Of a stretch of 64,000 nucleotides of DNA, positions 1 through 64,000 are shown in pieces; position 1 is the first letter of the stretch, and the number at the start of each line of letters is the position of its first letter. The notes under the pieces are model-generated. The model ran no database searches and had not been told where the DNA came from. It worked only from the letters and a program-made list of their open reading frames with translations. The stretch is from Thermoplasmata archaeon (GTDB lineage Archaea > Thermoplasmatota > Thermoplasmata > Lutacidiplasmatales > UBA184), in the NCBI GenBank assembly GCA_021828195.1, contig JAKASQ010000001.1, positions 233,202 through 297,201 on the forward strand, in the 5' to 3' direction. Both the position numbers and the translations under genes were made by a program.

Positions 1-92
1 TGCGCAAGCAGCCGCTCACCCCCGCCGAGACGGCCATCCTCGAAGAGGTCGTTCGGATCCACCGACCCGAAAGTCCGTTCTGGGGGCAGTGA
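1..92 (+). CDS. 3' end of an unidentified gene (partial)
   Basis: The open frame enters from the left edge and encodes about 29 residues ending in HRPESPFWGQ before a TGA at 90-92. It ends a few bases before the convergent membrane-protein gene. Too little is visible to name a family. The dense, regular composition matches the neighbouring coding DNA. Confidence 0.45.
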   Translation, partial: RKQPLTPAETAILEEVVRIHRPESPFWGQ

Positions 93-96
93 AGGT

Positions 97-870
97 TCAG
101 CGATCGGGCTCGTCGCCGGGGGCCGGGTCGTCCGCGAGTTCGGGTTCCTCGTCCAGTTCTTCGAGATATCGATCGTCTTCCGCGATGGAATCCGGGACCG
201 TCGACGAGGGACGCGAGTAGATCCCACCGCGCAGGAAGAGCCCGAGGAAGATCGCAACCCCCCCGATCCCGAGGAGCACGAGCGCTCCCGTGACGAGTGC
301 GATCAACGACCACGTCGGAAGGTACGGGGTCGAGGGGACGTAGGTCGCCACGATGGTACCGCTCACCGTGGCCGGAGTGCTCCCATTGTTCGTCAGCACG
401 ACGTAGACGGGAAGATCGATCCCACCGGAGCTGGTCCAATTCCCGGAGGCATTCCGGACCCAGGAGACGAGCGGGGCCGTCGGGGTGCAGCTCGGGTGCT
501 GCGGCACGCACGGGAGCCGATCGTAGAGCGATACCGCGATCGGGTAATCCGACACCCAAGAGAAGTAGATGTTCGCCGAAGGAGCGCTCGCGGGAGCGAT
601 CTCGCTGGTCGCTGTCGAGTTGTCCAGGATGTAGGGAACATCGAGCGTTGCCGCCGAGATCTGGCTCGGGGGCGGCGGAAGGCTGATGATCGTGGCGATG
701 AAGGTCGCCCCGACGATGGCGACCCCGATTCCCACGATGAGGAGTCCCTTGCGCACGGCTCCCTCCATCGGCGGGGAGGAGATACCCTTTGGCGGCGCCG
801 AACGACCGGACCTCAGCGCGCCGGCGCGTATCGGGGAGGCCTCAACGCCGGGTGGAGCGGGCGTGCCCAT
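97..870 (-). CDS. membrane-anchored protein of unknown function
   Basis: I do not recognise this protein. The N-terminus is low-complexity, a hydrophobic segment follows at about residues 41-63 (GLLIVGIGVAIVGATF), then an extracellular-looking domain with NxS/T sites, a second membrane segment at about 190-214, and an acidic tail rich in Glu and Asp. That suggests a two-pass protein with a large external loop. I chose the ATG at 870; a GTG lies three codons upstream (879) and another ATG at 768 sits directly before the first membrane segment and may be the true start. No partner gene is evident. Confidence 0.6.
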   Translation of the reverse strand: MGTPAPPGVEASPIRAGALRSGRSAPPKGISSPPMEGAVRKGLLIVGIGVAIVGATFIATIISLPPPPSQISAATLDVPYILDNSTATSEIAPASAPSANIYFSWVSDYPIAVSLYDRLPCVPQHPSCTPTAPLVSWVRNASGNWTSSGGIDLPVYVVLTNNGSTPATVSGTIVATYVPSTPYLPTWSLIALVTGALVLLGIGGVAIFLGLFLRGGIYSRPSSTVPDSIAEDDRYLEELDEEPELADDPAPGDEPDR

Positions 871-1140
871 CGCGTCCACGTCGCGGATTCTTCCCTCGGG
901 AGCTGCCGAGCGTGCCGGGCCACTCGCCTCCGCGAGGCCCGTGCTCCTTCCTCCATCTCCAGGCCGGTGAACATGGACCGTGAGCGGTTCGAAGGGTTCC
1001 CCCCAAGGTGCAGATCCGGGCGTGGTCCTTCGGGCGGAGAGGGACGAGCTTTGCCTGCCGGACCGGGCGGTCGTTGCGGGGCAGGTGGTGGATCAATAGG
1101 TAGGCGTCGGGGTGGGTCGAACCAACTCGCGGGGGCCCTC

Positions 1141-1257
1141 TCAGCCCATCCGCTTCAGAGCATCGGGGTGGGGATCCGCCAGCCGTGCATACGCCTCCTC
1201 GGCCGAGACCCGGAAGTCCTTTCGGAAGCGGTAGCGTGCGGTCGACCGTGCGACCAC
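1141..1257 (-). pseudogene. possible short or truncated SRPBCC-like gene
   Basis: A GTG-initiated frame of 38 codons reads with a plausible protein start (RYRFRKDFRVSAEEAYARL). This resembles the first strand and helix of START/SRPBCC proteins, which typically have an aromatic-Arg-Phe strand followed by an 'AEEAY' helix. It then stops at TGA. Sequence to the left does not continue the fold in the same frame in a way I can recognise. It is probably a remnant rather than a working gene. The 880-1316 interval holds nothing else I can support apart from the promoter of the next gene. Confidence 0.25.
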
Positions 1258-1293
1258 GCTCGTCCGCCTTCTCCTCGCTAGGTTGGACGATGG

Positions 1294-1302
1294 ACTAAAT
1301 AG
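1294..1302 (+). promoter_or_regulatory. TATA box of the TFB gene
   Basis: The sequence ACTAAATAG is centred about 28 bp before a GTG codon at 1326. This spacing fits a leaderless archaeal promoter and favours the GTG over the upstream TTG at 1317 as the start. Confidence 0.6.
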
Positions 1303-1325
1303 ACCTACGTCCACTGTTGTCCCTT

Positions 1326-2303
1326 GTGACCGGCGAAGGCGGTCCCCGCTCGGCCCCGTCGACCGATGCCCCGGCGGCCTGCCCGATGTGCCAGAGCACC
1401 CATCGGATCGTCGATCCCGTCCGATCGGAGGTTCACTGCTCGGAGTGCGGGCTCGTCTTCGAGACCGGCGAACTCATCACCAGCGCCCCCGCTCCCTCCT
1501 CCGAAAATTCCTCCCTCGGCAGCGGTCGGGGGATCGGTCCCTTCACGCCGAGCGGGAGCTCCCGACGCGCTCTGGGCTCGACCCTGTCGCTCACCCGCGA
1601 CGGCCAGGGACGCCGCCTCGATTGGCACCGACGCTACGAGTTCCAGCATCTCAAACGCGTGATGCAACGCCAGACCTCCCGCGTGACGGGCGGAACGGCC
1701 GACCGCTCTTCCGCCCACGGCGAGCTGGCGCTCGTGGGGGACCGGCTCGCCTTGCCTTCGGTCGTGATGACCGAGGCCGAACGGATCTTCCAGGTCGCCA
1801 AGTCGAAGGGACTTTCCCGGGGCCGCAGTTTGGGCGCGAGCGTGGGGGCGGCGATCTACGCCGCCTGCCGGCGCTTCGCCATCCCTCGGACGCTGAGCGA
1901 GATCTCGGAAGCCGCGGGGGCGTCGCGCCCCGACGTTGGCCGGGCGTTCAAGATGATCCAGCGCGAGGCCGAGCTCGCGATCCCATCGGTCGGGATGAAG
2001 TCCTTCCTCGTGAGGTACGCCGAGGAGCTCGCTCTCTCCTCCCATGTGCGCTCGACCGTCGAGGCGATGATGGAGGAAGCTCAGAAGGAGCCCGAGCTCT
2101 CCGGGCTCAGCCCGCACGGGCTGGTGGCGGCGATGATCTACCTCGCCGCGGAGCGCGAAGGCGAACGCAGATCCCGCGCTCAGGTCGCGCGGGTCAGCGC
2201 GGTGACCGAGGTCACCTTGCGGTCGACCAGCCGGGTGCTCGAGCGCGTGATGGGGCCGGTGCGGGGACACCGCCCGGCGGAGCCGTCGGATCGCGCTACG
2301 TGA
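1326..2303 (+). CDS. tfb: transcription initiation factor B (TFB)
   Basis: This is the archaeal homologue of TFIIB, which bridges TATA-bound TBP and RNA polymerase and binds the BRE. A zinc ribbon lies at about residues 17-44 (CPMCQS then CSECGLVF). A linker with a B-finger-like stretch follows, then two cyclin-like repeats, the first around residues 130-225 (ACRRFAIPRTLSEISE) and the second around 230-315 (LVAAMIYLAAER). The length of about 325 residues is normal. The start is the GTG placed correctly behind a TATA box. The 3' end overlaps the convergent winged-helix gene by 8 bp. TFB is often multicopy in archaea, so this may be one of several. Confidence 0.93.
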   Translation: MTGEGGPRSAPSTDAPAACPMCQSTHRIVDPVRSEVHCSECGLVFETGELITSAPAPSSENSSLGSGRGIGPFTPSGSSRRALGSTLSLTRDGQGRRLDWHRRYEFQHLKRVMQRQTSRVTGGTADRSSAHGELALVGDRLALPSVVMTEAERIFQVAKSKGLSRGRSLGASVGAAIYAACRRFAIPRTLSEISEAAGASRPDVGRAFKMIQREAELAIPSVGMKSFLVRYAEELALSSHVRSTVEAMMEEAQKEPELSGLSPHGLVAAMIYLAAEREGERRSRAQVARVSAVTEVTLRSTSRVLERVMGPVRGHRPAEPSDRAT

Positions 2304-2523
2304 GCACGAGATAGTAGCCCGCGCTCTTCTCGCGGACCTTGCGGCGAACGAGCCCCTTCGTCTGGAGCTCCTGCAACGCGTTCAGGGCCATGTTCTTCGG
2401 CAGCTTGGAAGTCTGGGTGATCCGCTCGGCGGTCCCCATCTTCTCCTCGCTCGAGTAGTTCAGGTCCTTCATGGCCCGATAGACCTTGATCGCGTTGGGC
2501 GAGAGCGTATCCTCGATCGACAT
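2296..2523 (-). CDS. small winged-helix DNA-binding protein
   Basis: A 75-residue protein made of a single winged-helix domain: helices over SPNAIKVYRAMKDL and TAERITQTSKLPKNMALNALQELQTKG, then a beta wing (LVRRKVREKSAGYYLVLT). The layout is that of MarR/ArsR-like domains without effector-binding additions, so it probably binds DNA as a dimer. The ATG at 2523 is the only start that gives a compact domain; the frame continues open upstream but with non-protein-like composition. It converges on TFB with an 8-bp overlap. The regulated genes are unknown. Confidence 0.75.
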   Translation of the reverse strand: MSIEDTLSPNAIKVYRAMKDLNYSSEEKMGTAERITQTSKLPKNMALNALQELQTKGLVRRKVREKSAGYYLVLT

Positions 2524-2592
2524 GGTGCGTTCCGTGCGCGCCCCGACCCCGCGGGTCGGATAACGGTGTCCGTCCCCGCCCCCGCGCTCGAC

Positions 2593-2601
2593 TGTATTAA
2601 G
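2593..2601 (+). promoter_or_regulatory. TATA box of the TMEM175-like gene
   Basis: TGTATTAAG is centred 30 bp before the ATG at 2627, again the spacing of a leaderless transcript. Confidence 0.5.
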
Positions 2602-2626
2602 CCGTCCTCGCCCGTGGGCCGGCCGA

Positions 2627-3343
2627 ATGGCGGCGTTCTCGCACATCCGGCCCTCGCGCATCGAAGCGCTCAGCGACATGATCTTCGGCCTCGCGCTCTC
2701 GATCACCGCGATCCAGCTCGCGTTCGCCCCGCCGAACAACCAGGTCGAGGTGGTCGGGTACATCGCCGAGTTCGTCGTGAGCTTCGGTCTGCTCGTCTGG
2801 ATCTGGATGTCCTATACCCGCATCACCGAGCGGATCACGGTGGAGCGAGAGAAGCTCCTGCTGCTCAACGCCTCGCTCCTGCTGCTCGTGTCGCTGGAAC
2901 CGTACCTGCTGTTCATCGTGTGGTCGGGGATCTTCCTCGGCCGGGACCCGACGCTGCTTGATCTTTCGTCGATCGCTTGGTCGCTGGACGTCGCGCTGAT
3001 GTTCCTGATCCTCGGCCTGATGACACGTCAGGGGATCCTGCACCCCGAGCACGGCATCCCGCCGGCCCTCTCGCGCGAGATCCAGAACCAAATCCACTGG
3101 CGGTACGTGAGCGCGGCCCTGATCGCGCTCGCGATCCTGCCCATGCTCTGGTCGTGGACGTTCACAACCTCCCAGATGAACGATGCCTCTCCGCCGAGGC
3201 TGATCGTCCTCCATGCGCGCTACTTCTACTGGGTCGTGGCGCTCGGAGCGGCCGCCGTAGGTGCGGGGTGGATCGCTCGGAAGGGAGAACGGGCGAGGGA
3301 GCGGCTCGGCGACGTTCGGTCCCCCGCCGCGGACGAGGCCTGA
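2627..3343 (+). CDS. TMEM175/DUF1211-family membrane protein
   Basis: The N-terminal helix carries the family signature RIEALSDMIFGLALSI, equivalent to the 'R-x-x-A-x-SDG-x-F' motif of TMEM175 proteins, which are six-helix potassium-permeable channels that assemble as tetramers in prokaryotes. Further hydrophobic segments follow at about residues 42-64, 80-105, 115-132, 158-175 and 195-213, giving six in total, and the 238-residue length is typical. Here the usual Gly after SD is Met, so selectivity may differ. The start is the leaderless ATG behind the TATA box at 2593. The gene lies 25 bp before the deacetylase-fold gene and could be co-transcribed with it. Confidence 0.75.
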   Translation: MAAFSHIRPSRIEALSDMIFGLALSITAIQLAFAPPNNQVEVVGYIAEFVVSFGLLVWIWMSYTRITERITVEREKLLLLNASLLLLVSLEPYLLFIVWSGIFLGRDPTLLDLSSIAWSLDVALMFLILGLMTRQGILHPEHGIPPALSREIQNQIHWRYVSAALIALAILPMLWSWTFTTSQMNDASPPRLIVLHARYFYWVVALGAAAVGAGWIARKGERARERLGDVRSPAADEA

Positions 3344-3368
3344 GCGGAGTTCGTTCGGGGTTCCTACG

Positions 3369-4526
3369 ATGACCGGGCGCCGTCTGACCGTGATCTGGGA
3401 CGAGCGGTTCCGGAAGTATGACTTCGGGGCGGGCCACCCGTTCCAGATGTCGAGTCGGGCGCTCGCCGCCCGCCTGCTCGAAGCGACCCTGGCACCCGAA
3501 TCCGGGGTGGAATGGATCCGAGAGATCGATCCGGTGTCGAAGGCCCAGCTGTCCACGTTTCACACGCCGGAGTACCTCGCACTCGTCGAACGATCCAGCT
3601 CGGGAACGCGCCCGGTCTTCCTCGACACGGGAGACACGCCCGCCTTCCCCGGATGCTGGGAGGCCTCCGGCCGCGTGGCCTCCGCCACCCTCAGCGCGGT
3701 CGCTCTGACCCGCGAGCGCGACGCGCCGGTGTTCCAGCCGTCCGGGGGCCTGCACCATGCCCACCCGGACCGGGCGAGCGGCTTCTGCATCTTCAACGAC
3801 GTGGCGCTCGCCGTTCGTCGCGGACTAGACGAGGGCGACCGGGTGGCCTATCTCGACATCGACGCCCACCACGGGGATGGGGTGATGTACGGATTCTTTG
3901 ATTCCGGGCGCGTCCTCGACATCGATTTCCACCAGGACGGCCGGACCCTGTTTCCTGGCACCGGGTTCCCGAGCGAGACCGGGCAAGGCGACGGCGAGGG
4001 CTTCAAGGTCAACCTTCCACTGCCGCCGGGGGCGGGGGACGAGGCGCTCGTCCCGCTCTTCCGGCGCGTGGTCCCGCCGCTGGTGCGAGAGTTTCGCCCG
4101 GATCTCATCGTCCTGCAGCACGGGATGGACGGCCACGTGGGGGATCGGCTCGCGGGACTCCAGTACACTCCCGAGGGGTACGCGACGGTGCTGGACGAGC
4201 TTCTGGACCTCTCTCGCGAACTGGGTCGGTCCCGCCTCCTGGTCACGGGCGGAGGAGGGTACACCCCGGAGAACGTCGCGAGAGGGCTCGCTCGAGCCGG
4301 CCACCGCCTGGCGGGCTCGGCTTCAGGGCCGGGCCGGGAGGACCCGTTGCCGATCGCCTGGCGGGCGGAGTTCCAGCGCGAGACGGGAGAGGCGGCCCCA
4401 CTCGATTGGTCGATCCCTCCGCCGCGGCTCCCGTCGCCATGGAATGCGGCGGCCGAGGAGCAGCTGGTCGGTGATCTCGAGTCGGCCCTCGGGCGGCGGT
4501 TCCCACGGCCCCGGGCTCAGAGCTGA
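3369..4526 (+). CDS. histone deacetylase / acetoin-utilisation family hydrolase
   Basis: A Zn-dependent arginase-deacetylase fold enzyme that hydrolyses N-acetyl groups from lysine or small acetyl-amines. Landmarks are the tandem-His region (GGLHHAHPDRASGFCIFND, about 122-140), the zinc-binding DIDAHHGDG (about 158-166), a later Asp in QHGMDGHVGD (about 252-261), and the GGGGY loop (about 292-296). At 385 residues it resembles AcuC-type members. The native substrate cannot be told from sequence; protein lysine or polyamine acetyl groups are possible. The 3' end overlaps the convergent YkgJ-like gene by 10 bp. Confidence 0.88.
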   Translation: MTGRRLTVIWDERFRKYDFGAGHPFQMSSRALAARLLEATLAPESGVEWIREIDPVSKAQLSTFHTPEYLALVERSSSGTRPVFLDTGDTPAFPGCWEASGRVASATLSAVALTRERDAPVFQPSGGLHHAHPDRASGFCIFNDVALAVRRGLDEGDRVAYLDIDAHHGDGVMYGFFDSGRVLDIDFHQDGRTLFPGTGFPSETGQGDGEGFKVNLPLPPGAGDEALVPLFRRVVPPLVREFRPDLIVLQHGMDGHVGDRLAGLQYTPEGYATVLDELLDLSRELGRSRLLVTGGGGYTPENVARGLARAGHRLAGSASGPGREDPLPIAWRAEFQRETGEAAPLDWSIPPPRLPSPWNAAAEEQLVGDLESALGRRFPRPRAQS

Positions 4527-5638
4527 ACGGTCCAGCCGGCGCGATCGAGCAGATCCGCGTCCGAGGCTCGGATGCCTCGTTCGATATCGGCCTCAGCGAG
4601 CGACGGGGAGATCCCTCCCCGACCGCTCGCTCGGACCCGGGCCCTCGCGACGACCGTCGCTCCGATCCCGCGCAGTTCTCGGGTGACGCGGACGAGGACA
4701 TCCTCCCCCGAGGGCTCCTCGATCATCGCCATGTGGACGAACCCGAACAGGGCATCGCGCTCTAGCCAGTAGGCGAGATAGTCGCGCAGAGCCCGCTCGG
4801 CGGCAGCTTCGAGTGGCGGCATCCGCGTGGGAGGGGGCCAAACTCCCAACCACGCGCGAACGCCTCCCTTCTCCTGGAGCTCGACCAGTTGCCAGCCGCC
4901 GGCGTGCCCGGCGATCGCGACGGGGCCTAGTCGATCATCGAAGAAGAGCGGCAGGGCCTCCTCCCCCTCCTCGAGTTCGGGAGGATCGTCGACGGGAAAG
5001 TCCGACGAGTCCGGCAGGGGGATCCGTCCGCGCAACGACTCGCGGACCTGGAGCGTCGGTACCCAGAGGCCCTCCCGTTCGAGGGCCCGCTCGACCCGCC
5101 GACCGTCCCGTCGCGCGGATGCCAGGACGCGTCTTCCATCCTGGGAACGGCATCGAGCTTTGGCGCGGCCGAACTCGGTGTCGAGACCGTGGGGCGGTGG
5201 GAGTGCCCGGGAGCTCCCCGGATCTGCGCGACCCGCGATCGAGATGCCGGGACAGGACAGCACCGCCGATGCCTGAAAACGAGTTCCGGCATGGACGATG
5301 ACGGGGAAAACGGCGCACGGGAACGGTCTCGCGGCGTGCACCCGGCAGCGATTCTGGGAGAGGAACTGGCACGCTCCGCCCTGGGGCCGGGCGGCGATGT
5401 AGGTCCCGCCGCGGGCGTCGGAAACGAACGTGCTCTCCGGAGCGATATGCAGAAGCTCGGCCCGCTCGGCTCGATCCACCGCGGGGGTCGCGTAGCAGCA
5501 GAGGCCGCAGTCCGGGCGACAGGCAAACTCGAGCCCTTCCAACAGCGTGGTATCGATCGAGGGATCGATGGTAACCGATGCGTTCACGGAGGGCCCTAGT
5601 TCGACCTCCGTCTTGGGCGTTGCTGTCCGAACCTGCAC
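4517..5638 (-). CDS. YkgJ-family cysteine-cluster protein
   Basis: The N-terminal third contains the Cys pattern of the zinc/iron-chelating YkgJ domain: CRPDCGLCCY at about residues 40-49, CQFLSQNRCRVHAARPFPC about 90-108, and a later SCPG. The rest (about 190-373) is not recognisable to me and contains no membrane segment. YkgJ proteins are thought to bind a metal or Fe-S centre, but their role is unresolved. The start at 5638 is GTG; no internal ATG precedes the Cys motif, so the N-terminus is uncertain. It is divergent from the F1 peptidase and convergent with the deacetylase-fold gene. Confidence 0.7.
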   Translation of the reverse strand: MQVRTATPKTEVELGPSVNASVTIDPSIDTTLLEGLEFACRPDCGLCCYATPAVDRAERAELLHIAPESTFVSDARGGTYIAARPQGGACQFLSQNRCRVHAARPFPCAVFPVIVHAGTRFQASAVLSCPGISIAGRADPGSSRALPPPHGLDTEFGRAKARCRSQDGRRVLASARRDGRRVERALEREGLWVPTLQVRESLRGRIPLPDSSDFPVDDPPELEEGEEALPLFFDDRLGPVAIAGHAGGWQLVELQEKGGVRAWLGVWPPPTRMPPLEAAAERALRDYLAYWLERDALFGFVHMAMIEEPSGEDVLVRVTRELRGIGATVVARARVRASGRGGISPSLAEADIERGIRASDADLLDRAGWTVQL

Positions 5639-5760
5639 GCGGGCCGGGGAGACCGCCGGGATCGGCCTCGTCGTTCCCGACGGCGGCGGCTCTGCGGCCG
5701 GAGCGCATCGGTCGATCGATGGAGCCGCGGGTCGAGCGGATCGGCGCCGGGCATCAGAAA

Positions 5761-5769
5761 GAAATATCC
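5761..5769 (+). promoter_or_regulatory. TATA box of the F1 peptidase gene
   Basis: GAAATATCC is centred 28 bp before the ATG at 5793, which settles that start in favour of longer upstream frames. Confidence 0.55.
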
Positions 5770-5792
5770 TCCGTCGAGCCTCCCCGCCACTG

Positions 5793-6683
5793 ATGACCGA
5801 GGGGTGGCCCGCACCGATGCGCGACGGGCATGTCCGCGTCCTCGGTCACGAGATGTTCTACCGTATCTGCGGCCCGAAGGATGCCCCCGAGACCGTGCTG
5901 TGCATCCACGGCGGTCCGGGGGCGACGCACGATTACCTCCAGCCGTTCGCCGACCTCAGCCGGCACGGATACCGAGTGGTCTTCATGGACCAACTCGGGT
6001 GCGGCCGTTCCGAGCGCACCACCGATACCTCGCTCTTCACGGTCGAACACAATCGGGAGGAGGTGGAGGGAGTCCGGCGCGCCCTCGCCCTCGGCCGCAT
6101 CCACCTCATCGGGTCGAGCTACGGTGGGGCCTTGGTGCTCGCGTACGCGCTGCGCTACCCGGAGCATCTGAAGAGCCTCACCACGGTCGGCGGGCTCGCC
6201 AGCATCCCTCTCGCCGTCCGCGAGATGTGGAAGCTCGTAGACGAGATGGCGAAGGAGGACCGCGATGCGATCTACACGTACGACAAGCTTCACGAGTACG
6301 AGCACCCGGAGTATCTCCGAGCGGTCGAGCACTTCTATCGGCAGTTCGTTTGCCGCTTGCCCGTATGGCCTCCCCTCGTGACCTATTCGTTCGCCGAGAT
6401 CAGCAAGCCGGTCTACAACTACATGAACGGCCCCAACGAGTTCACGATCACGGGCACGATCCGGGACTGGGACATCTCTCAGCGACTCGGCGAGATCCGG
6501 CTCCCCACGCTCGTGACGGGCGGAAAGTACGATGAGGTCACTCCCGCGTGCGCGCGCCAGATCGCCGAGGGAGTTCCCGGCGCGGTCCGCATCGAGTTCC
6601 AGAACAGCTCGCACACCCCGTTCTGGGAGGAGCGAGCCGCGTACCTCGAGGCCGTACGGAGCTTCCTCGATTCGATCACTTGA
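5793..6683 (+). CDS. pip: proline iminopeptidase, tricorn-interacting factor F1 type
   Basis: An alpha/beta-hydrolase peptidase (S33) that removes N-terminal residues from short peptides. In Thermoplasma the F1 factor works with tricorn downstream of the proteasome. Seen here: the oxyanion HGGPG motif (about residue 40), GCGRSE (about 70), the nucleophile elbow GSSYGG (about 109), the highly specific MNGPNEFTITGT block (about 210), a catalytic Asp in GKYDEVTP (about 250) and a His in NSSHTPFWE. These match my memory of Thermoplasma F1 closely, including order and spacing. The 296-residue length is normal. The ATG is leaderless. No tricorn gene is in this window. Confidence 0.9.
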   Translation: MTEGWPAPMRDGHVRVLGHEMFYRICGPKDAPETVLCIHGGPGATHDYLQPFADLSRHGYRVVFMDQLGCGRSERTTDTSLFTVEHNREEVEGVRRALALGRIHLIGSSYGGALVLAYALRYPEHLKSLTTVGGLASIPLAVREMWKLVDEMAKEDRDAIYTYDKLHEYEHPEYLRAVEHFYRQFVCRLPVWPPLVTYSFAEISKPVYNYMNGPNEFTITGTIRDWDISQRLGEIRLPTLVTGGKYDEVTPACARQIAEGVPGAVRIEFQNSSHTPFWEERAAYLEAVRSFLDSIT

Positions 6684-6916
6684 GCCCCACGTCGGCGCGC
6701 GGGTGCTCGAGGGAGCACATTCCTCGGCGTGCGCCAATGGACCGGAGTTCTCACGATGGATGGCGCCACGACTTTGCGGATGATCGGGGTGTCACCTCCG
6801 CGGCGCGCCCCGGTCCGGTCCGCGGGTCAAGCGGCCCCGCCGGAGCGGGCCGACGGGCCGATCCCCCCGGCCTGGTCCCCCTCGCCGGCCCGACGCCGTC
6901 TGCGAATGGGAGCGAC

Positions 6917-6925
6917 AAAGATAAT
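6917..6925 (+). promoter_or_regulatory. putative TATA box before the antiporter gene
   Basis: AAGATAATG lies about 100 bp before the antiporter coding frame, implying a leader of roughly 75 nt. This is unlike most genes here, which look leaderless. Confidence 0.3.
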
Positions 6926-7020
6926 GGCCGGGGCGGTGACGGGATCGTCGGTGGGGGCTTGAGCGGAGCGAGGCCCTTGAGGCACAGGCTCGGCCCGAGC
7001 GACCCGATTCTGGAGATGTC

Positions 7021-8391
7021 ATCCTGAGCGCCATCGTTCCTTCGACCGCCACCATCGCCATCGTTCTTGTCGGGGCCACGGTCCTTCTCGCATTCGCGAG
7101 CGACGCGTTCGCCCAGCGCTTCCGGATCCCCGACGTCCTGTGGTTGATCCTGTTCGGTCTCCTCGCCGGGCCGGTATTCCACTTCGTGCAGCCCGGCCAG
7201 GTCTTGGGGCTCGGCGCGATCCTCGGCACGATCGCGCTGATCATCATTCTGTACGACGCCGGGATCGACTTCAACCCGAGGCAGGCCCGCGAGGTGGGCA
7301 CGGCCGGCTTGCTCCTCGCGATCGGCAGCTACACGATCGCGGTCGGGGTCCTCTTCGCGATCGGTTGGTACGCGTTCGCCGGAGGCGACGTGCTGGTCGC
7401 CCTCCTCTTCGCTCTCTGCCTCGGGGGCGTCTCGGGAGCGGTCGTCCTTCCCATCGCCCGGCGGCTCCACTTCGCGCCCGCGGTGCGCGACACCCTGCAC
7501 CTCGATATGGCGGTCGAGGACACCATCTCGGTTCTCGCGGTCAGCGTGCTGCTCGCCGTTGTCGCCTCACCGAACGGAGGATGGACGTCGGTGGTGCCCC
7601 AAGTCTTACTCCCCCTCCCCGTGGCCATCGCCTTCGGAGTCCTCGGCGGCTTCGTCGCGATCGAGTTCCTATCCCGCTGGCAACGGCGAGTCTATGCCGG
7701 CCTCGCGACGATGGGCATTCTCTTCCTGGTCTATGGGGCAACGCAGGACCTCGGCGGTTCCGGCATCATGGCCGCCTTGATCATGGGGGTCGTGCTCGGA
7801 AACGACGCCTTCTTCCGCCGTTGGCTTCCGCGCTCCACGGGGCGAGATTTCGCCTTCGATCCTTCGGTTCGCCAAGTCCACAACGAGATCGCGTTCGTTC
7901 TGCGAGCGATCTTTCTCGTCATCCTGGGAGTCCTCGTTCCGTTCCAGCCTCTCGGGATCATTGCGGCGGTGGCCGTCATCGTGATCCCGTTCGTTCTCCT
8001 ATGGTCACGTCGGTGGTTCCTGGGACGCCTGGAGGGCCGCAGGCTGATGGAGGCGGGAAACGCACGCCGTCTCGCCGGCCTCTATGGCCGCGGATTGACG
8101 AACGCCGTTCTCCTCGTCCTGGTGATCGCGGTCCTCCCCTCGGCGCAGTCGATCCTCCTTCCTGCATTCCTGATCATCATTGGAACGGACATCATCATGA
8201 CGGTTCTTGTCTTCCTCGAGCCGGTGCCCGAGGACTCGGCGCCCCGTGCGGGAGGAGGCTTGAGCGATCCGCTCGACCCGTTCCGAGCGGCCGCCTATCC
8301 GCCCGTGGAGGCGCGACCCGACACGGCCCCGGCTCTTCCCTCTCCGCGACCGACCCAAGAGCTGCCCGAGTCTCCTCCGGAGCCCGGGTGA
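7021..8391 (+). CDS. cation:proton antiporter (CPA family)
   Basis: A polytopic protein with about 11-12 hydrophobic segments and the Na+/H+ exchanger signature of paired acidic residues: LIIILYDAGIDFN in the fourth segment and LHLDMAVEDTISVLAV later, both NhaP/KefB-like positions. It probably exchanges Na+ or K+ for H+ across the cytoplasmic membrane. The first transmembrane helix is encoded from about 7045, upstream of the first conventional start (TTG, 7144), so the protein must begin earlier. However, the frame from 6940 to 7143 has no ATG, GTG or TTG. An ATG at 7016 lies in another frame and ends after three codons. A non-standard start near 7021-7024 behind the GGAG at 7012 is my best guess. 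The C-terminal tail is Pro-rich. Confidence 0.8.
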   Translation: MLSAIVPSTATIAIVLVGATVLLAFASDAFAQRFRIPDVLWLILFGLLAGPVFHFVQPGQVLGLGAILGTIALIIILYDAGIDFNPRQAREVGTAGLLLAIGSYTIAVGVLFAIGWYAFAGGDVLVALLFALCLGGVSGAVVLPIARRLHFAPAVRDTLHLDMAVEDTISVLAVSVLLAVVASPNGGWTSVVPQVLLPLPVAIAFGVLGGFVAIEFLSRWQRRVYAGLATMGILFLVYGATQDLGGSGIMAALIMGVVLGNDAFFRRWLPRSTGRDFAFDPSVRQVHNEIAFVLRAIFLVILGVLVPFQPLGIIAAVAVIVIPFVLLWSRRWFLGRLEGRRLMEAGNARRLAGLYGRGLTNAVLLVLVIAVLPSAQSILLPAFLIIIGTDIIMTVLVFLEPVPEDSAPRAGGGLSDPLDPFRAAAYPPVEARPDTAPALPSPRPTQELPESPPEPG

Positions 8392-8683
8392 TCGACCGTC
8401 GGGGCGCCTTCCGTCTGCCGAGGGGCCCGTAGGTGCGCCGCTCCTTCGCAGTTCATCGAGGCCATTCGGGGGCTGTTGCGCCGGTCCGAGGGCCGCAACG
8501 CGGCGGATGGAGTGCATTGTAGGACGACCGACCGATCTCTCTCGGATCTCGATGCAGGGCCCGCAACCTTGCCGGCCGAACACGGACCGTCTTCTCACAC
8601 ATTCTGGGAGGATCCGCGACTCCAGGCGATTCCAGTCCGGTAGAGAAGGCTCCGTTCGATCAGCCCGGTCGGGTCCGGGAGGT

Positions 8684-9475
8684 TCAGCCGACGGTCCACC
8701 GGGGCGGGCGTTTCTCTCGGAACGCCTCCCGGGCTTCGCGGTTGTCCGGGCTGTCGCGCAAGGGATCTGCAAGCTCCTGCTCGAGCCGTAGACCTTCGGA
8801 GAGCGGGAGGGCGAGGCCCCCGCGCACCGCCGCGAGGGCGGCTCGCACGGCGCGGGGAGGGTGCGCGGCGATCGCCTCCGCCATCGTCTGGGCTTCCTCC
8901 CGAAGGCGGGAGAGCGGGTACACCTGGTTGACCAGACCTAGGGCCGCGGCTCGCGCGGCATCAATCGGGCGGGCGGTGAGGATCATCTCGAGCGCTACAG
9001 CAGGAGGCAGGGCCCGTGGGAGCCGCTGGGTTCCGCCTTGTCCGGGGATGATCGCCCACCGGACCTCGGGCAGACCGAAGGTGGCGTTCGCGCTCGCGAG
9101 GCGGATGTCGCAGGCCAGGGCGAGCTCGAGTCCACCCCCGAGACAGAGTCCGTTGACCGCGGCGATGACGGGTTTTCCGACCTCGAGGTTCCGGGTGATT
9201 CCACCGATCCCCGGCTCGCGGTTCCAGACCTCGATTCGCTGCCCGGCCGGGGCGTTCCCATAGAAGTCTCCCATCCGATTGATGTCGACCCCGGCGCAGA
9301 AGGCCTTCGTCCCGGCCCCGGTGAGCACGGCCACGCGGAGGCCGTCCTCATCGCGAAAGCGCTTCCAAGCGGCCACCAGGGCAGCGTGGGACTCGGGATC
9401 GATGGCGTTCAGCGCCTCCGGACGATCCAGAGTGATCCAAGCGACGTGCCCGTCGGTCTTGAAACGGAGGGGCAT
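8684..9475 (-). CDS. enoyl-CoA hydratase/isomerase family protein
   Basis: A crotonase-fold enzyme acting on CoA thioesters. The oxyanion-hole motifs are KAFCAGVDIN (about residues 57-66) and GLCLGGGLELALACD (about 108-122). The second catalytic Glu of the hydratases is present in FGLPEV, but the position of the first Glu falls in ASANATF, which has no acidic residue, so simple hydration may be weakened or the activity different. At 263 residues it is standard. It lies on the opposite strand just upstream of the hemerythrin and benzoyl-CoA operon and could serve the lower beta-oxidation-like part of that pathway. That link is inference. Confidence 0.85.
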   Translation of the reverse strand: MPLRFKTDGHVAWITLDRPEALNAIDPESHAALVAAWKRFRDEDGLRVAVLTGAGTKAFCAGVDINRMGDFYGNAPAGQRIEVWNREPGIGGITRNLEVGKPVIAAVNGLCLGGGLELALACDIRLASANATFGLPEVRWAIIPGQGGTQRLPRALPPAVALEMILTARPIDAARAAALGLVNQVYPLSRLREEAQTMAEAIAAHPPRAVRAALAAVRGGLALPLSEGLRLEQELADPLRDSPDNREAREAFREKRPPRWTVG

Positions 9476-9653
9476 GAGCCCGGCACCCCGCCCTGCTTCT
9501 TGGAGTTAACGGCGGGTGAGTTCCGAAGCGATAAGCACGTTCGCGGCCTTTCGGGCCCCGCATGTCCGCTGGACCCGTTAGCTTGATGGGCGGCCCCCGC
9601 CGCCGGTGGGAGCCGGCGGCGGGCACTGCATCCGGCCTTGTGGGGTACGACTG

Positions 9654-10211
9654 ATGGCGACCGGCTATGATCCCATCGCGGTCCTGATGGACGAACACCA
9701 GCGCTTCCTCCGGCGCCTCGGGGAGGTCCGGGCCGATCTTCGGAGACTATCGGAGGAAGGGCGGGGACGCAGGGGATTAGCGATCTCGATGTCCACATTC
9801 GCTGATTTCCTCGCGAAGGATGTGGACGGATTCCACGGGCGAAAGGAAGAGGAGGGGCTCTTCCCGATCCTCGTCCGCCACATCGGGAGCGAAGGCGGCC
9901 CGGTGGGCGTGATGCTCGATGAGCACGAACTCCTGCGCCGCCATCAGAAGACCATCGCACGCAACGTCCCCAAACTCGAGACCGACCGCGAAGCTGTGGA
10001 AGCATGGACCGCGGTCTCCGCTGCCACCGACTCGGTCGACCGCCTCTTGGCGCTTCACATCGAGAAGGAGGATCAGGTCCTCTTCCCGATGGCCCGGGCG
10101 GTTCTCTCTCCGGCCGAGATGTTCGAAGTAGCCCAGATTTGCCAGGAGATCGAAGTTCAGCTCGGGGTAGGCCCCGGGGAAGGGCGGCCCGCGCCCAGGG
10201 ATCTCCGCTGA
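9654..10211 (+). CDS. hemerythrin HHE-domain protein
   Basis: A four-helix bundle with His/Glu ligands for a non-heme di-iron centre: DEHQRF (about residue 13), FHGRKEEEGLFP (about 61-72), MLDEHELLRRH (about 87-97) and ALHIEKEDQVLFPMA (about 139-153). Such proteins bind O2, NO or act in iron handling. An O2-binding or scavenging role next to an oxygen-sensitive benzoyl-CoA reductase operon would make sense but is inference. The chosen ATG at 9654 starts just before helix one. It is 120 bp upstream of oah on the same strand, so it might share regulation with it. Confidence 0.82.
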   Translation: MATGYDPIAVLMDEHQRFLRRLGEVRADLRRLSEEGRGRRGLAISMSTFADFLAKDVDGFHGRKEEEGLFPILVRHIGSEGGPVGVMLDEHELLRRHQKTIARNVPKLETDREAVEAWTAVSAATDSVDRLLALHIEKEDQVLFPMARAVLSPAEMFEVAQICQEIEVQLGVGPGEGRPAPRDLR

Positions 10212-10279
10212 CGAAATGCGTCCGGGTGCGACCCGGGTCGAGATCCCTCCATCTCCACGCGCGACCCCCTAACCGGTAC

Positions 10280-10288
10280 GGGATAACG
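10280..10288 (+). promoter_or_regulatory. weak TATA-like element before the benzoyl-CoA operon
   Basis: GGGATAACG is centred about 48 bp before the oah ATG. The 10212-10331 gap has no better candidate and I see no convincing inverted repeat for a repressor. Confidence 0.25.
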
Positions 10289-10331
10289 CGCATCACCCAC
10301 GAACGGTCTCGCGTGAATCGGATACCGTGGG

Positions 10332-11441
10332 ATGATGAAGGCACGCCCGAAGCAGTCCGAATCCGTGAGCGAACCCGACGTCCTCGCGCCGATGGCACCG
10401 AAGGAAATCGACTTCCGGGACCTCCTCTACGAGAAGCGCGATGGGATCGCCCGCATCACGCTCAATCGTCCCCAGGCGTACAACGCCTACGCGACCGGCA
10501 CGCTTCGGGAGCTTTCCCGCGCGGTCGAAGACGCATCGGTCGATGATGCGATCGGCGTGATCGTCCTCACGGGTGTGGGATCCGCGGCCTTCTGCACCGG
10601 CGGCGACGTCCGCGAGTATGCCGAGCGGTACACCCAACGCCCCCGGGATTACTGGAAGTACATGGGCCTTTTCGAGGGGGCGGTCGAGGCCCTGCTGCGG
10701 TGCGGGAAGCCGACGATCGCAAGGCTCAACGGGATCACCGTGGGCGGTGGGAACGAGCTCCATCTCGCCTGCGACCTGTCGGTCGCCGCGTCCCATGTGT
10801 ATCTCGGGCAGGTCGGCGTGGGCGTCGGTTCGGTGGCCTGCGGTGGCGCCACCCAGTGGCTCCCTCTCGTGGTCGGAGACCGCCGGGCGCGCACCATGCT
10901 GTTTCTCAATGAGCGGGTTCCGGCCCGCCAGGCCCTGGACTGGGGCCTCGTGAGCGAGGTCGCCCCATCGGTGCGACGAGGAACGGAACTTGTCGAAGAA
11001 CCCACGAACGAGCAGATCGACCTCGCGCGCAAGGGGTTGGAAGGCTACCAGATCGACCTCGCACCGCTGGACGCGTCGGTCGATCGACTCTGCCATCGCC
11101 TGCTGGGAATGTTCCCGGAATGCCTTCGGTACACCAAACAACAGGTGAACTTCTGGAAGGAGCTGTCCTGGCACAGCACGGTCGGTCACGGCCGTGAATG
11201 GCTCTCCCTCCACTTCACCGATCGGGAACCCCACGAGGGAATGAACGCGTTCGTCGAGAAACGGCCTCCCGACGTGGCGGGACTTCGTCGTCGCCTCGCA
11301 GAAGGAAAGGGGGCCGAGTTCCTCTTCGGTCGCCCCGTGCGACGCTGCCCGGCCTGCGGGGCCAAAGGACTCCCCGAGGAGTTCGAATTCTGCGGACGGT
11401 GCGGATCCGCTATCGTCTCGCCGACCGCCCCCGGAGAGTGA
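10332..11441 (+). CDS. oah: 6-oxocyclohex-1-ene-1-carbonyl-CoA hydrolase with C-terminal zinc ribbon
   Basis: This enzyme adds water to the cyclic enone-CoA and hydrolytically opens the ring to an aliphatic C7 dicarboxyl-CoA, the ring-cleaving step of anaerobic benzoate breakdown. It is a crotonase-fold protein with LNRPQAYNAY (about 44-53), AAFCTGGDV (about 84-92) and VGGGNELHLACD (about 136-147). The Oah/BamA-specific blocks GSVACGGATQWLP, YTKQQVNFWK and GHGREWLSLHF match the known enzymes as I remember them. Unusually, the last 35 residues hold a four-Cys zinc ribbon (CPACGAKG then FCGRCGSAI). The start is one of two adjacent ATGs. First gene of the operon, 4 bp before bcrB. Confidence 0.93.
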   Translation: MMKARPKQSESVSEPDVLAPMAPKEIDFRDLLYEKRDGIARITLNRPQAYNAYATGTLRELSRAVEDASVDDAIGVIVLTGVGSAAFCTGGDVREYAERYTQRPRDYWKYMGLFEGAVEALLRCGKPTIARLNGITVGGGNELHLACDLSVAASHVYLGQVGVGVGSVACGGATQWLPLVVGDRRARTMLFLNERVPARQALDWGLVSEVAPSVRRGTELVEEPTNEQIDLARKGLEGYQIDLAPLDASVDRLCHRLLGMFPECLRYTKQQVNFWKELSWHSTVGHGREWLSLHFTDREPHEGMNAFVEKRPPDVAGLRRRLAEGKGAEFLFGRPVRRCPACGAKGLPEEFEFCGRCGSAIVSPTAPGE

Positions 11442-11445
11442 TCCG

Positions 11446-12750
11446 GTGTCGGACGTCGTCTCGGCACCCGCGGTTTCCGGGGGAGTCTCGCGGTCCTTCC
11501 TTCGCGATGCCCGCGGCCTCCAGCGCAAGCTCGTCGAGGAGTACTACGGCGCGTTCGCGTCGGTCGACCAACCACGTCGGCCCGTGGCGTACATGCTGGT
11601 CGGAGGAAACCTCACCGAGATCCTTCGCTCGTTCGGCTACGACGTCGTCTTTCCGGAGATCGTCGCGCTCAACTGCGCGATCAAGCACCAATCCCTCGAG
11701 AACATCCTGCACGCCGAGTCGCTCGGGTACGGGCTCGATGTCTGCGGCTACGTGAAGAACGACCTCGGTCTCCAAGACCTCGGTGGGAAGACCTCGTTCG
11801 GCCAGATCCCACGCCCCGACCTGCTCGTCTGCAGCTTCTCGGGCTGCTATGTGTACGTGAAGTGGTGGGAGGCGCTCGCCGAGTCGTACGGCGCCCCGCT
11901 GTTCATGTTCGACGTGCCGTACATGCGGGAGGAGACTCCCCGCCAGGAGGACATCGCCTACCTGGTGAGCCAGCTTTGGGAGCTCGTCCACCTCTTGGAG
12001 AAACGCACCGGGCGTGCGTTCGACATGAACGAGCTCAAGCGGGTTCTGGCCGAATCCCGTCGTGCCGAGGATGGGTGGGTAGAGTTCCTCCGCGCCGGCC
12101 GGCTCCGCCCATCTCCGATCGAGGCCTATTTCGAATCGATCTTCTATATGTTCCCGATCAATGTGCTTCGGGGAACGCCCGGGGCCGCGGACTTCTACGA
12201 CGTGGTGAACGAGGAGGTCCGAGCCCGGGTGCGGGACGGGAACTACCCCCTGCCCGAGGAGAAGTTCCGCGTCCTCGTCGAGGGAGTTCCGCCGTACACC
12301 AACTATCGGACATTCTGGGACTTCTTCCGGAAGTGGGGCGCGGTATCGGTCGTCGCGACCTACCCGAAGGTCGGGGGACTCTTCGACCGCGGCTTCCGGC
12401 ACGACCCGTCCCGGCCGTTCGAGAGCATCGCGGAGTACAGCCTCGGCGCCTACGTGAATCAATCCTGGCCGTTGCGCCGGAAGATCATCGCTGACTACGT
12501 GAAGGAGTACCAGGCGGACGCCGTCATCATCCACGGGATCAAGTCGTGCCGTTCGTTCACGGCCGGTCAGGGCGACCTGAGGGACTGGCTGATCCACGAC
12601 CAGGGGGTGCCCACTCTCTACATCGAGTCCGATCACCAGGACCCCCGATACTTCGCGCCCGCCCAGATCAAGAACCGTATGGACGCCTTCTTCGAATCCC
12701 TTGAGCAGCGCCGGGCCGTGGCGGCCGCGGCGGGGGCCGCCCCCGGATGA
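11446..12750 (+). CDS. bcrB: benzoyl-CoA reductase subunit B (class I)
   Basis: One of the two catalytic-module subunits of ATP-dependent benzoyl-CoA reductase, of the 2-hydroxyacyl-CoA dehydratase component fold. This module receives low-potential electrons from the ATPase module and reduces the aromatic ring to the 1,5-dienoyl-CoA. Features: YMLVGGNLTEILRSFG near residue 50, conserved Cys in LNCAIKHQ, DVCGYVKND and VCSFSGCYVYVK, and the C-terminal IHGIKSCRSFTAGQ, matching the BcrB pattern. The 434 residues equal the usual length. It starts at a GTG 4 bp after oah and its stop overlaps the next start (ATGA at 12747-12750), indicating translational coupling. Confidence 0.9.
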   Translation: MSDVVSAPAVSGGVSRSFLRDARGLQRKLVEEYYGAFASVDQPRRPVAYMLVGGNLTEILRSFGYDVVFPEIVALNCAIKHQSLENILHAESLGYGLDVCGYVKNDLGLQDLGGKTSFGQIPRPDLLVCSFSGCYVYVKWWEALAESYGAPLFMFDVPYMREETPRQEDIAYLVSQLWELVHLLEKRTGRAFDMNELKRVLAESRRAEDGWVEFLRAGRLRPSPIEAYFESIFYMFPINVLRGTPGAADFYDVVNEEVRARVRDGNYPLPEEKFRVLVEGVPPYTNYRTFWDFFRKWGAVSVVATYPKVGGLFDRGFRHDPSRPFESIAEYSLGAYVNQSWPLRRKIIADYVKEYQADAVIIHGIKSCRSFTAGQGDLRDWLIHDQGVPTLYIESDHQDPRYFAPAQIKNRMDAFFESLEQRRAVAAAAGAAPG

Positions 12751-13541
12751 CCGCGGTCGTCGCGGGAGTTGACATCGGCTCGACGACGGCGAAGTGCGTG
12801 GTCCTCGGAGAGGACTCTCGCATCCTCGGCAAATCGCTGAGCGTCGTCGGCGTCGATATCGTGAAGGACGCGGAACGCGCGCTCGAAGCCGCCCTCGCCG
12901 ATGCCCACCTCTCCCGACCCGAAGTGTCGTTTATCACCGGCACCGGATACGGCCGGTACAAGGTCTACTTCGGCCAGCTCGTCGTCACCGAGATCTCCTG
13001 CCACGCACGAGGGGCCAACTTCCTGTTCCCCGGGACGCGCCTCGTGGTGGATATCGGCGGCCAGGACACGAAGGCGATCCGGATCGACGACAAGGGCGAG
13101 GTCGTCGACTTCGCGATGAACGACAAGTGCGCGGCCGGCACCGGGCGATTCCTGGACGTGTGCGCCAACGCCCTGGGGTACGATGTCGGCGAGATCGGGC
13201 CGCTTTCCCTCCAGGCCCGGCGCGCGGTGAAGGTCACGAGCACCTGCACGGTCTTCGCGGAATCGGAGGTCACGTCGTACGTATCGCGCGGCAAGGATCC
13301 GAAGGATATCCTCGCCGGGCTGCACGCCAGCATCGCGAACCGGACGCTGTCCCTGATGCAGCGCGTCGGGGTAGAACCCGAGGTCACGTTCACGGGCGGC
13401 GTCTCTCAGAACGAGGGCATGGTCCACGCTCTCCACCGCCGGCTCGGGGTCCCCGTCAACGTGAGCCCACTCTCGCAGTACCTCGGAGCTCTTGGGGCGG
13501 CGCTCCACGGCCGCGAACGGCTCTCGGGAGGCGCGGCGTGA
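12747..13541 (+). CDS. bcrD: benzoyl-CoA reductase ATPase subunit, BcrD-like
   Basis: An ASKHA-fold ATPase that forms the electron-activating module with its partner and bridges a [4Fe-4S] cluster at the subunit interface. Phosphate motif 1 is GVDIGSTTAKC (about 7-17), phosphate motif 2 is VDIGGQDTKAI (about 102-112), and the cluster Cys are in NDKCAAGTGRF (about 124-134) and TSTCTVFAES (about 162-171). All motifs are intact, as in dehydratase activators (HgdC/CompA). At 264 residues it is BcrD-sized. Coupled to bcrB by ATGA and to the next subunit by GTGA. The A/D designation rests on motif completeness and length only. Confidence 0.88.
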   Translation: MTAVVAGVDIGSTTAKCVVLGEDSRILGKSLSVVGVDIVKDAERALEAALADAHLSRPEVSFITGTGYGRYKVYFGQLVVTEISCHARGANFLFPGTRLVVDIGGQDTKAIRIDDKGEVVDFAMNDKCAAGTGRFLDVCANALGYDVGEIGPLSLQARRAVKVTSTCTVFAESEVTSYVSRGKDPKDILAGLHASIANRTLSLMQRVGVEPEVTFTGGVSQNEGMVHALHRRLGVPVNVSPLSQYLGALGAALHGRERLSGGAA

Positions 13542-14347
13542 TCACCGGCGGCCTTGACCTCGGCGCGGGAGTCATCAAGGGGGTGCTGCTCGAAGACGGG
13601 CGACGCCTCCTTGCGACCGCCTCGGCTCCGTCGCGGGGGATCCCGGTCCAGGCCGCGCGCCATGTGCTGGACACGTTGGGGGAGACGGCGAACATCGCTC
13701 CGGACGACATCGACTACCTCTGCACGACCGGCTTCGGCCGGTACGCGATCCCCGAGCGGAACCTGCAGGTCAGCGACTTCACCTCCTCGGCGCGCGGCGC
13801 CGTCTTCCTCTTTCCCAAGACCCGGCTGGTGGTTGACGTCGGAACGCAGGCCTCCCGGACCATGTCCATCTCCGAGACGGGAAAGGTCCTCAAGTTCAAG
13901 ATGAACGAGAAGTGCGCTGCCGGAGCGGGCCGCTTCGTCGAGCGCTGTTCGAAGTATCTCCAAGTCCCGCTCGAGGAGATGGGCCCGAAGGCGCTCGCGT
14001 CGGAACGCCCGAAGCTCATCTCGAGCGTCTGCGCGGTCCTCGCCGAAACGGAGATCATCAACAACGTCGCGGAAGGCGTCCCGCTCGCGGACATCCTGAT
14101 GGGCGTCTTCCTCTCCCTCTCCCAGCGCGCACACTCCCTCATGCGGTACGTGGGGATCCAGCCAGAGGTCACGCTTGTCGGGGGCCTCGTTCGCAACGTT
14201 GGAATGGTGAAGGCTCTCCACGACACCATCGGAATGGACCTGAACGTGGCGCCCGATGCGTACTATGCCGCCGCTCTCGGCAGCGCGGTCCTCGGGCACG
14301 CCCGGCTCCAGAAGCTCACCACGGCACCGCAGGGAGTGGGGGGATAG
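13538..14347 (+). CDS. bcrA: benzoyl-CoA reductase ATPase subunit, BcrA-like with altered phosphate motifs
   Basis: A second ASKHA subunit, paralogous to the preceding gene. The cluster Cys are kept (NEKCAAGAGRF, about 119-129; SSVCAVLAET, about 157-166). The nucleotide motifs deviate: GLDLGAGVIKG for motif 1 and VDVGTQASRTM for motif 2 in place of DIGGQ. It may therefore bind or hydrolyse ATP poorly and act mainly in cluster binding and dimerisation. Thauera BcrA is much larger (about 48 kDa), whereas this is about 28 kDa, closer in size to the short ATPase subunits of the Azoarcus (Bzd) type. It starts at a GTG overlapping the preceding stop. Confidence 0.85.
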   Translation: MITGGLDLGAGVIKGVLLEDGRRLLATASAPSRGIPVQAARHVLDTLGETANIAPDDIDYLCTTGFGRYAIPERNLQVSDFTSSARGAVFLFPKTRLVVDVGTQASRTMSISETGKVLKFKMNEKCAAGAGRFVERCSKYLQVPLEEMGPKALASERPKLISSVCAVLAETEIINNVAEGVPLADILMGVFLSLSQRAHSLMRYVGIQPEVTLVGGLVRNVGMVKALHDTIGMDLNVAPDAYYAAALGSAVLGHARLQKLTTAPQGVGG

Positions 14348-14349
14348 GC

Positions 14350-15597
14350 ATGCCGGAACTGCTCAAGATCGGGTCCTGGGCGGGGGACCTCCCGGACGGC
14401 GAGGCTCCCGCCGGGATCGAGATCTCGCCGGACTTCCGGGAGTTCACCGAGGCGGAATCCGTCGAACGGATCGTGCACCTCGCCCAGGAGGTCCTCGCCG
14501 ATCCGACGTTCCCTACCGTCCGGGCTTGGCGGACCGCGGGCGGCAAGGCCATCGGGTGCTTCCCGGTCTACACGCCGCAGGAACTCGTCCATTCCTTCGC
14601 GATGATGCCGGTCGCGATCCAGGGCGGCGGAGAGAACCTCGAGATCAGCCGCGCCGACGCGGCGCTCGGCTCCTTCCTCTGTTCGATCTCGAAATCGACG
14701 CTCGAGATGGCCCTCACCGGTCTCCTGGACCCGTTCGATGGGTTCGTCTTTCCGTACATTTGCGACGTCAGTCGCAACCTGGACGGGATCTTCACTCGAG
14801 TTCTCCCGCAGCGACCCTCGCACATGCTTCACCTGCCCCAGAACTTCACCTCGCCGGCCACGATCCCGTTCCTGGTGGCGGAGTACCGCAGCCTCATCGA
14901 GAAGCTCGAACGTGTCGCCGGCCGCCCCTTCTCCCCCGAGGACCTGCGCGCGTCCCTGGAGGTATTCAACGAGCAGCGCGCGCTCGTGGATCGCCTCGTC
15001 GTGCTGAAGCGAGATGCCCCGTGGAAGGTCACGCTGGTCGAATACTACCTTCTGCTCCGGCTGGGGGGCCTACTTCCCCGGGAGGTCCACATCCCGCTGC
15101 TCCGCCGGGCCATCGCCGAGCTCGAAGGGAGGGAGCGAAAGAACAAGGATGCGATCCGAGTGATCGTCCTCGGTCCGTTCTGCGAACAGCCGACCCTCGA
15201 GCTCCTGCAGCTCATCGAAGACGTCGGTTGCTACGTGGTCGGGGACGAGCTCCAGATGCTGCACCGCTGGTGCCCGCGCATCGAACCGGGAACCGATCCT
15301 CTCGAGAGCCTCGCTACGTCGTACGTCCGGACGCCCGTCGACATCGGGGTCCGGAGCACCCCGACCACCAAGGCGGCCGCCATCCTCGCACGCGTCGATG
15401 CGGCGAAGGCGCAGGGGGTGCTCTTCCTCACCGCCAAGTTCTGCGAGCCCGCGCTCGAGGACGTGGTGCTCTACCGAAGGGCCCTCGAAGGGCGGGGCCT
15501 CCCTTACCTGCACATGGAGTTCGAAGAGAAGTCGACCACCTACGAGCAAGCGCGTCTGCAGCTCGAGACGTTCGCCGAGTCGATCCTCTTCGAGTGA
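14350..15597 (+). CDS. bcrC: benzoyl-CoA reductase subunit C (class I)
   Basis: The second catalytic-module subunit, which pairs with BcrB to bind benzoyl-CoA and Fe-S clusters. It has the family layout: a helical N-terminus, AIGCFPVYTPQELVHSFAM (about 68-86), which carries the first conserved Cys, SFLCSISKSTLEMAL (about 111-125), FPYICDVSRNL with a further Cys, GPFCEQPTLELLQLIED in the C-terminal half, and the terminal KFCEPALEDV with LHMEFEEKSTTYEQ, typical of BcrC and dehydratase beta subunits. At 415 residues it is slightly longer than Thauera BcrC. It begins 2 bp after the previous stop and 12 bp separate it from dch. Confidence 0.9.
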   Translation: MPELLKIGSWAGDLPDGEAPAGIEISPDFREFTEAESVERIVHLAQEVLADPTFPTVRAWRTAGGKAIGCFPVYTPQELVHSFAMMPVAIQGGGENLEISRADAALGSFLCSISKSTLEMALTGLLDPFDGFVFPYICDVSRNLDGIFTRVLPQRPSHMLHLPQNFTSPATIPFLVAEYRSLIEKLERVAGRPFSPEDLRASLEVFNEQRALVDRLVVLKRDAPWKVTLVEYYLLLRLGGLLPREVHIPLLRRAIAELEGRERKNKDAIRVIVLGPFCEQPTLELLQLIEDVGCYVVGDELQMLHRWCPRIEPGTDPLESLATSYVRTPVDIGVRSTPTTKAAAILARVDAAKAQGVLFLTAKFCEPALEDVVLYRRALEGRGLPYLHMEFEEKSTTYEQARLQLETFAESILFE

Positions 15598-15609
15598 CCG
15601 AGGGCTACC

Positions 15610-16380
15610 GTGAGCGCGAAACCTCCGGGCACCGTCTCCATCACGCGCGTCGATGGACGTGCGACGATCACCTGGGAGCGGGGACCGGCGAACGTGTTCG
15701 ACACCCGACTCCTGGAGGAGCTCAACCGCGTGCTGCACCGCGAGGAGGTGACCACCGCCCATGTCGTCGTGCTGCGCGGCGGAGGCAAGTCCTGGAGCGG
15801 AGGCCTCAGCGTCGAGGACCACCTCCAGCCCCGGGTCTCCGCCATGTTCGAAGCGTTCCGCACGACCCTCACGACCCTGTGGAACCTGCCCGCCCCGACG
15901 ATCGCCCAGGTCCACGGAAGGTGCCTCGGTGGCGGCCTGGAGCTGCTGATGGCCTGCGACCTCGCGATCGCCTCCGAAGGGGCGACGTTCGGCCAGCCCG
16001 AGATCCGGTTGGGGGTCTTTGCACCGTTCGGAGCCGCCACTTATTCCCATCTCCTTGATCCTCGGTCCGCCGCCGAGCTCCTGTTCTTGGGAACGCCGTT
16101 CGATGCCCCCCGGGCGGCGGCCGCCGGGATCGTCAACCGCGTGGTTCCCGAGGAGGAGCTCGATGCCTCGGTGGCATTGACGGCCCAGACGCTCTGTAGC
16201 TATCGTCGGGAAGCGCTGCACCTGCTCAAGCGAGTCCTCCGAAGGTCGGAGGTGGACCCATGGCCCCGGCTCGCGTACGCCGAGCGGACCTACCTGGACG
16301 AGCTCATGAGAACCGAGGGAGCGGAGGAAGGACTCCAAGCGTTCCTCGAAAAGCGAGCCCCCGTTTGGAAGGACGGTTGA
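15610..16380 (+). CDS. dch: cyclohexa-1,5-diene-1-carbonyl-CoA hydratase
   Basis: A crotonase-fold hydratase that adds water to the dienoyl-CoA product of the reductase, giving 6-hydroxycyclohex-1-ene-1-carbonyl-CoA. Motifs: SWSGGLSVEDHL (oxyanion region, about 61-72), GRCLGGGLELLMACDLAIAS (about 103-122) and FGQPEIRLGVFAPFGA, with one catalytic Glu in QPEI. The 'SVEDH' loop and short 256-residue length agree with Dch more than with fatty-acid hydratases. The specific assignment leans on its place between bcrC and had. The start is GTG. Confidence 0.85.
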   Translation: MSAKPPGTVSITRVDGRATITWERGPANVFDTRLLEELNRVLHREEVTTAHVVVLRGGGKSWSGGLSVEDHLQPRVSAMFEAFRTTLTTLWNLPAPTIAQVHGRCLGGGLELLMACDLAIASEGATFGQPEIRLGVFAPFGAATYSHLLDPRSAAELLFLGTPFDAPRAAAAGIVNRVVPEEELDASVALTAQTLCSYRREALHLLKRVLRRSEVDPWPRLAYAERTYLDELMRTEGAEEGLQAFLEKRAPVWKDG

Positions 16381-16392
16381 GACCGCAGATCC

Positions 16393-17415
16393 ATGCGAGC
16401 GGCGATCTTTCAGGGCTCGGGCCGTCCCCTCATCGTCGGCGAAGTGCCCCGCCCGGTCCCGGGGCCGGGGGATGCCCTCGTGAAGGTGGCGGCGTGCGGC
16501 TTCTGCCATACGGATCTCCATTACCTCGATCACGCCGTCCCGACAGCGAAGGGTCCTCCCCTCATTCTGGGACACGAGATCTCGGGCGTGGTGGAGGAAC
16601 TGGGACCCGGGAGCTCCGTACGGTCCGTCGGGGACCGGGTGCTGGTCCCTTCCGTCCTTCCCTGTCGGAACTGTGAGTATTGTAGATCGGGGCGCGGGAA
16701 CATCTGTCCCTACCTCCAGATGCCCGGTAACCACATCGACGGAGGGTTCGCGGAGTACATCCGAGTCCCGGCACGCGACCTCGTGCCGTTGCCCTCCGAC
16801 CTCAACCTCGCGGCGAGTGCGGTGATCGCCGATGCCCTGACGACGCCGTACCATGCGGTCGTCCGACGAGCGCGAGTGCAAAGTGGGGATTGGGTCGTGG
16901 TGGTCGGATGCGGCGGCGTCGGGATCAACGCGGTCCAGTTCGCGGCCGCGGTCGGTGCGAGCGTGATCGCCGTGGACCTTCGCGCGGAGAAGCGCGAAGC
17001 GGCTCTGCGCCTCGGGGCGTGCGAAGCGCTGGATCCCCGGGAGTGGCCCGACCTCGGTCGCGAGGTGCGGAAGCGATCCGAGGGGGGCGCGGACGTGGCG
17101 CTCGAGGTGGTCGGCACGCCCGAGACCGTAACTCTGGCCCTCTCCACGCTCCGGCGGGGAGGGCGGCTCTGTGTCGTGGGGTACAGCGACTCGGTCGTTC
17201 CAATCCCGCTCCACCGTCTGATGTTCTTCGAGTACGAGATCGTCGGCTCCCTTGGGTGCCGGCCCGTGGACTATCCGCGCGTCATCGAAATGGTGCGGAA
17301 GGGGAGGGTGAGCCTCGACGCGGTCGTCACCGCCACCCTCCCGCTCGATCGGATCGGGGAAGCGGCCGAGGACCTCCGGGCCGGGAAAGGGTTGAGGACC
17401 CTCATCGTTCCCTGA
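16393..17415 (+). CDS. had: 6-hydroxycyclohex-1-ene-1-carbonyl-CoA dehydrogenase
   Basis: A zinc-dependent medium-chain dehydrogenase that oxidises the Dch product to the 6-oxo compound used by Oah, reducing NAD+. Catalytic zinc ligands lie in CGFCHTD (about 35-41) and LGHEISG (about 60), and the structural zinc site is CRNCEYCRSGRGNIC (about 94-108). The Rossmann motif is VVGCGGVGINAVQF (about 172-185). The stretch MPGNHIDGGFAEYI is characteristic of Had-like members as I recall them. Last gene of the operon, with its 3' end overlapping the convergent regulator by 14 bp. Confidence 0.87.
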   Translation: MRAAIFQGSGRPLIVGEVPRPVPGPGDALVKVAACGFCHTDLHYLDHAVPTAKGPPLILGHEISGVVEELGPGSSVRSVGDRVLVPSVLPCRNCEYCRSGRGNICPYLQMPGNHIDGGFAEYIRVPARDLVPLPSDLNLAASAVIADALTTPYHAVVRRARVQSGDWVVVVGCGGVGINAVQFAAAVGASVIAVDLRAEKREAALRLGACEALDPREWPDLGREVRKRSEGGADVALEVVGTPETVTLALSTLRRGGRLCVVGYSDSVVPIPLHRLMFFEYEIVGSLGCRPVDYPRVIEMVRKGRVSLDAVVTATLPLDRIGEAAEDLRAGKGLRTLIVP

Positions 17416-18232
17416 GCACGGCGTGCGTCTCCTCGCCCTCGCGCTCATCCGAGGCGCTCCGGGGACGGTCGCTGGGTGTGGCGCGGCTTCGGACGATCCC
17501 CACCTCGGATCGACGCTGGGAAGCGAGCTTGCGCATGCCACGACGCAGGTTCTCCATGGCCGTCGCGCGGCTGACCCCGAGGGACTTCGCGACATCCTTC
17601 AGCTGGGCCCGGCGCGGGTAGTCGTAGTATCCTAGCACGAGGGCCGTTCCGACGGCCATCTCCTGGCGGGGCGTCAGATCGAGGGACCCACGGAAGGAAC
17701 CGATGCGGACCAGCGAGGCCGGCGAACTGCCCGGTGTGGTGAACGAGGCGAGAAGGGGATGGGCGTCCCGAACCCGATGAACGAGCACCCGCCACTCGCC
17801 CTCGCGTACCTCCCCTTCCTGGACGCCGGCCGAAGGTAGGAAGGGACAGCTCATGCAGATGGCCCCCATCTCGAAGACGGTGTGGCACAGGGCCGGCAGC
17901 GGTCCGACGAGACGGACGAGGAGTCGTTGCGATCCGAGCTGCGTGAGCGAGATCTCTTCGGGGCCGGCCCGTTGGCGAAGGAAGGCCGTGATCTCCGGGA
18001 GGGTCGAGGGGGTCGCGTTGATCTCGAGAAGCTGCAAGAGGCGACGGGGTGGGGCCCCGGCGTGCCGGCAGACGTGGAGACGGACTCCGGCTCCCCAGCG
18101 CGTGCCGAGGTCCTGCATCCAGTGAGGCACGGGGCCGCCCCGGATCCGGAGCTCCACGAGAGCCGGCACGCTGCGGGGCCTTCGCGGGCCTCTTCGGTGG
18201 GGGCGGCGGGTGGATGGGTCGAGAATGCTCAC
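17402..18232 (-). CDS. bacterio-opsin activator (HTH_10) type regulator
   Basis: The C-terminus (about residues 190-250) has the bat-type HTH: DLTPRQEMAVGTALVLGYYD, then RRAQLKDVAKSLGVSRATAMENLRRG. The N-terminal part lacks a recognisable PAS or GAF domain but has a GAICMSCPFLP Cys pair and a CRHAG motif that might bind metal or sense redox state. The GTG start at 18232 overlaps the stop of the upstream gene (GTGA), so the two are coupled. Its position, convergent on had, makes it a candidate regulator of the benzoyl-CoA operon; this is positional inference only. The basic tail after the HTH is not conserved in the family. Confidence 0.78.
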   Translation of the reverse strand: MSILDPSTRRPHRRGPRRPRSVPALVELRIRGGPVPHWMQDLGTRWGAGVRLHVCRHAGAPPRRLLQLLEINATPSTLPEITAFLRQRAGPEEISLTQLGSQRLLVRLVGPLPALCHTVFEMGAICMSCPFLPSAGVQEGEVREGEWRVLVHRVRDAHPLLASFTTPGSSPASLVRIGSFRGSLDLTPRQEMAVGTALVLGYYDYPRRAQLKDVAKSLGVSRATAMENLRRGMRKLASQRRSEVGIVRSRATPSDRPRSASDEREGEETHAVLRER

Positions 18233-18582
18233 GTGGTCCTTCGCGGTTCCGGTTCCACGATGGGGCCGGGAGGGAGGGGAAGCAGGCGATACTCGCGAAG
18301 GCCGGTCCGTGCGTCTTCGAAGAACACCGCGCGAAGGACCTCCTCCACCAAGATCAACTCGAGTCCGCGCGGATCCATCCTCCTTCTGGCCCTCGTGAGG
18401 ACCCACCGTTCTGGATCCGGGTCGTGTAGTGGGACTCCGATCCGCGTGAGGGTCCAGAGTCGCGGAACGAGCGCGAGCTGTCCGGCGAATCCCTCGACGA
18501 GCGCGCCGTGCGCGAGCTGAAGATCTGCCCGAATTGCCCAAGTGACTTCACGTCCTGTGGGGACCGGGTGCCGAACGGTCAC
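18229..18582 (-). CDS. hypothetical protein coupled to the bat-type regulator
   Basis: I do not recognise this 117-residue protein. It has an alternating pattern suggesting a small alpha/beta domain (EVTWAIRADLQLAHGALVEG, then RRRMDPRGLELILVEEVLRA, then REYRLLPLPPG). There is no signal peptide or membrane helix. It starts at GTG, and its TGA overlaps the GTG of the regulator gene, so the two are translated together and may form one regulatory unit, for example a sensory partner. Confidence 0.55.
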   Translation of the reverse strand: MTVRHPVPTGREVTWAIRADLQLAHGALVEGFAGQLALVPRLWTLTRIGVPLHDPDPERWVLTRARRRMDPRGLELILVEEVLRAVFFEDARTGLREYRLLPLPPGPIVEPEPRRTT

Positions 18583-19234
18583 TTCTCCGGAGACTCCCGC
18601 CAGAGAAAAGGGTGGCTACCTATCGGGGAGGGGCCTGGTTCACCTTGCGCCCGCCGACGAAGACTCCGGAGCCGGATCCCGTTCCGTGGAGAAACCCGTT
18701 CTCGACTAACGAGGGCCCTCTCGTACAGACGACTGCCTCGGGAGGTATCGCTGGGCGAGGGGCGTACCGTTCGAAACTTCCCGGTATCACGGCACGATCC
18801 GGTCGGGGCTCAGCGGTGCGCGATACGTTGGCGTGACGATGCGCGCATGAATGGTTCGGCCATAAGGTGAGAACCTCGTCTTTCCGGGGGAAACCGTGTC
18901 CCGGAGGCCGCACCTCCCCGTCGAGCGGATACGACGGTAGCACCGGGCGGATTCGCTCCTTCTAAGGGGCGAACACCACCGATTCGCCACCCTGGGCTTG
19001 ACGGTCCTGGATCCGAGGTTCAGGGTGCTCAGTAAGTCCGACAAGAGGAATCACCGGTACCGTTCAGCCACCGGGTGGTCAATGCGGGCCCGCCGAGAGG
19101 GTTCTGAGGCATCAGCACCCGAGCTTGAACAGGGTCGGGCAAGAACGAGTCGCGTTTGCTCAAGATGGCGGTTCATCGCCGGACCGGGCGGTTTCCGGGG
19201 AGCCTCTCTACCAGGGGAATGCGGGTCGGCAGTG
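18583..19234. other. long non-coding interval
   Basis: No open frame on either strand here looks protein-like, and I see no RNA gene. Composition remains GC-rich. It marks the switch from the conserved region to the accessory region and may hold decayed genes beyond recognition. Confidence 0.4.
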
Positions 19235-19768
19235 TCACCACCACTTCCAGAACCCAGGGCCGAAGAGCCAATCGAAATGCCCGACGACATTCGGCTGTCG
19301 CCGCCGAGCCAGTCGGTACGCATCGCTTACGCTCATCCGCCGCCGACGGTAGAGGAACCAGACCGCCGCGAGTGGGGCATGTTCGAGCCCGTCCTCGCGC
19401 GCAGTCAGGAGGGGAGGGCCCCGCCAAACGAGGGCGCCCTCGATGACGTGCAACATGGCCTCCAGCTGCGCGAAGAACGCTCTCCCGCTCCCGGGGTCAT
19501 AGATCAGAAGATGGACCACGCGCGCGGGAAGTGTAGGGTCCCGAAGCTCCTAGATACAGAGCGTGGAGCCCTCCCACGTTCGGGCGTCCTCAAGGTCGCC
19601 GAGGAACAGGTCGGTTTGGATCTGAGTTGCCGTAGGTTGGATGCCTCCTTCTGGGGTCTCCCACCTTAAGGCAGACGACGCTACGAAAAGATAGGCAGCG
19701 CGAGCTCCCTCCGCGAACGACGGACGGAGGGCCTTCTTGCCTCCAGTCCTGTAGCAGATGGATGACAC
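19235..19768 (-). pseudogene. dual-specificity phosphatase-like gene, interrupted and catalytically dead
   Basis: Two open segments in the same frame are separated by a TAG at 19550-19552. The upstream part ends IQTDLFLGDLEDARTWE, matching the 'LyLG' start of DSP domains. The downstream part reads HLLIYDPGSGRAFFAQLEAM, then a helix VIEGALV, then RRRRMSVSDAYRLARRRQP, matching the C-terminal half of the DSP fold. The catalytic HCx5R loop is replaced by LTAREDGLEH, with no Cys and no Arg in place. Both the stop and the missing catalytic residues point to a relic. Read-through giving a pseudophosphatase is a less likely alternative. Confidence 0.55.
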
Positions 19769-20290
19769 CTCGCAAGCGAACTGCCGGGATTGACAAGTTG
19801 GGTACCTTGCCGTCAGGTGCTACCGCGTACGCGGTCAGAAGCCCCCTCGGAGATCTCTAACCTTGGGATGGACGTGCTGCTGGCCCCCCCTCCGCCTGAT
19901 CTCGGCGCTCGAATCGAAGCGTCGGTCCGGGAGCGTCCGGGTCGCAATAGGCGAGCGCAGGGAAGATCAGCGGAGGTTTCGGTTATGACGGCCGCCGGGG
20001 TGCCTGGGTAGGCTGACCCCAGTGCTCGAGGCCCGCACAGTGACCCTCCGTGCCTCTGGATTGAAGTGGTCGGTCGTGGGCCAGAGGGTCCAGCTGCCCG
20101 CCGTGACCTGCCGGAAGGTACGACCTCCCCCGCAGACCGCAACTGGCTATGTGGAAAACGGTCCGCGCGAGTTTAGAACACCCTCACGGACCTTCTCATC
20201 AGCCCACTGAACCGTAAAGCGCTCCTTGTGCGGCTGTCGCCGAACCCTCGAAGGGGAATGACCTCTCCAATGTCCGCACCCTCCTTCCTG
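19769..20290. other. non-coding interval before the toxin-antitoxin pair
   Basis: Nothing in this stretch of about 520 bp reads as a convincing gene on either strand, and no tRNA or repeat of the R1 or R2 families is present. Confidence 0.35.
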
Positions 20291-20313
20291 TTAAGTAATG
20301 GATTGCATTACTT
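20291..20313 (+). promoter_or_regulatory. TATA box overlapping a perfect inverted repeat (antitoxin operator)
   Basis: AAGTAAT (20293-20299) and ATTACTT (20307-20313) form a perfect 7-bp inverted repeat with a 7-bp spacer. The left arm overlaps the TATA-like TTAAGTAAT about 25 bp before the ATG at 20320. This is the expected geometry for autorepression by a toxin-antitoxin complex. Confidence 0.6.
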
Positions 20314-20319
20314 CGAGGG

Positions 20320-20538
20320 ATGGGCTACACGACGGTCAGCGTGCAAACGGAAACGCTGGAACGGCTGCGCCGGTATCGGACGTTTCGGCACAGATCGATT
20401 GACGACCTCCTCAACGACCTGATGGATGACACGGCTCCCGAAGAGCTGCTCCGAGAAGTGGAGCGACGCCTTCGTACCGAGCCGGATGTCCCGGGAGAAC
20501 AGGTCCGGGCGCGGCTCGATCCGGGACGCGCCGCTTGA
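20320..20538 (+). CDS. antitoxin, ribbon-helix-helix-like
   Basis: A 72-residue protein beginning MGYTTVSVQTETLERLRRYR, a short beta strand followed by helices as in RHH/VapB- or RelB-type antitoxins. A flexible charged C-terminus follows (EELLREVERRLRTEPDVPGE), suited to wrapping a toxin. It would bind the palindrome over its own promoter and neutralise the RelE-like protein encoded next. The stop TGA overlaps the TTG start of the toxin, so translation is coupled. Confidence 0.72.
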   Translation: MGYTTVSVQTETLERLRRYRTFRHRSIDDLLNDLMDDTAPEELLREVERRLRTEPDVPGEQVRARLDPGRAA

Positions 20539-20825
20539 CCCCTCGTGCTCCCTACTCTTTCAAGCCGAGTGCCGAACGGGAGCTCGCCCGACTCCCTCGC
20601 GCAGCGCGAATCGCCTTCTGGCAAGCGGTCGACCTCCTCCTCGAAACCCCCACTCGCCCCCGGCCGGGCCTCGACATTCGACGGTTGCGCGGGACTCGGA
20701 CAGTCTGGCGCTTGCGTTTCAGCCGCTACCGTGCTCTCTATCAGTGGGACGGAGCTATCGTTCGTTTCGTTCTCATCGAGCACCGGGAAACCGTCTACCG
20801 TCGGTTGGGCGAGCTCGGCCTTTGA
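20535..20825 (+). CDS. RelE/ParE-type toxin
   Basis: A 96-residue basic protein with the RelE-fold sequence pattern: YSFKPSAERELARLPRAARI, then a helix IAFWQAVDLLLE, then LDIRRLRGTRTVWRLRFSRYRALYQ and a final strand FVLIEHRETVYRRL. These proteins cleave mRNA at the ribosome or inhibit gyrase. The several Arg residues on the RLRGTRTVWRLRFSRYR strands fit an RNase. TTG start overlapping the antitoxin stop. Confidence 0.78.
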   Translation: MTPRAPYSFKPSAERELARLPRAARIAFWQAVDLLLETPTRPRPGLDIRRLRGTRTVWRLRFSRYRALYQWDGAIVRFVLIEHRETVYRRLGELGL

Positions 20826-20918
20826 AGGAAAACCCACCCGATTTTCCTGTGACTGAAGTCCCGGTTGCTAACGAGACGAGGAGGCCCTCCAGACCCCGTC
20901 GTCCAAGAGCGAGATGCA

Positions 20919-20928
20919 GGCTTAAGCC
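20919..20928 (+). promoter_or_regulatory. palindrome at the promoter of methyltransferase 1
   Basis: GGCTTAAGCC, a perfect 10-bp palindrome containing a TATA-like TTAA core, is centred about 29 bp before the ATG at 20953. A different perfect palindrome occupies the promoter of the paralogue at 27613. Confidence 0.35.
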
Positions 20929-20952
20929 GAGGCTGACTCCAGGATCGGTAGG

Positions 20953-21765
20953 ATGACCCGGCGTCCTAGTCTTGACGAATTGCTGACCGAGGCAGTCGAG
21001 CGTCCTATCGGAGGTTGGGATTTCGGGTGGTTACGGCAACAAGGCCGGTTCCAAGAGAGTGCGCTTCCGTGGGACTACGACCAACTTGTCCGGGAACGGC
21101 TGAACGCTTCGCACGACCTCTTGGATCTCGGCACCGGCGGCGGAGAGCGCCTTGCGGCATTACAGCCACACCCGAGTCGGACCGTTGCCACGGAGTCCTA
21201 CCGGCCCAACGTATCAGTGGCTGCCCGGCGACTCGCACCGAGAGGAATCCAGGTGATTCACTGCCTGGGAGCACCGGACAACGATCGACAACAACGGTTG
21301 ACCTCACTTCCCTCCCTGCCCTTCCGCGACGAGTCGTTCCATCTGGTCATCGATCGAAACGAAGCGTTCGTCGCGCGAGAAGTCGCCCGAATTCTCTTTA
21401 GCGGCGGGATCTTCTTGACGGAACAAAGCGGAACCAGTGAGATTGCACCGATCCTCAGGCTCCTTGGTCTCCCGGTTCCTCCTCCTCGCCGCCCGACCTG
21501 GAATCTCGATCTCGCGTGCCGGCAGGCAGAACGGGCCGACCTTCGAGTGCTAAGATCAGCGAGCTCCGACTTTGAAATGTCCTTCCGCGACGTGGGTGCC
21601 CTGGTTTGGTATATGCGAATGGCCCCCTGGGCGGTCCCGGGCTTCAGCGTCTACCGGCATCGATCCCGATTGGAGCACCTCCACGAAAGGATTCAGCGGG
21701 AGGGACCGCTTCGGGTTCCACGTTCGGGCTTTTGGTTGGAGGCCGTGAAGGGCGGACTGGCATAA
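20953..21765 (+). CDS. class I SAM-dependent methyltransferase (paralogue 1)
   Basis: SAM-binding motif I is LLDLGTGGGERL (about residues 56-67). A VATESYRPNV strand follows for motif post-I, and EVARILFSGGIFLTEQSG gives motif III. It is clearly paralogous to the gene at 27613: both share GGWDF/AGWDF, PWD and the WAVPGFSV/WEVPGFSV end. The shared C-terminal block DVGALVWYMRMAPWAVPGF is typical of methyltransferase_11-like proteins. The substrate is unknown. It is followed 39 bp later by two tandem R1 repeats. Length 270 residues. Confidence 0.8.
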   Translation: MTRRPSLDELLTEAVERPIGGWDFGWLRQQGRFQESALPWDYDQLVRERLNASHDLLDLGTGGGERLAALQPHPSRTVATESYRPNVSVAARRLAPRGIQVIHCLGAPDNDRQQRLTSLPSLPFRDESFHLVIDRNEAFVAREVARILFSGGIFLTEQSGTSEIAPILRLLGLPVPPPRRPTWNLDLACRQAERADLRVLRSASSDFEMSFRDVGALVWYMRMAPWAVPGFSVYRHRSRLEHLHERIQREGPLRVPRSGFWLEAVKGGLA

Positions 21766-21803
21766 GGCATAACATCGAGCAGACCCCCACGGGGGCAAAC
21801 CAA

Positions 21804-21945
21804 CACGAATCGAGCAGGATCGGTGTCCCTGCAAGCGCTCTGGGACCTCTGTAGCCCGTGGGAAAACCTGCAGGGGAGTTTCGAACACTCGATCGGGCAT
21901 GTTGGCCCATGAGCGTCTCCGGGAGCCCGTCAGGCGGATAGCCGC
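21804..21945 (+). repeat. R1 repeat, copy A
   Basis: A 142-bp element, first of a head-to-tail pair. It differs from copies C and D at several sites, some in stems: CCTCTG replaces CCCCTG opposite CAGGGG, keeping pairing through a G-U wobble. The ends are defined by the junction with copy B and by comparison with the other copies. Confidence 0.8.
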
Positions 21946-22086
21946 ACGAATCGCGCAGAATCGGTGTCCCTGCAAGCGCTCTGGGACCCCTGTGGCGGGT
22001 GGGAAAACCTGCAGGGGAGTTTCGAACACTCCATCGGGCATGTTGGCCCATGAGCGTCTCCGGGAGCCCGTCAGGCGGATAGCCGC
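21945..22086 (+). repeat. R1 repeat, copy B
   Basis: Immediately follows copy A in the same orientation. It differs from copies C and D at only two positions near its left end. The right end GCCGC is followed by unrelated sequence. Confidence 0.85.
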
Positions 22087-22328
22087 GGGATTGTTGAGGA
22101 CTCGCTTGGTGAGGGTTTAATTCCGGCCTGAGTCTCTCTGCTCCGGGCTGACCAGAGGGTCCAGGGGAGCACACCACGACCGCGTACGTCTCACCGGAAG
22201 ACGCCGCCCTCCTGGTTGGGCTAATCGGTTACACCGCTTGGTGGTCCTTCGACCTTCAGAAGGGAAGTCGTGTCCGTCCCTGGACGCTGGGCCTGCATGT
22301 CGTCGTCTATGGACTCGCCATCTTTTGG

Positions 22329-23117
22329 GTGTGGCTGCTATCGCTCACCGAGATCGCAGACGCGGGCGGGTCGGCCCAGCTCGTCTGGATTTGGCTTCTG
22401 CCGCTGCCTCTCTTAGTGTATGCCGCGAGCCGTGCCGGCCTTCGATACGGACGGCGGCGAATCGTCGTCTATCGGGCGCCGACCGGGTTGACGCACTTTC
22501 GGGGACCCATCGAACTCGCGCTCCTCTGGTTCGTTCTCTACGTGGCCCGCTTCCTCCTCGAGGATCTCCTCCTAGGAGGGTTCTCGGTCTTCTTCCAACC
22601 TTTCTATGGCCGGCCCCCTTCTGGACCCCCCGCCGGGGTGTCGCTCGAGCTCTTCGCCATAGTGGTCATCGCGGTAGCGGGGCTGTACCTCGTGAGCTTC
22701 GGAGCCCTTCTCGGGATCTCGCTCGCGGTATGGGGGCATCACCGCCACCTGTCCCGGTCGACCGCGAGTGATGGCGTGCAATCGGCCCCTTCCTCAGAGC
22801 CTCCCCCGGCCTCGTTGGGAAACGCCGAGACCGCTCGTCCACTGTCGTTGTCCCCCGTATTCGACGCGCGCCGAGAAGGCGACACCCACGGTAAGTCGGG
22901 TGGCCCAGCAGGAGCCAGGGTGCCTCCGGACCTGGGCGATCCTCTCCAGCCTATCCAGCCGCAGTTGCCGGGGGGATCGCAAGAGACGGAACCGCTCGCG
23001 AACCCGTCGCGCTCGGCGCGAGCCGGACCGCTACCGATGGGTCGCTTCTGCCGAAACTGCGGCCACCGCTTGGGCCCTACTGGCCGATTCTGCTCGGCCT
23101 GTGGCGCATCCCGGTGA
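22329..23117 (+). CDS. polytopic membrane protein with C-terminal zinc ribbon
   Basis: Three or more hydrophobic segments (about residues 1-33, 55-80, 107-138) are followed by a Pro/Ser-rich linker and a terminal zinc ribbon, FCRNCGHRLGPTGRFCSACGA (about 240-260), a design common in archaeal membrane sensors. The frame is open and protein-like further upstream to 22152, encoding an extra hydrophobic stretch (LLVGLIGYTAWWSFDL), but no start codon exists there, so the annotated GTG is probably internal. The 5' end may have been lost when the R1 repeats at 21804-22086 were placed next to it. Confidence 0.65.
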   Translation: MWLLSLTEIADAGGSAQLVWIWLLPLPLLVYAASRAGLRYGRRRIVVYRAPTGLTHFRGPIELALLWFVLYVARFLLEDLLLGGFSVFFQPFYGRPPSGPPAGVSLELFAIVVIAVAGLYLVSFGALLGISLAVWGHHRHLSRSTASDGVQSAPSSEPPPASLGNAETARPLSLSPVFDARREGDTHGKSGGPAGARVPPDLGDPLQPIQPQLPGGSQETEPLANPSRSARAGPLPMGRFCRNCGHRLGPTGRFCSACGASR

Positions 23118-23281
23118 CCGATGCCTCAGGAGGACGGATCGTTCGCTTCGTACGGTCTAACCCCAGAGACGGGAGCGGGACGACACCGGCCCTCCCACGC
23201 TGCGTACACGGATAGCGGAAGCCTTCCGAAAGGTAGATGCTTCGGTAGACGACTGAGAGCTCGACCCTGTGAGTCAATCGC

Positions 23282-24025
23282 ATGGACGGGCTCAGTTGGC
23301 TTCGGGACGACGTCCGAGAGAAGGAACTTCGCAAAGTGGGAAAGGCACTGGCGCTCACTCCGGATGATCCGCTCGTGGAATTGGAGGAGGTCTATCCGGA
23401 GGATGTCCCCTTTCAGGCACACGTCCGGTGGTGGTTGGTCCTCACTCGCTCGCGCTTGGCGCTGATGAGGACACGGGAAGCCTTCTGGGGCGGGGGTGGA
23501 CATAACTGGGTGTGGACGATCGACTGGCAACTCCCGCTTGAGCAACTGAGGGAGCTTCGGGTCGAGGTCGACTCCGAGAAAATGCAGAAATACTTGCGAG
23601 CGGAGGAAGAACACGATGAGCTCTTCGAGGCGGCGAGGGAAAGGGCGGGCGACGAATACCCCTGGGCTTGGGTGATGTCGCATGATGCACCCGAGCTCGA
23701 AGGTGCATTCCTTGTGATCGACGGGAAGAGGTTCGGCATACGGACCCTGGAGGGCCTGAAGGATCGGTTCGCTCAACTCCAGCGGCTACGGGCGGACCGG
23801 GTGCGGTCGCTTGGCGGCGCACCGCCGGCGATCCTTCCTTTCCCGCCGGTGCCCGAACCCCTAGGAAGATCCGCCAGGAACGCGCAGGCTTCGGCGGGGG
23901 CGGCCACGACCACTACGACCGTCGTCCGAGAGATCGTAAAGACCCCGTGCACCTACTGTGGTGTCCTCGTCGAGATTACGAGGCCAACCTGCCCTTCGTG
24001 CGGCGCCCCCTTCAAGCATCCCTGA
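23282..24025 (+). CDS. zinc-ribbon protein of unknown function
   Basis: A 247-residue soluble protein. The first 170 residues look like a beta-rich PH-type domain (HVRWWLVLTRSRLALMR, then IDWQLPLEQLRELRVE), followed by GAFLVIDGKRFGIRTLEGLKDRF, which resembles the end of PH-like folds with a C-terminal helix. A low-complexity Ala/Thr linker leads to a C-terminal zinc ribbon (CTYCGVLVEITRPTCPSCGAPF). I cannot assign a function. It follows another zinc-ribbon membrane protein, so the pair may work together. No obvious promoter seen. Confidence 0.65.
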   Translation: MDGLSWLRDDVREKELRKVGKALALTPDDPLVELEEVYPEDVPFQAHVRWWLVLTRSRLALMRTREAFWGGGGHNWVWTIDWQLPLEQLRELRVEVDSEKMQKYLRAEEEHDELFEAARERAGDEYPWAWVMSHDAPELEGAFLVIDGKRFGIRTLEGLKDRFAQLQRLRADRVRSLGGAPPAILPFPPVPEPLGRSARNAQASAGAATTTTTVVREIVKTPCTYCGVLVEITRPTCPSCGAPFKHP

Positions 24026-24190
24026 ACGTCTCCACCACCGCTCGCTTACCTCCGGGAGAGTGTTAGGGCAAGTGGCGAGGGTGACGAGGGGCAAGGTCGT
24101 CGCCGCGATCGCAGATGGCGCACTTGCGGCCCGACGGCCGGTCGCCCCTGGGACTGCGGGGAGCGTCGTGCGGCTAAGGCGCCGATTGAA

Positions 24191-24199
24191 GCTATAGGC
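24191..24199 (+). promoter_or_regulatory. TATA box of the four-helix membrane protein gene
   Basis: GCTATAGGC is centred about 28 bp before the ATG at 24224. Confidence 0.5.
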
Positions 24200-24223
24200 T
24201 CTCGCCCCTCTCCGCTGGTAGGG

Positions 24224-24682
24224 ATGAGCGACCTGGTGGCTGCCCTGACCGGGCTTCACCTCTTCTCCGTGGTCGCGTGGGTTGGTTCGTTCGCGTACCT
24301 TCTCTTGGTGCTGCTGCCGACCGTCGGGAAGGTGACGGAGGAGAACCGTCGAGAGTTCTTGCTGAAGTTGCTCCCTAGACACGAGATCTTCACGCTCGTC
24401 TCTGCGACGGCGGCGATCATCTTCGGTATCGCGCTCTACGTCGTGATGCGGGGAGGCGCAAGCGGGGCGTGGTTCTACTATCTCTGGCCGGGGATGGTCA
24501 GCGGAGGAGTGGCGTACATCCTGATGCTGATCGGAGTCGTGCCGCTGATGAAGAGGGTTCGATCGGGGGATGTCCGAGCGTTGGAGCATCCCCCGATCGC
24601 GATGATGGTAGGTCTCCTACTGGGGTTCGCACTGTTGCTGCTGTCGTTCACCTTCATGGTGCTGGCCGGGACGCTGGGGTGA
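24224..24682 (+). CDS. four-helix membrane protein, CopD/DUF2269-like
   Basis: 152 residues with four hydrophobic segments (about 6-33, 56-76, 86-108, 126-150). The first helix contains LHLFSVVAWVGSFAYLL, resembling the 'H-x-x-x-x-x-x-W-x-G' start of CopD-like and related putative heme or copper membrane proteins. The PRHE motif before helix two could supply a ligand. It is followed 15 bp later by a second membrane protein gene, probably in the same transcript. Leaderless start. Confidence 0.6.
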   Translation: MSDLVAALTGLHLFSVVAWVGSFAYLLLVLLPTVGKVTEENRREFLLKLLPRHEIFTLVSATAAIIFGIALYVVMRGGASGAWFYYLWPGMVSGGVAYILMLIGVVPLMKRVRSGDVRALEHPPIAMMVGLLLGFALLLLSFTFMVLAGTLG

Positions 24683-24697
24683 GGGGAGGGCTGAGGA

Positions 24698-25396
24698 ATG
24701 ACGGCGGTCCCGGCACGGAAGGACGGGCTGGACTTGCTCTTCGCTGGCGCCATCCTGCTGCTCCTGGGCTACGGAATGGGAACGACCGCCTCGTATCTGA
24801 CGTTCCTGCCTTCCAGCGTTGCCGGCGCCGTCTTCGGTGTGTCGATCGTGGGATTCGCTTCGGGGGTGGCCTTCTGGGTTCTTGCGTTCGTACGACTTCG
24901 AAGAGATTACCGGGCCATGGACGGCCACCGCGCGTCCGGGAAGGACGGCCTCGATGCGGGCGTAGGAGGAATTGTGGCCTTGGTGATTGCGCTGGTCGTT
25001 GCCATCGTCGGTGCGTTCGCCCCCGGCATCGTCGGGATGGCCGCCGCGACGGCCGGATTCGCGGGGTTCGCCTTGGTCGGGCTGTTGTTCGCGGGTTGCT
25101 TCCTCCGTCTTCGAGAGGATCTCCCGGCTCGACTTACCTCGGCGGGAACCTCGGGACTCTTGACCTTGGCCTACGGCTCGTTGCTCCTCGCGGCGGGGAG
25201 CCTGCTTCTAGCCGTCCTCACTCCGTTCCCGGCATTCGCGGTCTCGGCATCGGCAGCCCCCCTCGGGGTCACCGTTGGTGGTGTCATCGTAGCGCTTTCC
25301 GTGCTCGGACCGCTCTTGTGGGTCATCGGCGGGTACCAACTGCGGAAGAGCTACCGGCAGGAACCCGGGAGAGCGACTGCGGCTATCCCGCCGTAG
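24698..25396 (+). CDS. polytopic membrane protein, DUF973-like
   Basis: 232 residues with about six hydrophobic segments and short loops. The pattern, a charged start then GLDLLFAGAILLLLGYGMG, repeats of small residues and a terminal YQLRKSYR, resembles DUF973 archaeal membrane proteins of unknown function. It probably forms an operon with the preceding gene (15-bp gap, ATG start). Confidence 0.6.
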   Translation: MTAVPARKDGLDLLFAGAILLLLGYGMGTTASYLTFLPSSVAGAVFGVSIVGFASGVAFWVLAFVRLRRDYRAMDGHRASGKDGLDAGVGGIVALVIALVVAIVGAFAPGIVGMAAATAGFAGFALVGLLFAGCFLRLREDLPARLTSAGTSGLLTLAYGSLLLAAGSLLLAVLTPFPAFAVSASAAPLGVTVGGVIVALSVLGPLLWVIGGYQLRKSYRQEPGRATAAIPP

Positions 25397-25813
25397 GCGC
25401 CCGGGAGAGCGATCCAAGGGGTGTGGCCCCGTCCGGTGGGGGTGGCCGCAGGCTTGCTCGACCTTTCCCGGTACGAAAAGGTCCAACGGACGGGTTCCGA
25501 GCCGCTGTAAGCCCTCCATGGTTAAGGCACACCTATTTGGACAGCTCCGGCGGGGGCCTTCGTCGAGGAGTAGACGCATCGCAAATCCGCATGTTACCCG
25601 CGTCCATCCCGCGTCTCGTGGCCCGGTCGGGGAACGGGTTCGCGGTTTCGGCGGTCTCGAAGGCGCGGGGCGCGCTCATCTCGCTCATTGACACGGAGCG
25701 AGCGCGCGACCGATAGCACCCCAGCAACGAGCACGGGGACACGTGTGATCGACAGAGCCGTCACGAGCATTGATGCTTCCTGGACAGTACGCCCCTGACG
25801 CAAGGCGGATAGG
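25397..25813. other. intergenic stretch
   Basis: No convincing gene. A 41-codon ATG frame at 25591-25716 exists, but its composition could be chance in GC-rich DNA. No R1 or R2 copy is present. Confidence 0.3.
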
Positions 25814-26056
25814 GTGTCGTGTCTTCGGGTCCACGTGGTGCATTCCGCCAGGACGATTGCCGGACAGCTCGTTGCCGCCCTCCTTCTGTTCGTATCAGGT
25901 GCCTTGTTGCTCCTCGCTTCCCCGGCCCTGGCCTCGTTCAACGCGTCGGCGACTTTGTACGGCATTGGCTGGGCTGTGCTCGCGTTCGGCATCGTACTCC
26001 TCTTCCGAAGAGATTCACCCCTCTGGATGTCCGTCCGACCGCTCTCGCGCGTCTGA
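25814..26056 (+). CDS. small two-helix membrane protein
   Basis: 80 residues with two hydrophobic segments (AGQLVAALLLFVSGALLLL and LYGIGWAVLAFGIVLLF) joined by a short loop and ended by a basic tail. GTG start; a later GTG at 25838 may be used instead. No family recognised. Confidence 0.45.
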   Translation: MSCLRVHVVHSARTIAGQLVAALLLFVSGALLLLASPALASFNASATLYGIGWAVLAFGIVLLFRRDSPLWMSVRPLSRV

Positions 26057-26268
26057 GCGACACGGGGCGCCCGAGCCTTACCGCGACCCGCGCAGTCGAT
26101 GGGGGACCGCGATGAGCGCGCGGGCCGCGAACAGATCGGCGCAATCCCGCGCCCGCTGCGAAGCCCTCTAGGGCCACCACGCAGACTTATCGGGGATAGC
26201 TCCTAGCCCCCGTCCGCGAATCGCGGCGTTAGCGCTAGGGCGCACGAAACCGAGCTAAGGGTGTTGGG

Positions 26269-27129
26269 ATGGTAGCACGGTCCGCTCATTGGCGCAACCT
26301 CGGCCGGTCTCGAACCTCGAGTCGCCAAGCGCGCCGCGGTTGGGAAGAGGCCGCCCGAGACTGGAATCGATTTGTCGAGACGAGAGAGGACCACCACCGG
26401 TGGGAGCTCCACGGCCCCGCATTGATTCGGACGGTGGGGCAGGTCAAAGGGTTGAGAGTTCTGGATTTGGGATGTGGCCAGGGTTGGTTCTCCCGGGAGC
26501 TGGCGAGCCGTGGGGCACGCGTCACTGGGCTGGACTGGTCCGCCCAGCAGATCGCGATAGCCAAGGAGCACGAGCGAAAGCGACGCGGGAAAATCGAGTA
26601 TGTCTGCGCCGACGCCGTGAGAATCACTCAGCGTTGGCCTTCACGGAGTTTCGATCTGGTGACGTCGTGCATGTCGTTCATGGACATGCCTCGATTGGAC
26701 AAGGTCCTGAGCGGAGCCTGCCGTCTCCTCAAGCCGGGCGGACGGCTGGTCTTCTCCGTATCTCATCCGATGAACACTGCGCCAGGGGCACACTGGCTTC
26801 GCAAGAGAATCGGACATCACGGCCCATGGTTGGTCGATGGGTACTTCGAAGAGGGACCTTACGACGTCGTCTGGAGCCTTCGAGGGACCTCGCGGGTCAT
26901 GCGCGTTCCCCAGTGGCACCGTACCTTCGCCGGGTGGTTCGAGCTATTTCACAACAGCAGGCTTGGCGTCACTCGTGTATGGGAACCCCGCCCAACCACC
27001 CTTCAGGCACGACGGATAGCTGGCTTCGAGGGCGCGCGACGGGTTCCGTACTATCTCATCTTTGAAGCGAAGCCCACCACTCTGGGACGGGCCGCCCGTG
27101 TAGCGGTGGAGCGGTCACGCTCCGAGTGA
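26269..27129 (+). CDS. class I SAM-dependent methyltransferase
   Basis: Motif I is VLDLGCGQGWFSRELASRG (about residues 63-81), the acidic end of beta-2 is in GLDWS, motif II is SFDLVTSCMSFMDM and motif III is LLKPGGRLVFSVSHP. This order fits UbiE/Methyltransf_11 enzymes that methylate small molecules. A C-terminal extension (WHRTFAGWFELF and on) may form the substrate lid. It is not closely related to the repeat-flanked paralogues. It ends 287 bp before R1 copy C. Confidence 0.8.
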   Translation: MVARSAHWRNLGRSRTSSRQARRGWEEAARDWNRFVETREDHHRWELHGPALIRTVGQVKGLRVLDLGCGQGWFSRELASRGARVTGLDWSAQQIAIAKEHERKRRGKIEYVCADAVRITQRWPSRSFDLVTSCMSFMDMPRLDKVLSGACRLLKPGGRLVFSVSHPMNTAPGAHWLRKRIGHHGPWLVDGYFEEGPYDVVWSLRGTSRVMRVPQWHRTFAGWFELFHNSRLGVTRVWEPRPTTLQARRIAGFEGARRVPYYLIFEAKPTTLGRAARVAVERSRSE

Positions 27130-27415
27130 CCGCGGGCTTGATGTGGGGTGCGCGCGACCGATGGCGAGACCGCGACAAGCGCGGGGGCGAGTGAAGCGCG
27201 TCAGGGACAGACCGAGTCGGATGGGCGCTGCCCGTGAACGAAGTGTCCGCTCCGTCGGCTCCCTTCTACCCGCCAAAACCCCAAGGGTGAGCGCGAAAGG
27301 CTGGACTTGCCCACCCCCAGCGGCCCTCGGACCACGACGTAGTAGGTCATGCTCCCCCGGCGAGGCGGGACTCATCTATTTGGCTTCGCAGGGAAGCATA
27401 CGCGAGAAGAACCTA

Positions 27416-27557
27416 CACGAATCGAGCAGGATCGGTGTCCCTGCAAGCGCTCTGGGACCCCTGTGGCGGGTGGGAAAACCTGCAGGGGAGTTTCGAACAC
27501 TCCATCGGGCATGTTGGCCCATGAGCGTCTCCGGGAGCCCGTCAGGCGGATAGCCGC
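27416..27557 (+). repeat. R1 repeat, copy C (reference copy)
   Basis: The 142-bp element is identical base for base to copy D 0.8 kb away. Proposed stems: 27458-27463 with 27483-27488 (CCCCTG/CAGGGG); 27487-27491 with 27499-27503 (GGAGT/ACTCC, loop TTCGAAC); 27506-27510 with 27537-27541 (CGGGC/GCCCG); 27546-27549 with 27554-27557 (GCGG/CCGC, loop ATAG). No terminal inverted repeats and no long open frame. Confidence 0.85.
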
Positions 27558-27563
27558 GCGATG

Positions 27564-27577
27564 GTCTTAGCTAAGAC
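27564..27577 (+). promoter_or_regulatory. perfect 14-bp palindrome before methyltransferase 2
   Basis: GTCTTAGCTAAGAC lies 7 bp after R1 copy C and about 42 bp before the ATG at 27613. It could be an operator or promoter element; compare the GGCTTAAGCC palindrome before the paralogue at 20953. Confidence 0.4.
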
Positions 27578-27612
27578 GCCCGCCGAGCCTAGGACCACTC
27601 TCTCCCTCTCTC

Positions 27613-28368
27613 ATGAACGAGCTGGACCAACTCCTCGCTGACGGCGAGTCACTCCCGATCGCGGGATGGGACTTCACGGTCCTTGGGCGCCGATGGCAGA
27701 GGGGAGAGCCCCCGTGGGACCTTCGGTCCATCGTCAAGGCGCATCTCGAACCCGCCTCCGCGTTCCTCGACTTGGGTACTGGCGGGGGGGAGTTTCTGAC
27801 GTCGCTCTCCCCTCTCCCGTCCGTGGTCGTGGCAACCGAAGGCTATCCGCCCAACCTCGAGGTCGCGAGAGTTCGGCTGAACCCGCTCGGTGTCCGAGTC
27901 CTGCCTATCGGAGAGGATCAGCGCATCGACCTTCCCGAGAGATCTGTGAATGTCGTACTTGCGAGGCACGAAGCTTTCGATGCCGCTGAGGTCGCCCGGG
28001 TCCTGAAGCCTGGCGGAACCTTCGTGACGCAACAGATCGGGCCCCGGAATTACGAGAACCTTGCCCGCTGGTTCGGAGTTCCCTCAGAGCCGGCCTACAA
28101 CCACCTCGGCAGCCTGTCCAAGTTCGGTGAGGAGATTGCGGCGGCGGGCCTCGAGGTCCGAACGCTCCAGGAAGCTTCTTGGAGCGAAGCCTTCCTCGAC
28201 GTCGGGGCGATCGTTTTCTTTCTTCGAGCTGCCCCTTGGGAGGTGCCCGGTTTCTCGGTTGCCCGCTTCCGGCCGGTGCTCGAAGATATCCACCGCCTGA
28301 TCCAACAGCACGGACGCTGGAGCCTGGAGGCACACCGTTTCCTCGCTGTCGCACGACGTCCAGGGTGA
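27613..28368 (+). CDS. class I SAM-dependent methyltransferase (paralogue 2), flanked by R1 repeats
   Basis: Paralogue of the gene at 20953 with the same architecture: AGWDF near residue 19, motif I FLDLGTGGGEFLTSL (about 53-67), VATEGYPPNLEVARV, motif III VLKPGGTFVTQQIGP, and the C-terminal DVGAIVFFLRAAPWEVPGF. The substrate is unknown. It lies precisely between two identical R1 copies (C and D), giving a repeat-gene-repeat unit with a repeat period of 963 bp. The start is an ATG 55 bp after copy C. Confidence 0.82.
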   Translation: MNELDQLLADGESLPIAGWDFTVLGRRWQRGEPPWDLRSIVKAHLEPASAFLDLGTGGGEFLTSLSPLPSVVVATEGYPPNLEVARVRLNPLGVRVLPIGEDQRIDLPERSVNVVLARHEAFDAAEVARVLKPGGTFVTQQIGPRNYENLARWFGVPSEPAYNHLGSLSKFGEEIAAAGLEVRTLQEASWSEAFLDVGAIVFFLRAAPWEVPGFSVARFRPVLEDIHRLIQQHGRWSLEAHRFLAVARRPG

Positions 28369-28378
28369 CCGGAAGCCA

Positions 28379-28520
28379 CACGAATCGAGCAGGATCGGTG
28401 TCCCTGCAAGCGCTCTGGGACCCCTGTGGCGGGTGGGAAAACCTGCAGGGGAGTTTCGAACACTCCATCGGGCATGTTGGCCCATGAGCGTCTCCGGGAG
28501 CCCGTCAGGCGGATAGCCGC
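28379..28520 (+). repeat. R1 repeat, copy D
   Basis: Identical to copy C over 142 bp. It begins 10 bp after the methyltransferase stop codon. To its right lies a convergent small membrane-protein gene. Confidence 0.85.
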
Positions 28521-28537
28521 CCGATTCGGACCGGAGT

Positions 28538-28786
28538 CTATCGCGCGCGCTCCGGTCCCGTGGTAGATGCCGGGCAGGCGTCGTTGCCGCCGCCCAACTG
28601 AATTCGTACCGCGAGACCCAGGGTGAGCGCGCCGACGAAGGCGACGGAAACCAGTAGGAGGCGCACATCGAATGCGGTTGTGCCTGGTCCCCCCATCGAT
28701 GCCTGGAGGTAGGCACCCACCCCCGCCATAACCACGACGGCTCCGGAGAGAACTCCAACCAAGCTCGGGGGCATCGTCCTCGGCAT
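28538..28786 (-). CDS. small two-helix membrane protein
   Basis: 82 residues, two hydrophobic segments (LVGVLSGAVVVMAGVGAYL and LLLVSVAFVGALTLGLAV) and a polar C-terminus. The ATG at 28786 lies about 25 bp after a TATA-like CTTAAC on the minus strand near 28812, supporting expression. No family recognised. Confidence 0.5.
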   Translation of the reverse strand: MPRTMPPSLVGVLSGAVVVMAGVGAYLQASMGGPGTTAFDVRLLLVSVAFVGALTLGLAVRIQLGGGNDACPASTTGPERAR

Positions 28787-28829
28787 AGGTACCCGTCACC
28801 CTGCGGAACGTTAAGAAGGGGCAGGTTCT

Positions 28830-29330
28830 CTAAGATTCTCGTGGAAGGCGATCCGCGCCGTCTCGTATCAGGTCATTGATCGCGCGCTCCCAATGAGGTC
28901 CCATGCTCGAGTCGGTCTTTCCCCGTTGTCGAACGTATTCATTCATGGCCGGGATCAGCGCCGTTCTCTCGTAACGGACCGTAACCCGACTCGTCCCTGG
29001 CTCGGCAGCTTGAAGTCGGATGTCAATCAACGTGACCATCACCTCCGTCAGAAAAACGACGTACTGAATGTGCCCGGCTTCGAGGTCAAGGATCGAAGTA
29101 ACCCAAGTGCTCGTGTGGTCTTCATGCCGAACGGTGAAGACTGAGCTCGCACAGTCTTCGCGGGTGAGCGGGTACAAGAACTGCGGGTTCCACTCTGAAG
29201 ACCACTCTCGTTCTCGGTTGGGGCCGAATAGGGGAGCGGCCTCGACCGGCGACGCGTGGATCACGAACTCGAAAACGTTACTGACGTGCTCCACGCCCCT
29301 CTCTTCGCTTCGCTGTGTGACTCGCTCCAT
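28830..29330 (-). CDS. SRPBCC-superfamily protein
   Basis: 166 residues with the START/Bet v1-like order: strand VFEFVIHASPVEAAPLFG with the helix that follows, REWSSEWNPQFLYPL, a run of strands (SSVFTVRHEDHTSTWVTSIL, IQYVVFLTEVMVTLIDIRL, SRVTVRYERTAL) and a long C-terminal helix (HWERAINDLIRDG). This fold binds hydrophobic ligands in a cavity. The ligand is unknown. A second, unrelated SRPBCC gene lies at 38602. Confidence 0.7.
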   Translation of the reverse strand: MERVTQRSEERGVEHVSNVFEFVIHASPVEAAPLFGPNREREWSSEWNPQFLYPLTREDCASSVFTVRHEDHTSTWVTSILDLEAGHIQYVVFLTEVMVTLIDIRLQAAEPGTSRVTVRYERTALIPAMNEYVRQRGKTDSSMGPHWERAINDLIRDGADRLPRES

Positions 29331-29408
29331 GGTGGAAACAGATCTCCCTGAAGAACGTTAGCATGGGTCATCGGATACGCCCCTATAGGTTCAAACGGCG
29401 CCTTGGCC

Positions 29409-30572
29409 TCAGGAATCCCAGCGGTCTACGAGTGTACGAAGGTCCGGCGCTACCTCTTCGGATGTTGCGTCTGCTTCTTCCCGGTAGCGTGCGACGTACG
29501 CGGTACGGAAACCGAGGCGACGGGCGGGGGCGATGTCGTAGTAGTAGGAGCCCGAGACATGGCAGACGCGTCCCGGGCTGACCCCGGTCCGCTTGAGGAA
29601 CCGGATCCAGTGGGCCGGGGCCGGCTTGTAGCTCCGGACCTCCGACGCGGTGACGACCTCGTCCACGGGAAGTCGTTGGCGCTCCAAGGTCTGGTCGAGA
29701 AGGTCCCGGTCGATATTGGATAGCACGGCGACGCGAACTCCGCGGGAGCGGAGGCGCTCGAGAGAGTCCCTCGCGTCCGGGAACGCGGGCCACTCGGGAA
29801 TCGACTCGGGGATCCGATCCGCTCCCGCGCCGGCGGCCGCAATCCCTACAACCGTCGCCGCCGACCGAACGGCCTCCACTATGATGGTGCGATACGCGCG
29901 GTACTCCTGCGCCTCGAGACGTTGCTCCTCCCCGAGAAAGGCAGCGAAGAGTCGCTCCCGGTCCCACCGGGCCATGGGCCCGGTCCCGGGTTCGAGCGCG
30001 GCGAAGAGACCGGACTTCCAGTCCACCAGAGTGCCGTAGCAGTCGAACGTTACCCAACGGTCCTCACTTCGGTCGAAGGCAGCCGGCGGAACCACCGGAA
30101 CGGCGCGACCTCCCGTCGCTTCGAGGAGTTCCCGGGCGCTCAAGCGAAAGACCGCGTTCGGATGACCGGCCGCGGCCCAGAGCTCGGGATACTCGAGCAG
30201 GTCGTAGTCGATGAAAGTCGCGAGTTCCGAAGGGTGGCCCAGGGGAGGGACCCCTCCGATGGCGAAGCCGGTGACCGAGCGCACGAACTCGGGGCTCGCG
30301 CGGGAGAGCGGCTCGCCGACCTCCCGTTCCATCCAGCTCTCGTCGACGCGGTGACCACCGCTCGCGAGGACGAGGACCGGCTCGCCGGAGTGCGCCTTGC
30401 GAAAGACGAGCGATTTCACGATCTGACGGACATCACACCCGACTGCGGACGCCGCCTCCGAGGCCGTGCGGGTCGAGGTCGGCAGCTCCCGGATCCGGCC
30501 TTCGAGGCCGCGCTCCCGGAGCGCACGGTCGACGTGCCGAGCCGCGGGTTGCCGGGGTCCGTCGTCGTCCAT
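29409..30572 (-). CDS. fusion of YbaK/aminoacyl-tRNA deacylase domain and HAD hydrolase
   Basis: Residues 1-165 form a YbaK/ProX-type domain (RELPTSTRTASEAASAVGCD, VKSLVFRKAHSGEPVLVLASG, GFAIGGVPPLGHPSELATFID), a fold that hydrolyses mischarged aminoacyl-tRNA. Residues 170-385 form a haloacid-dehalogenase-type hydrolase with the nucleophile in TFDCYGTLVDWKSG, motif II in VLSNIDRD, Lys in YKPAPAHW, and the final acidic motif in SGSYYYDIAPAR. The HAD half resembles 2-haloacid dehalogenase-like proteins. The frame is continuous with no break, so it is a real fusion. Start ATG at 30572; the divergent permease leader begins nearby. Confidence 0.82.
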   Translation of the reverse strand: MDDDGPRQPAARHVDRALRERGLEGRIRELPTSTRTASEAASAVGCDVRQIVKSLVFRKAHSGEPVLVLASGGHRVDESWMEREVGEPLSRASPEFVRSVTGFAIGGVPPLGHPSELATFIDYDLLEYPELWAAAGHPNAVFRLSARELLEATGGRAVPVVPPAAFDRSEDRWVTFDCYGTLVDWKSGLFAALEPGTGPMARWDRERLFAAFLGEEQRLEAQEYRAYRTIIVEAVRSAATVVGIAAAGAGADRIPESIPEWPAFPDARDSLERLRSRGVRVAVLSNIDRDLLDQTLERQRLPVDEVVTASEVRSYKPAPAHWIRFLKRTGVSPGRVCHVSGSYYYDIAPARRLGFRTAYVARYREEADATSEEVAPDLRTLVDRWDS

Positions 30573-30641
30573 CGTCTTGGCGCGTTGGTCGCGTTCCGCT
30601 CGTTCGTGGGATTCCGGAACCGAGGGGCATTATCGTAGAGT

Positions 30642-30868
30642 CTTAATATGAAGCCCGTGATAAGGCGTAGCAGGCCGGAGGGGGACGATGAGCCGTATTC
30701 TACCATTGCGGTCACCTGTCGAAACCTTCGACGTGCATCCCTCCGGCTCATTGGCCCGTTCGACCACCCCGGTCGCATCGACCGAGCCCACTCTTCCGGC
30801 GGACGGGGAAGGGTGAAGCTCGCTGGCATCCCGCTTTCGGGGAGAAATTGAGAGGAGGAAAGAAACAG
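30642..30868 (+). promoter_or_regulatory. promoter and structured leader of the amino-acid permease
   Basis: A TATA box (CTTAATATG, 30641-30649) implies a transcript leader of about 200 nt, exceptional among the leaderless genes here. GCCGGAGGG (30674-30682) pairs perfectly with CCCTCCGGC (30739-30747). Alternatively ATGAGCC (30688-30694) pairs with GGCTCAT (30745-30751), which shares three bases with the first helix, so the two are mutually exclusive. A local hairpin GTCGAA-acc-TTCGAC lies at 30718-30732. A strong ribosome-binding site (GAGGAGG, 30852-30858) precedes the start. Confidence 0.4.
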
Positions 30869-32893
30869 ATGGACGCAACTGTTGCCAAGAGGTCGGAAAC
30901 CGTCGGCGGCGCCGGGTACGTCGAATCCGACCGCAAGCTACGGAAGGACCTCTCTTTCTGGCGCCTGCTCATGCTCTCGCTCGGAGCGATTATCGGCTCG
31001 GGCTGGCTGTTCGCCGTCGCCTCGCCCTTCGGAATCGGGGTGGCGGGGCCGGCCGTCATCATTTCGTGGATCATCGGGGGAGTGCTCGTTCTCCTTGTCG
31101 CGCTCACCTATGCGGAAGTCGCCGGGATGTTGCCCCGCACCGGGGCGATCGTTCGCTACCCGAACCTGACGCACGGTGGATTCACCGGCAGCATCATCGG
31201 CTGGGCGTACCTGCTCAGCGCGGTCACCGTGCCCGCCATCGAAGCGATCGCCGTCGCCACCTACATGGCCGTGTATGTCCCTTCGCTCTGCTGCGTCACG
31301 GCGACGACGGCCCTCGGAACCGCCACCCTGCTCACGTCGTTCGGAGTGGTGGTGGCGTTCCTACTGATGGTCGGCTTCTTCTTCCTCAATTTCTTCGGCA
31401 TCAAGCTGTTGGGCCGGGTCAACCAGGCGGTCACCTGGTGGAAGTTTGTCATCCCGGTCATTACCTTTCTCTTCCTGTTCGGCGTCTTCCATGCCTCCAA
31501 CTTCAGTTTCTCGTTCAGCGCGACTTCGGCGACCGGTGTGACCGGCTCGGGGTTCCTGCCCTTCGGGTGGCCGGGGGTCTTTGAGGCAATCGCCCTGGCC
31601 GGCATCATCTTTTCCTACCTGGGATTCCGCCAGGCCCTCGACTACGGCGGCGAGGCGAAGAATCCTCAACGGGACATTCCCCTCGCTACGATCCTCTCGG
31701 TGGTGATCGGCATCGTCGTCTACACCCTGCTTCAGATCACCTTCATCGGGGCGATCAACTGGGGGGCGGCGGGCGTCACTCCCGGGGACTGGTACGGCCT
31801 CGCGACCTCCACGTGGGGCGCCACGCCGTTTTACAGCGCCCTCAGTTCCGCCCCGCTCGCTCTCCTCGGTGCGTTCGCTTCGCTCCTCCTGGTGGATGCC
31901 ATCATCTCGCCCTCGGGAACCGGGTGGATCTATATGGGAACCTCCGGCCGGACGTTCTATGGGCTCGGCGCCAACGGGCTGCTGGGGAGGGGGATGCTGA
32001 GGATGAACCGGTGGGGGATTCCCTGGATCGCCCTCATCGCCTCGCTCGTCGTCGGTACGCTCTTCCTCCTGCCGTTCCCCTCCTGGTACCTCATGGTCGG
32101 CTTCATCACTCTCGCCACCACCTTCACGTACATCATGGGAGGAGTGGGACTCCAATCGTTCCGCCGGCATGCGCCTTCGCTGCACCGGCCCTTCAAACTA
32201 CCATTCGGAACCGTCGTCGCCGGCATGGCGTTCATCGCGGCCATGATGATCGTCTACTGGGGGACTTTCAGCGTAGTCGCCATCCTCGAGATCGCCGTCT
32301 TCGCGGGCATGGTCATATTCATCCTCTTCTACGCCCCGGCGCGGATGGGCGTCCACGAGGACCTCGCCTATCTCGTGGGGATCGTTTTCCTCGCCCTCCT
32401 GGTCGCGCTCGCGGGTCTTTGGTACTACTCGCTCTACCTTCCCGCTCTCGCTCAATCGTCCATCTATACCGGTGTGGCCAACGCTGGCCTGAGCAATGTG
32501 TTCATTGAGTTTGCCGTCGGGCTGGGAGCGCTCGCCTTCGGGACCACTCTCGTCCTCTACCTTGCCGTTCCCCGAGAGCACAAGCGGGAGATTGCCTCGG
32601 GGGTGTGGCTCATCTCGTTCATGATCACGATTCTCGTCATCAGCTTCTATGGCACGTACGGCTACGACACCGTGGGGCTCCTGAGCTTCCCGTGGGACTT
32701 CGTCGCGATGATCATGGCCGGGATCATTCTGTACGTCTTCGCGATCTACTCCTCCTATCGGACTCCGGAGCTGCAGGAGATCATCGATGCGCGCGCACCC
32801 GAAGTTGTTCAGACCGACGAGGGCCCGGGGCCGATGGCCGGCGGAGGTGGAACCGCGCCGACGATGCCCATTCCCGGCAGGGCCGAGAGGTAG
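30869..32893 (+). CDS. APC-family amino acid permease
   Basis: A 674-residue transporter with 12 or more membrane helices. The N-terminal helix 1 motif, LMLSLGAIIGSGWLFAVAS, is the unwound substrate-binding helix of APC permeases, and GVLVLLVALTYAEVAGMLPRTGA is the conserved loop after helix 2. It probably imports amino acids or polyamines by proton symport. A C-terminal extension with additional helices (about 480-640) and a Gly/Pro-rich tail makes it longer than the usual 450-500. The ATG at 30869 is chosen because a GAGGAGG Shine-Dalgarno sequence sits 11 bp before it. Confidence 0.88.
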   Translation: MDATVAKRSETVGGAGYVESDRKLRKDLSFWRLLMLSLGAIIGSGWLFAVASPFGIGVAGPAVIISWIIGGVLVLLVALTYAEVAGMLPRTGAIVRYPNLTHGGFTGSIIGWAYLLSAVTVPAIEAIAVATYMAVYVPSLCCVTATTALGTATLLTSFGVVVAFLLMVGFFFLNFFGIKLLGRVNQAVTWWKFVIPVITFLFLFGVFHASNFSFSFSATSATGVTGSGFLPFGWPGVFEAIALAGIIFSYLGFRQALDYGGEAKNPQRDIPLATILSVVIGIVVYTLLQITFIGAINWGAAGVTPGDWYGLATSTWGATPFYSALSSAPLALLGAFASLLLVDAIISPSGTGWIYMGTSGRTFYGLGANGLLGRGMLRMNRWGIPWIALIASLVVGTLFLLPFPSWYLMVGFITLATTFTYIMGGVGLQSFRRHAPSLHRPFKLPFGTVVAGMAFIAAMMIVYWGTFSVVAILEIAVFAGMVIFILFYAPARMGVHEDLAYLVGIVFLALLVALAGLWYYSLYLPALAQSSIYTGVANAGLSNVFIEFAVGLGALAFGTTLVLYLAVPREHKREIASGVWLISFMITILVISFYGTYGYDTVGLLSFPWDFVAMIMAGIILYVFAIYSSYRTPELQEIIDARAPEVVQTDEGPGPMAGGGGTAPTMPIPGRAER

Positions 32894-33073
32894 CCGATCA
32901 TCACCGGCGCGCAACCAACGTCCGAACAGTCCGGACCCTTTGCGTGGTCAACCCACGCGTTAAGTGTTGGTGGCCACGGCCCGATTCACATTGAGGAATG
33001 CCCCGATTGGGCTATTCCTGTTGCTCCGTCAGTCGGGAAGAGGGGAACCCTTTCCGGGACGCTCTCCTCCGAG

Positions 33074-35638
33074 TTACGAGGGCGGCGTCGGCGGAAGAGG
33101 TGAAACGACGGTCGCAGGCGGCCGACGGTGTCGCATCAGTGCGATTGTCATTCCGACGGCTACCGCTGCGATCACGACTCCGATAATCACGTACGTCCAC
33201 GGGAAGGTACTCGATGCAGTCGTGCTGGTCGGGCTGATGGTCACCGTGGGTACCGTTTGACCGGCGTCTCCGAGGGTTGCCGACCCAGAGGAGGTTGAGA
33301 CCGATTGGCCCGACGGGGCAGTGATCGTGTAGCTGTAGCTCGCGTTCGCCGGGAGGTGGAACATAATGTTGCTCGCCGACGACGTGACCTCCCAGTATGC
33401 CGGGTCGGCGGCTGTCACGTTGATGGTCCAGGTGGAGCCGATTGGCAATCCCGTCTCGCTGAACGTCAGTGTGACAGTCCAGGCATACGCTACCGAGAAC
33501 GAATGCGCCGCTCCGTTGACAGTGAAGGTCCCGTTGCCCCCCGACTGAGCATAATAGGCGCCGGCCGGGATCGCACCATAGGTGTAGGTTCCATTCGGTT
33601 CCGTGAACGTGATAGTTCTGGTCATCGAGGACAGCGTGGAACCGCCCAACGTCACCGACCACGAGGTTCCGGAGGGGAGGCCGGTCTCTGAAAACGTCAC
33701 GGAGTACGTCGACGATGGGATAGCCGTGAACGTGATGGATACATCCCCGGAACCACCGGAGACCGTCACATTCCCGGAGAATGGATTCGCGGTGTAACCG
33801 ATGGAAGTCACCGTGAAGGCGTACGTCGCATTGGTGGCCCCGAAGGTCGCGGTGGTGTTGTTGCTCAAGATCCACGCATGGCCTAGGGACACGTTCCAGA
33901 CGGTTCCGCTGGGAAGACCGGTCTCTCGGAATACCACCGCGTAGGGAAACGGCTTGAAACGAAGCGTCAGACCGATCCCGCTTCCGTTAAGCGTAATCGT
34001 ACCGGCGTAGGGGATCGTCGACTCGTGGTACCCGGGGACACCACTGAGCTGGTAGTCGTACGTCCCGTTCGGAAGGTCAAAGGTGATGGCCTGTCCAGAG
34101 GGGGCCACGTAGAGAGTCCCGTCGGCGGTCACGGACCAGTGGATTCCCCGCGGAAGTCCGAGCTCGCGGATGCTCACGGTGTAGTTGACCTGATAGTAGG
34201 TAACGTCGGTCGTCTGATCCGCGCCTGCGACAGCAACCTCCCCTCGCGGAGGGATCGCCACAAACCCAGGGAGCCCCGGGACCGAATACGCGTAGGTTCC
34301 GTTGGGCGCTTGGAAGACAATGGAGGAGGCGCCGTCAAGAGCCGTCTGTGCAATCCCATCGAAGACAACCGTCCACGACTCGTCCAGAGGTGCTTCGGAG
34401 GCATCCGATTGTTCAAATGTGACGAGGAAAGTGGGTGTGCAAGCGACATCAATCGGAACGTCCCCGCCCGCCACGGTGAGGTAGCTGTACAGTGGGGGCG
34501 TCGAGGAATTCGGGCCGCAGTCCACGGTGAACGCATACGTTCCGTTTGGGGCGGGAAAGTCTATCGTGTCGGGCCCTCCGGTAACGGTTGATCCCTCTGT
34601 GGTGGCGTTGAACGTCACCGACCACGGGTCACCGGGCAAGAGCCCGGTCTCCGTGAATGAAACCGTGTAGTTCGCGACGGTGAACGTAATCTCCTGGTTC
34701 ACGGTCGCCCCGCTCACCGTCACGAGCCCCGACAAGGGAAACGCGTCGTACCCGGGCAGCGTCCCGACAACGTAGGCGTACGCCCCGTTCGGTTCAGCGA
34801 ATGTGATGGTTGAGGTTGTCGAGCTTGCGGTAGATCCGTTCAACGTCACCGACCACTCGGTCCCGGCCGGTAAGCCCACTTCGCTGAAACTCGCGCTAAA
34901 GGTCTTCGCGAACCTAATGTCAATCGTTACGGTGCTTCCCCCGACTCCAGAGACGGTGCCGACTACTGCCGCAGAACCGTTGAGCGGGCCGTTTGCATAG
35001 CTTCCATTGGGTTCCTCTATGCTGTACCCCACGACCGTTGGCACGCTGTACCTCCATGTCCCGTTGGGAACCGAAAAATCGATCGGAGGACCCGAACCGT
35101 GCGAACTCGAACTCCACCACCACGAGGCCTGGTCAGCCCAGAACAGCTCCACCGTCCACTGGATGTTGGTTGGCAATCCCGTCTCGCTAAACGCCAGCGT
35201 ATAGGCCCAAAAATTGACGTACACCGTGAAACCGGTGCCGCTAACTGTGACTGACCCGTCGCTCGGAATCGCCTTGTACCCATCGTCCGCTGTGAGGGTG
35301 TACGTGTAAGTTCCGTTGGGAACACTGATAGTGCCACACCCGCCACCATTGTGGGATGTGGCTTGGCCGTTCATTGTCACAGTCCAATTGGGCCCATAGC
35401 CCGGCGGTGGCAGGTCGGAGCTGGAGGCACAGAACTGCACACCGTAGAGTCCCGCCGAACTACCCTGAAGGGGCACTGGGAAAGAGTCCACCGACGTTCG
35501 TCCACCAGGCACATGGGAGGCTACGGATGTCCAAACCTGCGTGCCGATAGTCGGGACCGCGAGAATCGCTAAGACACCAAGCAAGAAGGAGGTCTTCAGT
35601 AGGGCTCGCCTCGGCATCTTCGCGGGGACCCCGCTCAT
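33074..35638 (-). CDS. TGLP-repeat cell-surface protein
   Basis: 854 residues. A signal-type N-terminus (LLKTSFLLGVLAILAVP), then about eight tandem beta-domains, each opening with variants of 'FSETGLPxGTxWsVtlnG' and carrying 'PNGTYxY', and a C-terminal membrane anchor (YVIIGVVIAAVAVGMTIAL) with a short basic cytoplasmic tail. Many NxT/S sites suggest N-glycosylation. It is an extracellular wall-type or adhesion protein. The domain order matches that of the 950-residue protein at 47387, so the two are colinear paralogues. ATG start at 35638. Confidence 0.82.
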   Translation of the reverse strand: MSGVPAKMPRRALLKTSFLLGVLAILAVPTIGTQVWTSVASHVPGGRTSVDSFPVPLQGSSAGLYGVQFCASSSDLPPPGYGPNWTVTMNGQATSHNGGGCGTISVPNGTYTYTLTADDGYKAIPSDGSVTVSGTGFTVYVNFWAYTLAFSETGLPTNIQWTVELFWADQASWWWSSSSHGSGPPIDFSVPNGTWRYSVPTVVGYSIEEPNGSYANGPLNGSAAVVGTVSGVGGSTVTIDIRFAKTFSASFSEVGLPAGTEWSVTLNGSTASSTTSTITFAEPNGAYAYVVGTLPGYDAFPLSGLVTVSGATVNQEITFTVANYTVSFTETGLLPGDPWSVTFNATTEGSTVTGGPDTIDFPAPNGTYAFTVDCGPNSSTPPLYSYLTVAGGDVPIDVACTPTFLVTFEQSDASEAPLDESWTVVFDGIAQTALDGASSIVFQAPNGTYAYSVPGLPGFVAIPPRGEVAVAGADQTTDVTYYQVNYTVSIRELGLPRGIHWSVTADGTLYVAPSGQAITFDLPNGTYDYQLSGVPGYHESTIPYAGTITLNGSGIGLTLRFKPFPYAVVFRETGLPSGTVWNVSLGHAWILSNNTTATFGATNATYAFTVTSIGYTANPFSGNVTVSGGSGDVSITFTAIPSSTYSVTFSETGLPSGTSWSVTLGGSTLSSMTRTITFTEPNGTYTYGAIPAGAYYAQSGGNGTFTVNGAAHSFSVAYAWTVTLTFSETGLPIGSTWTINVTAADPAYWEVTSSASNIMFHLPANASYSYTITAPSGQSVSTSSGSATLGDAGQTVPTVTISPTSTTASSTFPWTYVIIGVVIAAVAVGMTIALMRHRRPPATVVSPLPPTPPS

Positions 35639-35851
35639 ACCACGGGTATGTCTTTCGCCAGTTCAACCTTTTGCCAGCCTTGGAGGAGGCCCCGGCAAGC
35701 GTGTGAAGAAATCGGCGGACGGCGCCTCTACCCAAGTCGAATACGCCCAGGGCTACCCCCGGGAAACGCTCTAAACGGACCCGTTGCGACGACTAGAACC
35801 ACCGTCGTGGTGACGGCGGTTTCCACTCCCTCCAATCTCCGAGCCGATATC

Positions 35852-35994
35852 CACGCGAATCGAGCAGGATCGGTGTCCCTGCAAGCGCTCTGGGGCCCTG
35901 TAGCGCGCGGGAAAACCTGCAGGGGAGTTTCGAACACTCCATCGGGCATGCTGGCCCATGAGCGTCTCCGGAAGCCTGTCAGGCGGATAGTCGC
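35852..35994 (+). repeat. R1 repeat, copy E
   Basis: About 143 bp, diverged mainly in the loop of stem 1 (TAGCGCGCGGG for TGGCGGGTGGG). In stem 3 GCCTG replaces GCCCG, keeping pairing to CGGGC by a G-U wobble, and in stem 4 TCGC replaces CCGC, again with a wobble. It precedes a methyltransferase gene by 65 bp. Confidence 0.8.
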
Positions 35995-36059
35995 CCGATG
36001 ATAGCGCTCGGCAGGCTGGGAAACCTCTCAACCATAGATCGGCTTTCCCCTCCATCGCG

Positions 36060-36887
36060 ATGAACCGATTCGAGAGTCAGCTACAGACTATCGGGCCGGC
36101 CTTTGCCGGGCTGATTGAGAACATTCCCCTTCAGAACCGGCCGCCGCTCCCTCCAGATTGGCTACAGGTGGAGATGTTGGAGCGGTATCTGGTGATTCAA
36201 CGCGCGGACATTGCCCCGGGCATGACCGTCCTCGAGATAGGGTCCGGACCGCACGCGATCTCCACGGTGCCTCTTGCCTTTGCCGTCGGCAAGAAGGGCA
36301 GGGTCATCGCGGCAGAACGATCGCGATGGGGCCAATTCCGGGAGGTCGTTAGAGCGAGCGGCCTGATGAACTCCATCCACCCCATCGCATGCGATGCTAC
36401 CAGTCTGCCCTTCCGAGATGACTCGGTCGATGTCAGCGTCTGCGTTCATGGGATACGATCGTTGGGAGAGGTGGCAAGCCTAGTGGCGATCTTACGTGAA
36501 ATGCTGCGGGTCTCCCCTCGTGTCTTTCTAGCGGAATCCCTTCCAATCGCCAAGAACGATGCGCAACGAGCCCACCTGGCGATGTACGATCTGCGTCAGG
36601 AAGTCTTCCAAGCAACGAGCGGACACCGAGATGACCTCCATCATCTCCCCTTGGACACACTCTCTACGCTGATCGAGAACGCCGGTGGGTTCCTGGAGAG
36701 GTCGGCAACGCTGGACATTGATCTTCCGGATGCACTCGCGTACTTTCCCCGCACTCTCGTAGAATCGATTCCCGACACGAAGACCCGGGCGGGCCTCCTT
36801 CTTCGATGGGACGAAGCGAGATCCAACGGCGAGCGGTACGGCACGGATCATCCTCCCGTTGGGATTGTGACCGCAGCCCGACGTTAG
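36060..36887 (+). CDS. class I SAM-dependent methyltransferase
   Basis: 275 residues. Motif I is VLEIGSGPHAISTVPLAFAVG (about residues 57-77), an unusual SGPH in place of GxGxG, followed by GRVIAAERSRWGQFREV. Motif II/III regions are DDSVDVSVCVHGI and EMLRVSPRVFLAESLPI. It resembles Methyltransf_11/31 enzymes and may act on lipids or arsenic-like substrates, but nothing decides this. A TATA-like CCATAGATC about 25 bp before the ATG supports the start. It follows R1 copy E. Confidence 0.75.
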   Translation: MNRFESQLQTIGPAFAGLIENIPLQNRPPLPPDWLQVEMLERYLVIQRADIAPGMTVLEIGSGPHAISTVPLAFAVGKKGRVIAAERSRWGQFREVVRASGLMNSIHPIACDATSLPFRDDSVDVSVCVHGIRSLGEVASLVAILREMLRVSPRVFLAESLPIAKNDAQRAHLAMYDLRQEVFQATSGHRDDLHHLPLDTLSTLIENAGGFLERSATLDIDLPDALAYFPRTLVESIPDTKTRAGLLLRWDEARSNGERYGTDHPPVGIVTAARR

Positions 36888-36976
36888 CGGACCCAATCCA
36901 CGCCTTGTGGGGAGTCGGCCCGGTCAAGATGCATCGATTTCCTCCCCCTGGAGGGTCGGAATCCCTGGCCGGCTAT

Positions 36977-37279
36977 TCATCGCCATCGACGCGGCGCTGC
37001 CTTCCTCTCAGATGCCAGGACTTTCTTCAGTCCGCGGATATTCTCCCCGAAGTAGACCAGATCGGCGTGGAACATGTCGACGCCGGCGCTCAGCTGAGCG
37101 GTCTCTCGAACGAACTCCTTCGATCGAAGCAGCCGATCAAGCAACTTCGCGTGTTTGAGCAGTGGTTCGATTCTGAGCCTTGTCCAGTCCGTCGTCGGCT
37201 CCAAGCTCTCGAAATCGGTCTTCAGATCTTCGAGGCTCTTGACGACGCCGGGGATGCCTCGTTTGTAGACGCGATCCAT
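36977..37279 (-). CDS. small helical hypothetical protein
   Basis: 100 residues, almost wholly alpha-helical and charged (SLEDLKTDFESLEPTTDWTRL, LLKHAKLLDRLLRSKEFVRE, HADLVYFGENIRGLKKVLASE). No membrane segment or known motif. The start is fixed by a strong Shine-Dalgarno sequence (GGAGGTGA, 37282-37289) directly before the ATG and by a TATA box (GGAATATACAC, 37317-37327) on the minus strand, so it is well expressed by design and probably real. Function unknown. Confidence 0.65.
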   Translation of the reverse strand: MDRVYKRGIPGVVKSLEDLKTDFESLEPTTDWTRLRIEPLLKHAKLLDRLLRSKEFVRETAQLSAGVDMFHADLVYFGENIRGLKKVLASERKAAPRRWR

Positions 37280-37316
37280 GTTCACCTCCTCAAACTGGGA
37301 GGCTCCAGACCGTAAG

Positions 37317-37327
37317 TGTATATTCCT
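37317..37327 (-). promoter_or_regulatory. TATA box of the small helical protein gene
   Basis: GGAATATACAC on the minus strand, about 43 bp before the ATG, leaving room for a short leader carrying the GGAGGTGA ribosome-binding site. Confidence 0.5.
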
Positions 37328-37470
37328 CCTCCTAGCGTTCCGATACGCACACGATCTCACCCGGACCGAAAGGGTCAGGTGGCCGGGTTTTGGTCCATTC
37401 CTGTCCCTGCGTGGGCAACGCGCCCCATTCCAAGATGCGCTGGGGGCCCAAGTCTTAGTCTCTCAGAAAG

Positions 37471-38460
37471 ATGCGGGGCTCAGTGCCGACCTCGGGAGGA
37501 GTCGTCTCAACCGATTCGCTGCAAGCCGCACAAGAGAAGGTTCCATTCCCAGTATTCGCGCCACCCGATCGGCCCCTCTCGATCACCGTCCGGCGAGGGA
37601 CTCGCTGGCGCTGGCCAACCGTGCGGACGACCCATAGGGTCGGGTCGGTCTTCTATTCCATGAAACAGTATTCGATGGACTACTTCGGGCATTTCTCTGC
37701 CCCGAACAAGCTCTACACCACGAAGCCGGAGACATGGGCGCCCTACGCTCCAGTCACCGAGCTCGATGTGGGGTTCGGGTCGGCGTTTCATGGAAGCGAG
37801 TGGGACGGAGTGGAAGGAGGGTCTCTCGTCGCGTACGCTACGCACATCGAGATTCGCGTCCGCAAAGGTTCACTCGGTCCGATGAAGATGGAGCAGGTCT
37901 TCCGCGGTCTTGCTCCCCCGAACAACGCAGACGCTCTCGATCGTGCTTCGCGTCCGCTCCAAGCCTGGAATTGGAGCGTTAGCGGCCGGCGAATTCCAAG
38001 GTCCCCGTCGAACGAAGGAACAGTTGGATTGGTGTGGGCGCCTTGGGGAGAGTCGCGAGCGCGGAGCGCTGTCGCAGGAATCGGCCCGACAGCGATTGAA
38101 GGATGGCGACTGGACACCATCGCGCTTAGGCCGCGAGCGTCCCAACGAATCGTCCGGACTCTATGGCGATCCGCCGACTTGAACTCGGTCATGGAGACCG
38201 TGCGCGTTCCGCCTACCCGCCCTGGGCTGACTCGTCCCTGGCCCCTCCCTCCTCTCTTCAATGTCCCTTCGAGCCCCCAAGCGGACGTCCGAGGCATTCG
38301 TTCGTCGACTCTCAGATGGGCGTACTACGAAGTCAGTCGCCTTACTGGTGGGCTCAGAGTCGTGATCCCGCCCGGCTGGTCTGAACCAAGGCGGGATCGT
38401 CGCATACTCCGGAAACTGACAGCCAGCATCGGCAAAGACTGGGCTGAACCACCCGGGTGA
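37471..38460 (+). CDS. hypothetical protein with DUF4367-like start
   Basis: 329 residues. The segment VSTDSLQAAQEKVPFPVFAPPD resembles the 'eAqkkvpFpvllP' opening of DUF4367 domains (often found in anti-sigma or lipoprotein-like proteins), and strands such as LVAYATHIEIRVRKG and LVWAPWGES could follow. No signal peptide or anchor is seen, and the second half (190-329) is not recognisable. A later ATG (codon 64) is possible. Composition is less GC-skewed than in core genes. I regard it as a real but unidentified accessory gene. Confidence 0.5.
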   Translation: MRGSVPTSGGVVSTDSLQAAQEKVPFPVFAPPDRPLSITVRRGTRWRWPTVRTTHRVGSVFYSMKQYSMDYFGHFSAPNKLYTTKPETWAPYAPVTELDVGFGSAFHGSEWDGVEGGSLVAYATHIEIRVRKGSLGPMKMEQVFRGLAPPNNADALDRASRPLQAWNWSVSGRRIPRSPSNEGTVGLVWAPWGESRARSAVAGIGPTAIEGWRLDTIALRPRASQRIVRTLWRSADLNSVMETVRVPPTRPGLTRPWPLPPLFNVPSSPQADVRGIRSSTLRWAYYEVSRLTGGLRVVIPPGWSEPRRDRRILRKLTASIGKDWAEPPG

Positions 38461-38601
38461 GAATGTACACGAATCCCTCGGTCGTCGCCAGTAGCGAGCA
38501 CTTTCTGGTAGTCGCCCGGAAATAGTGCCTCGGGCGCACCTCTGCGGCGACCATCCGCCCACTGGTGAGGGGAGGGACCCGGGAACGACCTGGAATCGTT
38601 C

Positions 38602-39027
38602 CTATCGGGAGTAGGCCCGAAGGGCTGCGTGGTCTTCTTCGTAGAACTTGTTGAGCATCTGCCTCACCAGAAGATTCACCCCGTCCGAAGAGTGCCCCTT
38701 CGCAACGTACTCACCCACGATGCTCACGGCCGTCTTCCCTCCCTTCGGCGTGTAGAACGTGAAGGCTTTCGAGCCGGCCAAGGGCCCCTCCAAGTACTCC
38801 ACGGCGAAACCGAGGGGCGGGTAGAGGGTGATGCGGTTCGTGACCTTCACATAGGCCCCGCCAGTTTCTACCTCGGAGGAGAGCTCGAGGACGCTTTCTC
38901 CTACCACCCGGCGTTGTTCGTTACGACGGCCCTTGTGAGCGGACCCATGCATGGGGTCCGAGAGGAACTTCCACACGACCTCGAGAGGAGCATCGAATTC
39001 ACTCCCTTCATCTACGATGTGCACCAT
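38602..39027 (-). CDS. SRPBCC-superfamily protein
   Basis: 141 residues: DEGSEFDAPLEVVWKFLSD (first strand and helix of the Bet v1 fold), then HKGRRNEQRRVVGESVLELSSE, central strands (AYVKVTNRITLYPP, GFAVEYLEGPLAG) and a C-terminal helix (LLVRQMLNKFYEEDHAAL). It probably binds a hydrophobic ligand or acts as an aromatase/cyclase-like protein. The ATG at 39027 was chosen because the frame upstream runs into R1 copy F, which begins 58 bp before the start codon. A TATA-like CTTATGCGG lies about 27 bp before the ATG. Confidence 0.72.
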   Translation of the reverse strand: MVHIVDEGSEFDAPLEVVWKFLSDPMHGSAHKGRRNEQRRVVGESVLELSSEVETGGAYVKVTNRITLYPPLGFAVEYLEGPLAGSKAFTFYTPKGGKTAVSIVGEYVAKGHSSDGVNLLVRQMLNKFYEEDHAALRAYSR

Positions 39028-39084
39028 GGTCTCGCGCAGGACCTCAACCGCATAAGGCCGCTGACCCCTTAAGATCACGACCCA

Positions 39085-39225
39085 CACGAATCGAGCAGGA
39101 TCGATGTCCCTGCAAGCGCTCTGGGGCCCTGTAGCGCGCGGGAAAACCTGCAGGGGAGTTTCGAACACTCCATCGGGCATGTTGGCCCATCAACGTCTCC
39201 GTAAGCCCGTCAGGTGGATACCCGC
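39085..39225 (+). repeat. R1 repeat, copy F
   Basis: 141 bp. Differences fall mainly in loops. In stem 4 GTGG pairs with CCGC through one wobble, with loop ATAC. It separates the divergent 5' end of the SRPBCC gene from the 3' end of the mercury operon. Confidence 0.8.
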
Positions 39226-39443
39226 GCCTATCGAGCGTGACAGGAGTCCTCCGTCCGTTATCTCAGGACTCCGGATGTCAAGGACCGTCAACGTGCGCCC
39301 GAGCTGCTGAATTGGGGACCACGCGAGACTCGACCTGAACTCGGTCTGGTCGATGGGAGCCAGGAGTTCGTGACCTGAATGGTTGCGGACATCGAACCGA
39401 GGGTTCGGTGCGGGCCGAGGTGAACACGATATCCGTCCGGGGG

Positions 39444-40013
39444 TCAGAGCGAGTTTTCGATTCTGTTGAAACGTGCCGGGGACGGCTCCGGGCCGGCGAG
39501 CCTTCGGGATGCGATTCGGAGGGAACCCCAAACCGACAGGGCGGTAAGGGCGTAGAGCAGCGACGCGTAGACTCCGAGAAAGTACTGGATCGGGCCCGAC
39601 ACGGAAACGAGTGCGGCGCCTGAGAGGAAAATCGCCGGCACCGCCGGGACGAAGGGGGTACAGCACAGAAGATTGGGCGCGAGGCCGACTACCAAAGAGG
39701 GAAGGAGCCCCTCTCCGGCGTGCCCCCGCGGAGCGCGGTCGCAGTTCGGATGCCGTCGAATGTAGACATTCACCAAGATCGTGGCGGGGACAAGGAACGC
39801 CATGGCCAGAGAAAATAGGAGTTCCGGCAACGTGACGTACCGCAGGACCCACAGTTGGACCGTCCCCAGTAGCGCGGCTTGAAGTAGCCAGGCGTAGAGC
39901 AGGCCCACCATGGGGGAGAGAGCAACAAGTGCCAGGAGGTACTCTCTCTCGGCAAAGACGGTCCGAAGAGCTCTGGCCTCGGGGAAGATCGGTCGCGACG
40001 GTCGTTGGCTCAT
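39444..40013 (-). CDS. membrane protein with MerT/MerF-like CC motif
   Basis: 189 residues with about five hydrophobic segments. NLLCCTPFVPAVPAIFLSG places a Cys-Cys-Thr-Pro in a membrane helix, the hallmark of mercuric-ion transporters MerT/MerF, in which vicinal thiols relay Hg(II) inward. It is the last gene of the operon and its ATG overlaps the stop of the thioredoxin gene (ATGA). It is longer than MerT (about 116 residues), so it may be another metal-handling membrane protein that shares the motif. Confidence 0.62.
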   Translation of the reverse strand: MSQRPSRPIFPEARALRTVFAEREYLLALVALSPMVGLLYAWLLQAALLGTVQLWVLRYVTLPELLFSLAMAFLVPATILVNVYIRRHPNCDRAPRGHAGEGLLPSLVVGLAPNLLCCTPFVPAVPAIFLSGAALVSVSGPIQYFLGVYASLLYALTALSVWGSLRIASRRLAGPEPSPARFNRIENSL

Positions 40014-40747
40014 CCGGACCCCTGAGCGGCCGAGAGTGCCGCACCGAACGACCCGGTCAGAGGGGTCCCTTGGGTGACGACGTTTCCCTGCGCGCTGATG
40101 ACGTAGTAGTACTCGAGGTCGGAGCTCGGATTGTAGGTGCTGGTTCCCTGGGAAGAACCCTCCCCGATGATCCAACCGGCTTGCCCCGTGTAGCCGTTCT
40201 GGCCCGCCATGGTCCCGATGCTCGGCCCCGACTGCCCGAGATCATTGTACGATTCGATCTCGAGGAGGGTCACCCCCGCGGAGTGATACTGGGTGTAGTA
40301 CTGCTGAGCGAAAATCTGCGTCCCTTGGACGCAGCTGCTGCACCAGGTGGCCACCCACCAAAGGACGATGGGTTTCCCGAAGAACGAACTCAGCGAGTGC
40401 GAGGCCCCTTGGGCGTCGGTGAACGTGAAGTCCGGAGCTGCGACGCCGTTACCTACGTTGGTGGGGGCGACCCTCAAAAGGGCGTAGGCCACGAGAACGA
40501 CGATCACGACGACAATGGCGACACCCACCACCCGCCCTCTGGTCCACCAACGATCGCCGCTCCGTCGTCGCCGAGAGCCGACGGCAACCGACTCTTGCGC
40601 GTTCGGAAGGGCCCTCGTCGCCGAGGGAGACTCCCGCTCCCTAGGATGGACCGCGGTGACGTGCGACGCCAACCGATCCCTCCGTACCGTCGTCTCACAG
40701 ATGGGACATCGCAGCATCTTGACCGGAGCCTTCCGTGGAGCGTTCAT
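40010..40747 (-). CDS. membrane-anchored thioredoxin-like protein with N-terminal zinc finger
   Basis: 245 residues. An N-terminal C2H2-type finger (CPICETTVRRDRLASHVTAVH, about 13-33) is followed by a single membrane helix (VVGVAIVVVIVVLVAYALL, about 79-97) and an external TlpA/thioredoxin domain with the active site WWVATWCSSC (about 136-145). It could keep thiols reduced for the metal transporters or deliver metal. An intracellular zinc finger on an extracytoplasmic thioredoxin is an unusual combination. It is coupled to both neighbours by ATGA overlaps. Confidence 0.78.
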   Translation of the reverse strand: MNAPRKAPVKMLRCPICETTVRRDRLASHVTAVHPRERESPSATRALPNAQESVAVGSRRRRSGDRWWTRGRVVGVAIVVVIVVLVAYALLRVAPTNVGNGVAAPDFTFTDAQGASHSLSSFFGKPIVLWWVATWCSSCVQGTQIFAQQYYTQYHSAGVTLLEIESYNDLGQSGPSIGTMAGQNGYTGQAGWIIGEGSSQGTSTYNPSSDLEYYYVISAQGNVVTQGTPLTGSFGAALSAAQGSG

Positions 40748-41064
40748 TTGCCCATCCGTCCCACGAAAGGCGCATCGGTAGGACCACAGACTCGCTTCTC
40801 GCGGCGTCCTGCCGCCCAGGAGAGCGTGAGGATCCCGAGAGCGCCAACAGCGATCACCGTGGGAAGACCGAAGAGTAACCATCCGACCAGAATCCCGGAG
40901 GCCAGCAGAAGCGGAAGGGCGCAACAGGTAGCCGCAACCAGGAGGAGGAGCGACACGCCCCACGCGCTGGCCGGGCTCACCGACGGGTTCGACGCTGTCC
41001 CGCCCAACTCCGACGCACCCGTCGAGTCCGGTTGGTGGGCTCCCGTGCTCACTCGATGCAACAT
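40744..41064 (-). CDS. mercuric-ion transporter-like membrane protein (MerF/MerT type)
   Basis: 106 residues with two hydrophobic segments. The first contains AATCCALPLLLASGILVGW, the vicinal Cys pair followed by Pro that characterises MerF/MerT. The second is TVIAVGALGILTLSWAAG. It would carry Hg(II) across the membrane to the cytosolic reductase encoded just upstream. The start overlaps the end of the reductase gene by 16 bp and the stop overlaps the thioredoxin gene start (ATGA). Confidence 0.72.
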   Translation of the reverse strand: MLHRVSTGAHQPDSTGASELGGTASNPSVSPASAWGVSLLLLVAATCCALPLLLASGILVGWLLFGLPTVIAVGALGILTLSWAAGRREKRVCGPTDAPFVGRMGK

Positions 41065-42464
41065 GACATCCTGTTCATGTCGTGGTAGAAGGATTCGGCC
41101 GCGAACTTGATCGCCTCGGAGAAGGTCGGGAAGGCGTGGACGGTGTCGATAATGTCCTCGACGGTGAGCCGACCCCGGAGCGCATAGGCCGCCGCGTGGA
41201 TCATGTCGGCGGCCAACGGGGAGACGATGTGGACCCCTACCAGCCTCCGAGACTTCGAGTCAGCGACCATCTTCAGCACGCCTCGAGTGTCGCCGACCGT
41301 GAGCGCCTTGGGAATACGGTCCATCCCAATCACCCGGCACTCGCAGGCACCGCCACGACGGATGTACTCGGCCTCGGTCAGGCCGACGCTCGCGACCTGG
41401 GGGTTCGTGAAGACGGCACGCGGGACGAGGTCGTAATCGATGGATCGCTTTTCGCCGTTGAGCGAATTCGAAGCCGCCAAGGCACCCTCCTTGGCAGCGA
41501 CTGTTTCCAGCATCAGTCGACCCGTCACGTCACCCGCAGCCCAAATTCCCGAAAGGTTCGTTCGATAGTGCTGGTCGGTCTGGACGAAGCCCCTGTCGGT
41601 GAGGGCCACCCCCGTCTCGGCGAGGGCGAGCCCGGCGGTGTTCGGAACGACGCCCGTCGCGACGAGAATGTCGTCGGCTTCGCACGGGATCACACCCTTT
41701 CCGTCCGTCGACTCACAGACTATTCGTCCGTCGAGCCGCCGGACGGCCCGAACCCGGGACCTCACGTGAATCCGGATGCCTTCCCGTTTCAAACATGCCG
41801 TCAGCTCCGCCGAAACCTCGGGCTCCTCCAGGGGAAGGATCCGGTCGGCAGACTCGAGGACGGTAACCGAGCTCCCGAAGTGGGCATACATCTGGGCGAA
41901 CTCCAGCCCAAGCGGGCCGCCGCCGAGAACGAGAAGCTCCTCGGGTCGCTCCTTTCTCCGCATCAAGGTCCGATTCGTGAGGTAGCCGGCCTGCTCCAGG
42001 CCGTCAATCGGCGGAATTTTTGGCGAGGAGCCCGTGGCGATTAGGACGTTACGGCCTTCGAACAGCCGGCTCTCGGCCCGAACCTTGCGTGCCGATAGAA
42101 GCCGCCCGGAAGCGGCGACGTACTCGATCTTACGCTCCTCTAGAACCTCTTGGTAGTTCCCTCTCCGAAGCCGTTGGACCATCCGGTCCTTGTTGGCGAT
42201 CGCCTCGGGAAAGTCACAGCGGACAGTGCCGGGCAGGTTGCACGCGAACTGGGGGCTCTGACGGTAGAAGTACTCGTTCCCGGCCTCCAAGAGGAATTTC
42301 GAGGGAATGCAGCCCACGTTGACGCACGTTCCTCCCATGGGGAGGCCACTGTTGATCATCACCGACCGGAAGCCGAGCTCATCGGCCCGGATGGCCGCGG
42401 CAAACGCCGCGGCCCCTCCACCCAGGATTACGAGATCATACGTTGAGCCACCAGTCCGTGCCAT
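41049..42464 (-). CDS. merA: mercuric reductase-like flavoprotein disulfide reductase
   Basis: 471 residues. An FAD-binding motif (VILGGGAAAFAAAIRA, about 11-26), the redox-active disulfide GGTCVNVGCIPSK (about 44-56), the NAD(P)H-binding LVLGGGPLGLEFAQMYAHFG, the second FAD motif GIWAAGDVTG, the dimer domain VFTNPQVASVGLTEAEY, and a C-terminal vicinal Cys pair (RMSCCIE), the feature that separates MerA from other members. It reduces Hg(II) to volatile Hg(0) using NADPH. The N-terminal HMA domain of many MerA proteins is absent. First gene of the operon. TATA box GGTATAGCC 26 bp before the ATG. Confidence 0.88.
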   Translation of the reverse strand: MARTGGSTYDLVILGGGAAAFAAAIRADELGFRSVMINSGLPMGGTCVNVGCIPSKFLLEAGNEYFYRQSPQFACNLPGTVRCDFPEAIANKDRMVQRLRRGNYQEVLEERKIEYVAASGRLLSARKVRAESRLFEGRNVLIATGSSPKIPPIDGLEQAGYLTNRTLMRRKERPEELLVLGGGPLGLEFAQMYAHFGSSVTVLESADRILPLEEPEVSAELTACLKREGIRIHVRSRVRAVRRLDGRIVCESTDGKGVIPCEADDILVATGVVPNTAGLALAETGVALTDRGFVQTDQHYRTNLSGIWAAGDVTGRLMLETVAAKEGALAASNSLNGEKRSIDYDLVPRAVFTNPQVASVGLTEAEYIRRGGACECRVIGMDRIPKALTVGDTRGVLKMVADSKSRRLVGVHIVSPLAADMIHAAAYALRGRLTVEDIIDTVHAFPTFSEAIKFAAESFYHDMNRMSCCIE

Positions 42465-42485
42465 CGGACGAGAAAGGTCCGGGAT

Positions 42486-42494
42486 GGCTATACC
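42486..42494 (-). promoter_or_regulatory. TATA box of the mercury operon
   Basis: GGTATAGCC on the minus strand, centred 26 bp before the merA ATG; leaderless spacing. The regulator gene is transcribed away from it. Confidence 0.6.
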
Positions 42495-42721
42495 CCGGAG
42501 CGTTCCGTGGAGAGCTCAAGCGGCGGCGCGCACCCTAAGCGTCCACGTGGAAACCGAAGACTCTCGTTGTCGCGGCGCTCCCGGTGGAGCGGCGCTCGGC
42601 TCCCCCGGCGCTCCCTCTTGCAGGGACGGATTCGGGGACGCGGCGTAACCATCATGAATGACGGTGCTTTCCACTGGAGAGCAGCGGGCGCAGCGAAACT
42701 TACCTGGGGGCCGAATCCTGG

Positions 42722-43144
42722 ATGGACCGAGATACCCGTCGCCACTCGTTTCCGCGCGAGATGGCATGCATGATTCACGCGGGCGGACGGGAGTACTGCG
42801 TCGATCCGGCCGGAGGGGTGCTGGGACTATTGGGCAAGGGCTGGGCTCTTCCACTCATGGGCGTCCTCGGGAACCGGTCGGGCAGTCGATTCAATGAGCT
42901 CCAAGATGCCGTGCGTGGCATAGGAGGGAAGGTGCTCACCGCCCGCCTTCGGGAGCTCTCCGAGCTCGGACTGGTCACGCGCAAAGTCTACGCGGAGGTC
43001 CCCACTCGAGTCGAGTACCGGCTCACCGAGGCCGGCGCTCATCTGCGGGAAGCGCTGATCCCGCTACTCGCGTGGGCGACCGTCCACCCCGCTCCCCCTC
43101 GCCACCGCCGGGGGTCCGAGCCGGACCTCAAGCGCGCGCTATAG
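42722..43144 (+). CDS. HxlR-family transcriptional regulator
   Basis: A winged-helix protein with the HxlR pattern: GREYCVDPAGGVLGLLGKGWALPL, SRFNELQDAVRGIGGKVLTARLREL, then LVTRKVYAEVPTRVEYRLTEAG. HxlR proteins often sense thiol-reactive compounds through a Cys near the N-terminus, here in REYCVD. It is divergent from the mercury operon and is the obvious candidate for its regulator. A TATA-like GAAACTTACC about 22 bp before 42722 supports that ATG; the ATG at 42761 would give a more typical N-terminus. Confidence 0.82.
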   Translation: MDRDTRRHSFPREMACMIHAGGREYCVDPAGGVLGLLGKGWALPLMGVLGNRSGSRFNELQDAVRGIGGKVLTARLRELSELGLVTRKVYAEVPTRVEYRLTEAGAHLREALIPLLAWATVHPAPPRHRRGSEPDLKRAL

Positions 43145-43316
43145 CTCGAGCACTGAGTACCCGCCTGACTCCGACGTTCCCGTCCTCGAAGCAGAGTCGT
43201 CGAGTCACGAGTCCGATCCCAAAGCGACGCGCGGGCACAAAGTCAGGACTTTGCACCCACCCCCACGGGGGTATCCCACCGGATATTCGATTCAAGCCGG
43301 AAGGCCAAGGGAGGAA

Positions 43317-43859
43317 TCAGTGAACCACGTCGAGGATGAGCGCGCTCCCTAACGTGTCGTATAGGGCGCAGACGATGGCCGACGGGCCAAAGTAGACAAC
43401 CACCTCTTGGGCACCCTCGGCCTTCGAAACATGGGCGGCGAGTGCCACGAATCCAGGAACGAGAAGGGCGGCTCGTAGCTCTCGGGTGGTTCCTGCGGAA
43501 TCCTTCCCACGGATGACCGATGGGAGGAGCAGGCCTTGCACGACCGAAACAGGACTGAGGACGTTGGGGCCGACCCGGATCTCTTCCGGGAACACGTCAG
43601 CGGCCTTTCCTTCGAGCAGGATGAGGTACTGTCCAACGAACGGCGAGAGCGACCCAGGTACTCGGTCCTCTGCGGGAAAGCGAGTCAGAAGCGACGCGGG
43701 GACCCGGTACATGGCATGACTTGCCTCGGCGCGGATCAAGGTGCGGAGATGGCCAGAGACGGGCGACGCCGCCAGCCGGTCGAGTGCGGAGCGGAAGACC
43801 GTCTCCCACGCTTTGTCCGACTCCGGGACGGGCGTGACTCCGTCGGTTCTGCTTTCCAT
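43317..43859 (-). CDS. hypothetical protein
   Basis: 180 residues, unrecognised. The N-terminal half is helical (AWETVFRSALDRLAASPVSGHL, LIRAEASHAMYRVPASLLTRF); the C-terminal half has hydrophobic strands (ELRAALLVPGFVALAAHV, EVVVYFGPSAIVCALYDTLG). No signal peptide, no Cys motif. The ATG at 43859 was chosen because sequence further upstream in the frame is not protein-like. Confidence 0.5.
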   Translation of the reverse strand: MESRTDGVTPVPESDKAWETVFRSALDRLAASPVSGHLRTLIRAEASHAMYRVPASLLTRFPAEDRVPGSLSPFVGQYLILLEGKAADVFPEEIRVGPNVLSPVSVVQGLLLPSVIRGKDSAGTTRELRAALLVPGFVALAAHVSKAEGAQEVVVYFGPSAIVCALYDTLGSALILDVVH

Positions 43860-43971
43860 TCGATCCGCTGTATCGGGAGGACGATGATGAACGTACCGGA
43901 CCGAAGTGGATTGCGTTGACGGTGTTGCCAAGGCACCCTTTACGGAATTGAGTGCCTGGCCCGATTCCCCG

Positions 43972-44385
43972 CTAACCGATTTCGAACTCGTTGCCGTCTG
44001 GATCCCGGAGAATCGCGTACTTGCCCCACGCTGCGGTCGTGAGTTCCTCCGAGAACTCGACTCCCCTTGCCTTCAACTCGCGGTAGGTCCTCTCGACCTC
44101 CTCGGGGTCGCTTGCGGGTAAGACTTGCCCGGATTGGCTATCCCTTTGGACGCGGACAGGTCCACAGTGGAGCCAGATGCCTGTTCGTCCTCCCGGCCGG
44201 TCGCTCTCCCACGCATCGTTCGGGCCGCAGAGATGGAGCAACGGCTCCGAGGTCCCTCTCGGCTTGACATAGACCGTGTGGCCGACGTTGCCGACGATCT
44301 CGAACCCGAGAACGTCACGATACCATTCAGCCGACTTCTTGGCGTCTTGCACGAGGACGGCGACAGACCCGACTCCCGTCAGCAT
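43972..44385 (-). CDS. glyoxalase/VOC-superfamily protein
   Basis: 137 residues with one vicinal-oxygen-chelate pair of beta-alpha-beta units: VGSVAVLVQDAKKSAEWYRDVLGFEIV at the start and GKYAILRDPDGNEFEIG at the end, including the metal-ligand Glu (NEFE). It belongs to a broad family of isomerases, dioxygenases and antibiotic-binding proteins; the substrate is undetermined. The start at 44385 follows a TATA box (TTGATATGG, minus strand, 44406-44414) at leaderless spacing. R2 copy 1 lies just upstream of the promoter. A truncated relative occurs at 61144. Confidence 0.78.
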   Translation of the reverse strand: MLTGVGSVAVLVQDAKKSAEWYRDVLGFEIVGNVGHTVYVKPRGTSEPLLHLCGPNDAWESDRPGGRTGIWLHCGPVRVQRDSQSGQVLPASDPEEVERTYRELKARGVEFSEELTTAAWGKYAILRDPDGNEFEIG

Positions 44386-44430
44386 GCAGCCCCGAGCCCT
44401 CGCCACCATATCAAGGGTGAGCGAAGGGCA

Positions 44431-44506
44431 CAGGATCTTGACCGGCTCGAAAGGGTCGGCCAGGCGAGTTTGGGACTGCCCGGAACGTCGTGTGGTCAAG
44501 GCGCCC
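44431..44506 (+). repeat. R2 repeat, copy 1
   Basis: About 75 bp. The outer stem CTTGACC (44437-44443) pairs with GGTCAAG (44494-44500). The inner stem CCGG (44442-44445) pairs with TCGG (44456-44459) with one wobble. It sits directly upstream of the promoter of the VOC gene, in the antisense orientation to it. Confidence 0.75.
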
Positions 44507-44649
44507 AATGTGGTCCAGATTACCGACAAGATTACCGACAGGGTCGGCGAGTCGCGGCGACAGCACTGTTCCGTGGAACCGCCATCACAGAGGCAACCCG
44601 ATGTGGATGCCGATCACCTCGTAGACCCCAGAGGGCCCGACGCAGAACC

Positions 44650-46521
44650 TCAGTTGTCCCCTCCTTCCGAGTGCGAGAACGTGATGCTACCCATTATCGC
44701 AGACGCCCCCGCACTACCGGGGCCGTACTGCTGGGACTGACCCACGAAATAGAATGTCTGATCGCCGCCACATGCCGCCGCGTTGAAGAGATAGTAGGTC
44801 GACGGAAATGGACTGGTGCCAGCTGGAGTCAGGTCTACGTAGGTTCCCTGTTGGAGATTCACGACGCCAACGGCCGGCGTATCCGGATACGTAACCCCGA
44901 CGACCAAGATCTCATCGCCGTGCCAAGCAGCGGTTCCAAGCCAAAAGACATTGGATGGAATCAGGGATGAGAGATCCTCCCACGTGTTGGAGGGATGGGG
45001 GGAGTACACGAGCAATACGCCAGCTGACGCGGGATACAGATCTGAACCTTGCCATCCCGTTATCAAATAATGGCCAGCAACCCACGTGACGCCCAAGAAG
45101 TAGTCGGCTGCGAAAGCGGAGGGTATGTTCGCCGAGAGGTCGGTGAAACCGTGGGGTCCGTGACCATCGCCCTCTGTATAGCTCGCCATGACAGGTTGAA
45201 CCCCAGTGGAGGTCGCTGCTGGCGCATAGCCGACAATCATGTACTCGTGCCCGCTCCAAGTTACGCCCGAGAGTAACCAAGTGCTATCTGCGCTGGGAAT
45301 CTGGGAACTTAGGTCAGTGAATGCATGGTGCTGATCATCATGGTGGTGCTGATTATAGAGCGCCATCGCGGGAACCAAGCTGCCAGAAGGAGTGTAGCTA
45401 ACTCCCACGATCAAGAACGAGTGACCGTTCCAGGCGGCCGTGGTAAGATACCAATTCGAGGCTGAAAGGGCGCCCACGAACTGGGGGGTAAGATCCGAGA
45501 ACTGGTTCGTTCTCAGGCTGTAGACCCCGATTAGTGGATTCCAGACATCTCCGTAGTTTGTACAGCCTCCCACGACCAGGAGCTCGTTACCTGCTCGAAC
45601 GATGCCGTTGAGCGCGCAAAGAGAACTGGGCGAGGAGTAGGAGCCGGGCAACATGGACGTCAAGTCGGCAATCTGTGCCGGGTACTCCTCGAAGGCGTAG
45701 GTTGTAGCGGAACTACCCACACCAATAGTTAGAGCATCGACGTTCCCGTCGAAGCCAGCGGGCCACCCACTCCCCGCCTTCAGAATCACCGCGCCAAGCG
45801 ACGGGTTGGGATTCATGCCGATATTGGGGAAGTCAGCAAGGACCTGAGCCCAAGTGCAGGGATCACCTTGCGTACAAGAGTTGCTTCCCGGCGCATGCGT
45901 GGCCCACCACCCCGCCCCAGACATCGGATCCCAGACTTGCCAGACACCCTTCGTGATAGCCGAACCACCGTACGCCAGGTACGGCTCGAAAACCAGCCGG
46001 CCCTGCCAGGAGCAGGACGAGGAACATGGGAGATTGTACGCGACATTGAATTGCAAAGCAATCGCCTGGACGGTGCTCGTAGACGAGAGGGACTCGTAGG
46101 TGTAGTACTGGAGGGCTGTCATTTCCGCGAGCGGGACGCCGTCCAAGTGGTAATGGCCGCCGGGGAGAGTGGGAGCGTTTCCGGGGAGGCCCAAGTCCAT
46201 GGCGTCGGTGGTCGCAGCAAGAGTCATTTCCGCGCTGCCGGAGCCCAGAGGGGGTATTCCCGGTCCTGGGACCAGAGCGCCCGTGGCGGTCAATGTCGAG
46301 CCTTCTTGGAAGAAGGCCCATCCGTTCATGTGTTCTGGAGTGACGAGCACGGTATGGGTATGGACCGAGGGCTCGGAACCCGATGCGCTTGCCTGAGAAA
46401 CGACCGGCAAGGTCGATACCGCGGGTCTGGAACTCGCAGCAGCTACGGGCACCGTGACCACCATCGCCACCATCGCCAACGCAACCCCAATCGATGCTGC
46501 CGTCACGAAAGATCGCTTCAT
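44650..46521 (-). CDS. secreted beta-propeller-like protein
   Basis: 623 residues. A signal peptide (TAASIGVALAMVAMVVTVPVAAA) is followed by a jelly-roll-like domain (about 60-260) and then about six repeated units containing WhG-x-x-LIVG motifs (AAWNGHSFLIVGVSY, VTWSGHEYMIVGYA, AAWHGDEILVVGVTY), each about 60 residues, as in kelch-like propellers. No C-terminal anchor is visible, so it is released or surface-bound through partners. The ligand is unknown. A TATA box (TGTATAGAC) lies about 48 bp before the ATG. Lower GC than the core genes suggests acquisition or relaxed selection. Confidence 0.72.
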   Translation of the reverse strand: MKRSFVTAASIGVALAMVAMVVTVPVAAASSRPAVSTLPVVSQASASGSEPSVHTHTVLVTPEHMNGWAFFQEGSTLTATGALVPGPGIPPLGSGSAEMTLAATTDAMDLGLPGNAPTLPGGHYHLDGVPLAEMTALQYYTYESLSSTSTVQAIALQFNVAYNLPCSSSCSWQGRLVFEPYLAYGGSAITKGVWQVWDPMSGAGWWATHAPGSNSCTQGDPCTWAQVLADFPNIGMNPNPSLGAVILKAGSGWPAGFDGNVDALTIGVGSSATTYAFEEYPAQIADLTSMLPGSYSSPSSLCALNGIVRAGNELLVVGGCTNYGDVWNPLIGVYSLRTNQFSDLTPQFVGALSASNWYLTTAAWNGHSFLIVGVSYTPSGSLVPAMALYNQHHHDDQHHAFTDLSSQIPSADSTWLLSGVTWSGHEYMIVGYAPAATSTGVQPVMASYTEGDGHGPHGFTDLSANIPSAFAADYFLGVTWVAGHYLITGWQGSDLYPASAGVLLVYSPHPSNTWEDLSSLIPSNVFWLGTAAWHGDEILVVGVTYPDTPAVGVVNLQQGTYVDLTPAGTSPFPSTYYLFNAAACGGDQTFYFVGQSQQYGPGSAGASAIMGSITFSHSEGGDN

Positions 46522-46601
46522 GTTCCACCAGTAGCAGAAGCCAGAGAGCGAGCGGTGTGCTTGTCTATACATCTTGCGTGACACGACGTATTCGTCACCC
46601 G

Positions 46602-47153
46602 ATGGTGTGCAAATTCGTCGAACGCAACGATGGCAGGTTGTCTTATGTCGAAGTTTGCAGGAACGGCTCCGAGCCCCCTGCAGGCCGCGGGGTAGCTGAA
46701 GGCGAAGGAATAGCCACATGGGAGTGGCTCAGATTTCGTGACCCGAAATGGCTCAACTTTGGTTGGCGCTCTACATTGACCCACAACCTGAGGAAGCTCC
46801 ACCTGGCCACGCTCGCGTCGGGCGGAGAAGAGGGGAGCGGAGTACCGACGGAGCGGAGTGAGACCCCTCAGTCAGACCGAGGAGGAGCTCCCACACGCTC
46901 AAGCGGAGCTGTGCCACAAGGCCCCAGCGCGCGGTTCCCAACCTATGTGCTACGGGGCTGTACCATCGAGGGGTTGGAGCCTAACTCGGCCCTCCCGCTG
47001 GAACACCCGCTGTCGTCCTTCACCGTGTTCGAGCAGTCTACTTACACGTCGGATCGAAACCGGTCGTGGATTACGCTCCTGCTTGCCGCAACCGCTGCGG
47101 TCGGGTCGATAATCGCGGCGGTTGCGTCCCTACACGGATGGGTCCTGCTTTGA
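46602..47153 (+). CDS. putative tail-anchored small protein
   Basis: A 183-residue frame starting at ATG 46602. The only clear feature is a C-terminal membrane segment (WITLLLAATAAVGSIIAAVASLHGW). The middle is low-complexity. It is divergent from the secreted propeller gene and ends 7 bp before R2 copy 2. I am unsure that it is real. Confidence 0.3.
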   Translation: MVCKFVERNDGRLSYVEVCRNGSEPPAGRGVAEGEGIATWEWLRFRDPKWLNFGWRSTLTHNLRKLHLATLASGGEEGSGVPTERSETPQSDRGGAPTRSSGAVPQGPSARFPTYVLRGCTIEGLEPNSALPLEHPLSSFTVFEQSTYTSDRNRSWITLLLAATAAVGSIIAAVASLHGWVLL

Positions 47154-47159
47154 AGAGGA

Positions 47160-47235
47160 CAGGATCTTGACCGGCTCGAAAAGTTCTGCCGGCCAGGTTT
47201 AGGACTGCCCGGAACGTCGTGTGGTCAAGGCGCCC
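47160..47235 (+). repeat. R2 repeat, copy 2
   Basis: Outer stem CTTGACC (47166-47172) with GGTCAAG (47223-47229); inner stem CCGGC (47171-47175) with GCCGG (47188-47192). The best-paired copy, 64 nt from stem to stem. Confidence 0.75.
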
Positions 47236-47386
47236 CTAATCCATCGGTTGAGCGCCTGCTCCAGAGGTTCTGGTCCCGCGTCACCCCGAGAGCCGTGATT
47301 ACGGCCCACCGTGCCGCCCGACCACGAGCGCCTCAACCGATCTGGGGCAGCCGAGGAGGGACCCTTCCCGCATGCAGGCTAAGCGA

Positions 47387-50239
47387 TCAGGGGCTCGAAG
47401 GCGGTGCCTTCAAGCGCTCAGGAGGGGCCATCGACGGCGGCCGTCGGCGACGAACGAGAACAATCCCGAGACCGGCGACCGCCCCGGCAATCACGATCCC
47501 GATGGCGGCGTCGACCCAGACGGAAACCCCCGATGACGAGGCCACCGGATAAACCACCACGGGGGGTAGCGCCTCTGGTGACCCGCTTACCGTGAATGGG
47601 CCTCCGCTCCTCGTCTGATACCCGGGCGCGGTGACCACGTACAGATAACTTCCGTTGACGAGATGGAGGATAGCGTCGGGCCCTGTGGAGTTCGCGAACC
47701 AACTCATGCCTACCACCGCCCCTGTCGCACCGGTCGCGACCGCGGATAGCATGGTCGCCTCAACGGTCCATGCGGTGCCGTTCGGTATCCCTGTTTGCAA
47801 GAATGTCACCGGGAATGTGGCCAGGAAGCCGACGTCCACCTCCGGTCCGTCGTCCTGCACCACGACGGTCCCATTCACCGGCGCGGCTTGGAACGCCGTG
47901 AGATTCCCTAAGCGGTAATCGTACGTCCCATTCGGTAGTTCGACGAGGATGGTGCCGTTCCCCTCGAAGGTCCGATTCGTGAAGTTGCCTACTTCGCTTA
48001 CGTTGACACTCCACGAGGTCCCGTTCGGGAGGCCCTGCTCGACGAACGCCACCGAATACCGCTGGAGATGAAAGTCCAACAACACGCTGATTCCGGTTCC
48101 GTTGAGGAAGAACGCTCCTTGGTACGGAACCGTGTCCTGGTGGTAGCCAGGGACATCCCGGAGTTCGTAATCGTACGTGCCGTTGGGGAATCGGGCGACA
48201 ACCGGGTAGCCCGCTGATGCGACGTAGGGAGTTCCATTGAGGGTGATCGCCCAGTTGACGCCATGCGGGAGTCCGGTTTCATTGACCGCGACGACGTAGT
48301 TGACCTGGAGGAACGTTACTTCGACGGAGACATCGTTGTCGGTCACGATGACCTCCCCGCTCCGCATTGAGGGCACGAACCCGGGAAGGGACCCAATTGA
48401 GTACCGATACATGCCTTCGGTCACATTGAAGTCGATTGCTCCGTCGCCTGACATGGCCGTCCCCACCGTCCCGTCGAAGACGACGGACCACGGTGAGTCC
48501 TCGGGAGCCTGGCTCTCGCTGGACTGCTCGAAGGTGACCGTGAAGAGAGGCGTGCAGGTGACTCCGATGGCGACGTCCATCCCCCCAACCGTAAGGTGGC
48601 CCTCGGTCGGGTCGGTTAGGTACAGCGGCCCACAATCGATTGCGTACTCGTAGGTTCCATTCTCGGCAGAGAAATCAATCTCGTCTGTCGGCCCAGCAGC
48701 CACGGAGCTCTGCGTGGACCCGTTGAACGTGACCGTCCAGGCATCGCCGGGCAGCACTCCACTTTCGACAAAGGAGACTTCCCAAAGGTAGGGGGTCGCT
48801 ACAAGGTGAATCGTCAGCGGCCCGCCGTCGACCGTGAACGTTCCTGAGTCCGGATCGAAGGAGTAGCCGGGCGCTTGCGCGAGGAACTGATAATCCCCGT
48901 TCGCCAGCCCGAACTGAAGGAAGGGAGAGGTGGTCGAAGCGAGTTGGGCGCCGATTGTCACGCTCCAGAAGGTCTCCTCCGGCAGGCCGGTTTCCGAGAA
49001 GGTCACGGTGTAATTCTGTCCAGCAGAGGGAGTAAAGTTGATCCTCTCGGACAAGCCAGCTCCGTAGACGGAGATGGATCCCGATGAAGGGCTTGCCGTG
49101 TATCCGGGCACGGGTTGAACCGCGTACGGGTAACTACCGTTAGCTTCCTGAAATTCAATCGTGTCGGTCGAGCTAGTCGCTTCCGTACCGTTCAGGGTCA
49201 CCTTCCATGTTGACCCACTCGGCAACCCCGTCTCGACGAACGTCACATCGTAGAGTACTGGGGCGAACGAAATCTGAATCACAGCGCTCTGACCGGAGAC
49301 TGTCACCACTCCTATCGAGGGATCCGCGCGCTCGGTGTAACTATACACCGAGAACGGATACGTTCCGTTCGTCTCATTCACCGTGAGCGTATCGGAGAAG
49401 GAGGAATAGGTAGACCCGTTCAGGTCGACGAACCACCCATCGACCGGGTCAAGACCGGTCTCGGTGAAGGTTACGGAATAAGTCATCACTGAGAAAGTCA
49501 GAGCGACCGAACCAGATCCATTGATGACGTCGACCAGCCCCATGTACGTTGTGGTGTACCCGGGGATTGGCGTAACGCTGTAGCTGTAGGCACCGTTAAT
49601 CGAGAAGGGTGCATGGAATCCAAGGCCACCTTCCAGCGACGAGGCCGTAGCGCCGTTCAGTGTAACGGAAAAGGGGGTAGCTGCGGGGAGGTCTCCATAA
49701 GCTTCGAAGCCGATCCAGCCCCACGCCACGCTGGTGGCAGGCGGGGGCTGTCCGTCTACGGAAACGAAACCAGCGACCGGTCCAAAGGCTCCGCACCCCA
49801 CCTCGCAAGTCGCGGAGTAGGAATACGTTCCGTTGGGCTCGTAGAACGTCAGCCCGGTCGCGATGTTTCCGGTCTGGGCTTGGCCCCCAATGACGACCGT
49901 GTAATTGTTGCAAGAAGGATTGCCATAGTAACAGCCTGGTCCCACGGATAAGCCGTACGGGTAGAAGTCAACAGGAAAGCAGCCCGGGGTCGTGGCGTTG
50001 CACTCAGCAGGCTGGTCTCCGCCCCGGGAGAAGGATGGATATGGTGAGGCAACCGGGAAAGATCCGGGCGGCTGCTGGGCAATTGCGGGGCTAGGATTCA
50101 TACCAGTAAAGTCGTTGGAATGCGACCGATCCACTAAGAGTGACCCCCGTGCCGGGGCATACAGAGTCGAGACCACGAATAAGGACGCCATGAGGACCGA
50201 AACCGTGACCGGGCCCCGCCCCCGGCTCCGGGCCCGCAT
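47387..50239 (-). CDS. TGLP-repeat cell-surface protein (paralogue)
   Basis: 950 residues. Signal region (VTVSVLMASLFVVSTLYAPA), an N-terminal domain with Cys-rich segment, about eight TGLP-type beta-domains (for example FVETGLPSGSTWKVTLNG, FSETGLPEETFWSVTIG, FVEQGLPNGTSWSVNVS), and a C-terminal anchor (AAIGIVIAGAVAGLGIVLV) with a basic tail. A distinctive pair of domains, 'DCGP…' followed by 'FEQS…WSVVFDG', appears in the same order as in the 854-residue protein at 33074. Probably a glycosylated surface or adhesion protein. A TATA box (TCTAAATAGA) lies about 36 bp before the ATG. Confidence 0.82.
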   Translation of the reverse strand: MRARSRGRGPVTVSVLMASLFVVSTLYAPARGSLLVDRSHSNDFTGMNPSPAIAQQPPGSFPVASPYPSFSRGGDQPAECNATTPGCFPVDFYPYGLSVGPGCYYGNPSCNNYTVVIGGQAQTGNIATGLTFYEPNGTYSYSATCEVGCGAFGPVAGFVSVDGQPPPATSVAWGWIGFEAYGDLPAATPFSVTLNGATASSLEGGLGFHAPFSINGAYSYSVTPIPGYTTTYMGLVDVINGSGSVALTFSVMTYSVTFTETGLDPVDGWFVDLNGSTYSSFSDTLTVNETNGTYPFSVYSYTERADPSIGVVTVSGQSAVIQISFAPVLYDVTFVETGLPSGSTWKVTLNGTEATSSTDTIEFQEANGSYPYAVQPVPGYTASPSSGSISVYGAGLSERINFTPSAGQNYTVTFSETGLPEETFWSVTIGAQLASTTSPFLQFGLANGDYQFLAQAPGYSFDPDSGTFTVDGGPLTIHLVATPYLWEVSFVESGVLPGDAWTVTFNGSTQSSVAAGPTDEIDFSAENGTYEYAIDCGPLYLTDPTEGHLTVGGMDVAIGVTCTPLFTVTFEQSSESQAPEDSPWSVVFDGTVGTAMSGDGAIDFNVTEGMYRYSIGSLPGFVPSMRSGEVIVTDNDVSVEVTFLQVNYVVAVNETGLPHGVNWAITLNGTPYVASAGYPVVARFPNGTYDYELRDVPGYHQDTVPYQGAFFLNGTGISVLLDFHLQRYSVAFVEQGLPNGTSWSVNVSEVGNFTNRTFEGNGTILVELPNGTYDYRLGNLTAFQAAPVNGTVVVQDDGPEVDVGFLATFPVTFLQTGIPNGTAWTVEATMLSAVATGATGAVVGMSWFANSTGPDAILHLVNGSYLYVVTAPGYQTRSGGPFTVSGSPEALPPVVVYPVASSSGVSVWVDAAIGIVIAGAVAGLGIVLVRRRRPPSMAPPERLKAPPSSP

Positions 50240-50270
50240 AGGAGCTCCTAGGACGCTAAACCGCGTCTCC

Positions 50271-50280
50271 TCTATTTAGA
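50271..50280 (-). promoter_or_regulatory. TATA box of the 950-residue surface protein gene
   Basis: TCTAAATAGA on the minus strand, the same core (CTAAATAG) as the TFB promoter at 1294. Confidence 0.5.
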
Positions 50281-50411
50281 CTCGACCAAGCTCGGGTGTT
50301 TTTTCGTCAGGAGGCGGTACGACTCTATCCTCCGACGGTGCTCTTGGCCTTCGCCACTCGAAAGTGAGCATCAATGCGCCTTCCGCTTGCCACAAGCAGT
50401 GCCCGCTCGAT

Positions 50412-50681
50412 TTAGTGGGCGGGTGAACGACTCAACAGCACAAACAGAGTCCCGGCCCCTAGACCCGTGCGTGAGGCGGGGGCCCGCAAGGTTCGTCGAG
50501 GGAGAACGGCATCAAAGGAGCGATGTCCACAGCCGACGTCCAAGACACGACGACCCCGGACCGATCCGAGTACGGCCAGGGGGTGGGTCGATGAGGGCCC
50601 CGTGCCTGAGGTCCCCCGCTCGCCCATCCGGATGTCTCGCCACTTCGCCAGGGCGTACCAGTCGACTCTGGTCATCGGCAT
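50412..50681 (-). pseudogene. 5' fragment of a SAM methyltransferase gene
   Basis: The first 60 or so codons read as a methyltransferase start: DWYALAKWRDIRMGERGT, then HPLAVLGSVRGRRVLDVGCG, which is SAM motif I. After RSFDAVL the frame loses any resemblance to the fold and ends, so motifs II and III are missing. It is a truncated gene in the interval between the surface protein and the pterin operon. Confidence 0.5.
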
Positions 50682-50785
50682 ACCGGCGAACCCAAGGCCG
50701 GACCATGAACATCACATCGCGCGGGCGTGCCCGGGTCAATAACCCACCGGTTTTCGCCTTTCGGCCTTTCACGTCGTCGCCCACC

Positions 50786-51649
50786 TCATCCGGGGCGGGA
50801 GAACCCGAACCGAAGGAAGAGGTGGCTCCCGCTCCGCTTGATGCTTCGCAGCGACCCCCATAGCGGTCGATTGGGACCGAAGGTCCGACCTTCCACGAAC
50901 CCGAGGCGGGCCTCTCCATCTGAACGCCCTCCCACTTGCGGCGAGACGGTCAGGAAGAGCTCATCGAGGAGCCCCTCGTCGAGGAAGTCCCCCATGAGAT
51001 GGGGTCCCCCTTCGACGAGGATGAGGTCGCTCGGTGCCCTGCGGTCCAGAGCGGTAACGATCTGAGCCGCCGATAAGGTCCCCGAGGCCGCGAGCGGGAC
51101 GACAGAGAGCGAGGGGAGGACCGACCGAGACCTCAGGCGCCTCGCACCCTCCTCCGAGGTGAAAATGACGACGGGGACCCGGTTGGAGGAGAAGACGGGG
51201 AGGGAGAGGTCGAGGTCTCCGCTGCGGGTCACGATGGCGTTCACGGGTTCCGGGGTCTTGCCTCGATTCCTCCGGAACTCCTGAAACGCGGGGGCCAAGG
51301 GTGGGAAGATGTGCTCCCCGGTCCAGAGGTGGAGGGGTACGGATCGCAACGTCCCGGCCCCGACCACCACGGCGTCCGCGCTGGCGCGGAGCAACCCCAT
51401 CAACGCGCGGTCGGCTCCATTGGAGCCGGTAATCGCGGTTCCCCCGGCCGCTCCGGGGCTCCCGAAGGCGACGATGCCATCCAGCGTTTCCGCGAAGTTC
51501 GCCACTACGTGGGGACGCTTCGACCGCTGGGGGAAACGGAGGTCCCCGTAGAAGGTGGCGAGCTCGGGGGGGAGACTGAAGGGTGTCCCCTCGCTGACGT
51601 CGAGGAGCGTCTCGAGCGGTCCGGGAGGGGTCAGCGGTGACTTTGGCAT
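50786..51649 (-). CDS. RibD C-terminal-domain (DHFR-like) reductase
   Basis: 287 residues. It has the RibD_C/DHFR-like fold: PHVVANFAETLDGIVAFG (first strand with substrate loop), ADAVVVGAGTLRS (NADPH-binding region), VNAIVTRSGDLDLSLPVF and LILVEGGPHLMGDFLDEGLLDELFLTVSPQVGG. These enzymes reduce pterin or pyrimidine intermediates with NADPH. It is encoded directly after GTP cyclohydrolase I, with a 19-bp overlap, so reduction of a pterin made from dihydroneopterin triphosphate is likely. Riboflavin-type deaminase activity is excluded because the N-terminal deaminase domain is absent. Confidence 0.82.
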   Translation of the reverse strand: MPKSPLTPPGPLETLLDVSEGTPFSLPPELATFYGDLRFPQRSKRPHVVANFAETLDGIVAFGSPGAAGGTAITGSNGADRALMGLLRASADAVVVGAGTLRSVPLHLWTGEHIFPPLAPAFQEFRRNRGKTPEPVNAIVTRSGDLDLSLPVFSSNRVPVVIFTSEEGARRLRSRSVLPSLSVVPLAASGTLSAAQIVTALDRRAPSDLILVEGGPHLMGDFLDEGLLDELFLTVSPQVGGRSDGEARLGFVEGRTFGPNRPLWGSLRSIKRSGSHLFLRFGFSRPG

Positions 51650-52326
51650 ATGCGCAGGAATTCGGTCCTCAGCTCAGGGTTCGTTGCGTAGTTTCCTCGC
51701 CAAGAAGTGGTTCGGGTCTCGGGGGCGATCTCCCGAACCCCTCGCATCTGCGTGCAGATGTGGTGAGCGCCCACGTAGACGGCTACCCCGTGGGGGTGCA
51801 GGACCTGCTCGAGGGTCTCAGCGATCTCCCGGCCAAGACGCTCCTGCACGGTGAACCGCTTCGCGAAGAGGCGGACGAGGCGTGTGAGCTTCGAGAGGCC
51901 GATGATCTGTTCATGGGCGATGTATCCCATGAACGCCCAGCCGTAGAAGGGGAGCGCGTGGTGCTCGCATAGCGCGAAGAACGGCACGGGGCCCTCCACC
52001 ACCTGGCTGAGCTCACAGTCGGGGCCGCCATGGCACTCGGTGTCGAAGGCCGTCACGAGCTTCGAATCCCCGTCGTAGCCTTCGGTGGAGTCGAAGAGCG
52101 CTCGAACGAAGCGTTGGGGCGTGTCCTTGGTCGCCGGCGTGCCGAGGTCCATGCCGAAGGCGGCGAACATCTCTCCGACGTTCCGTTCGAACCTTCGCAT
52201 CTCCTCGGTGGAGATGGAACGCCGGCGGGAGACCATCATCTCGTTGAGCTCGATGTCGGCGTCCTCTTCAGGCCCTCCGCTCGCGGTGGGAATATGGTCG
52301 TGGGGGGACCGCCGCGGTATCGGCAT
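51631..52326 (-). CDS. folE: GTP cyclohydrolase I
   Basis: 231 residues. It converts GTP to 7,8-dihydroneopterin triphosphate and formate. Zinc and catalytic residues are visible in FFALCEHHALPFYG (about residues 116-129) and VGAHHICTQMRGV (about 182-194). The KDTPQRFVRAL motif marks the substrate-binding helix. The start overlaps the stop of the upstream flavoprotein gene (ATGA). Most archaea use the FolE2/MptA (type IB) enzyme, so a canonical type IA FolE suggests bacterial origin. The 30-residue N-terminal extension is variable in the family. Confidence 0.92.
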   Translation of the reverse strand: MPIPRRSPHDHIPTASGGPEEDADIELNEMMVSRRRSISTEEMRRFERNVGEMFAAFGMDLGTPATKDTPQRFVRALFDSTEGYDGDSKLVTAFDTECHGGPDCELSQVVEGPVPFFALCEHHALPFYGWAFMGYIAHEQIIGLSKLTRLVRLFAKRFTVQERLGREIAETLEQVLHPHGVAVYVGAHHICTQMRGVREIAPETRTTSWRGNYATNPELRTEFLRICQSHR

Positions 52327-53063
52327 CAGTAGCCACTGAACTCCTCGGTCCGGATGTCGTCAGAGTCGACGCCCGAACCCTCGAGAGCTCCTCGCGCATG
52401 AGCGACGAAACCGGGCGGTCCGGCGAGGTAGTAGATGGGGGAAGAGGGCGCCTTCAGATGACGGCGGAGCAACGCGGCGTCGACATGCCCGACCTCCCCC
52501 TTCCAGGTCCGGCGTGAGCGTTCCATTCCATCCATGGTCGGGATGAAGTGGAAGCCGGGGTTGACCTGCTCGACCTGTCGCAACTCCTCCACGAAGGCCG
52601 CATCCTCGGGTCGGTGATTGGAGTAGAACAGGTAAAGGTGGTAAGGCAACTTCTCGGTGGCGGCGTGGAGCACGATGCTCCGGAACGGAGTGATGCCGAT
52701 GCCCCCCGCCAAGAGCACCGCCGTACGCCGACTGTCGTTGTGGAGGGTGAGACTCCCCGTGGGGCCCGAGAGCCGAACCGGGGTCTCGAGGGGTATGTTG
52801 CGCAGCACGCGCTTGAACGCCGTGTCGCGCATACGGGTGGCCACCATCAGCTCCTCCGCGGAGGGCGGGCTTGCGATGGAGAAGGTCCGGGTGTCCCCCT
52901 CGGCATCGGACTCGGGAGGCGAGACCAAGGTGACATCCATCGCCTGGCCGGCCCGGAATAGGTAGCCCGCGGGCCGCTCGAAGCGGAACGCCATCGTCCC
53001 TTCGGCGATCACCTCACGGTCCTTCAACCGCGACGAGAACGATGGAGTGGCGGAGGCGCTCAT
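52326..53063 (-). CDS. FAD/NAD(P)-dependent ferredoxin-reductase-type oxidoreductase
   Basis: 245 residues: FAD domain with the RxxS-type motif DTRTFSIASPP and FRAGQAMDVTLVSPP, then the NAD(P) domain with AVLLAGGIGITPFRSI, YLFYSNHRPEDAAFVEEL and YYLAGPPGFVAHA. It transfers electrons between NAD(P)H and an external protein or domain; no 2Fe-2S domain is attached. The ATG at 53063 is coupled to a 37-codon frame that overlaps it. Its operon with folE and the RibD-like gene, divergent from an Fe-S regulator, suggests a redox or pterin-dependent function. Confidence 0.8.
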   Translation of the reverse strand: MSASATPSFSSRLKDREVIAEGTMAFRFERPAGYLFRAGQAMDVTLVSPPESDAEGDTRTFSIASPPSAEELMVATRMRDTAFKRVLRNIPLETPVRLSGPTGSLTLHNDSRRTAVLLAGGIGITPFRSIVLHAATEKLPYHLYLFYSNHRPEDAAFVEELRQVEQVNPGFHFIPTMDGMERSRRTWKGEVGHVDAALLRRHLKAPSSPIYYLAGPPGFVAHARGALEGSGVDSDDIRTEEFSGY

Positions 53064-53173
53064 CCCTCGGCCCGCCGCCCCCGATGGCTGAGTAGAGGGC
53101 GTTCCTCTCGTCTCGAAATACTTGGGTCGCACGTCTTGGTCGACCAGTTCGGAAGGCGAGGGGGCCTGTGCAT
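53060..53173 (-). CDS. leaderless 37-codon upstream ORF
   Basis: An ATG at 53173 sits 28 bp after the centre of a strong TATA box (CATTTATATTTGG), ideal for leaderless translation. The frame encodes MHRPPRLPNWSTKTCDPSIS and 17 more residues and its TGA overlaps the ATG of the flavoprotein gene (53063). The flavoprotein frame itself has no start codon nearer the transcription start. It may serve as a translational-coupling leader or a regulatory uORF rather than a functional peptide. Confidence 0.4.
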   Translation of the reverse strand: MHRPPRLPNWSTKTCDPSISRREERPLLSHRGRRAEG

Positions 53174-53194
53174 CGTCCTGACACGCCAGTCGAG

Positions 53195-53218
53195 CCAAAT
53201 ATAAATGCTTTTTAATAC
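53195..53218. promoter_or_regulatory. divergent promoter between the pterin operon and the SufR-like regulator
   Basis: A short AT-rich island in GC-rich DNA. The minus-strand TATA (CATTTATATTTGG, 53195-53207) serves the flavoprotein operon and the plus-strand TATA (CTTTTTAATAC, 53208-53218) serves the regulator. The back-to-back arrangement would let one bound regulator control both directions. Confidence 0.6.
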
Positions 53219-53260
53219 ACTAAAACAATACCGATACCAACGTCCGGTCCTCCGTGACCC

Positions 53261-53956
53261 GTGCCGAGGGCCCCGAACGATACGTACGATATCGGAGTGA
53301 GTATGGGGAAGGCGTTGCAATTGGTACCGGCGTCGAAACTCGCCCTCCTGCGCCTCCTGTTCGATGGAGAGGCTTGCTCTTCGGAGCTGGCGGAAAAGAC
53401 CTCGCTGGACGTCACTGTAGTTCGTCGTCATCTGTTCCGTTTGGCGACGGCAGGTCTGGTAGACGCCCGGACGGTGCCTCAGGGACGCGGCCGGCCCCGT
53501 AAGATCTACTCTCTCACTCAGGACGGAAAAGAGCTGTTCTTCAGCCGCTATGACCGCGTCCTCGAGCTCCTCGTCCGAGCCGAGGTTGTCCGAGGCGGCA
53601 ATCGCCAGGCGGCTCGCTCCTGCGCGGAGGCGGCCCGATTGCTCGCCGAGGACCTCGGGCGCTCTCGAACGCTCCGATCCAGCGTATCTCTCCTAAGGGA
53701 AATCGGGTTCAATCCTAGGACCCGGAGGGAAGGCAAGCGGACGCTTCTGATCAGCCGTAATTGTCCCGTCCTCACGGTGGCCACGGAGCACCCGGGAGCG
53801 ATCTGCGACTCATTTCACACGGTCCTCATCGAGGAATTGACGGGAGCGCGCCGGGTAAGGCTCCGAGAATGCCTGGCCCGAGGTGCGACATCGTGCGTCC
53901 ATGAGCTCGGCGGGTCCGGGGGCTTTGCTCCTCGCCTGAAACCATCCCCCGGATAG
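53261..53956 (+). CDS. SufR-like Fe-S winged-helix regulator
   Basis: 231 residues. An N-terminal winged helix (SKLALLRLLFDGEACSSELAE, LDVTVVRRHLFRLATAGLV, then GRPRKIYSLTQDG) is followed by a helical region and a C-terminal Cys-rich segment: NCPVLTVATEHPGAIC, RLRECLARGATSC. These four Cys match the pattern by which SufR-type regulators hold an Fe-S cluster. It probably senses redox or iron state and controls the divergent flavoprotein-folE operon. The GTG at 53261 or the ATG at 53303 may be the start; the GTG fits the TATA spacing better. Confidence 0.78.
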   Translation: MPRAPNDTYDIGVSMGKALQLVPASKLALLRLLFDGEACSSELAEKTSLDVTVVRRHLFRLATAGLVDARTVPQGRGRPRKIYSLTQDGKELFFSRYDRVLELLVRAEVVRGGNRQAARSCAEAARLLAEDLGRSRTLRSSVSLLREIGFNPRTRREGKRTLLISRNCPVLTVATEHPGAICDSFHTVLIEELTGARRVRLRECLARGATSCVHELGGSGGFAPRLKPSPG

Positions 53957-54093
53957 TCCCGACCCGGCAGGGCGCGCGCATCCGTTGCGTCCCTAGTGGG
54001 GTGTTGCTGACGGATGCGAAACTATCCTACTCGATTCGGGCCGCGACTGAACGTCGACCCAATCCACCTGCGGCCCCAAGAACGTTGTCCGCA

Positions 54094-54714
54094 CTACTCG
54101 TCCCTGCCCACGTCTCCTCGGGAGGGACTTGTTCTCGCCCGTAGTGGTCGGAAGTCCCGGGCTAAGAGACCGAACGCAAACTCGCGATGCCATCGGCCAT
54201 CGCGGAAAAGGACCTCCCGTCGGATTCCTTCCTGCCGGAAACCGAGTCGTCGGAGGATCCTGGCCGAGCGGGGGTTGAACTCAAACACGGCGGCGTCGAT
54301 GCGATGCAGTTTGAGGCGCCGGAACGCGATCTGACTTACGGCTGAAGCAGCTTCCGAGGCGTATCCTCGGTGCCAGTAGGGCTTGGCCAGCCAATATCCA
54401 ATCCAACCACGCCCGTTGTCCCAATCTCGAATCTCAAGGCCGATTCCCCCGATGAGAGTGCCGCTCTCTCGCAAGGTGATGGCCAGATTGAGCTTCTCAC
54501 CCTTACGAGCGCTCTTCCGCGAATCCCGGACCCACTCCACTTCCTCACTCTTCTTGAAATGCGTGTGGCGGGACACAAGAGGTCGGAACACCGCAGAGTC
54601 GTTCAATCGTCGCATCAGAAAGGGAACATCGGAAGGCTTCGGTAGTCGCAACGCGAGTCGGGCCGTGAGGATGGGGATAGAGATACCGGAGAGTCTACCG
54701 CTCAGAGGCGCCAT
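54094..54714 (-). CDS. GNAT acetyltransferase, RimJ/RimL type
   Basis: 206 residues with the layout of RimJ/L-type N-acetyltransferases: LTARLALRLPKPSDVPFLMRR at the N-terminus, LIGGIGLEIRDWDNGRGWIGYWLA, then the acetyl-CoA loop in WHRGYASEAASAV, and RIDAAVFEFNPRSARILRRLGF at the end. It acetylates the N-terminus of a protein or a small amine using acetyl-CoA. It is an isolated gene; the basic C-terminal tail is not conserved in the family. Confidence 0.85.
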   Translation of the reverse strand: MAPLSGRLSGISIPILTARLALRLPKPSDVPFLMRRLNDSAVFRPLVSRHTHFKKSEEVEWVRDSRKSARKGEKLNLAITLRESGTLIGGIGLEIRDWDNGRGWIGYWLAKPYWHRGYASEAASAVSQIAFRRLKLHRIDAAVFEFNPRSARILRRLGFRQEGIRREVLFRDGRWHREFAFGLLARDFRPLRARTSPSRGDVGRDE

Positions 54715-54817
54715 GGACTGGCGACCGAGGGGTCTCCTACTATTTCTTGAATGTCTGGGAGCACCAGGCCATCGCGGGCATAGGACCCGAGTCGGGCACA
54801 GTCCGGGTCATCGGGCT

Positions 54818-54929
54818 CCTCCAGAGTGGCCCCTTGTCGCGTGGAAAAAGTTGCGGGGGTGTTTCGAGCACACAGTCGGGAGAGAGGGGCTCACATCCCT
54901 CCCGGGAAGCCCCTACGGCGGATAGCCGC
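54818..54929 (+). repeat. diverged R1 repeat, copy G
   Basis: About 112 bp that aligns with the 3' three quarters of R1 but with many changes. The stems are kept by paired changes: GTGT/ACAC around the loop TTCGAGC replaces AGT/ACT, CCCC/GGGG remains for stem 1, a new GGGGCT/AGCCCC stem replaces CGGGC/GCCCG, and GCGG-ATAG-CCGC is unchanged. Confidence 0.65.
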
Positions 54930-55005
54930 AGGTAGTGCACACGGGTCAGGTACGGTGGGCTTGTGGTCTAGTCGACCGGCAGAGTCGGAATGTGGATTAG
55001 ACTGA

Positions 55006-55016
55006 AGTATAAGTAG
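55006..55016 (+). promoter_or_regulatory. TATA box of the secreted fibronectin-like protein gene
   Basis: AGTATAAGTAG about 50 bp before the ATG at 55061. Confidence 0.45.
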
Positions 55017-55060
55017 CGGTGGAGGGACTTTGATACATTGCGGCCGTCGGAGCGCTATCG

Positions 55061-56446
55061 ATGCATCATCGGAGGAGGCTTGCTTGGGTTTCGGCCTGCG
55101 CTGTCGCCGTAATCATGATTGGATCGGCCGTGTTGATCGGGGCTGTCGGCACCGCACGTGCGGGACCCGATGTGATTTGCTGCGGCGAGTTCTTTTCCAA
55201 CGTCTCCGTTGTTGACAACGCGACGAATGTTACAATCTCCTACACGGCGGCATTCTCGGGACTGTCCCCGTTTACGGTCTACTTCGGTAACACATCCTCG
55301 GGCGAAATCTACTCCCAGACGGCAACATACAACGCTACAACGCTAGAGGGACAGGTCTTCATAGACTTCCTTGAACCAAGCACGACGTACGACTTCACTC
55401 TGGGAGACGGTGGGACCTGCATTCATGGTGGCATAGAGTACTATTGCTCGTACAGCTCTTCGTTTACCACGCACAGCGATTCGTATGATTCCTTTTGGGG
55501 AATCGTAACCAACGCCGCTGGTGATCCACTGTCGAACGTCGCCGTGTTTGGTGAGTGTCTCAGTCCATACTCCGGCTCAAGCTACGCTCTCACCAACAGT
55601 CAGGGCGCGTACGAGTTCAATATACCGGGCGGCCCATGTGGGAACGGCTTCCTAGTCCAGACTGTAAACTGGTACATTTCGCCAATCAGGAATACGGTTT
55701 GGAGTGGTGTCTGGAACGAGACAGTAGTAACGTTTGGGTCGCAAGATATCAACTTTGACCTGCCGGCGAACTTTCTTGGACCGTTGACACCGGAGGTGCT
55801 TGACTTTACGAACGACTCATATGTTACATTCGGGTACCAGAGCACGTTTTGCGCTAGTACGTCTAGCTGTTGGTCCTTTGAAGGAGAGCAACAGTGTACA
55901 TCGTTTACCTCTTCAAACCTAGTCGGGCTCGACGGCAGCGCCGGTTCCAACCTAGAGTATTACGTCGCCTACATGACCACAGGTTCGGTCGAGTTCAACG
56001 CGATATCAGGACGAACGGCAAGCACGCTATCTTGGTCCTATACCGGGCAGCCAGTTTCAACTGAGCTGAGTTCAAACATCGTCAGCGATCCAGTCTCCGC
56101 ATTCTACACGGGTATCGGTTCGACTGAAGTTTGTCATGCTCAGACCCCAGGAGCAGGGGCCCAGACATACACTACGACGTACTCTCAGTCGTTCCAACTG
56201 TCCTCAACCTTCGATCTGGACATCTCAGTAAGTGTGGACCTGTACGGCGTGTCTCTCAGCACACCCCTCCTGCAGTACTCTAACAGTCTATCAAATGGCG
56301 GAGGTAGCGCATGGACGATGTCATACACGATCCACGTCCCGAGTGGCGGGTCCACCACGAACGTATGGGTCTACGTTCAACCTGGCAGCCCGAACCAAGT
56401 GGGCCCGGTGGTCCATGCATGGGCAGGGCCCTCGTGTCCGCCATGA
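55061..56446 (+). CDS. secreted protein with fibronectin-type and carboxypeptidase-regulatory-like domains
   Basis: 461 residues. A signal peptide (RRLAWVSACAVAVIMIGSAVL) is followed by a fibronectin-III-like domain ending FLEPSTTYDFTLGDGG, then a regulatory-like beta domain (SDSYDSFWGIVTNAAGDPLS, TNSQGAYEFNIPGG) and a Ser/Thr-rich C-terminal region with no anchor. Several Cys suggest disulfides. The gene is distinctly AT-richer than its neighbours and uses many NxT/S sites. Extracellular; ligand unknown. It is followed 50 bp later by a second exported protein. Confidence 0.7.
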   Translation: MHHRRRLAWVSACAVAVIMIGSAVLIGAVGTARAGPDVICCGEFFSNVSVVDNATNVTISYTAAFSGLSPFTVYFGNTSSGEIYSQTATYNATTLEGQVFIDFLEPSTTYDFTLGDGGTCIHGGIEYYCSYSSSFTTHSDSYDSFWGIVTNAAGDPLSNVAVFGECLSPYSGSSYALTNSQGAYEFNIPGGPCGNGFLVQTVNWYISPIRNTVWSGVWNETVVTFGSQDINFDLPANFLGPLTPEVLDFTNDSYVTFGYQSTFCASTSSCWSFEGEQQCTSFTSSNLVGLDGSAGSNLEYYVAYMTTGSVEFNAISGRTASTLSWSYTGQPVSTELSSNIVSDPVSAFYTGIGSTEVCHAQTPGAGAQTYTTTYSQSFQLSSTFDLDISVSVDLYGVSLSTPLLQYSNSLSNGGGSAWTMSYTIHVPSGGSTTNVWVYVQPGSPNQVGPVVHAWAGPSCPP

Positions 56447-56496
56447 TGACTCCAAGTCTATGAGAGGCCGGACATGATCCGGTTCCTGTTGGATCA

Positions 56497-57288
56497 ATGA
56501 ACCGGGAACCGTACCCCAAACGTAGGACACGTTACCTATCGCACCCGGCCCTAGCGGTGGCGATTGGCTGCGTAGTTGCCCTCGGTGTGGTTGGCGGCAC
56601 GCTCATCGTCTCTTCCCATACCAGCTGCGGAGTGGGGGCGGCCATTGTCACTGAGAGCTTCTGGACCCCCTACAGCTTGACCAATGCCCCGTACCTTGGA
56701 TCGACCAACTACAGTGCGAGTTTTGCCCTGTTTGAACGAATAGGGCCAACCCAGGTGACATTGAGCAATGGCACTCTAGGAGCTGGGAATCTCTCAACCG
56801 GGTATTTCGAGACCCAGAACTGGACCGCGTACACCCTCACGAACCAGTCTGAAGTTGGCTCAGGCGTCGACACGCCATGTCTAACTGGATATACGGCAAT
56901 CCCCTCAGCGGCGCCGGTAGAGATTTCGGTCGACGGGGAGCCGCTCCAAGGGCCGGGCAACACCTCCAACCTGAATGAGCCAACCTCCTTCGATGAGCAC
57001 CCCCCGGCATCGGCGGTGTTCGCAAACGGGTTTGTGTCAGCTAACCTGCCATCGATCTCGACCTGTGGCCGGCCGGCTGAATCGCAGAGCTTCAGCTCCC
57101 GGGGGTTTGATGTCCTCCTTCCCTTCGAGACCGGCCAGACCACGCTCTCGGTGGTCGTTACGATCATCTCGACTGAGTCGTTTCAGTACCACTTCCCCGC
57201 AGATGGGGGTACGTGGATAGTGGATGACCTCCAGGATGGCCCGGGAATGCAAGGCCCGGGTCTCGCCTTCAGCTGGGAACCATGTTGA
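56497..57288 (+). CDS. exported hypothetical protein with N-terminal anchor
   Basis: 263 residues. The N-terminal hydrophobic segment LAVAIGCVVALGVVGGTLIV (about 19-38) after a basic stretch acts as a signal anchor. The rest is beta-rich, with Cys at both ends (TSCGVGAAIV, SWEPC), several NxT sites and no recognisable domain. It probably works with the secreted protein encoded upstream, since both are exported, adjacent and co-oriented. Confidence 0.6.
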   Translation: MNREPYPKRRTRYLSHPALAVAIGCVVALGVVGGTLIVSSHTSCGVGAAIVTESFWTPYSLTNAPYLGSTNYSASFALFERIGPTQVTLSNGTLGAGNLSTGYFETQNWTAYTLTNQSEVGSGVDTPCLTGYTAIPSAAPVEISVDGEPLQGPGNTSNLNEPTSFDEHPPASAVFANGFVSANLPSISTCGRPAESQSFSSRGFDVLLPFETGQTTLSVVVTIISTESFQYHFPADGGTWIVDDLQDGPGMQGPGLAFSWEPC

Positions 57289-57440
57289 TTGATTCTTGGC
57301 AGGAACGCGCGGCCTCCACGTCGAGTTCATTGCACCTGTTTGGGACGGCTCCGAGCGAATCCGAGCAAGGTCGTGGTGGATGATCGCTGTGACGCGCACG
57401 CCCTCACGCTGGGCGGGCTCGGCCACCAGGATTCAAGCCA

Positions 57441-57514
57441 CAGGATCTTGACCGACCTGAATGCGTCGGCCGGCCAGCTTTAGGCCTTCCGGGAGCGTCG
57501 TGTGGTTAAGGGGC
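57441..57514 (+). repeat. R2 repeat, copy 3
   Basis: Outer stem CTTGACC (57447-57453) with GGTTAAG (57504-57510), including one wobble. Inner stem CCGAC (57452-57456) with GTCGG (57465-57469), a compensatory change relative to CCGGC/GCCGG in copy 2. It lies about 50 bp before the next gene's ATG. Confidence 0.72.
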
Positions 57515-57561
57515 AGTTATCTAACGCAACCCTAATCCCGTCGAATCTCCCTTCTTCCGGC

Positions 57562-59058
57562 ATGGTCCGACCGCCGGTCGTGGAACTCGAGAAGCTCATA
57601 AGTCAGGTGGCGACAGACCACGGCAGTGACGTCGAGGCCACGACGGGCATCTACCAAGCCATCGAGAAGCACGTCCGCTTCCCATTCCGGGCGGAGGCTT
57701 CCGGCTTAGGTAGGTTGTTCGATGGACAGGTGAGCGTCGAAGCAGTCGAGCCGTCGTCCTTCCACTCCGGTGAAGTCGTCGCCGTCACCCTATGTCAGGG
57801 ACGGGTCGAACGGTTGCCGCTCGACGCGATCGAGCTCGAGGAGCGGTTTCCTGGGGCCGAATGGATCGACGCCTGTCGCCACTTCAGCCGCCATCACTGG
57901 TATCGCTCGCTCTATCGAGGGACAGAACCCGGCCATCAACAGGTGCATCGTTGCGGAGATTCCCATCTCGAGGAGAACGCTTGGTGCATTGGCGAGTTGA
58001 TGAACTGGTGGGAGGAGAGGAGGGACCCCCGCCGGCTTCCCGGTTGTGTGAGCCTGACGATCGCTGGTTTCCTCTACAGCTGGTGGGACGCGCTCGGACG
58101 GCCGGAGGCCGAGCGACTGATCGCCCCGTTAATCCCGCAACTTCCCGGAACCCGCAGAAGCAGGGAATGGGGGCTGGAACGGCGCCTCTACCTGATGGTC
58201 CTCGGCTGGGCCTCGGGCCCGCGAGCGCTGGCCTGGGTCCGGTTGAACGACTCAGGGCGCTTTCAGGAGGCACTCGACAAGCTTCCTCTCCAAGGACTCG
58301 GCGAAATCGACTCCCTGCCCCAGCAGCGAGCCTGGAGCGTCACGCGCCCGCCCGCAACGAGCCTCGGCACCGACGAATCCCTACGAATCGGGGCGAGCGC
58401 AGCGAAGCGGGAGGCGCGAAGGACTGCAGAGGCCGCTCGGCACCTACCGACCAAGTACCTTCGCCAGGAAACGACCGACCGAGCGACGAGGTACTCCGCC
58501 TTCGCTACGATGCAGTACTGCGCCCAGCGGGGGACCTCGACCGTGATCGCGGCGTGTCAGCAGCGCGCCGCGGCCTACGCGCCTGGGGACGTCGCCATCT
58601 TCGTAGCCAACGGTGGTCCGCCTTATCGCGAGGCGATCTACCCCACTGGGAAGACCAATGAAGAGATCATCGAGGGTTACACAAGAGCTTCGAGGAAGCG
58701 CCGTCGAGAGCCCGCCCTGGTGGAGGCGGCGATCGCCTGGGACCAATTCTGCAAGACCGAGGGCTGGCCCAAGGTGAGGGACCAGGCCTACGCTCTCGCG
58801 AGCCTTGCGGCCCGGGTCGCGACCATCGACGAGGTGCGAAGCGGGAGGAGGAAGCAGGCGGGCGCGCTCGCCGAGGCGACGGCGATCCGGGTTACGATGG
58901 AGTTTCTCGATCCAGCCGTCTCGGAGATTCAAGGTTCCGCCATTGAGCTTGTCCAACGGATAATCCAGGTGGCGAAGGAGGAAGCTTCGCCACGGGCCCT
59001 CAAACCTAGGCCGGTGGGGCCCAATTCCACGGATTCGGCCGAGCCGCTCTCAGGCTGA
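57562..59058 (+). CDS. large hypothetical protein with N-terminal calcium-binding-like domain
   Basis: 498 residues. The first 90 residues resemble a small domain sometimes annotated as calcium-binding: TGIYQAIEKHVRFPFRAEA, GEVVAVTL and RVERLPLDAIELEE. The remainder is helical and unrecognised, with a Cys/His cluster around HCGDSHLEENAWC and a charged helical C-terminus (SRKRRREPALVEAAIAWDQF). I chose the ATG at 57562 because the upstream frame runs into R2 copy 3. No partner is obvious. Confidence 0.55.
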   Translation: MVRPPVVELEKLISQVATDHGSDVEATTGIYQAIEKHVRFPFRAEASGLGRLFDGQVSVEAVEPSSFHSGEVVAVTLCQGRVERLPLDAIELEERFPGAEWIDACRHFSRHHWYRSLYRGTEPGHQQVHRCGDSHLEENAWCIGELMNWWEERRDPRRLPGCVSLTIAGFLYSWWDALGRPEAERLIAPLIPQLPGTRRSREWGLERRLYLMVLGWASGPRALAWVRLNDSGRFQEALDKLPLQGLGEIDSLPQQRAWSVTRPPATSLGTDESLRIGASAAKREARRTAEAARHLPTKYLRQETTDRATRYSAFATMQYCAQRGTSTVIAACQQRAAAYAPGDVAIFVANGGPPYREAIYPTGKTNEEIIEGYTRASRKRRREPALVEAAIAWDQFCKTEGWPKVRDQAYALASLAARVATIDEVRSGRRKQAGALAEATAIRVTMEFLDPAVSEIQGSAIELVQRIIQVAKEEASPRALKPRPVGPNSTDSAEPLSG

Positions 59059-59064
59059 CGGAGC

Positions 59065-59196
59065 CGATACAGAGTTCAGTATGCGCTGGACAAGCTGAAG
59101 ACGGCGAACGCGACGGCGGTGGAGGTGCTGCTGACGTTCTTGGTGAGCCACCGGATTAGCAACCTGAACAGACACGTAACGGAAGCCCGGCGGAAG
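59065..59196 (+). pseudogene. truncated helical gene fragment ending at R1 copy H
   Basis: A protein-like stretch (YALDKLKTANATAVEVLLTF, then VSHRISNLNRHVTEARRKFG) with the look of a helix-turn-helix domain runs directly into R1 copy H. Start and end are missing, so it is a gene fragment rather than a gene. It follows the preceding gene's stop in the same frame. Confidence 0.35.
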
Positions 59197-59251
59197 TTCG
59201 GGGGCATGTTGCCCATCAGCGTCTCCGTAAGCCCGTCAGGCGGATACCCGC
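59197..59251 (+). repeat. partial R1 repeat, copy H
   Basis: About 55 bp matching the 3' third of R1 (CGGGGGCATGTTGCCCATC through GGCGGATACCCGC). Stem 4 is GCGG-ATAC-CCGC. It joins the 3'-truncated gene fragment on its left to the 3'-truncated methyltransferase on its right. Confidence 0.7.
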
Positions 59252-59601
59252 TCCATGACCCCGGTAAAGAGGATCCACTCATACCCGCCGGGCATCGCCC
59301 GGAACGGATCCGCATCGGCGAGGTTCACGGCGAAGAACCGTTCAACGCCATGGCTTCGCAGGCTCTCCTGATGGGCGGGCGACGGCAATGCGAAGTCGGC
59401 GTAATGGAAGACACCCCCGTAGGGCGCATGCATCGCGACGCACAGGTTCCCGATTCCGGCACCCACATCCAAGATCGTCGCGTCGGGGGTGGGATCCACG
59501 AAATCAAGCAGCGGCAGGTAGCGACGCCGGTTGAACCGTTGGCGTGGGAGTTCGCTCGGTGGGAGCCCGATGCGGCTCCAGAACTCCTCGAGCGTCCGCA
59601 T
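59236..59601 (-). pseudogene. 3'-truncated SAM methyltransferase
   Basis: From ATG 59601: MRTLEEFWSRIGLPP, then ATILDVGAGIGNLCVAMHAP (motif I), HYADFALPSPAHQESLRSHG, and YEWILFTGVMERVSA, where the last four residues come from R1 copy H and the frame stops. About half of a normal methyltransferase is present. A TATA-like GGATATG about 29 bp before the ATG suggests the promoter is intact, so the gene was functional before truncation. Confidence 0.65.
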
Positions 59602-59749
59602 CGTCGCACCGGCCCGCTCGGAAGTCATATCCTTCGGCTCCGGAAGGCGAACGGGTCGGGGAGGAGTTCGCCCACGACGTGAGGTCCCGGGATTCATGAG
59701 ATCGATGGGACGACGGGGGATTCCCACCCGACCCGGCAAGGCGTCGGCA

Positions 59750-60352
59750 TCAAGTTCTGGACCTTCCCGTCCCGGACCTCGGGGATCCGGGGCGACGACG
59801 TAAGGAGGGCCGCAGAAGCCGGCGGAGTTGATCCGAGGCCTCCGCCCCGACCACGGGGAGGCCGGCCGCCTCCAGCTTTCCAATCTGCCGGAGCGCGGAA
59901 GCCTGGTCCCAGTAGATGTGCTCGTAGTCCACCCGGCCGTCTCGGATGCCCACCACGGCTACGGTCGGCAGGGAGACCCGGCGGAAGGTGGGGGCGATTC
60001 CCGGGAAGATGAAGTCCATGACCCGATCGTGGGTGAATTCGAGGATGAACTCGTCGACCACCCGATCCGGGGAGACGGTACGGGAGAGGAGTTCGAGACG
60101 GATGTCGGCCGGGAGGTGCGGGATGAAGTGGTGGGTGTAGAACCGGCGGATCTCCGCCCGGCCCGCCCCTCCCGCCAGGGTCGGGATGTGGAGGTTGTGA
60201 GGTCGGCGGGTCATGGTGCGCATCGTCGCGTCCACATCGTGGGCGGCGAACTCGGCGCTCGTGTGGGCGTCCCACGCCGTGGTGGGGGAAAGGGTTCGGG
60301 GCCGCCGGGAACCCCCCCGGCGACGCGGCGAGGAGGGGCTCCTTCGGGGCAT
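59750..60352 (-). CDS. SnoaL/NTF2-like protein
   Basis: 200 residues. The central part has the SnoaL polyketide-cyclase-like pattern: AWDAHTSAEFAAHDVDATMRTM, a loop, GRAEIRRFYTHHFIPHLPADI, then strands LELLSRTVSPDRVVDEFILEF and LPTVAVVGIRDGRVDYEHIYWD. Such proteins are small enzymes or ligand binders with a cone-shaped pocket. The start at ATG 60352 leaves a basic, low-complexity N-terminus (about 25 residues) and an Arg-rich C-terminus, neither conserved in the family. R2 copy 4 lies 3 bp upstream. Confidence 0.72.
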   Translation of the reverse strand: MPRRSPSSPRRRGGSRRPRTLSPTTAWDAHTSAEFAAHDVDATMRTMTRRPHNLHIPTLAGGAGRAEIRRFYTHHFIPHLPADIRLELLSRTVSPDRVVDEFILEFTHDRVMDFIFPGIAPTFRRVSLPTVAVVGIRDGRVDYEHIYWDQASALRQIGKLEAAGLPVVGAEASDQLRRLLRPSLRRRPGSPRSGTGRSRT

Positions 60353-60354
60353 AC

Positions 60355-60433
60355 GGACACCATCTCGACCGAGCTGAAAGGGTCGGCGTACCAGGTTTAG
60401 GACGGTCCGGAGCGTCCTGTGGCCAAGCCGCCC
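60355..60433 (+). repeat. R2 repeat, copy 4
   Basis: The most diverged copy. The outer stem CTCGACC (60364-60370) and GGCCAAG (60421-60427) has two mismatches, but the inner stem is CCGA (60369-60372) with TCGG (60383-60386), another compensatory variant, and a third hairpin AGGAC/GTCCT is improved. It abuts the start codon of the SnoaL-like gene. Confidence 0.65.
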
Positions 60434-60544
60434 TTTCACGGCCCCTGGAACCGGGGCCGCCCGCCTTATGGGTGGCCTCGCGCCAGTAACCGGATGCCCG
60501 GTCTCGCCGTCGTCATGTAGACTGCTTCGACGTCGTGCTCAATC

Positions 60545-60970
60545 TCAGGGCGCAGATCGACCCACAATTTTCCCGTCGGCCGCACTCGCCGAACGAGCGA
60601 GCCGTACGAGCGGGCCATCCAACGGGACGACGACCGGGAGGTTCCGCAAGTGCTGGCGAGCAGCGACCCGCAGTTCGGGATCTCGTAGGCTGGGGTCGGT
60701 GATCCCTTCCTGCATCGCCTCCACCAAGGCGTGACGCAGCCACGCCGACGGGCGGCGTCGGATCCCCTGTTGACGGTAGAACTCGGTGACCCGATGAGCG
60801 AGTGCGTCCGGGGTCAGCGGTGAGGTGAGCCGACGGAGCTCCGGTCCCATGTGTGCATGAGCCCGCGCGAGAGCCTTGCCGAAGTCGCGATGACGAACCT
60901 TCCCATGTCGGGCCCACAAGCGGTGGAGGATGCGAAAGTAGGCGTCTCGCCGGCGGTCCCGAGGCCCCAA
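60545..60970 (-). CDS. hypothetical protein
   Basis: 141 residues, Arg-rich and helical: DRRRDAYFRILHRLWARHGK, RDFGKALARAHAHMGPELRR, LAHRVTEFYRQQGIRRRPS, RHALVEAMQEGITD. It looks like a small nucleic-acid-binding protein, but no family is recognised. The start is TTG at 60970; the ATG at codon 41 would give a shorter product. Confidence 0.45.
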   Translation of the reverse strand: MGPRDRRRDAYFRILHRLWARHGKVRHRDFGKALARAHAHMGPELRRLTSPLTPDALAHRVTEFYRQQGIRRRPSAWLRHALVEAMQEGITDPSLRDPELRVAARQHLRNLPVVVPLDGPLVRLARSASAADGKIVGRSAP

Positions 60971-61143
60971 GGTTTCCGATGGGCCGAGCGGAGAGGAATC
61001 AAAAGGTCAGGCCCGACAGCAAAATCCGCGAGAAGTTTCAGAATTCAGCAGCAAGACAAGCCTGAGGCCAGTAGGCACCTCAATCCTTAGCCTTCCTCAC
61101 TCGCCCCCTATGCTCTTCCCGGTGAAGGAGTATCATGACTGAT

Positions 61144-61449
61144 TCACCTGAATTCCGCACTTGGCAACCGGCCGCCTGACGTGACCTCTTGAGTTCTCGG
61201 GGGTTCCTGCGTGCCCCCTTTCCGATGGGGATTCCTGTTGAAGAGGGAAGCACCGCGGACGACTCGGTGCGTACCCCCGAACTTCCCCGTGAGTTGAGCG
61301 GGATTCCCTGACGGTGCCGGACCACTTTGACCCGAGTTCACCGTCTTCGGCGTCCGGAAGGTCTCCGTGAACCCGAGGAGGTCCCGGTAGAACCGGATGC
61401 CGGCGTCGATGTCTCGAGTGTATAGGTTGACGAGTCCGTCCGCAATCAT
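61144..61449 (-). pseudogene. truncated VOC/glyoxalase gene
   Basis: From ATG 61449 the frame begins MIADGLVNLYTRDIDAGIRF, the first beta-alpha unit of a VOC protein, then YRDLLGFTETFRTPKTV, and then turns into low-quality sequence (GPAPSGNPAQLTG and on) with no second half of the fold. A TATA-like AAGTTATCAAC lies about 30 bp before the ATG, so a promoter survives. It is a broken paralogue of the gene at 43972. Confidence 0.55.
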
Positions 61450-61599
61450 ACCGAGATGGCCGAGAGAGCCAGTCGGTTGATAACTTCCGCCCGGCCAACG
61501 GAGATCAACCCACCCTTTTGCGACATGGCACCAACTCGCTGCTTTCGGTCCGCACACCTATCGGTACAAGTGTATCCCACTCACCATGTGATAGCCGAT

Positions 61600-61671
61600 A
61601 GCCCCGGGCGGATTCGAACCGCCGTCGCCGGCTCCAAAGGCCAGCATGCTTGGCCACTACACCACGGGGCT
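61600..61671 (-). tRNA. tRNA-Gln (anticodon TTG)
   Basis: The minus strand folds as a cloverleaf of 72 nt: acceptor AGCCCCG with CGGGGCT, T-arm GGCGG-TTCGAAT-CCGCC, and an anticodon loop CTTTGGA reading TTG for Gln. CCA is not encoded. The upstream minus-strand TATA (GCTTATTATCGC, 61694-61705) has normal spacing for a stable RNA gene. Confidence 0.95.
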
Positions 61672-61693
61672 GCGACCGGCCCAGCGATGGCGT

Positions 61694-61705
61694 GCGATAA
61701 TAAGC
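61694..61705 (-). promoter_or_regulatory. TATA box of tRNA-Gln
   Basis: GCTTATTATCGC on the minus strand, about 28 bp before the tRNA 5' end. The same AT-rich patch (GCGATAATAAGC) reads forward towards pyruvate kinase and might serve both. Confidence 0.6.
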
Positions 61706-61787
61706 TAATGCGGCGCGAGCGCCGTCCCAAACCGCCGTACGTACTCGCGACCCGCGACCTTTGTACTCCTCTGGCCTACTCCGGGCT

Positions 61788-63299
61788 GTGCGGCGGACGA
61801 AGATCTTGGTCACGATTGGACCGGCCTCGTGCTCCACGGCGCAACTCGCGGGGCTCGTAGGGGCCGGCGCGGACTCTTTTCGCCTCAACTTTTCGCACGG
61901 GACCGACGCCGAACACCGCTCGTGGCTGGCTCGAATGCGTTCGGTTCGACAACGTCTCGGTCGCGAACTCCCGATCGTCGGGGACGTTCAGGGTCCCAAG
62001 ATGCGCATCGGCGCGCTTGCTTCGGAGCCGGTGCGACTGGTCGAGGGCGCATTCTGGACGCTCGATGAGTCGGACGGACCGGGCGATGCGCATCGTGTCG
62101 GTGCGCACGTACAGGGGTGGATCCGCTCGGCCCGCCCCGGTGACCCGATCCTCCTCGGCGACGGCGGGGTGGAACTGAGGGTCACGGGGGCCGATCGAAA
62201 GGGGATCCGGGCCCGCGTAGTCCACGGAGGACCGGTGCGCAGCCACGCGGGGCTCTTCCTCCCCCGGGCCCATCTGCGCACGAGCGTCCTCGGGCCGAAG
62301 GACGTGCACGACATCGGGATCGGTGTCGCGGGAGGCATCGATTTCCTCGCCGTGTCGTTCGTGAGGAACGCCGAGGATCTGCGCCTCGCCCGCTCGGCCC
62401 TGGACCGCCGGCCGGGGGGAGATCGAGTAGGTCTCATCGCCAAGATCGAACGCGCGGAGGCGCTCGATGCGATCGATGAGATCCTGCTCGCGTGCGACGC
62501 GATCATGGTCGCGAGAGGCGATCTCGGGGTCGAGGTCCCGCTCGAGCGCCTCGCCCTCGCGCAGAAGATGCTGGTGCGCAAGGCCAATCTCGCGGCTCGT
62601 CCGGTGATCGTGGCTACGCAGATGCTCCTGAGCATGGTCCACGCGCCCCGGCCCACACGGGCCGAAGCGACCGACGTCGCCAACGCCGTCCTCGATGGAG
62701 CGGACGCCGTCATGCTCTCCGAGGAAAGTGCGATCGGAGAGCATCCCGAGGACTCCGTGCGCTGGCTCGCCCGGATCGCCTCGGCGACCGAGGGGCAGAT
62801 TCCGACGGGCGTTCGCTCGGACGCCTCGGGATCCGCGCCCACGGAACCTACGACGGAGCGGGCGGTGGCGTTGGCCGCCGTGGAACTCGCCCACGCAGTC
62901 GACGCCCGAGCCATCCTCACCCCGACGCACTCCGGTCGGACCGCGACGCTCATCTCTTCGTTCCGACCCCGGGTGCCGATCGTCGCACTCTCGGCGGTCC
63001 CCGAAACGCGCCGTCGCCTCGGCCTCGTCTGGGGCGTTCAGAGCCGTGCGGTCCCCGCGCGCCTGTTGCTCACCGCGCTCCGGGGTCGCGCCGTTGCGAT
63101 CGCGCGGGAGCTCGGCCCGGGTCCCGCCGGCCGCGTGGTCTTGACGGCGGGCTATCCGGTCGAGGGCCGACCGACGAACCTCGTGACGATCGTCGATCCT
63201 ATCACCGGCCCTACGCGCGCGGCGCCGTTGCGTCGAGGTGGGCGTGATGCGCCGTCCCCAGGTCGGCGTAGAACAGCAACGGGAGGAACCCGATCGTGA
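61788..63299 (+). CDS. pyk: pyruvate kinase
   Basis: 503 residues. It converts phosphoenolpyruvate and ADP to pyruvate and ATP, the last step of glycolysis. Motifs: RRTKILVTIGPAS at the start (substrate loop), FRLNFSHG, GDVQGPKMRIG, the catalytic MVARGDLGVEVP, VIVATQMLLSMVHAPRPTRAEATDVANAVLDG (about 260-295) and the C-terminal domain with THSGRTATLIS. The GTG start at 61788 gives a standard N-terminus. The last 89 bp overlap the convergent transporter gene, an unusually long overlap that may reflect a C-terminal extension of Arg-rich sequence. Confidence 0.93.
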   Translation: MRRTKILVTIGPASCSTAQLAGLVGAGADSFRLNFSHGTDAEHRSWLARMRSVRQRLGRELPIVGDVQGPKMRIGALASEPVRLVEGAFWTLDESDGPGDAHRVGAHVQGWIRSARPGDPILLGDGGVELRVTGADRKGIRARVVHGGPVRSHAGLFLPRAHLRTSVLGPKDVHDIGIGVAGGIDFLAVSFVRNAEDLRLARSALDRRPGGDRVGLIAKIERAEALDAIDEILLACDAIMVARGDLGVEVPLERLALAQKMLVRKANLAARPVIVATQMLLSMVHAPRPTRAEATDVANAVLDGADAVMLSEESAIGEHPEDSVRWLARIASATEGQIPTGVRSDASGSAPTEPTTERAVALAAVELAHAVDARAILTPTHSGRTATLISSFRPRVPIVALSAVPETRRRLGLVWGVQSRAVPARLLLTALRGRAVAIARELGPGPAGRVVLTAGYPVEGRPTNLVTIVDPITGPTRAAPLRRGGRDAPSPGRRRTATGGTRS

Positions 63300-64000
63300 T
63301 CGCTCCGGCGAAGATCCAGGCGAGGACGTAGCCCCCGTACTCCGCGAGGTACCCGAACGCGATCGCGAGGCCGCTCCCCACGAACACCTGGATCGTGTTC
63401 AGCGAGGCGATCCCAAGCACGAGATGCTCGCCGCCCGTGTCCGGCATGTACGTCGGGATGAAGTACAGCACGGCGACCGCCACGCCATCGGCCAACCCCA
63501 CGTAGATGAACAGCGCCGCGACGGCGTAGAGGGGCAGGAACGGGATCGTCGCGATCACGACCCCGATCGTTGCGCTGCACAGGACCAGGAGGAAACGGTG
63601 TCGTCGGCTACCCTTCGCGAGCCATCCTCCCGCGATCCCTCCAGGGAAAGCGGCCACGACCACGAGCGCGGCGACGGCCGCAGTGATCCCGATCCCCCAG
63701 TCGGGGTGGACCTCGGCGCCGTACTGTACGAAGTACTGAGCGATGATGAACATCGACGCCCACAGACCGGCCAGGGCGAGCGATATCGCCCAGAGCGAAC
63801 GGGACCGGAACACCCGGACGGCCGCGCGCTGGATCTCGGCGAACGTGCCGACGACCCGTCGGACCGGTTCGAGGGGAAGGATCCACGCCGCGAACCCGGC
63901 GACGCCCAGCAGGACCAGGCCTCCCACGCCGAGCGTCCATTGCCAACCGATCACGGTTCCCAGAAGCGCCCCCCCGAAGAGCCCGATCGCGCCCCCGAGG
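63211..64000 (-). CDS. MFS transporter (partial, runs off the window edge)
   Basis: The frame encodes at least six membrane helices of the C-terminal half of a major-facilitator transporter. Beyond the right edge it continues, since the sequence at 63955-64000 reads GGAIGLFGGALLGTVIGW, a typical helix. The central loop has Arg/Lys residues (LEPVRRVVGTF) and the second half starts SLWAISLALAGLWASMF. Substrate unknown. The 3' end overlaps pyruvate kinase. Confidence 0.8.
   Translation of the reverse strand, partial: LGGAIGLFGGALLGTVIGWQWTLGVGGLVLLGVAGFAAWILPLEPVRRVVGTFAEIQRAAVRVFRSRSLWAISLALAGLWASMFIIAQYFVQYGAEVHPDWGIGITAAVAALVVVAAFPGGIAGGWLAKGSRRHRFLLVLCSATIGVVIATIPFLPLYAVAALFIYVGLADGVAVAVLYFIPTYMPDTGGEHLVLGIASLNTIQVFVGSGLAIAFGYLAEYGGYVLAWIFAGAITIGFLPLLFYADLGTAHHAHLDATAPRA

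Follow-up and report, generated by a model that had tools for sequence, protein, structure and literature searches.

A probable class I aryl-CoA reductase operon with ring-opening enzymes in an archaeon placed in the order Lutacidiplasmatales (Thermoplasmatota)

Seven genes at positions 10332-17415 of the window (the whole 64,000-nucleotide stretch that was analysed) very probably encode a class I, BCR/MBR-type aryl-CoA reductase acting on benzoyl-CoA or a simple substituted analogue, together with the three enzymes that lead to ring opening. The gene content, order and conservation, the ligand and Glu residues, the phylogenetic place of BcrB, and the co-occurrence of Oah with BcrB were established from the sequences. 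A sequence-only reading had proposed a complete class I (ATP-dependent type) operon for the upper benzoyl-CoA pathway in a Thermoplasmatota chromosome; gene content, coordinates and families agree, and its remark that the operon holds no ferredoxin, ligase or transporter gene was likewise borne out. The turnover of aromatic compounds that stem from lignin or from pollution has anaerobic ring opening among its key steps. The enzyme family itself is not new; the interest lies in its setting, an uncultured acid-soil archaeon that apparently respires oxygen. The operon and its neighbours are as follows.

8684..9475, - strand: crotonase gene, divergent, often adjoining the operon; a possible beta-oxidation enzyme (PF00378, 201 bits)
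9606..10211, + strand: hemerythrin-like gene, directly 5' of oah (PF01814, 60 bits)
10332..11441, + strand: oah (TIGR03200, 206.6 bits)
11446..12750, + strand: bcrB, active-site subunit, HGD-D fold (TIGR02260, 334 bits; MbdO, 219 bits; residues, trees, Foldseek)
12747..13541, + strand: bcrA-like ATPase/activase, alpha type, short (TIGR00241, 276 bits; MbdQ, 306 bits)
13538..14347, + strand: bcrD-like ATPase/activase, GTG start (TIGR00241, 186 bits; TIGR02261, 161 bits)
14350..15597, + strand: bcrC, second HGD-D subunit, ATG at 14350 (TIGR02263, 273 bits; MbdN, 259 bits)
15610..16380, + strand: dch, weakly supported (TIGR03189, 130 bits; place in the conserved operon)
16393..17415, + strand: had (TIGR03201, 277 bits; PDB 7quy/7qul)
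17402..18541, - strand: HTH_10 regulator-like gene, convergent with had (PF04967, 64.8 bits)

The open reading frames of the window place oah-bcrB-A-D-C-dch-had on one strand, with 4-bp overlaps between bcrB and the bcrA-like gene and between the bcrA-like and bcrD-like genes, and Pfam and NCBIfam assign all seven products to the expected superfamily. The BcrC residue numbers given here (e.g. C280) refer to the searched frame, which begins at 14344, and are therefore 2 too high relative to the ATG at 14350. The window's gene order recurs in 13 of 20 stretches from relatives; 2 more agree but have a gene missing or cut, and 5 differ. All seven proteins are 94-98% identical in a second genome (L043), and dN/dS for the operon genes against three near relatives, one cut gene being left out, is 0.07-0.18 (about 0.1), indicative of purifying selection. 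Because the order is kept in relatives and dN/dS is low, the operon is not a product of chance, and we regard its reality as confirmed. The contig, 799 kb of a 1.62 Mb genome, is archaeal and not bacterial, as judged by its length, a TFIIB gene in the window and near relatives that are Thermoplasmata. Comparison with relatives points to Ca. Lutacidiplasmatales as the order of the host and away from RBG-16-68-12 (Angelarchaeales/Yaplasmales). As to the flanks, an HTH_10-like neighbour occurs on either side at part of the relatives' loci, and a hemerythrin-like gene lies 5' of the operon in 8 of the 21 loci whose upstream sequence extends for at least about 0.8 kb.

The BCR model TIGR02260 is the best-scoring NCBIfam model for BcrB (334 bits; cut-off 486.6), with 163 bits on the HadB model, and matches to solved structures give MbdO 219, HadB 140 and BzdO 109 bits. 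The TIGR02260 cut-off is passed in none of 389 genomes of the phylum, and since all nine of the BCR- or MBR-like relatives scored against it miss it too, we did not treat it as defining. That the model comparison can go either way is evident from L026, an HAD-like row, which prefers the HadB model (227 bits against 160 for the BCR model). In alignment, C100, C134, C368 and E71 of BcrB correspond to C95, C128, C380 and E65 of BzdO, the cluster-cysteine and catalytic-Glu roles in BzdO being those given in the available portion of PMC11971306, and Tyr137 stands where BzdO has the catalytic His131. These cysteines and the Glu are also present in HAD rows and hence do not discriminate BCR from HAD; S395, N410 and F416 are common to BCR/MBR and absent from HadBC. 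Fold comparison was rejected as a discriminator, since in Foldseek the BcrB model resembles HadB about as closely as MbdO (TM 0.86/0.93 and 0.88/0.87, respectively).

In a tree that took in BzdO, HadB, MbdO, six HAD-like Thermoplasmatota rows and one plasmid HAD-like row, the window's BcrB groups with MbdO and BCR-like rows (100/98) and the HAD-like rows fall outside; the outcome by which the sequence-only reading would have failed, a place among 2-hydroxyacyl-CoA dehydratases, did not arise for this subunit. Within the BcrB trees MbdO groups with L052 and L023, apart from the window. A 75% coverage filter left all 72 BcrB rows in place and took out 5 of the 72 BcrC rows; compared with the larger set, the reduced BcrB tree lacks 25 rows (24 bacterial ones and the L035 duplicate L099) and adds, from the 11 low-scoring loci L022-L032, the seven on the + strand, among which L023 proved MBR-like. 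The trees were built without the characterised BcrABCD of Thauera aromatica, Rhodopseudomonas and Ferroglobus, and without characterised Oah.

For BcrC, too, a BCR model scores best in NCBIfam (TIGR02263, 273 bits; cut-off 421), the HadC model matching at 181 bits, and the solved structures rank as MbdN 259, HadC 168 and BzdN 92 bits. A cysteine in its motif GxFCEQPP, C280, is absent from HadC and BzdN in the alignment and is kept in every row of the archaeal (15/15, 3/3, 2/2 and 3/3), bacterial (43/43) and MBR (2/2) sets. Three of the six [8Fe-9S] ligands of BzdN are conserved in BcrC and the other three are also missing in MbdN; C280 may stand in for one of these. In the BcrC tree, MbdN and L052 adjoin the archaeal group and the HadC row is unplaced. 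The separation of BcrC from the dehydratases thus holds by scores and by one residue, C280, but not by the tree, in which a single HadC row has an unsure place. A BZD-type class I BCR was rejected, BzdO and BzdN scoring 109 and 92 bits against 219 and 259 for MbdO and MbdN.

The order of the activase genes had been read as bcrD then bcrA, and here the labels were swapped: the gene at 12747 is alpha-like (MbdQ 306 against MbdP 189 bits) and has DIGGQDTK intact. The gene at 13538 scores nearly the same against the delta subunit MbdP (194 bits) as against MbdQ (192 bits), carries DVGTQASR at the DIGGQDTK place, and scores higher on TIGR02261 (BcrD, 161 bits) than on TIGR02259 (BcrA, 118 bits). 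Both ATPases pass the cut-off of the general activase model TIGR00241 (276 and 186 bits), and both are short, their matches to the BcrA model being confined to its later portion (positions 211-429 of 432 for the first). The KCAAG cysteine and the later S/T-x-C cysteine of both, which we take to be cluster ligands, align with those of MbdP, MbdQ and two dehydratase activators.

Oah scores best, among 72 models, on TIGR03200 (206.6 bits; cut-off 464). Had scores best on TIGR03201 (277 bits; cut-off 338.7) and matches a Had-named enzyme in PDB (7quy 207, 7qul 206 bits) ahead of an alcohol dehydrogenase (196 bits). Dch reaches 130 bits on TIGR03189 but is matched better by a generic model for enoyl-CoA hydratases (136 bits), and DCH is not named among its 41 PDB matches; its identity is weakly supported, mainly by position in the conserved operon. 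With that qualification for dch, the genes dch, had and oah all accompany those of the reductase, as expected of a Bcr-Dch-Had-Oah upper pathway.

Oah also carries a zinc ribbon (DUF7577 and DZR matches, both under cut-off) that is kept in relatives, including Asgard and bacterial rows; the survey covered L033-L052 and L062-L132 (L053-L061 left out), and some of its best "oah" matches are dch copies (L049, L083, L118) or cut (L088). Residues 341-360 are modelled at pLDDT 81-86, and the 50 structure matches listed for the Oah model are generic crotonases only. Among the literature matches listed we found no description of a zinc-ribbon Oah, which does not prove its absence. The gene follows BcrB closely: among 106 genomes of the order, 30 carry both, 5 BcrB only, 1 Oah only and 70 neither (Fisher p 4e-20, uncorrected for kinship). 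A shared history of Oah and BcrB receives AU p values of 0.007, 0.028 and 0.037 with L035 outside, inside or removed; because the group was named after the BcrB tree was seen and the branches are long, this is a hint only of a mosaic origin of Oah relative to BcrB.

Taking characterised class I enzymes as a guide, we infer the substrate, the dependence on ATP, the direction, the donor of electrons and all catalytic steps of a pathway that would run as follows. Reduced ferredoxin would supply electrons to a [4Fe-4S] cluster held between the ATPases BcrA and BcrD. Driven by ATP hydrolysis, they would pass first to the BcrC clusters and from there to the cluster that BcrB binds with three cysteines, and BcrB would dearomatise benzoyl-CoA, or an analogue with a simple substitution, to a 1,5-dienoyl-CoA. 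Hydration by Dch and oxidation of the alcohol by Had would precede hydrolysis of the ring by the zinc-ribbon Oah to 3-hydroxypimelyl-CoA, which beta-oxidation enzymes encoded elsewhere in the genome would finish. The genome has two 2-oxoacid:acceptor oxidoreductase alpha genes over cut-off, one dicluster ferredoxin-like open frame, and six acyl-CoA dehydrogenase matches, five of which were scanned. A whole-genome search for a benzoate-CoA ligase, suggested earlier, gave candidates but no ligase over the benzoate cut-off, and none of the genome's three CoA ligases lies beside operons in the 70 loci searched.

The best NCBIfam models for BcrB, BcrC, Oah and Had are those of the benzoyl-CoA pathway, but no operon protein passes an equivalog cut-off for that pathway, so that the exact aryl-CoA substrate is one that we infer. 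Class I chemistry on an aryl-CoA that bears a substituent (methyl-, hydroxy- or halobenzoyl-CoA) instead of benzoyl-CoA, which overlaps our main reading, is possible though doubtful. The best solved-structure match of all four subunits is 3-methylbenzoyl-CoA reductase (MbdONPQ), both ATPases are as short as MbdP and MbdQ, and no ligase exceeds the benzoate cut-off; on the other hand, the searched structures included no BCR-type tetramer and the nearest match is therefore biased, TIGR02260 is a BCR model, and MbdO does not fall with the window in the BcrB trees. The position of MbdN and L052 beside the archaeal group in the BcrC tree tempers this last objection.

A 2-hydroxyacyl-CoA dehydratase of amino-acid fermentation would account for the shared fold, the HGD-D family and the HadB and HadC matches, but we consider it very improbable: the matches to BCR models and MBR structures are stronger by a wide margin, the operon includes two different ATPase genes as well as oah, dch and had, and a grouping with HadB/HadC-like proteins was rejected on the scores, the outside position of HAD-like rows in the BcrB tree and the absence of C280 from HadC. 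Scarcely more can be said for an enzyme on aryl- or alicyclic-CoA substrates whose metabolic direction is a different one, such as making or using alicyclic acids; one acyl-CoA dehydrogenase (L145) does score best on the cyclohexanecarboxyl-CoA dehydrogenase model, but its 214 bits are far under the cut-off of 575, oah and had fit ring opening, and one would hardly expect the reverse direction to employ an enzyme driven by ATP. A cryptic remnant or binning artefact, to which the patchy distribution of BcrB (35 of 106 genomes of the order) might point, is hardly credible in view of the long contig, the near-identical proteins of L043, the low dN/dS and the archaeal TFIIB nearby.

The order inhabits acid soil and mine drainage and is described as aerobic to facultative. 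A heme-copper oxidase family match (PF00115/COX1; some are low-scoring or cut) occurs in 33 of the 35 BcrB-positive genomes against 61 of 71 others (p 0.33); in the absence of enrichment, oxidase and BcrB are linked by coexistence only. This family, which also covers nitric-oxide reductases, has a gene in the window's own genome, where the PF00384 enzyme has no match. The host appears to breathe oxygen, and BCR is described as oxygen-sensitive in the available part of PMC4992971; the host would most likely be facultative and use ring reduction at low oxygen. A broader proposal joins an oxygen-respiring, acid-dwelling archaeal order lacking molybdopterin-dependent respiration, micro-oxic class I ring reduction, hemerythrin-type O2 handling encoded next to the operon in some of the genomes, and a zinc-ribbon ring-opening hydrolase defining an unrecognised pathway branch common to archaea and several bacterial phyla; taken as a whole, we think it unlikely. 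A complete ATP-driven pathway in about one third of the order's genomes examined would nonetheless widen the range of possible soil ring-openers, the divergent zinc-ribbon Oah may escape marker surveys built on other sequences, and an oxygen-sensitive reductase in an apparently oxygen-respiring host poses a testable physiological question.

Among known systems, HadBC (2-hydroxyisocaproyl-CoA dehydratase) with its activator shares the fold, the three-cysteine site, the Glu and the ASKHA activator, but the dehydratase has a single activator, and HadBC lacks S395, N410 and F416 of BcrB and C280 of BcrC. The BCR type of TIGR02260/2263/2259/2261, which we take to be the Thauera-type naming, provides the best models for the window's B and C subunits, and oah, dch and had stand beside the window's reductase; it differs in that the window proteins fall under every cut-off, the operon has no ferredoxin, and bcrC follows bcrD.

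A Thermoplasmatota host had been presented as an extension of the known range, but the phylum is not new for these genes: the portions available report bcr genes in Thermoplasmata, with oah, dch and had among its MAGs (2019, PMC6472368), and bcrABCD in Ca. Yaplasmales (2022, PMC9239135), and partial sources extend bcr genes to Bathyarchaeota and Asgard archaea. These Yaplasmales and deep-sea Thermoplasmata share phylum and pathway genes with the window and belong to a different order. Among the literature matches listed, no report of a benzoyl-CoA pathway was found for Lutacidiplasmatales; the available part of PMC5648843 contains benzoyl-CoA and a TMEG name once each. Among the best 80 of 526 confirmed stretches, the Lutacidiplasmatales member SubAcS9-61 (L063) has a BcrB 79% identical to the window's, whereas that of Yaplasmales bin292 (L083) is 54% identical, lies on another branch and has the gene order C-B-A-D-dch-had. 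The nearest BcrB outside the phylum, within the same 80, are those of Heimdallarchaeota (L080, L081) and a Dive96 archaeon (L079), at 59-61% identity and joined to the window at 100/99; these loci share the zinc-ribbon Oah, but bcrC does not follow bcrD and their Oah groups with Acidobacteriota. MbdONPQ of Thauera chlorobenzoica (PDB 9g87/9gai) has the same four-subunit plan, two short ATPases, the cluster cysteines of B and C and the C280 of BcrC, while the window's BcrB model is 31% identical to it and forms a separate branch in the trees.

The window covers positions 233202-297201 of a contig of 799,357 bases; the genome has 1,623,510 bases (93.6% complete, 0.03% contamination), and the sequence-only reading, which saw in it a complete class I benzoyl-CoA reductase (BCR) operon of seven genes, was correct in substance. 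Neighbouring genes, all on one strand, either overlap by 4 bases or lie no more than 12 bases apart, and the setting is as follows:

1317-2303: TFIIB
3261-4526: histone-deacetylase-family gene (252 bits)
Upstream of the operon, opposite strand: crotonase gene (Pfam)
9606-10211, directly upstream of oah: hemerythrin-like gene (Pfam)
10332-17415, one strand: oah, bcrB, bcrA-like, bcrD-like, bcrC, dch, had
Tail to tail with had: HTH_10 gene (Pfam)
33074-35638, 44650-46719, 47387-50239: large open frames for which Pfam gives no match or a marginal one

A hemerythrin-like gene precedes oah in 8 of the 21 order-like loci having about 0.8 kb or more upstream.

Pfam assigns BcrB and BcrC to HGD-D and both ATPases to BcrAD_BadFG. 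The best NCBIfam models are TIGR02260 for BcrB (334 bits), TIGR02263 for BcrC (273), TIGR03200 for Oah (207) and TIGR03201 for Had (277), each under its cut-off; for Dch a generic model (136 bits) precedes TIGR03189 (130 bits), and TIGR00241, best for both ATPases, is the sole model over its cut-off across the seven proteins. Among solved structures, BcrB, BcrC and both ATPases match 3-methylbenzoyl-CoA reductase (MBR; MbdONPQ) ahead of the 2-hydroxyacyl-CoA dehydratase (HAD) subunits HadBC, two dehydratase activators and BzdNO; Dch matches other hydratases only, and for Had the match following 7quy and 7qul (207 and 206 bits) scores 196 bits. The first ATPase is of the alpha type (MbdQ 306 bits versus MbdP 189) and retains DIGGQDTK, while the second scores about equally on MbdP (194 bits) and MbdQ (192), favours the BcrD model over BcrA and carries DVGTQASR; given these scores and motifs, the earlier labels, bcrD-like followed by bcrA-like, had been swapped.

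That the two core subunits might instead belong to a 2-hydroxyacyl-CoA dehydratase was weighed by phylogeny, fold and residues. A careful tree of 59 BcrB rows, drawn midpoint, groups the window with MbdO, L052, L023 and BCR-like rows (100/98). Six HAD-like Thermoplasmatota rows, HadB, BzdO and a plasmid HAD-like row stand outside this group. Beyond the phylum, the closest relatives of the window among the matches listed are Heimdallarchaeota and the archaeon Dive96 (100/99). A quick BcrC tree (SH-aLRT support only) recovers the same archaeal group (97), adjoined by MbdN and L052 (96), with HadC a long branch without firm place, so that the separation holds for BcrB and is less settled for BcrC. 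The AlphaFold model of BcrB (mean pLDDT 89.9) places MbdO first by E-value and HadB equal by TM-score. BcrB C100, C134, C368 and E71 align with BzdO C95, C128, C380 and E65, residues to which PMC11971306 assigns roles; being identical in all alignment rows, HAD rows included, they indicate competence and do not discriminate. BCR-like rows and MBR rows agree at BcrB S395, N410 and F416, apart from a single deviation at 410 among the 47 bacterial rows; HadB, BzdO and HAD-like rows have other residues there. BzdO His131 is Tyr137 in the window (Tyr in 40, Phe in 6 and Thr in 1 of the 47 bacterial rows). In BcrC, numbered from the frame at 14344, C113, C140 and C367 occur in every aligned row; C280 (within GPFCEQPT in the window) is present in 15/15 window-like, 3/3, 2/2 and 3/3 other archaeal, 43/43 bacterial and 2/2 MBR rows, and absent in HadC and BzdN. 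BzdN C36, C263 and C293 have no counterpart in the window's BcrC, nor in MbdN.

All seven genes occur in the window's order in 13 of 20 relative stretches (oah being cut in L039). The remainder comprise L040, without a dch match, L048, cut at dch, L035, with bcrC between oah and bcrB, a second, diverged type (L049-L051) and a third, MBR-like type (L052). Values of dN/dS are 0.07-0.18 against L037, L044 and L048, except for dch against L048, where 0.73 is not meaningful, the gene being cut; L033, a more distant relative, gives 0.20-0.38. The second bcrBADC type (BcrB identity 41-43%) belongs to genus g2 of the same family, and one genome (G101) bears both types; the MBR-like loci L052 and L023, from other Thermoplasmatota families, group with MbdO at 100/100 in the BcrB tree.

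TIGR02260 matches occur in 46 of the 389 genomes of the phylum, none over the cut-off, with 20 hits at 314 bits or more. Within the order (106 genomes), 35 have a BcrB match and 31 the window's Oah at E <= 1e-60: 30 have both, 5 BcrB only, 70 neither, and one Oah only, its copy being a contig-end fragment. Of the five genomes with BcrB alone, three (G040, G287, G389) are of genus g2, and the two inspected bear the second type (L050, L051). Among the best 80 of 526 related loci, which include Heimdallarchaeota, Acidobacteriota, Chloroflexota, Planctomycetota, Ignavibacteriota and others, bcrC usually lies ahead of bcrB, and the BcrB of SubAcS9-61, listed with Lutacidiplasmatales genomes in PMC9287336, is 79% identical to the window's. 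The host, too, is probably a member of Lutacidiplasmatales. In some Rokubacteria and Tectomicrobia loci (L106, L107, L113, L119, L129, L131) bcrB is without its usual neighbours within the stretch covered or the ATPases lie several kb off, some of these stretches being short.

The window's Oah ends C-terminally in a zinc ribbon, CPACG-AKGLPEEFEF-CGRCG, modelled fairly confidently (pLDDT 81-86), which we guess may serve a structural or protein-contact role. The ribbon is found in every window-type locus with an oah match (among L033-L052 and L062-L132), and also in L035/L099, L050, three Asgard or Dive96 rows, Acidobacteriota, Chloroflexota, Fidelibacterota and two Planctomycetota rows, at 50-61% identity outside the window type (38% for L050). 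In Ignavibacteriota, Bacteroidota, other Planctomycetota and L052, a ribbon-less branch (33-37%) takes its position; we assume this branch, within a comparison set of uncharacterised rows, to be the canonical Oah.

The genome carries a PF00115 gene (478 bits), as do 94 of the 106 genomes of the order (93 over cut-off) and 33 of the 35 with BcrB; a profile search of the genome returned no match to PF00384. Elsewhere (L158, G000:C3:15001-35000, 1989-18021) lie HdrC-, HdrB- and HdrA-like, second HdrC/QmoC-like, lipoate-protein-ligase-like and DsrE2-like genes, all under cut-offs, with AprB (178 bits) and AprA (929 bits) over theirs, a set that we presume to be sHdr-type sulfur oxidation with APS reductase.

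The operon's missing ligase and ferredoxin had been expected elsewhere in the genome, unless benzoyl-CoA came from another pathway. Three AMP-binding genes are present, FadD-like, acetate-CoA ligase (over cut-off) and L135, whose top model is an ATP-dependent acyl-CoA ligase and whose score for the benzoate-CoA ligase family is 213 bits (cut-off 375); no benzoate-CoA ligase was recovered over cut-off. A 73-residue open frame has a dicluster ferredoxin motif, under every ferredoxin cut-off, and L141 scores best on acryloyl-CoA reductase (377 bits), with 303 on glutaryl-CoA dehydrogenase (cut-off 470). Two 2-oxoacid:acceptor oxidoreductase alpha genes exceed a cut-off, and a gene for an ADP-forming-type acyl-CoA synthetase (L146; 139-residue part scanned) sits some 2 kb away from an oxidoreductase alpha gene. 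Judged by their sequences, L135, L146, the oxidoreductases, the ferredoxin-like frame and L141 are candidates for the surrounding pathway.

The supposed extension of class I reductases to Thermoplasmatota is already in print: PMC6472368 (2019) describes bcr genes of class I from both Thermoplasmata and Bathyarchaeota, with oah, dch and had among its MAGs, and PMC9239135 (2022) bcrABCD in Ca. Yaplasmales; Hermodarchaeota are reported, and Heimdallarchaeota and Lokiarchaeota counted, in PMC8163825. For Lutacidiplasmatales, no report of a BCR pathway was found in the literature searched (most subscription literature lying outside its scope); the main text of PMC9287336, where the order is characterised as aerobic to facultative, contains no benzo-, aromatic or bcr words. 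The remaining interest lies in how the operon is distributed, in the zinc-ribbon Oah and in a host that apparently respires oxygen.
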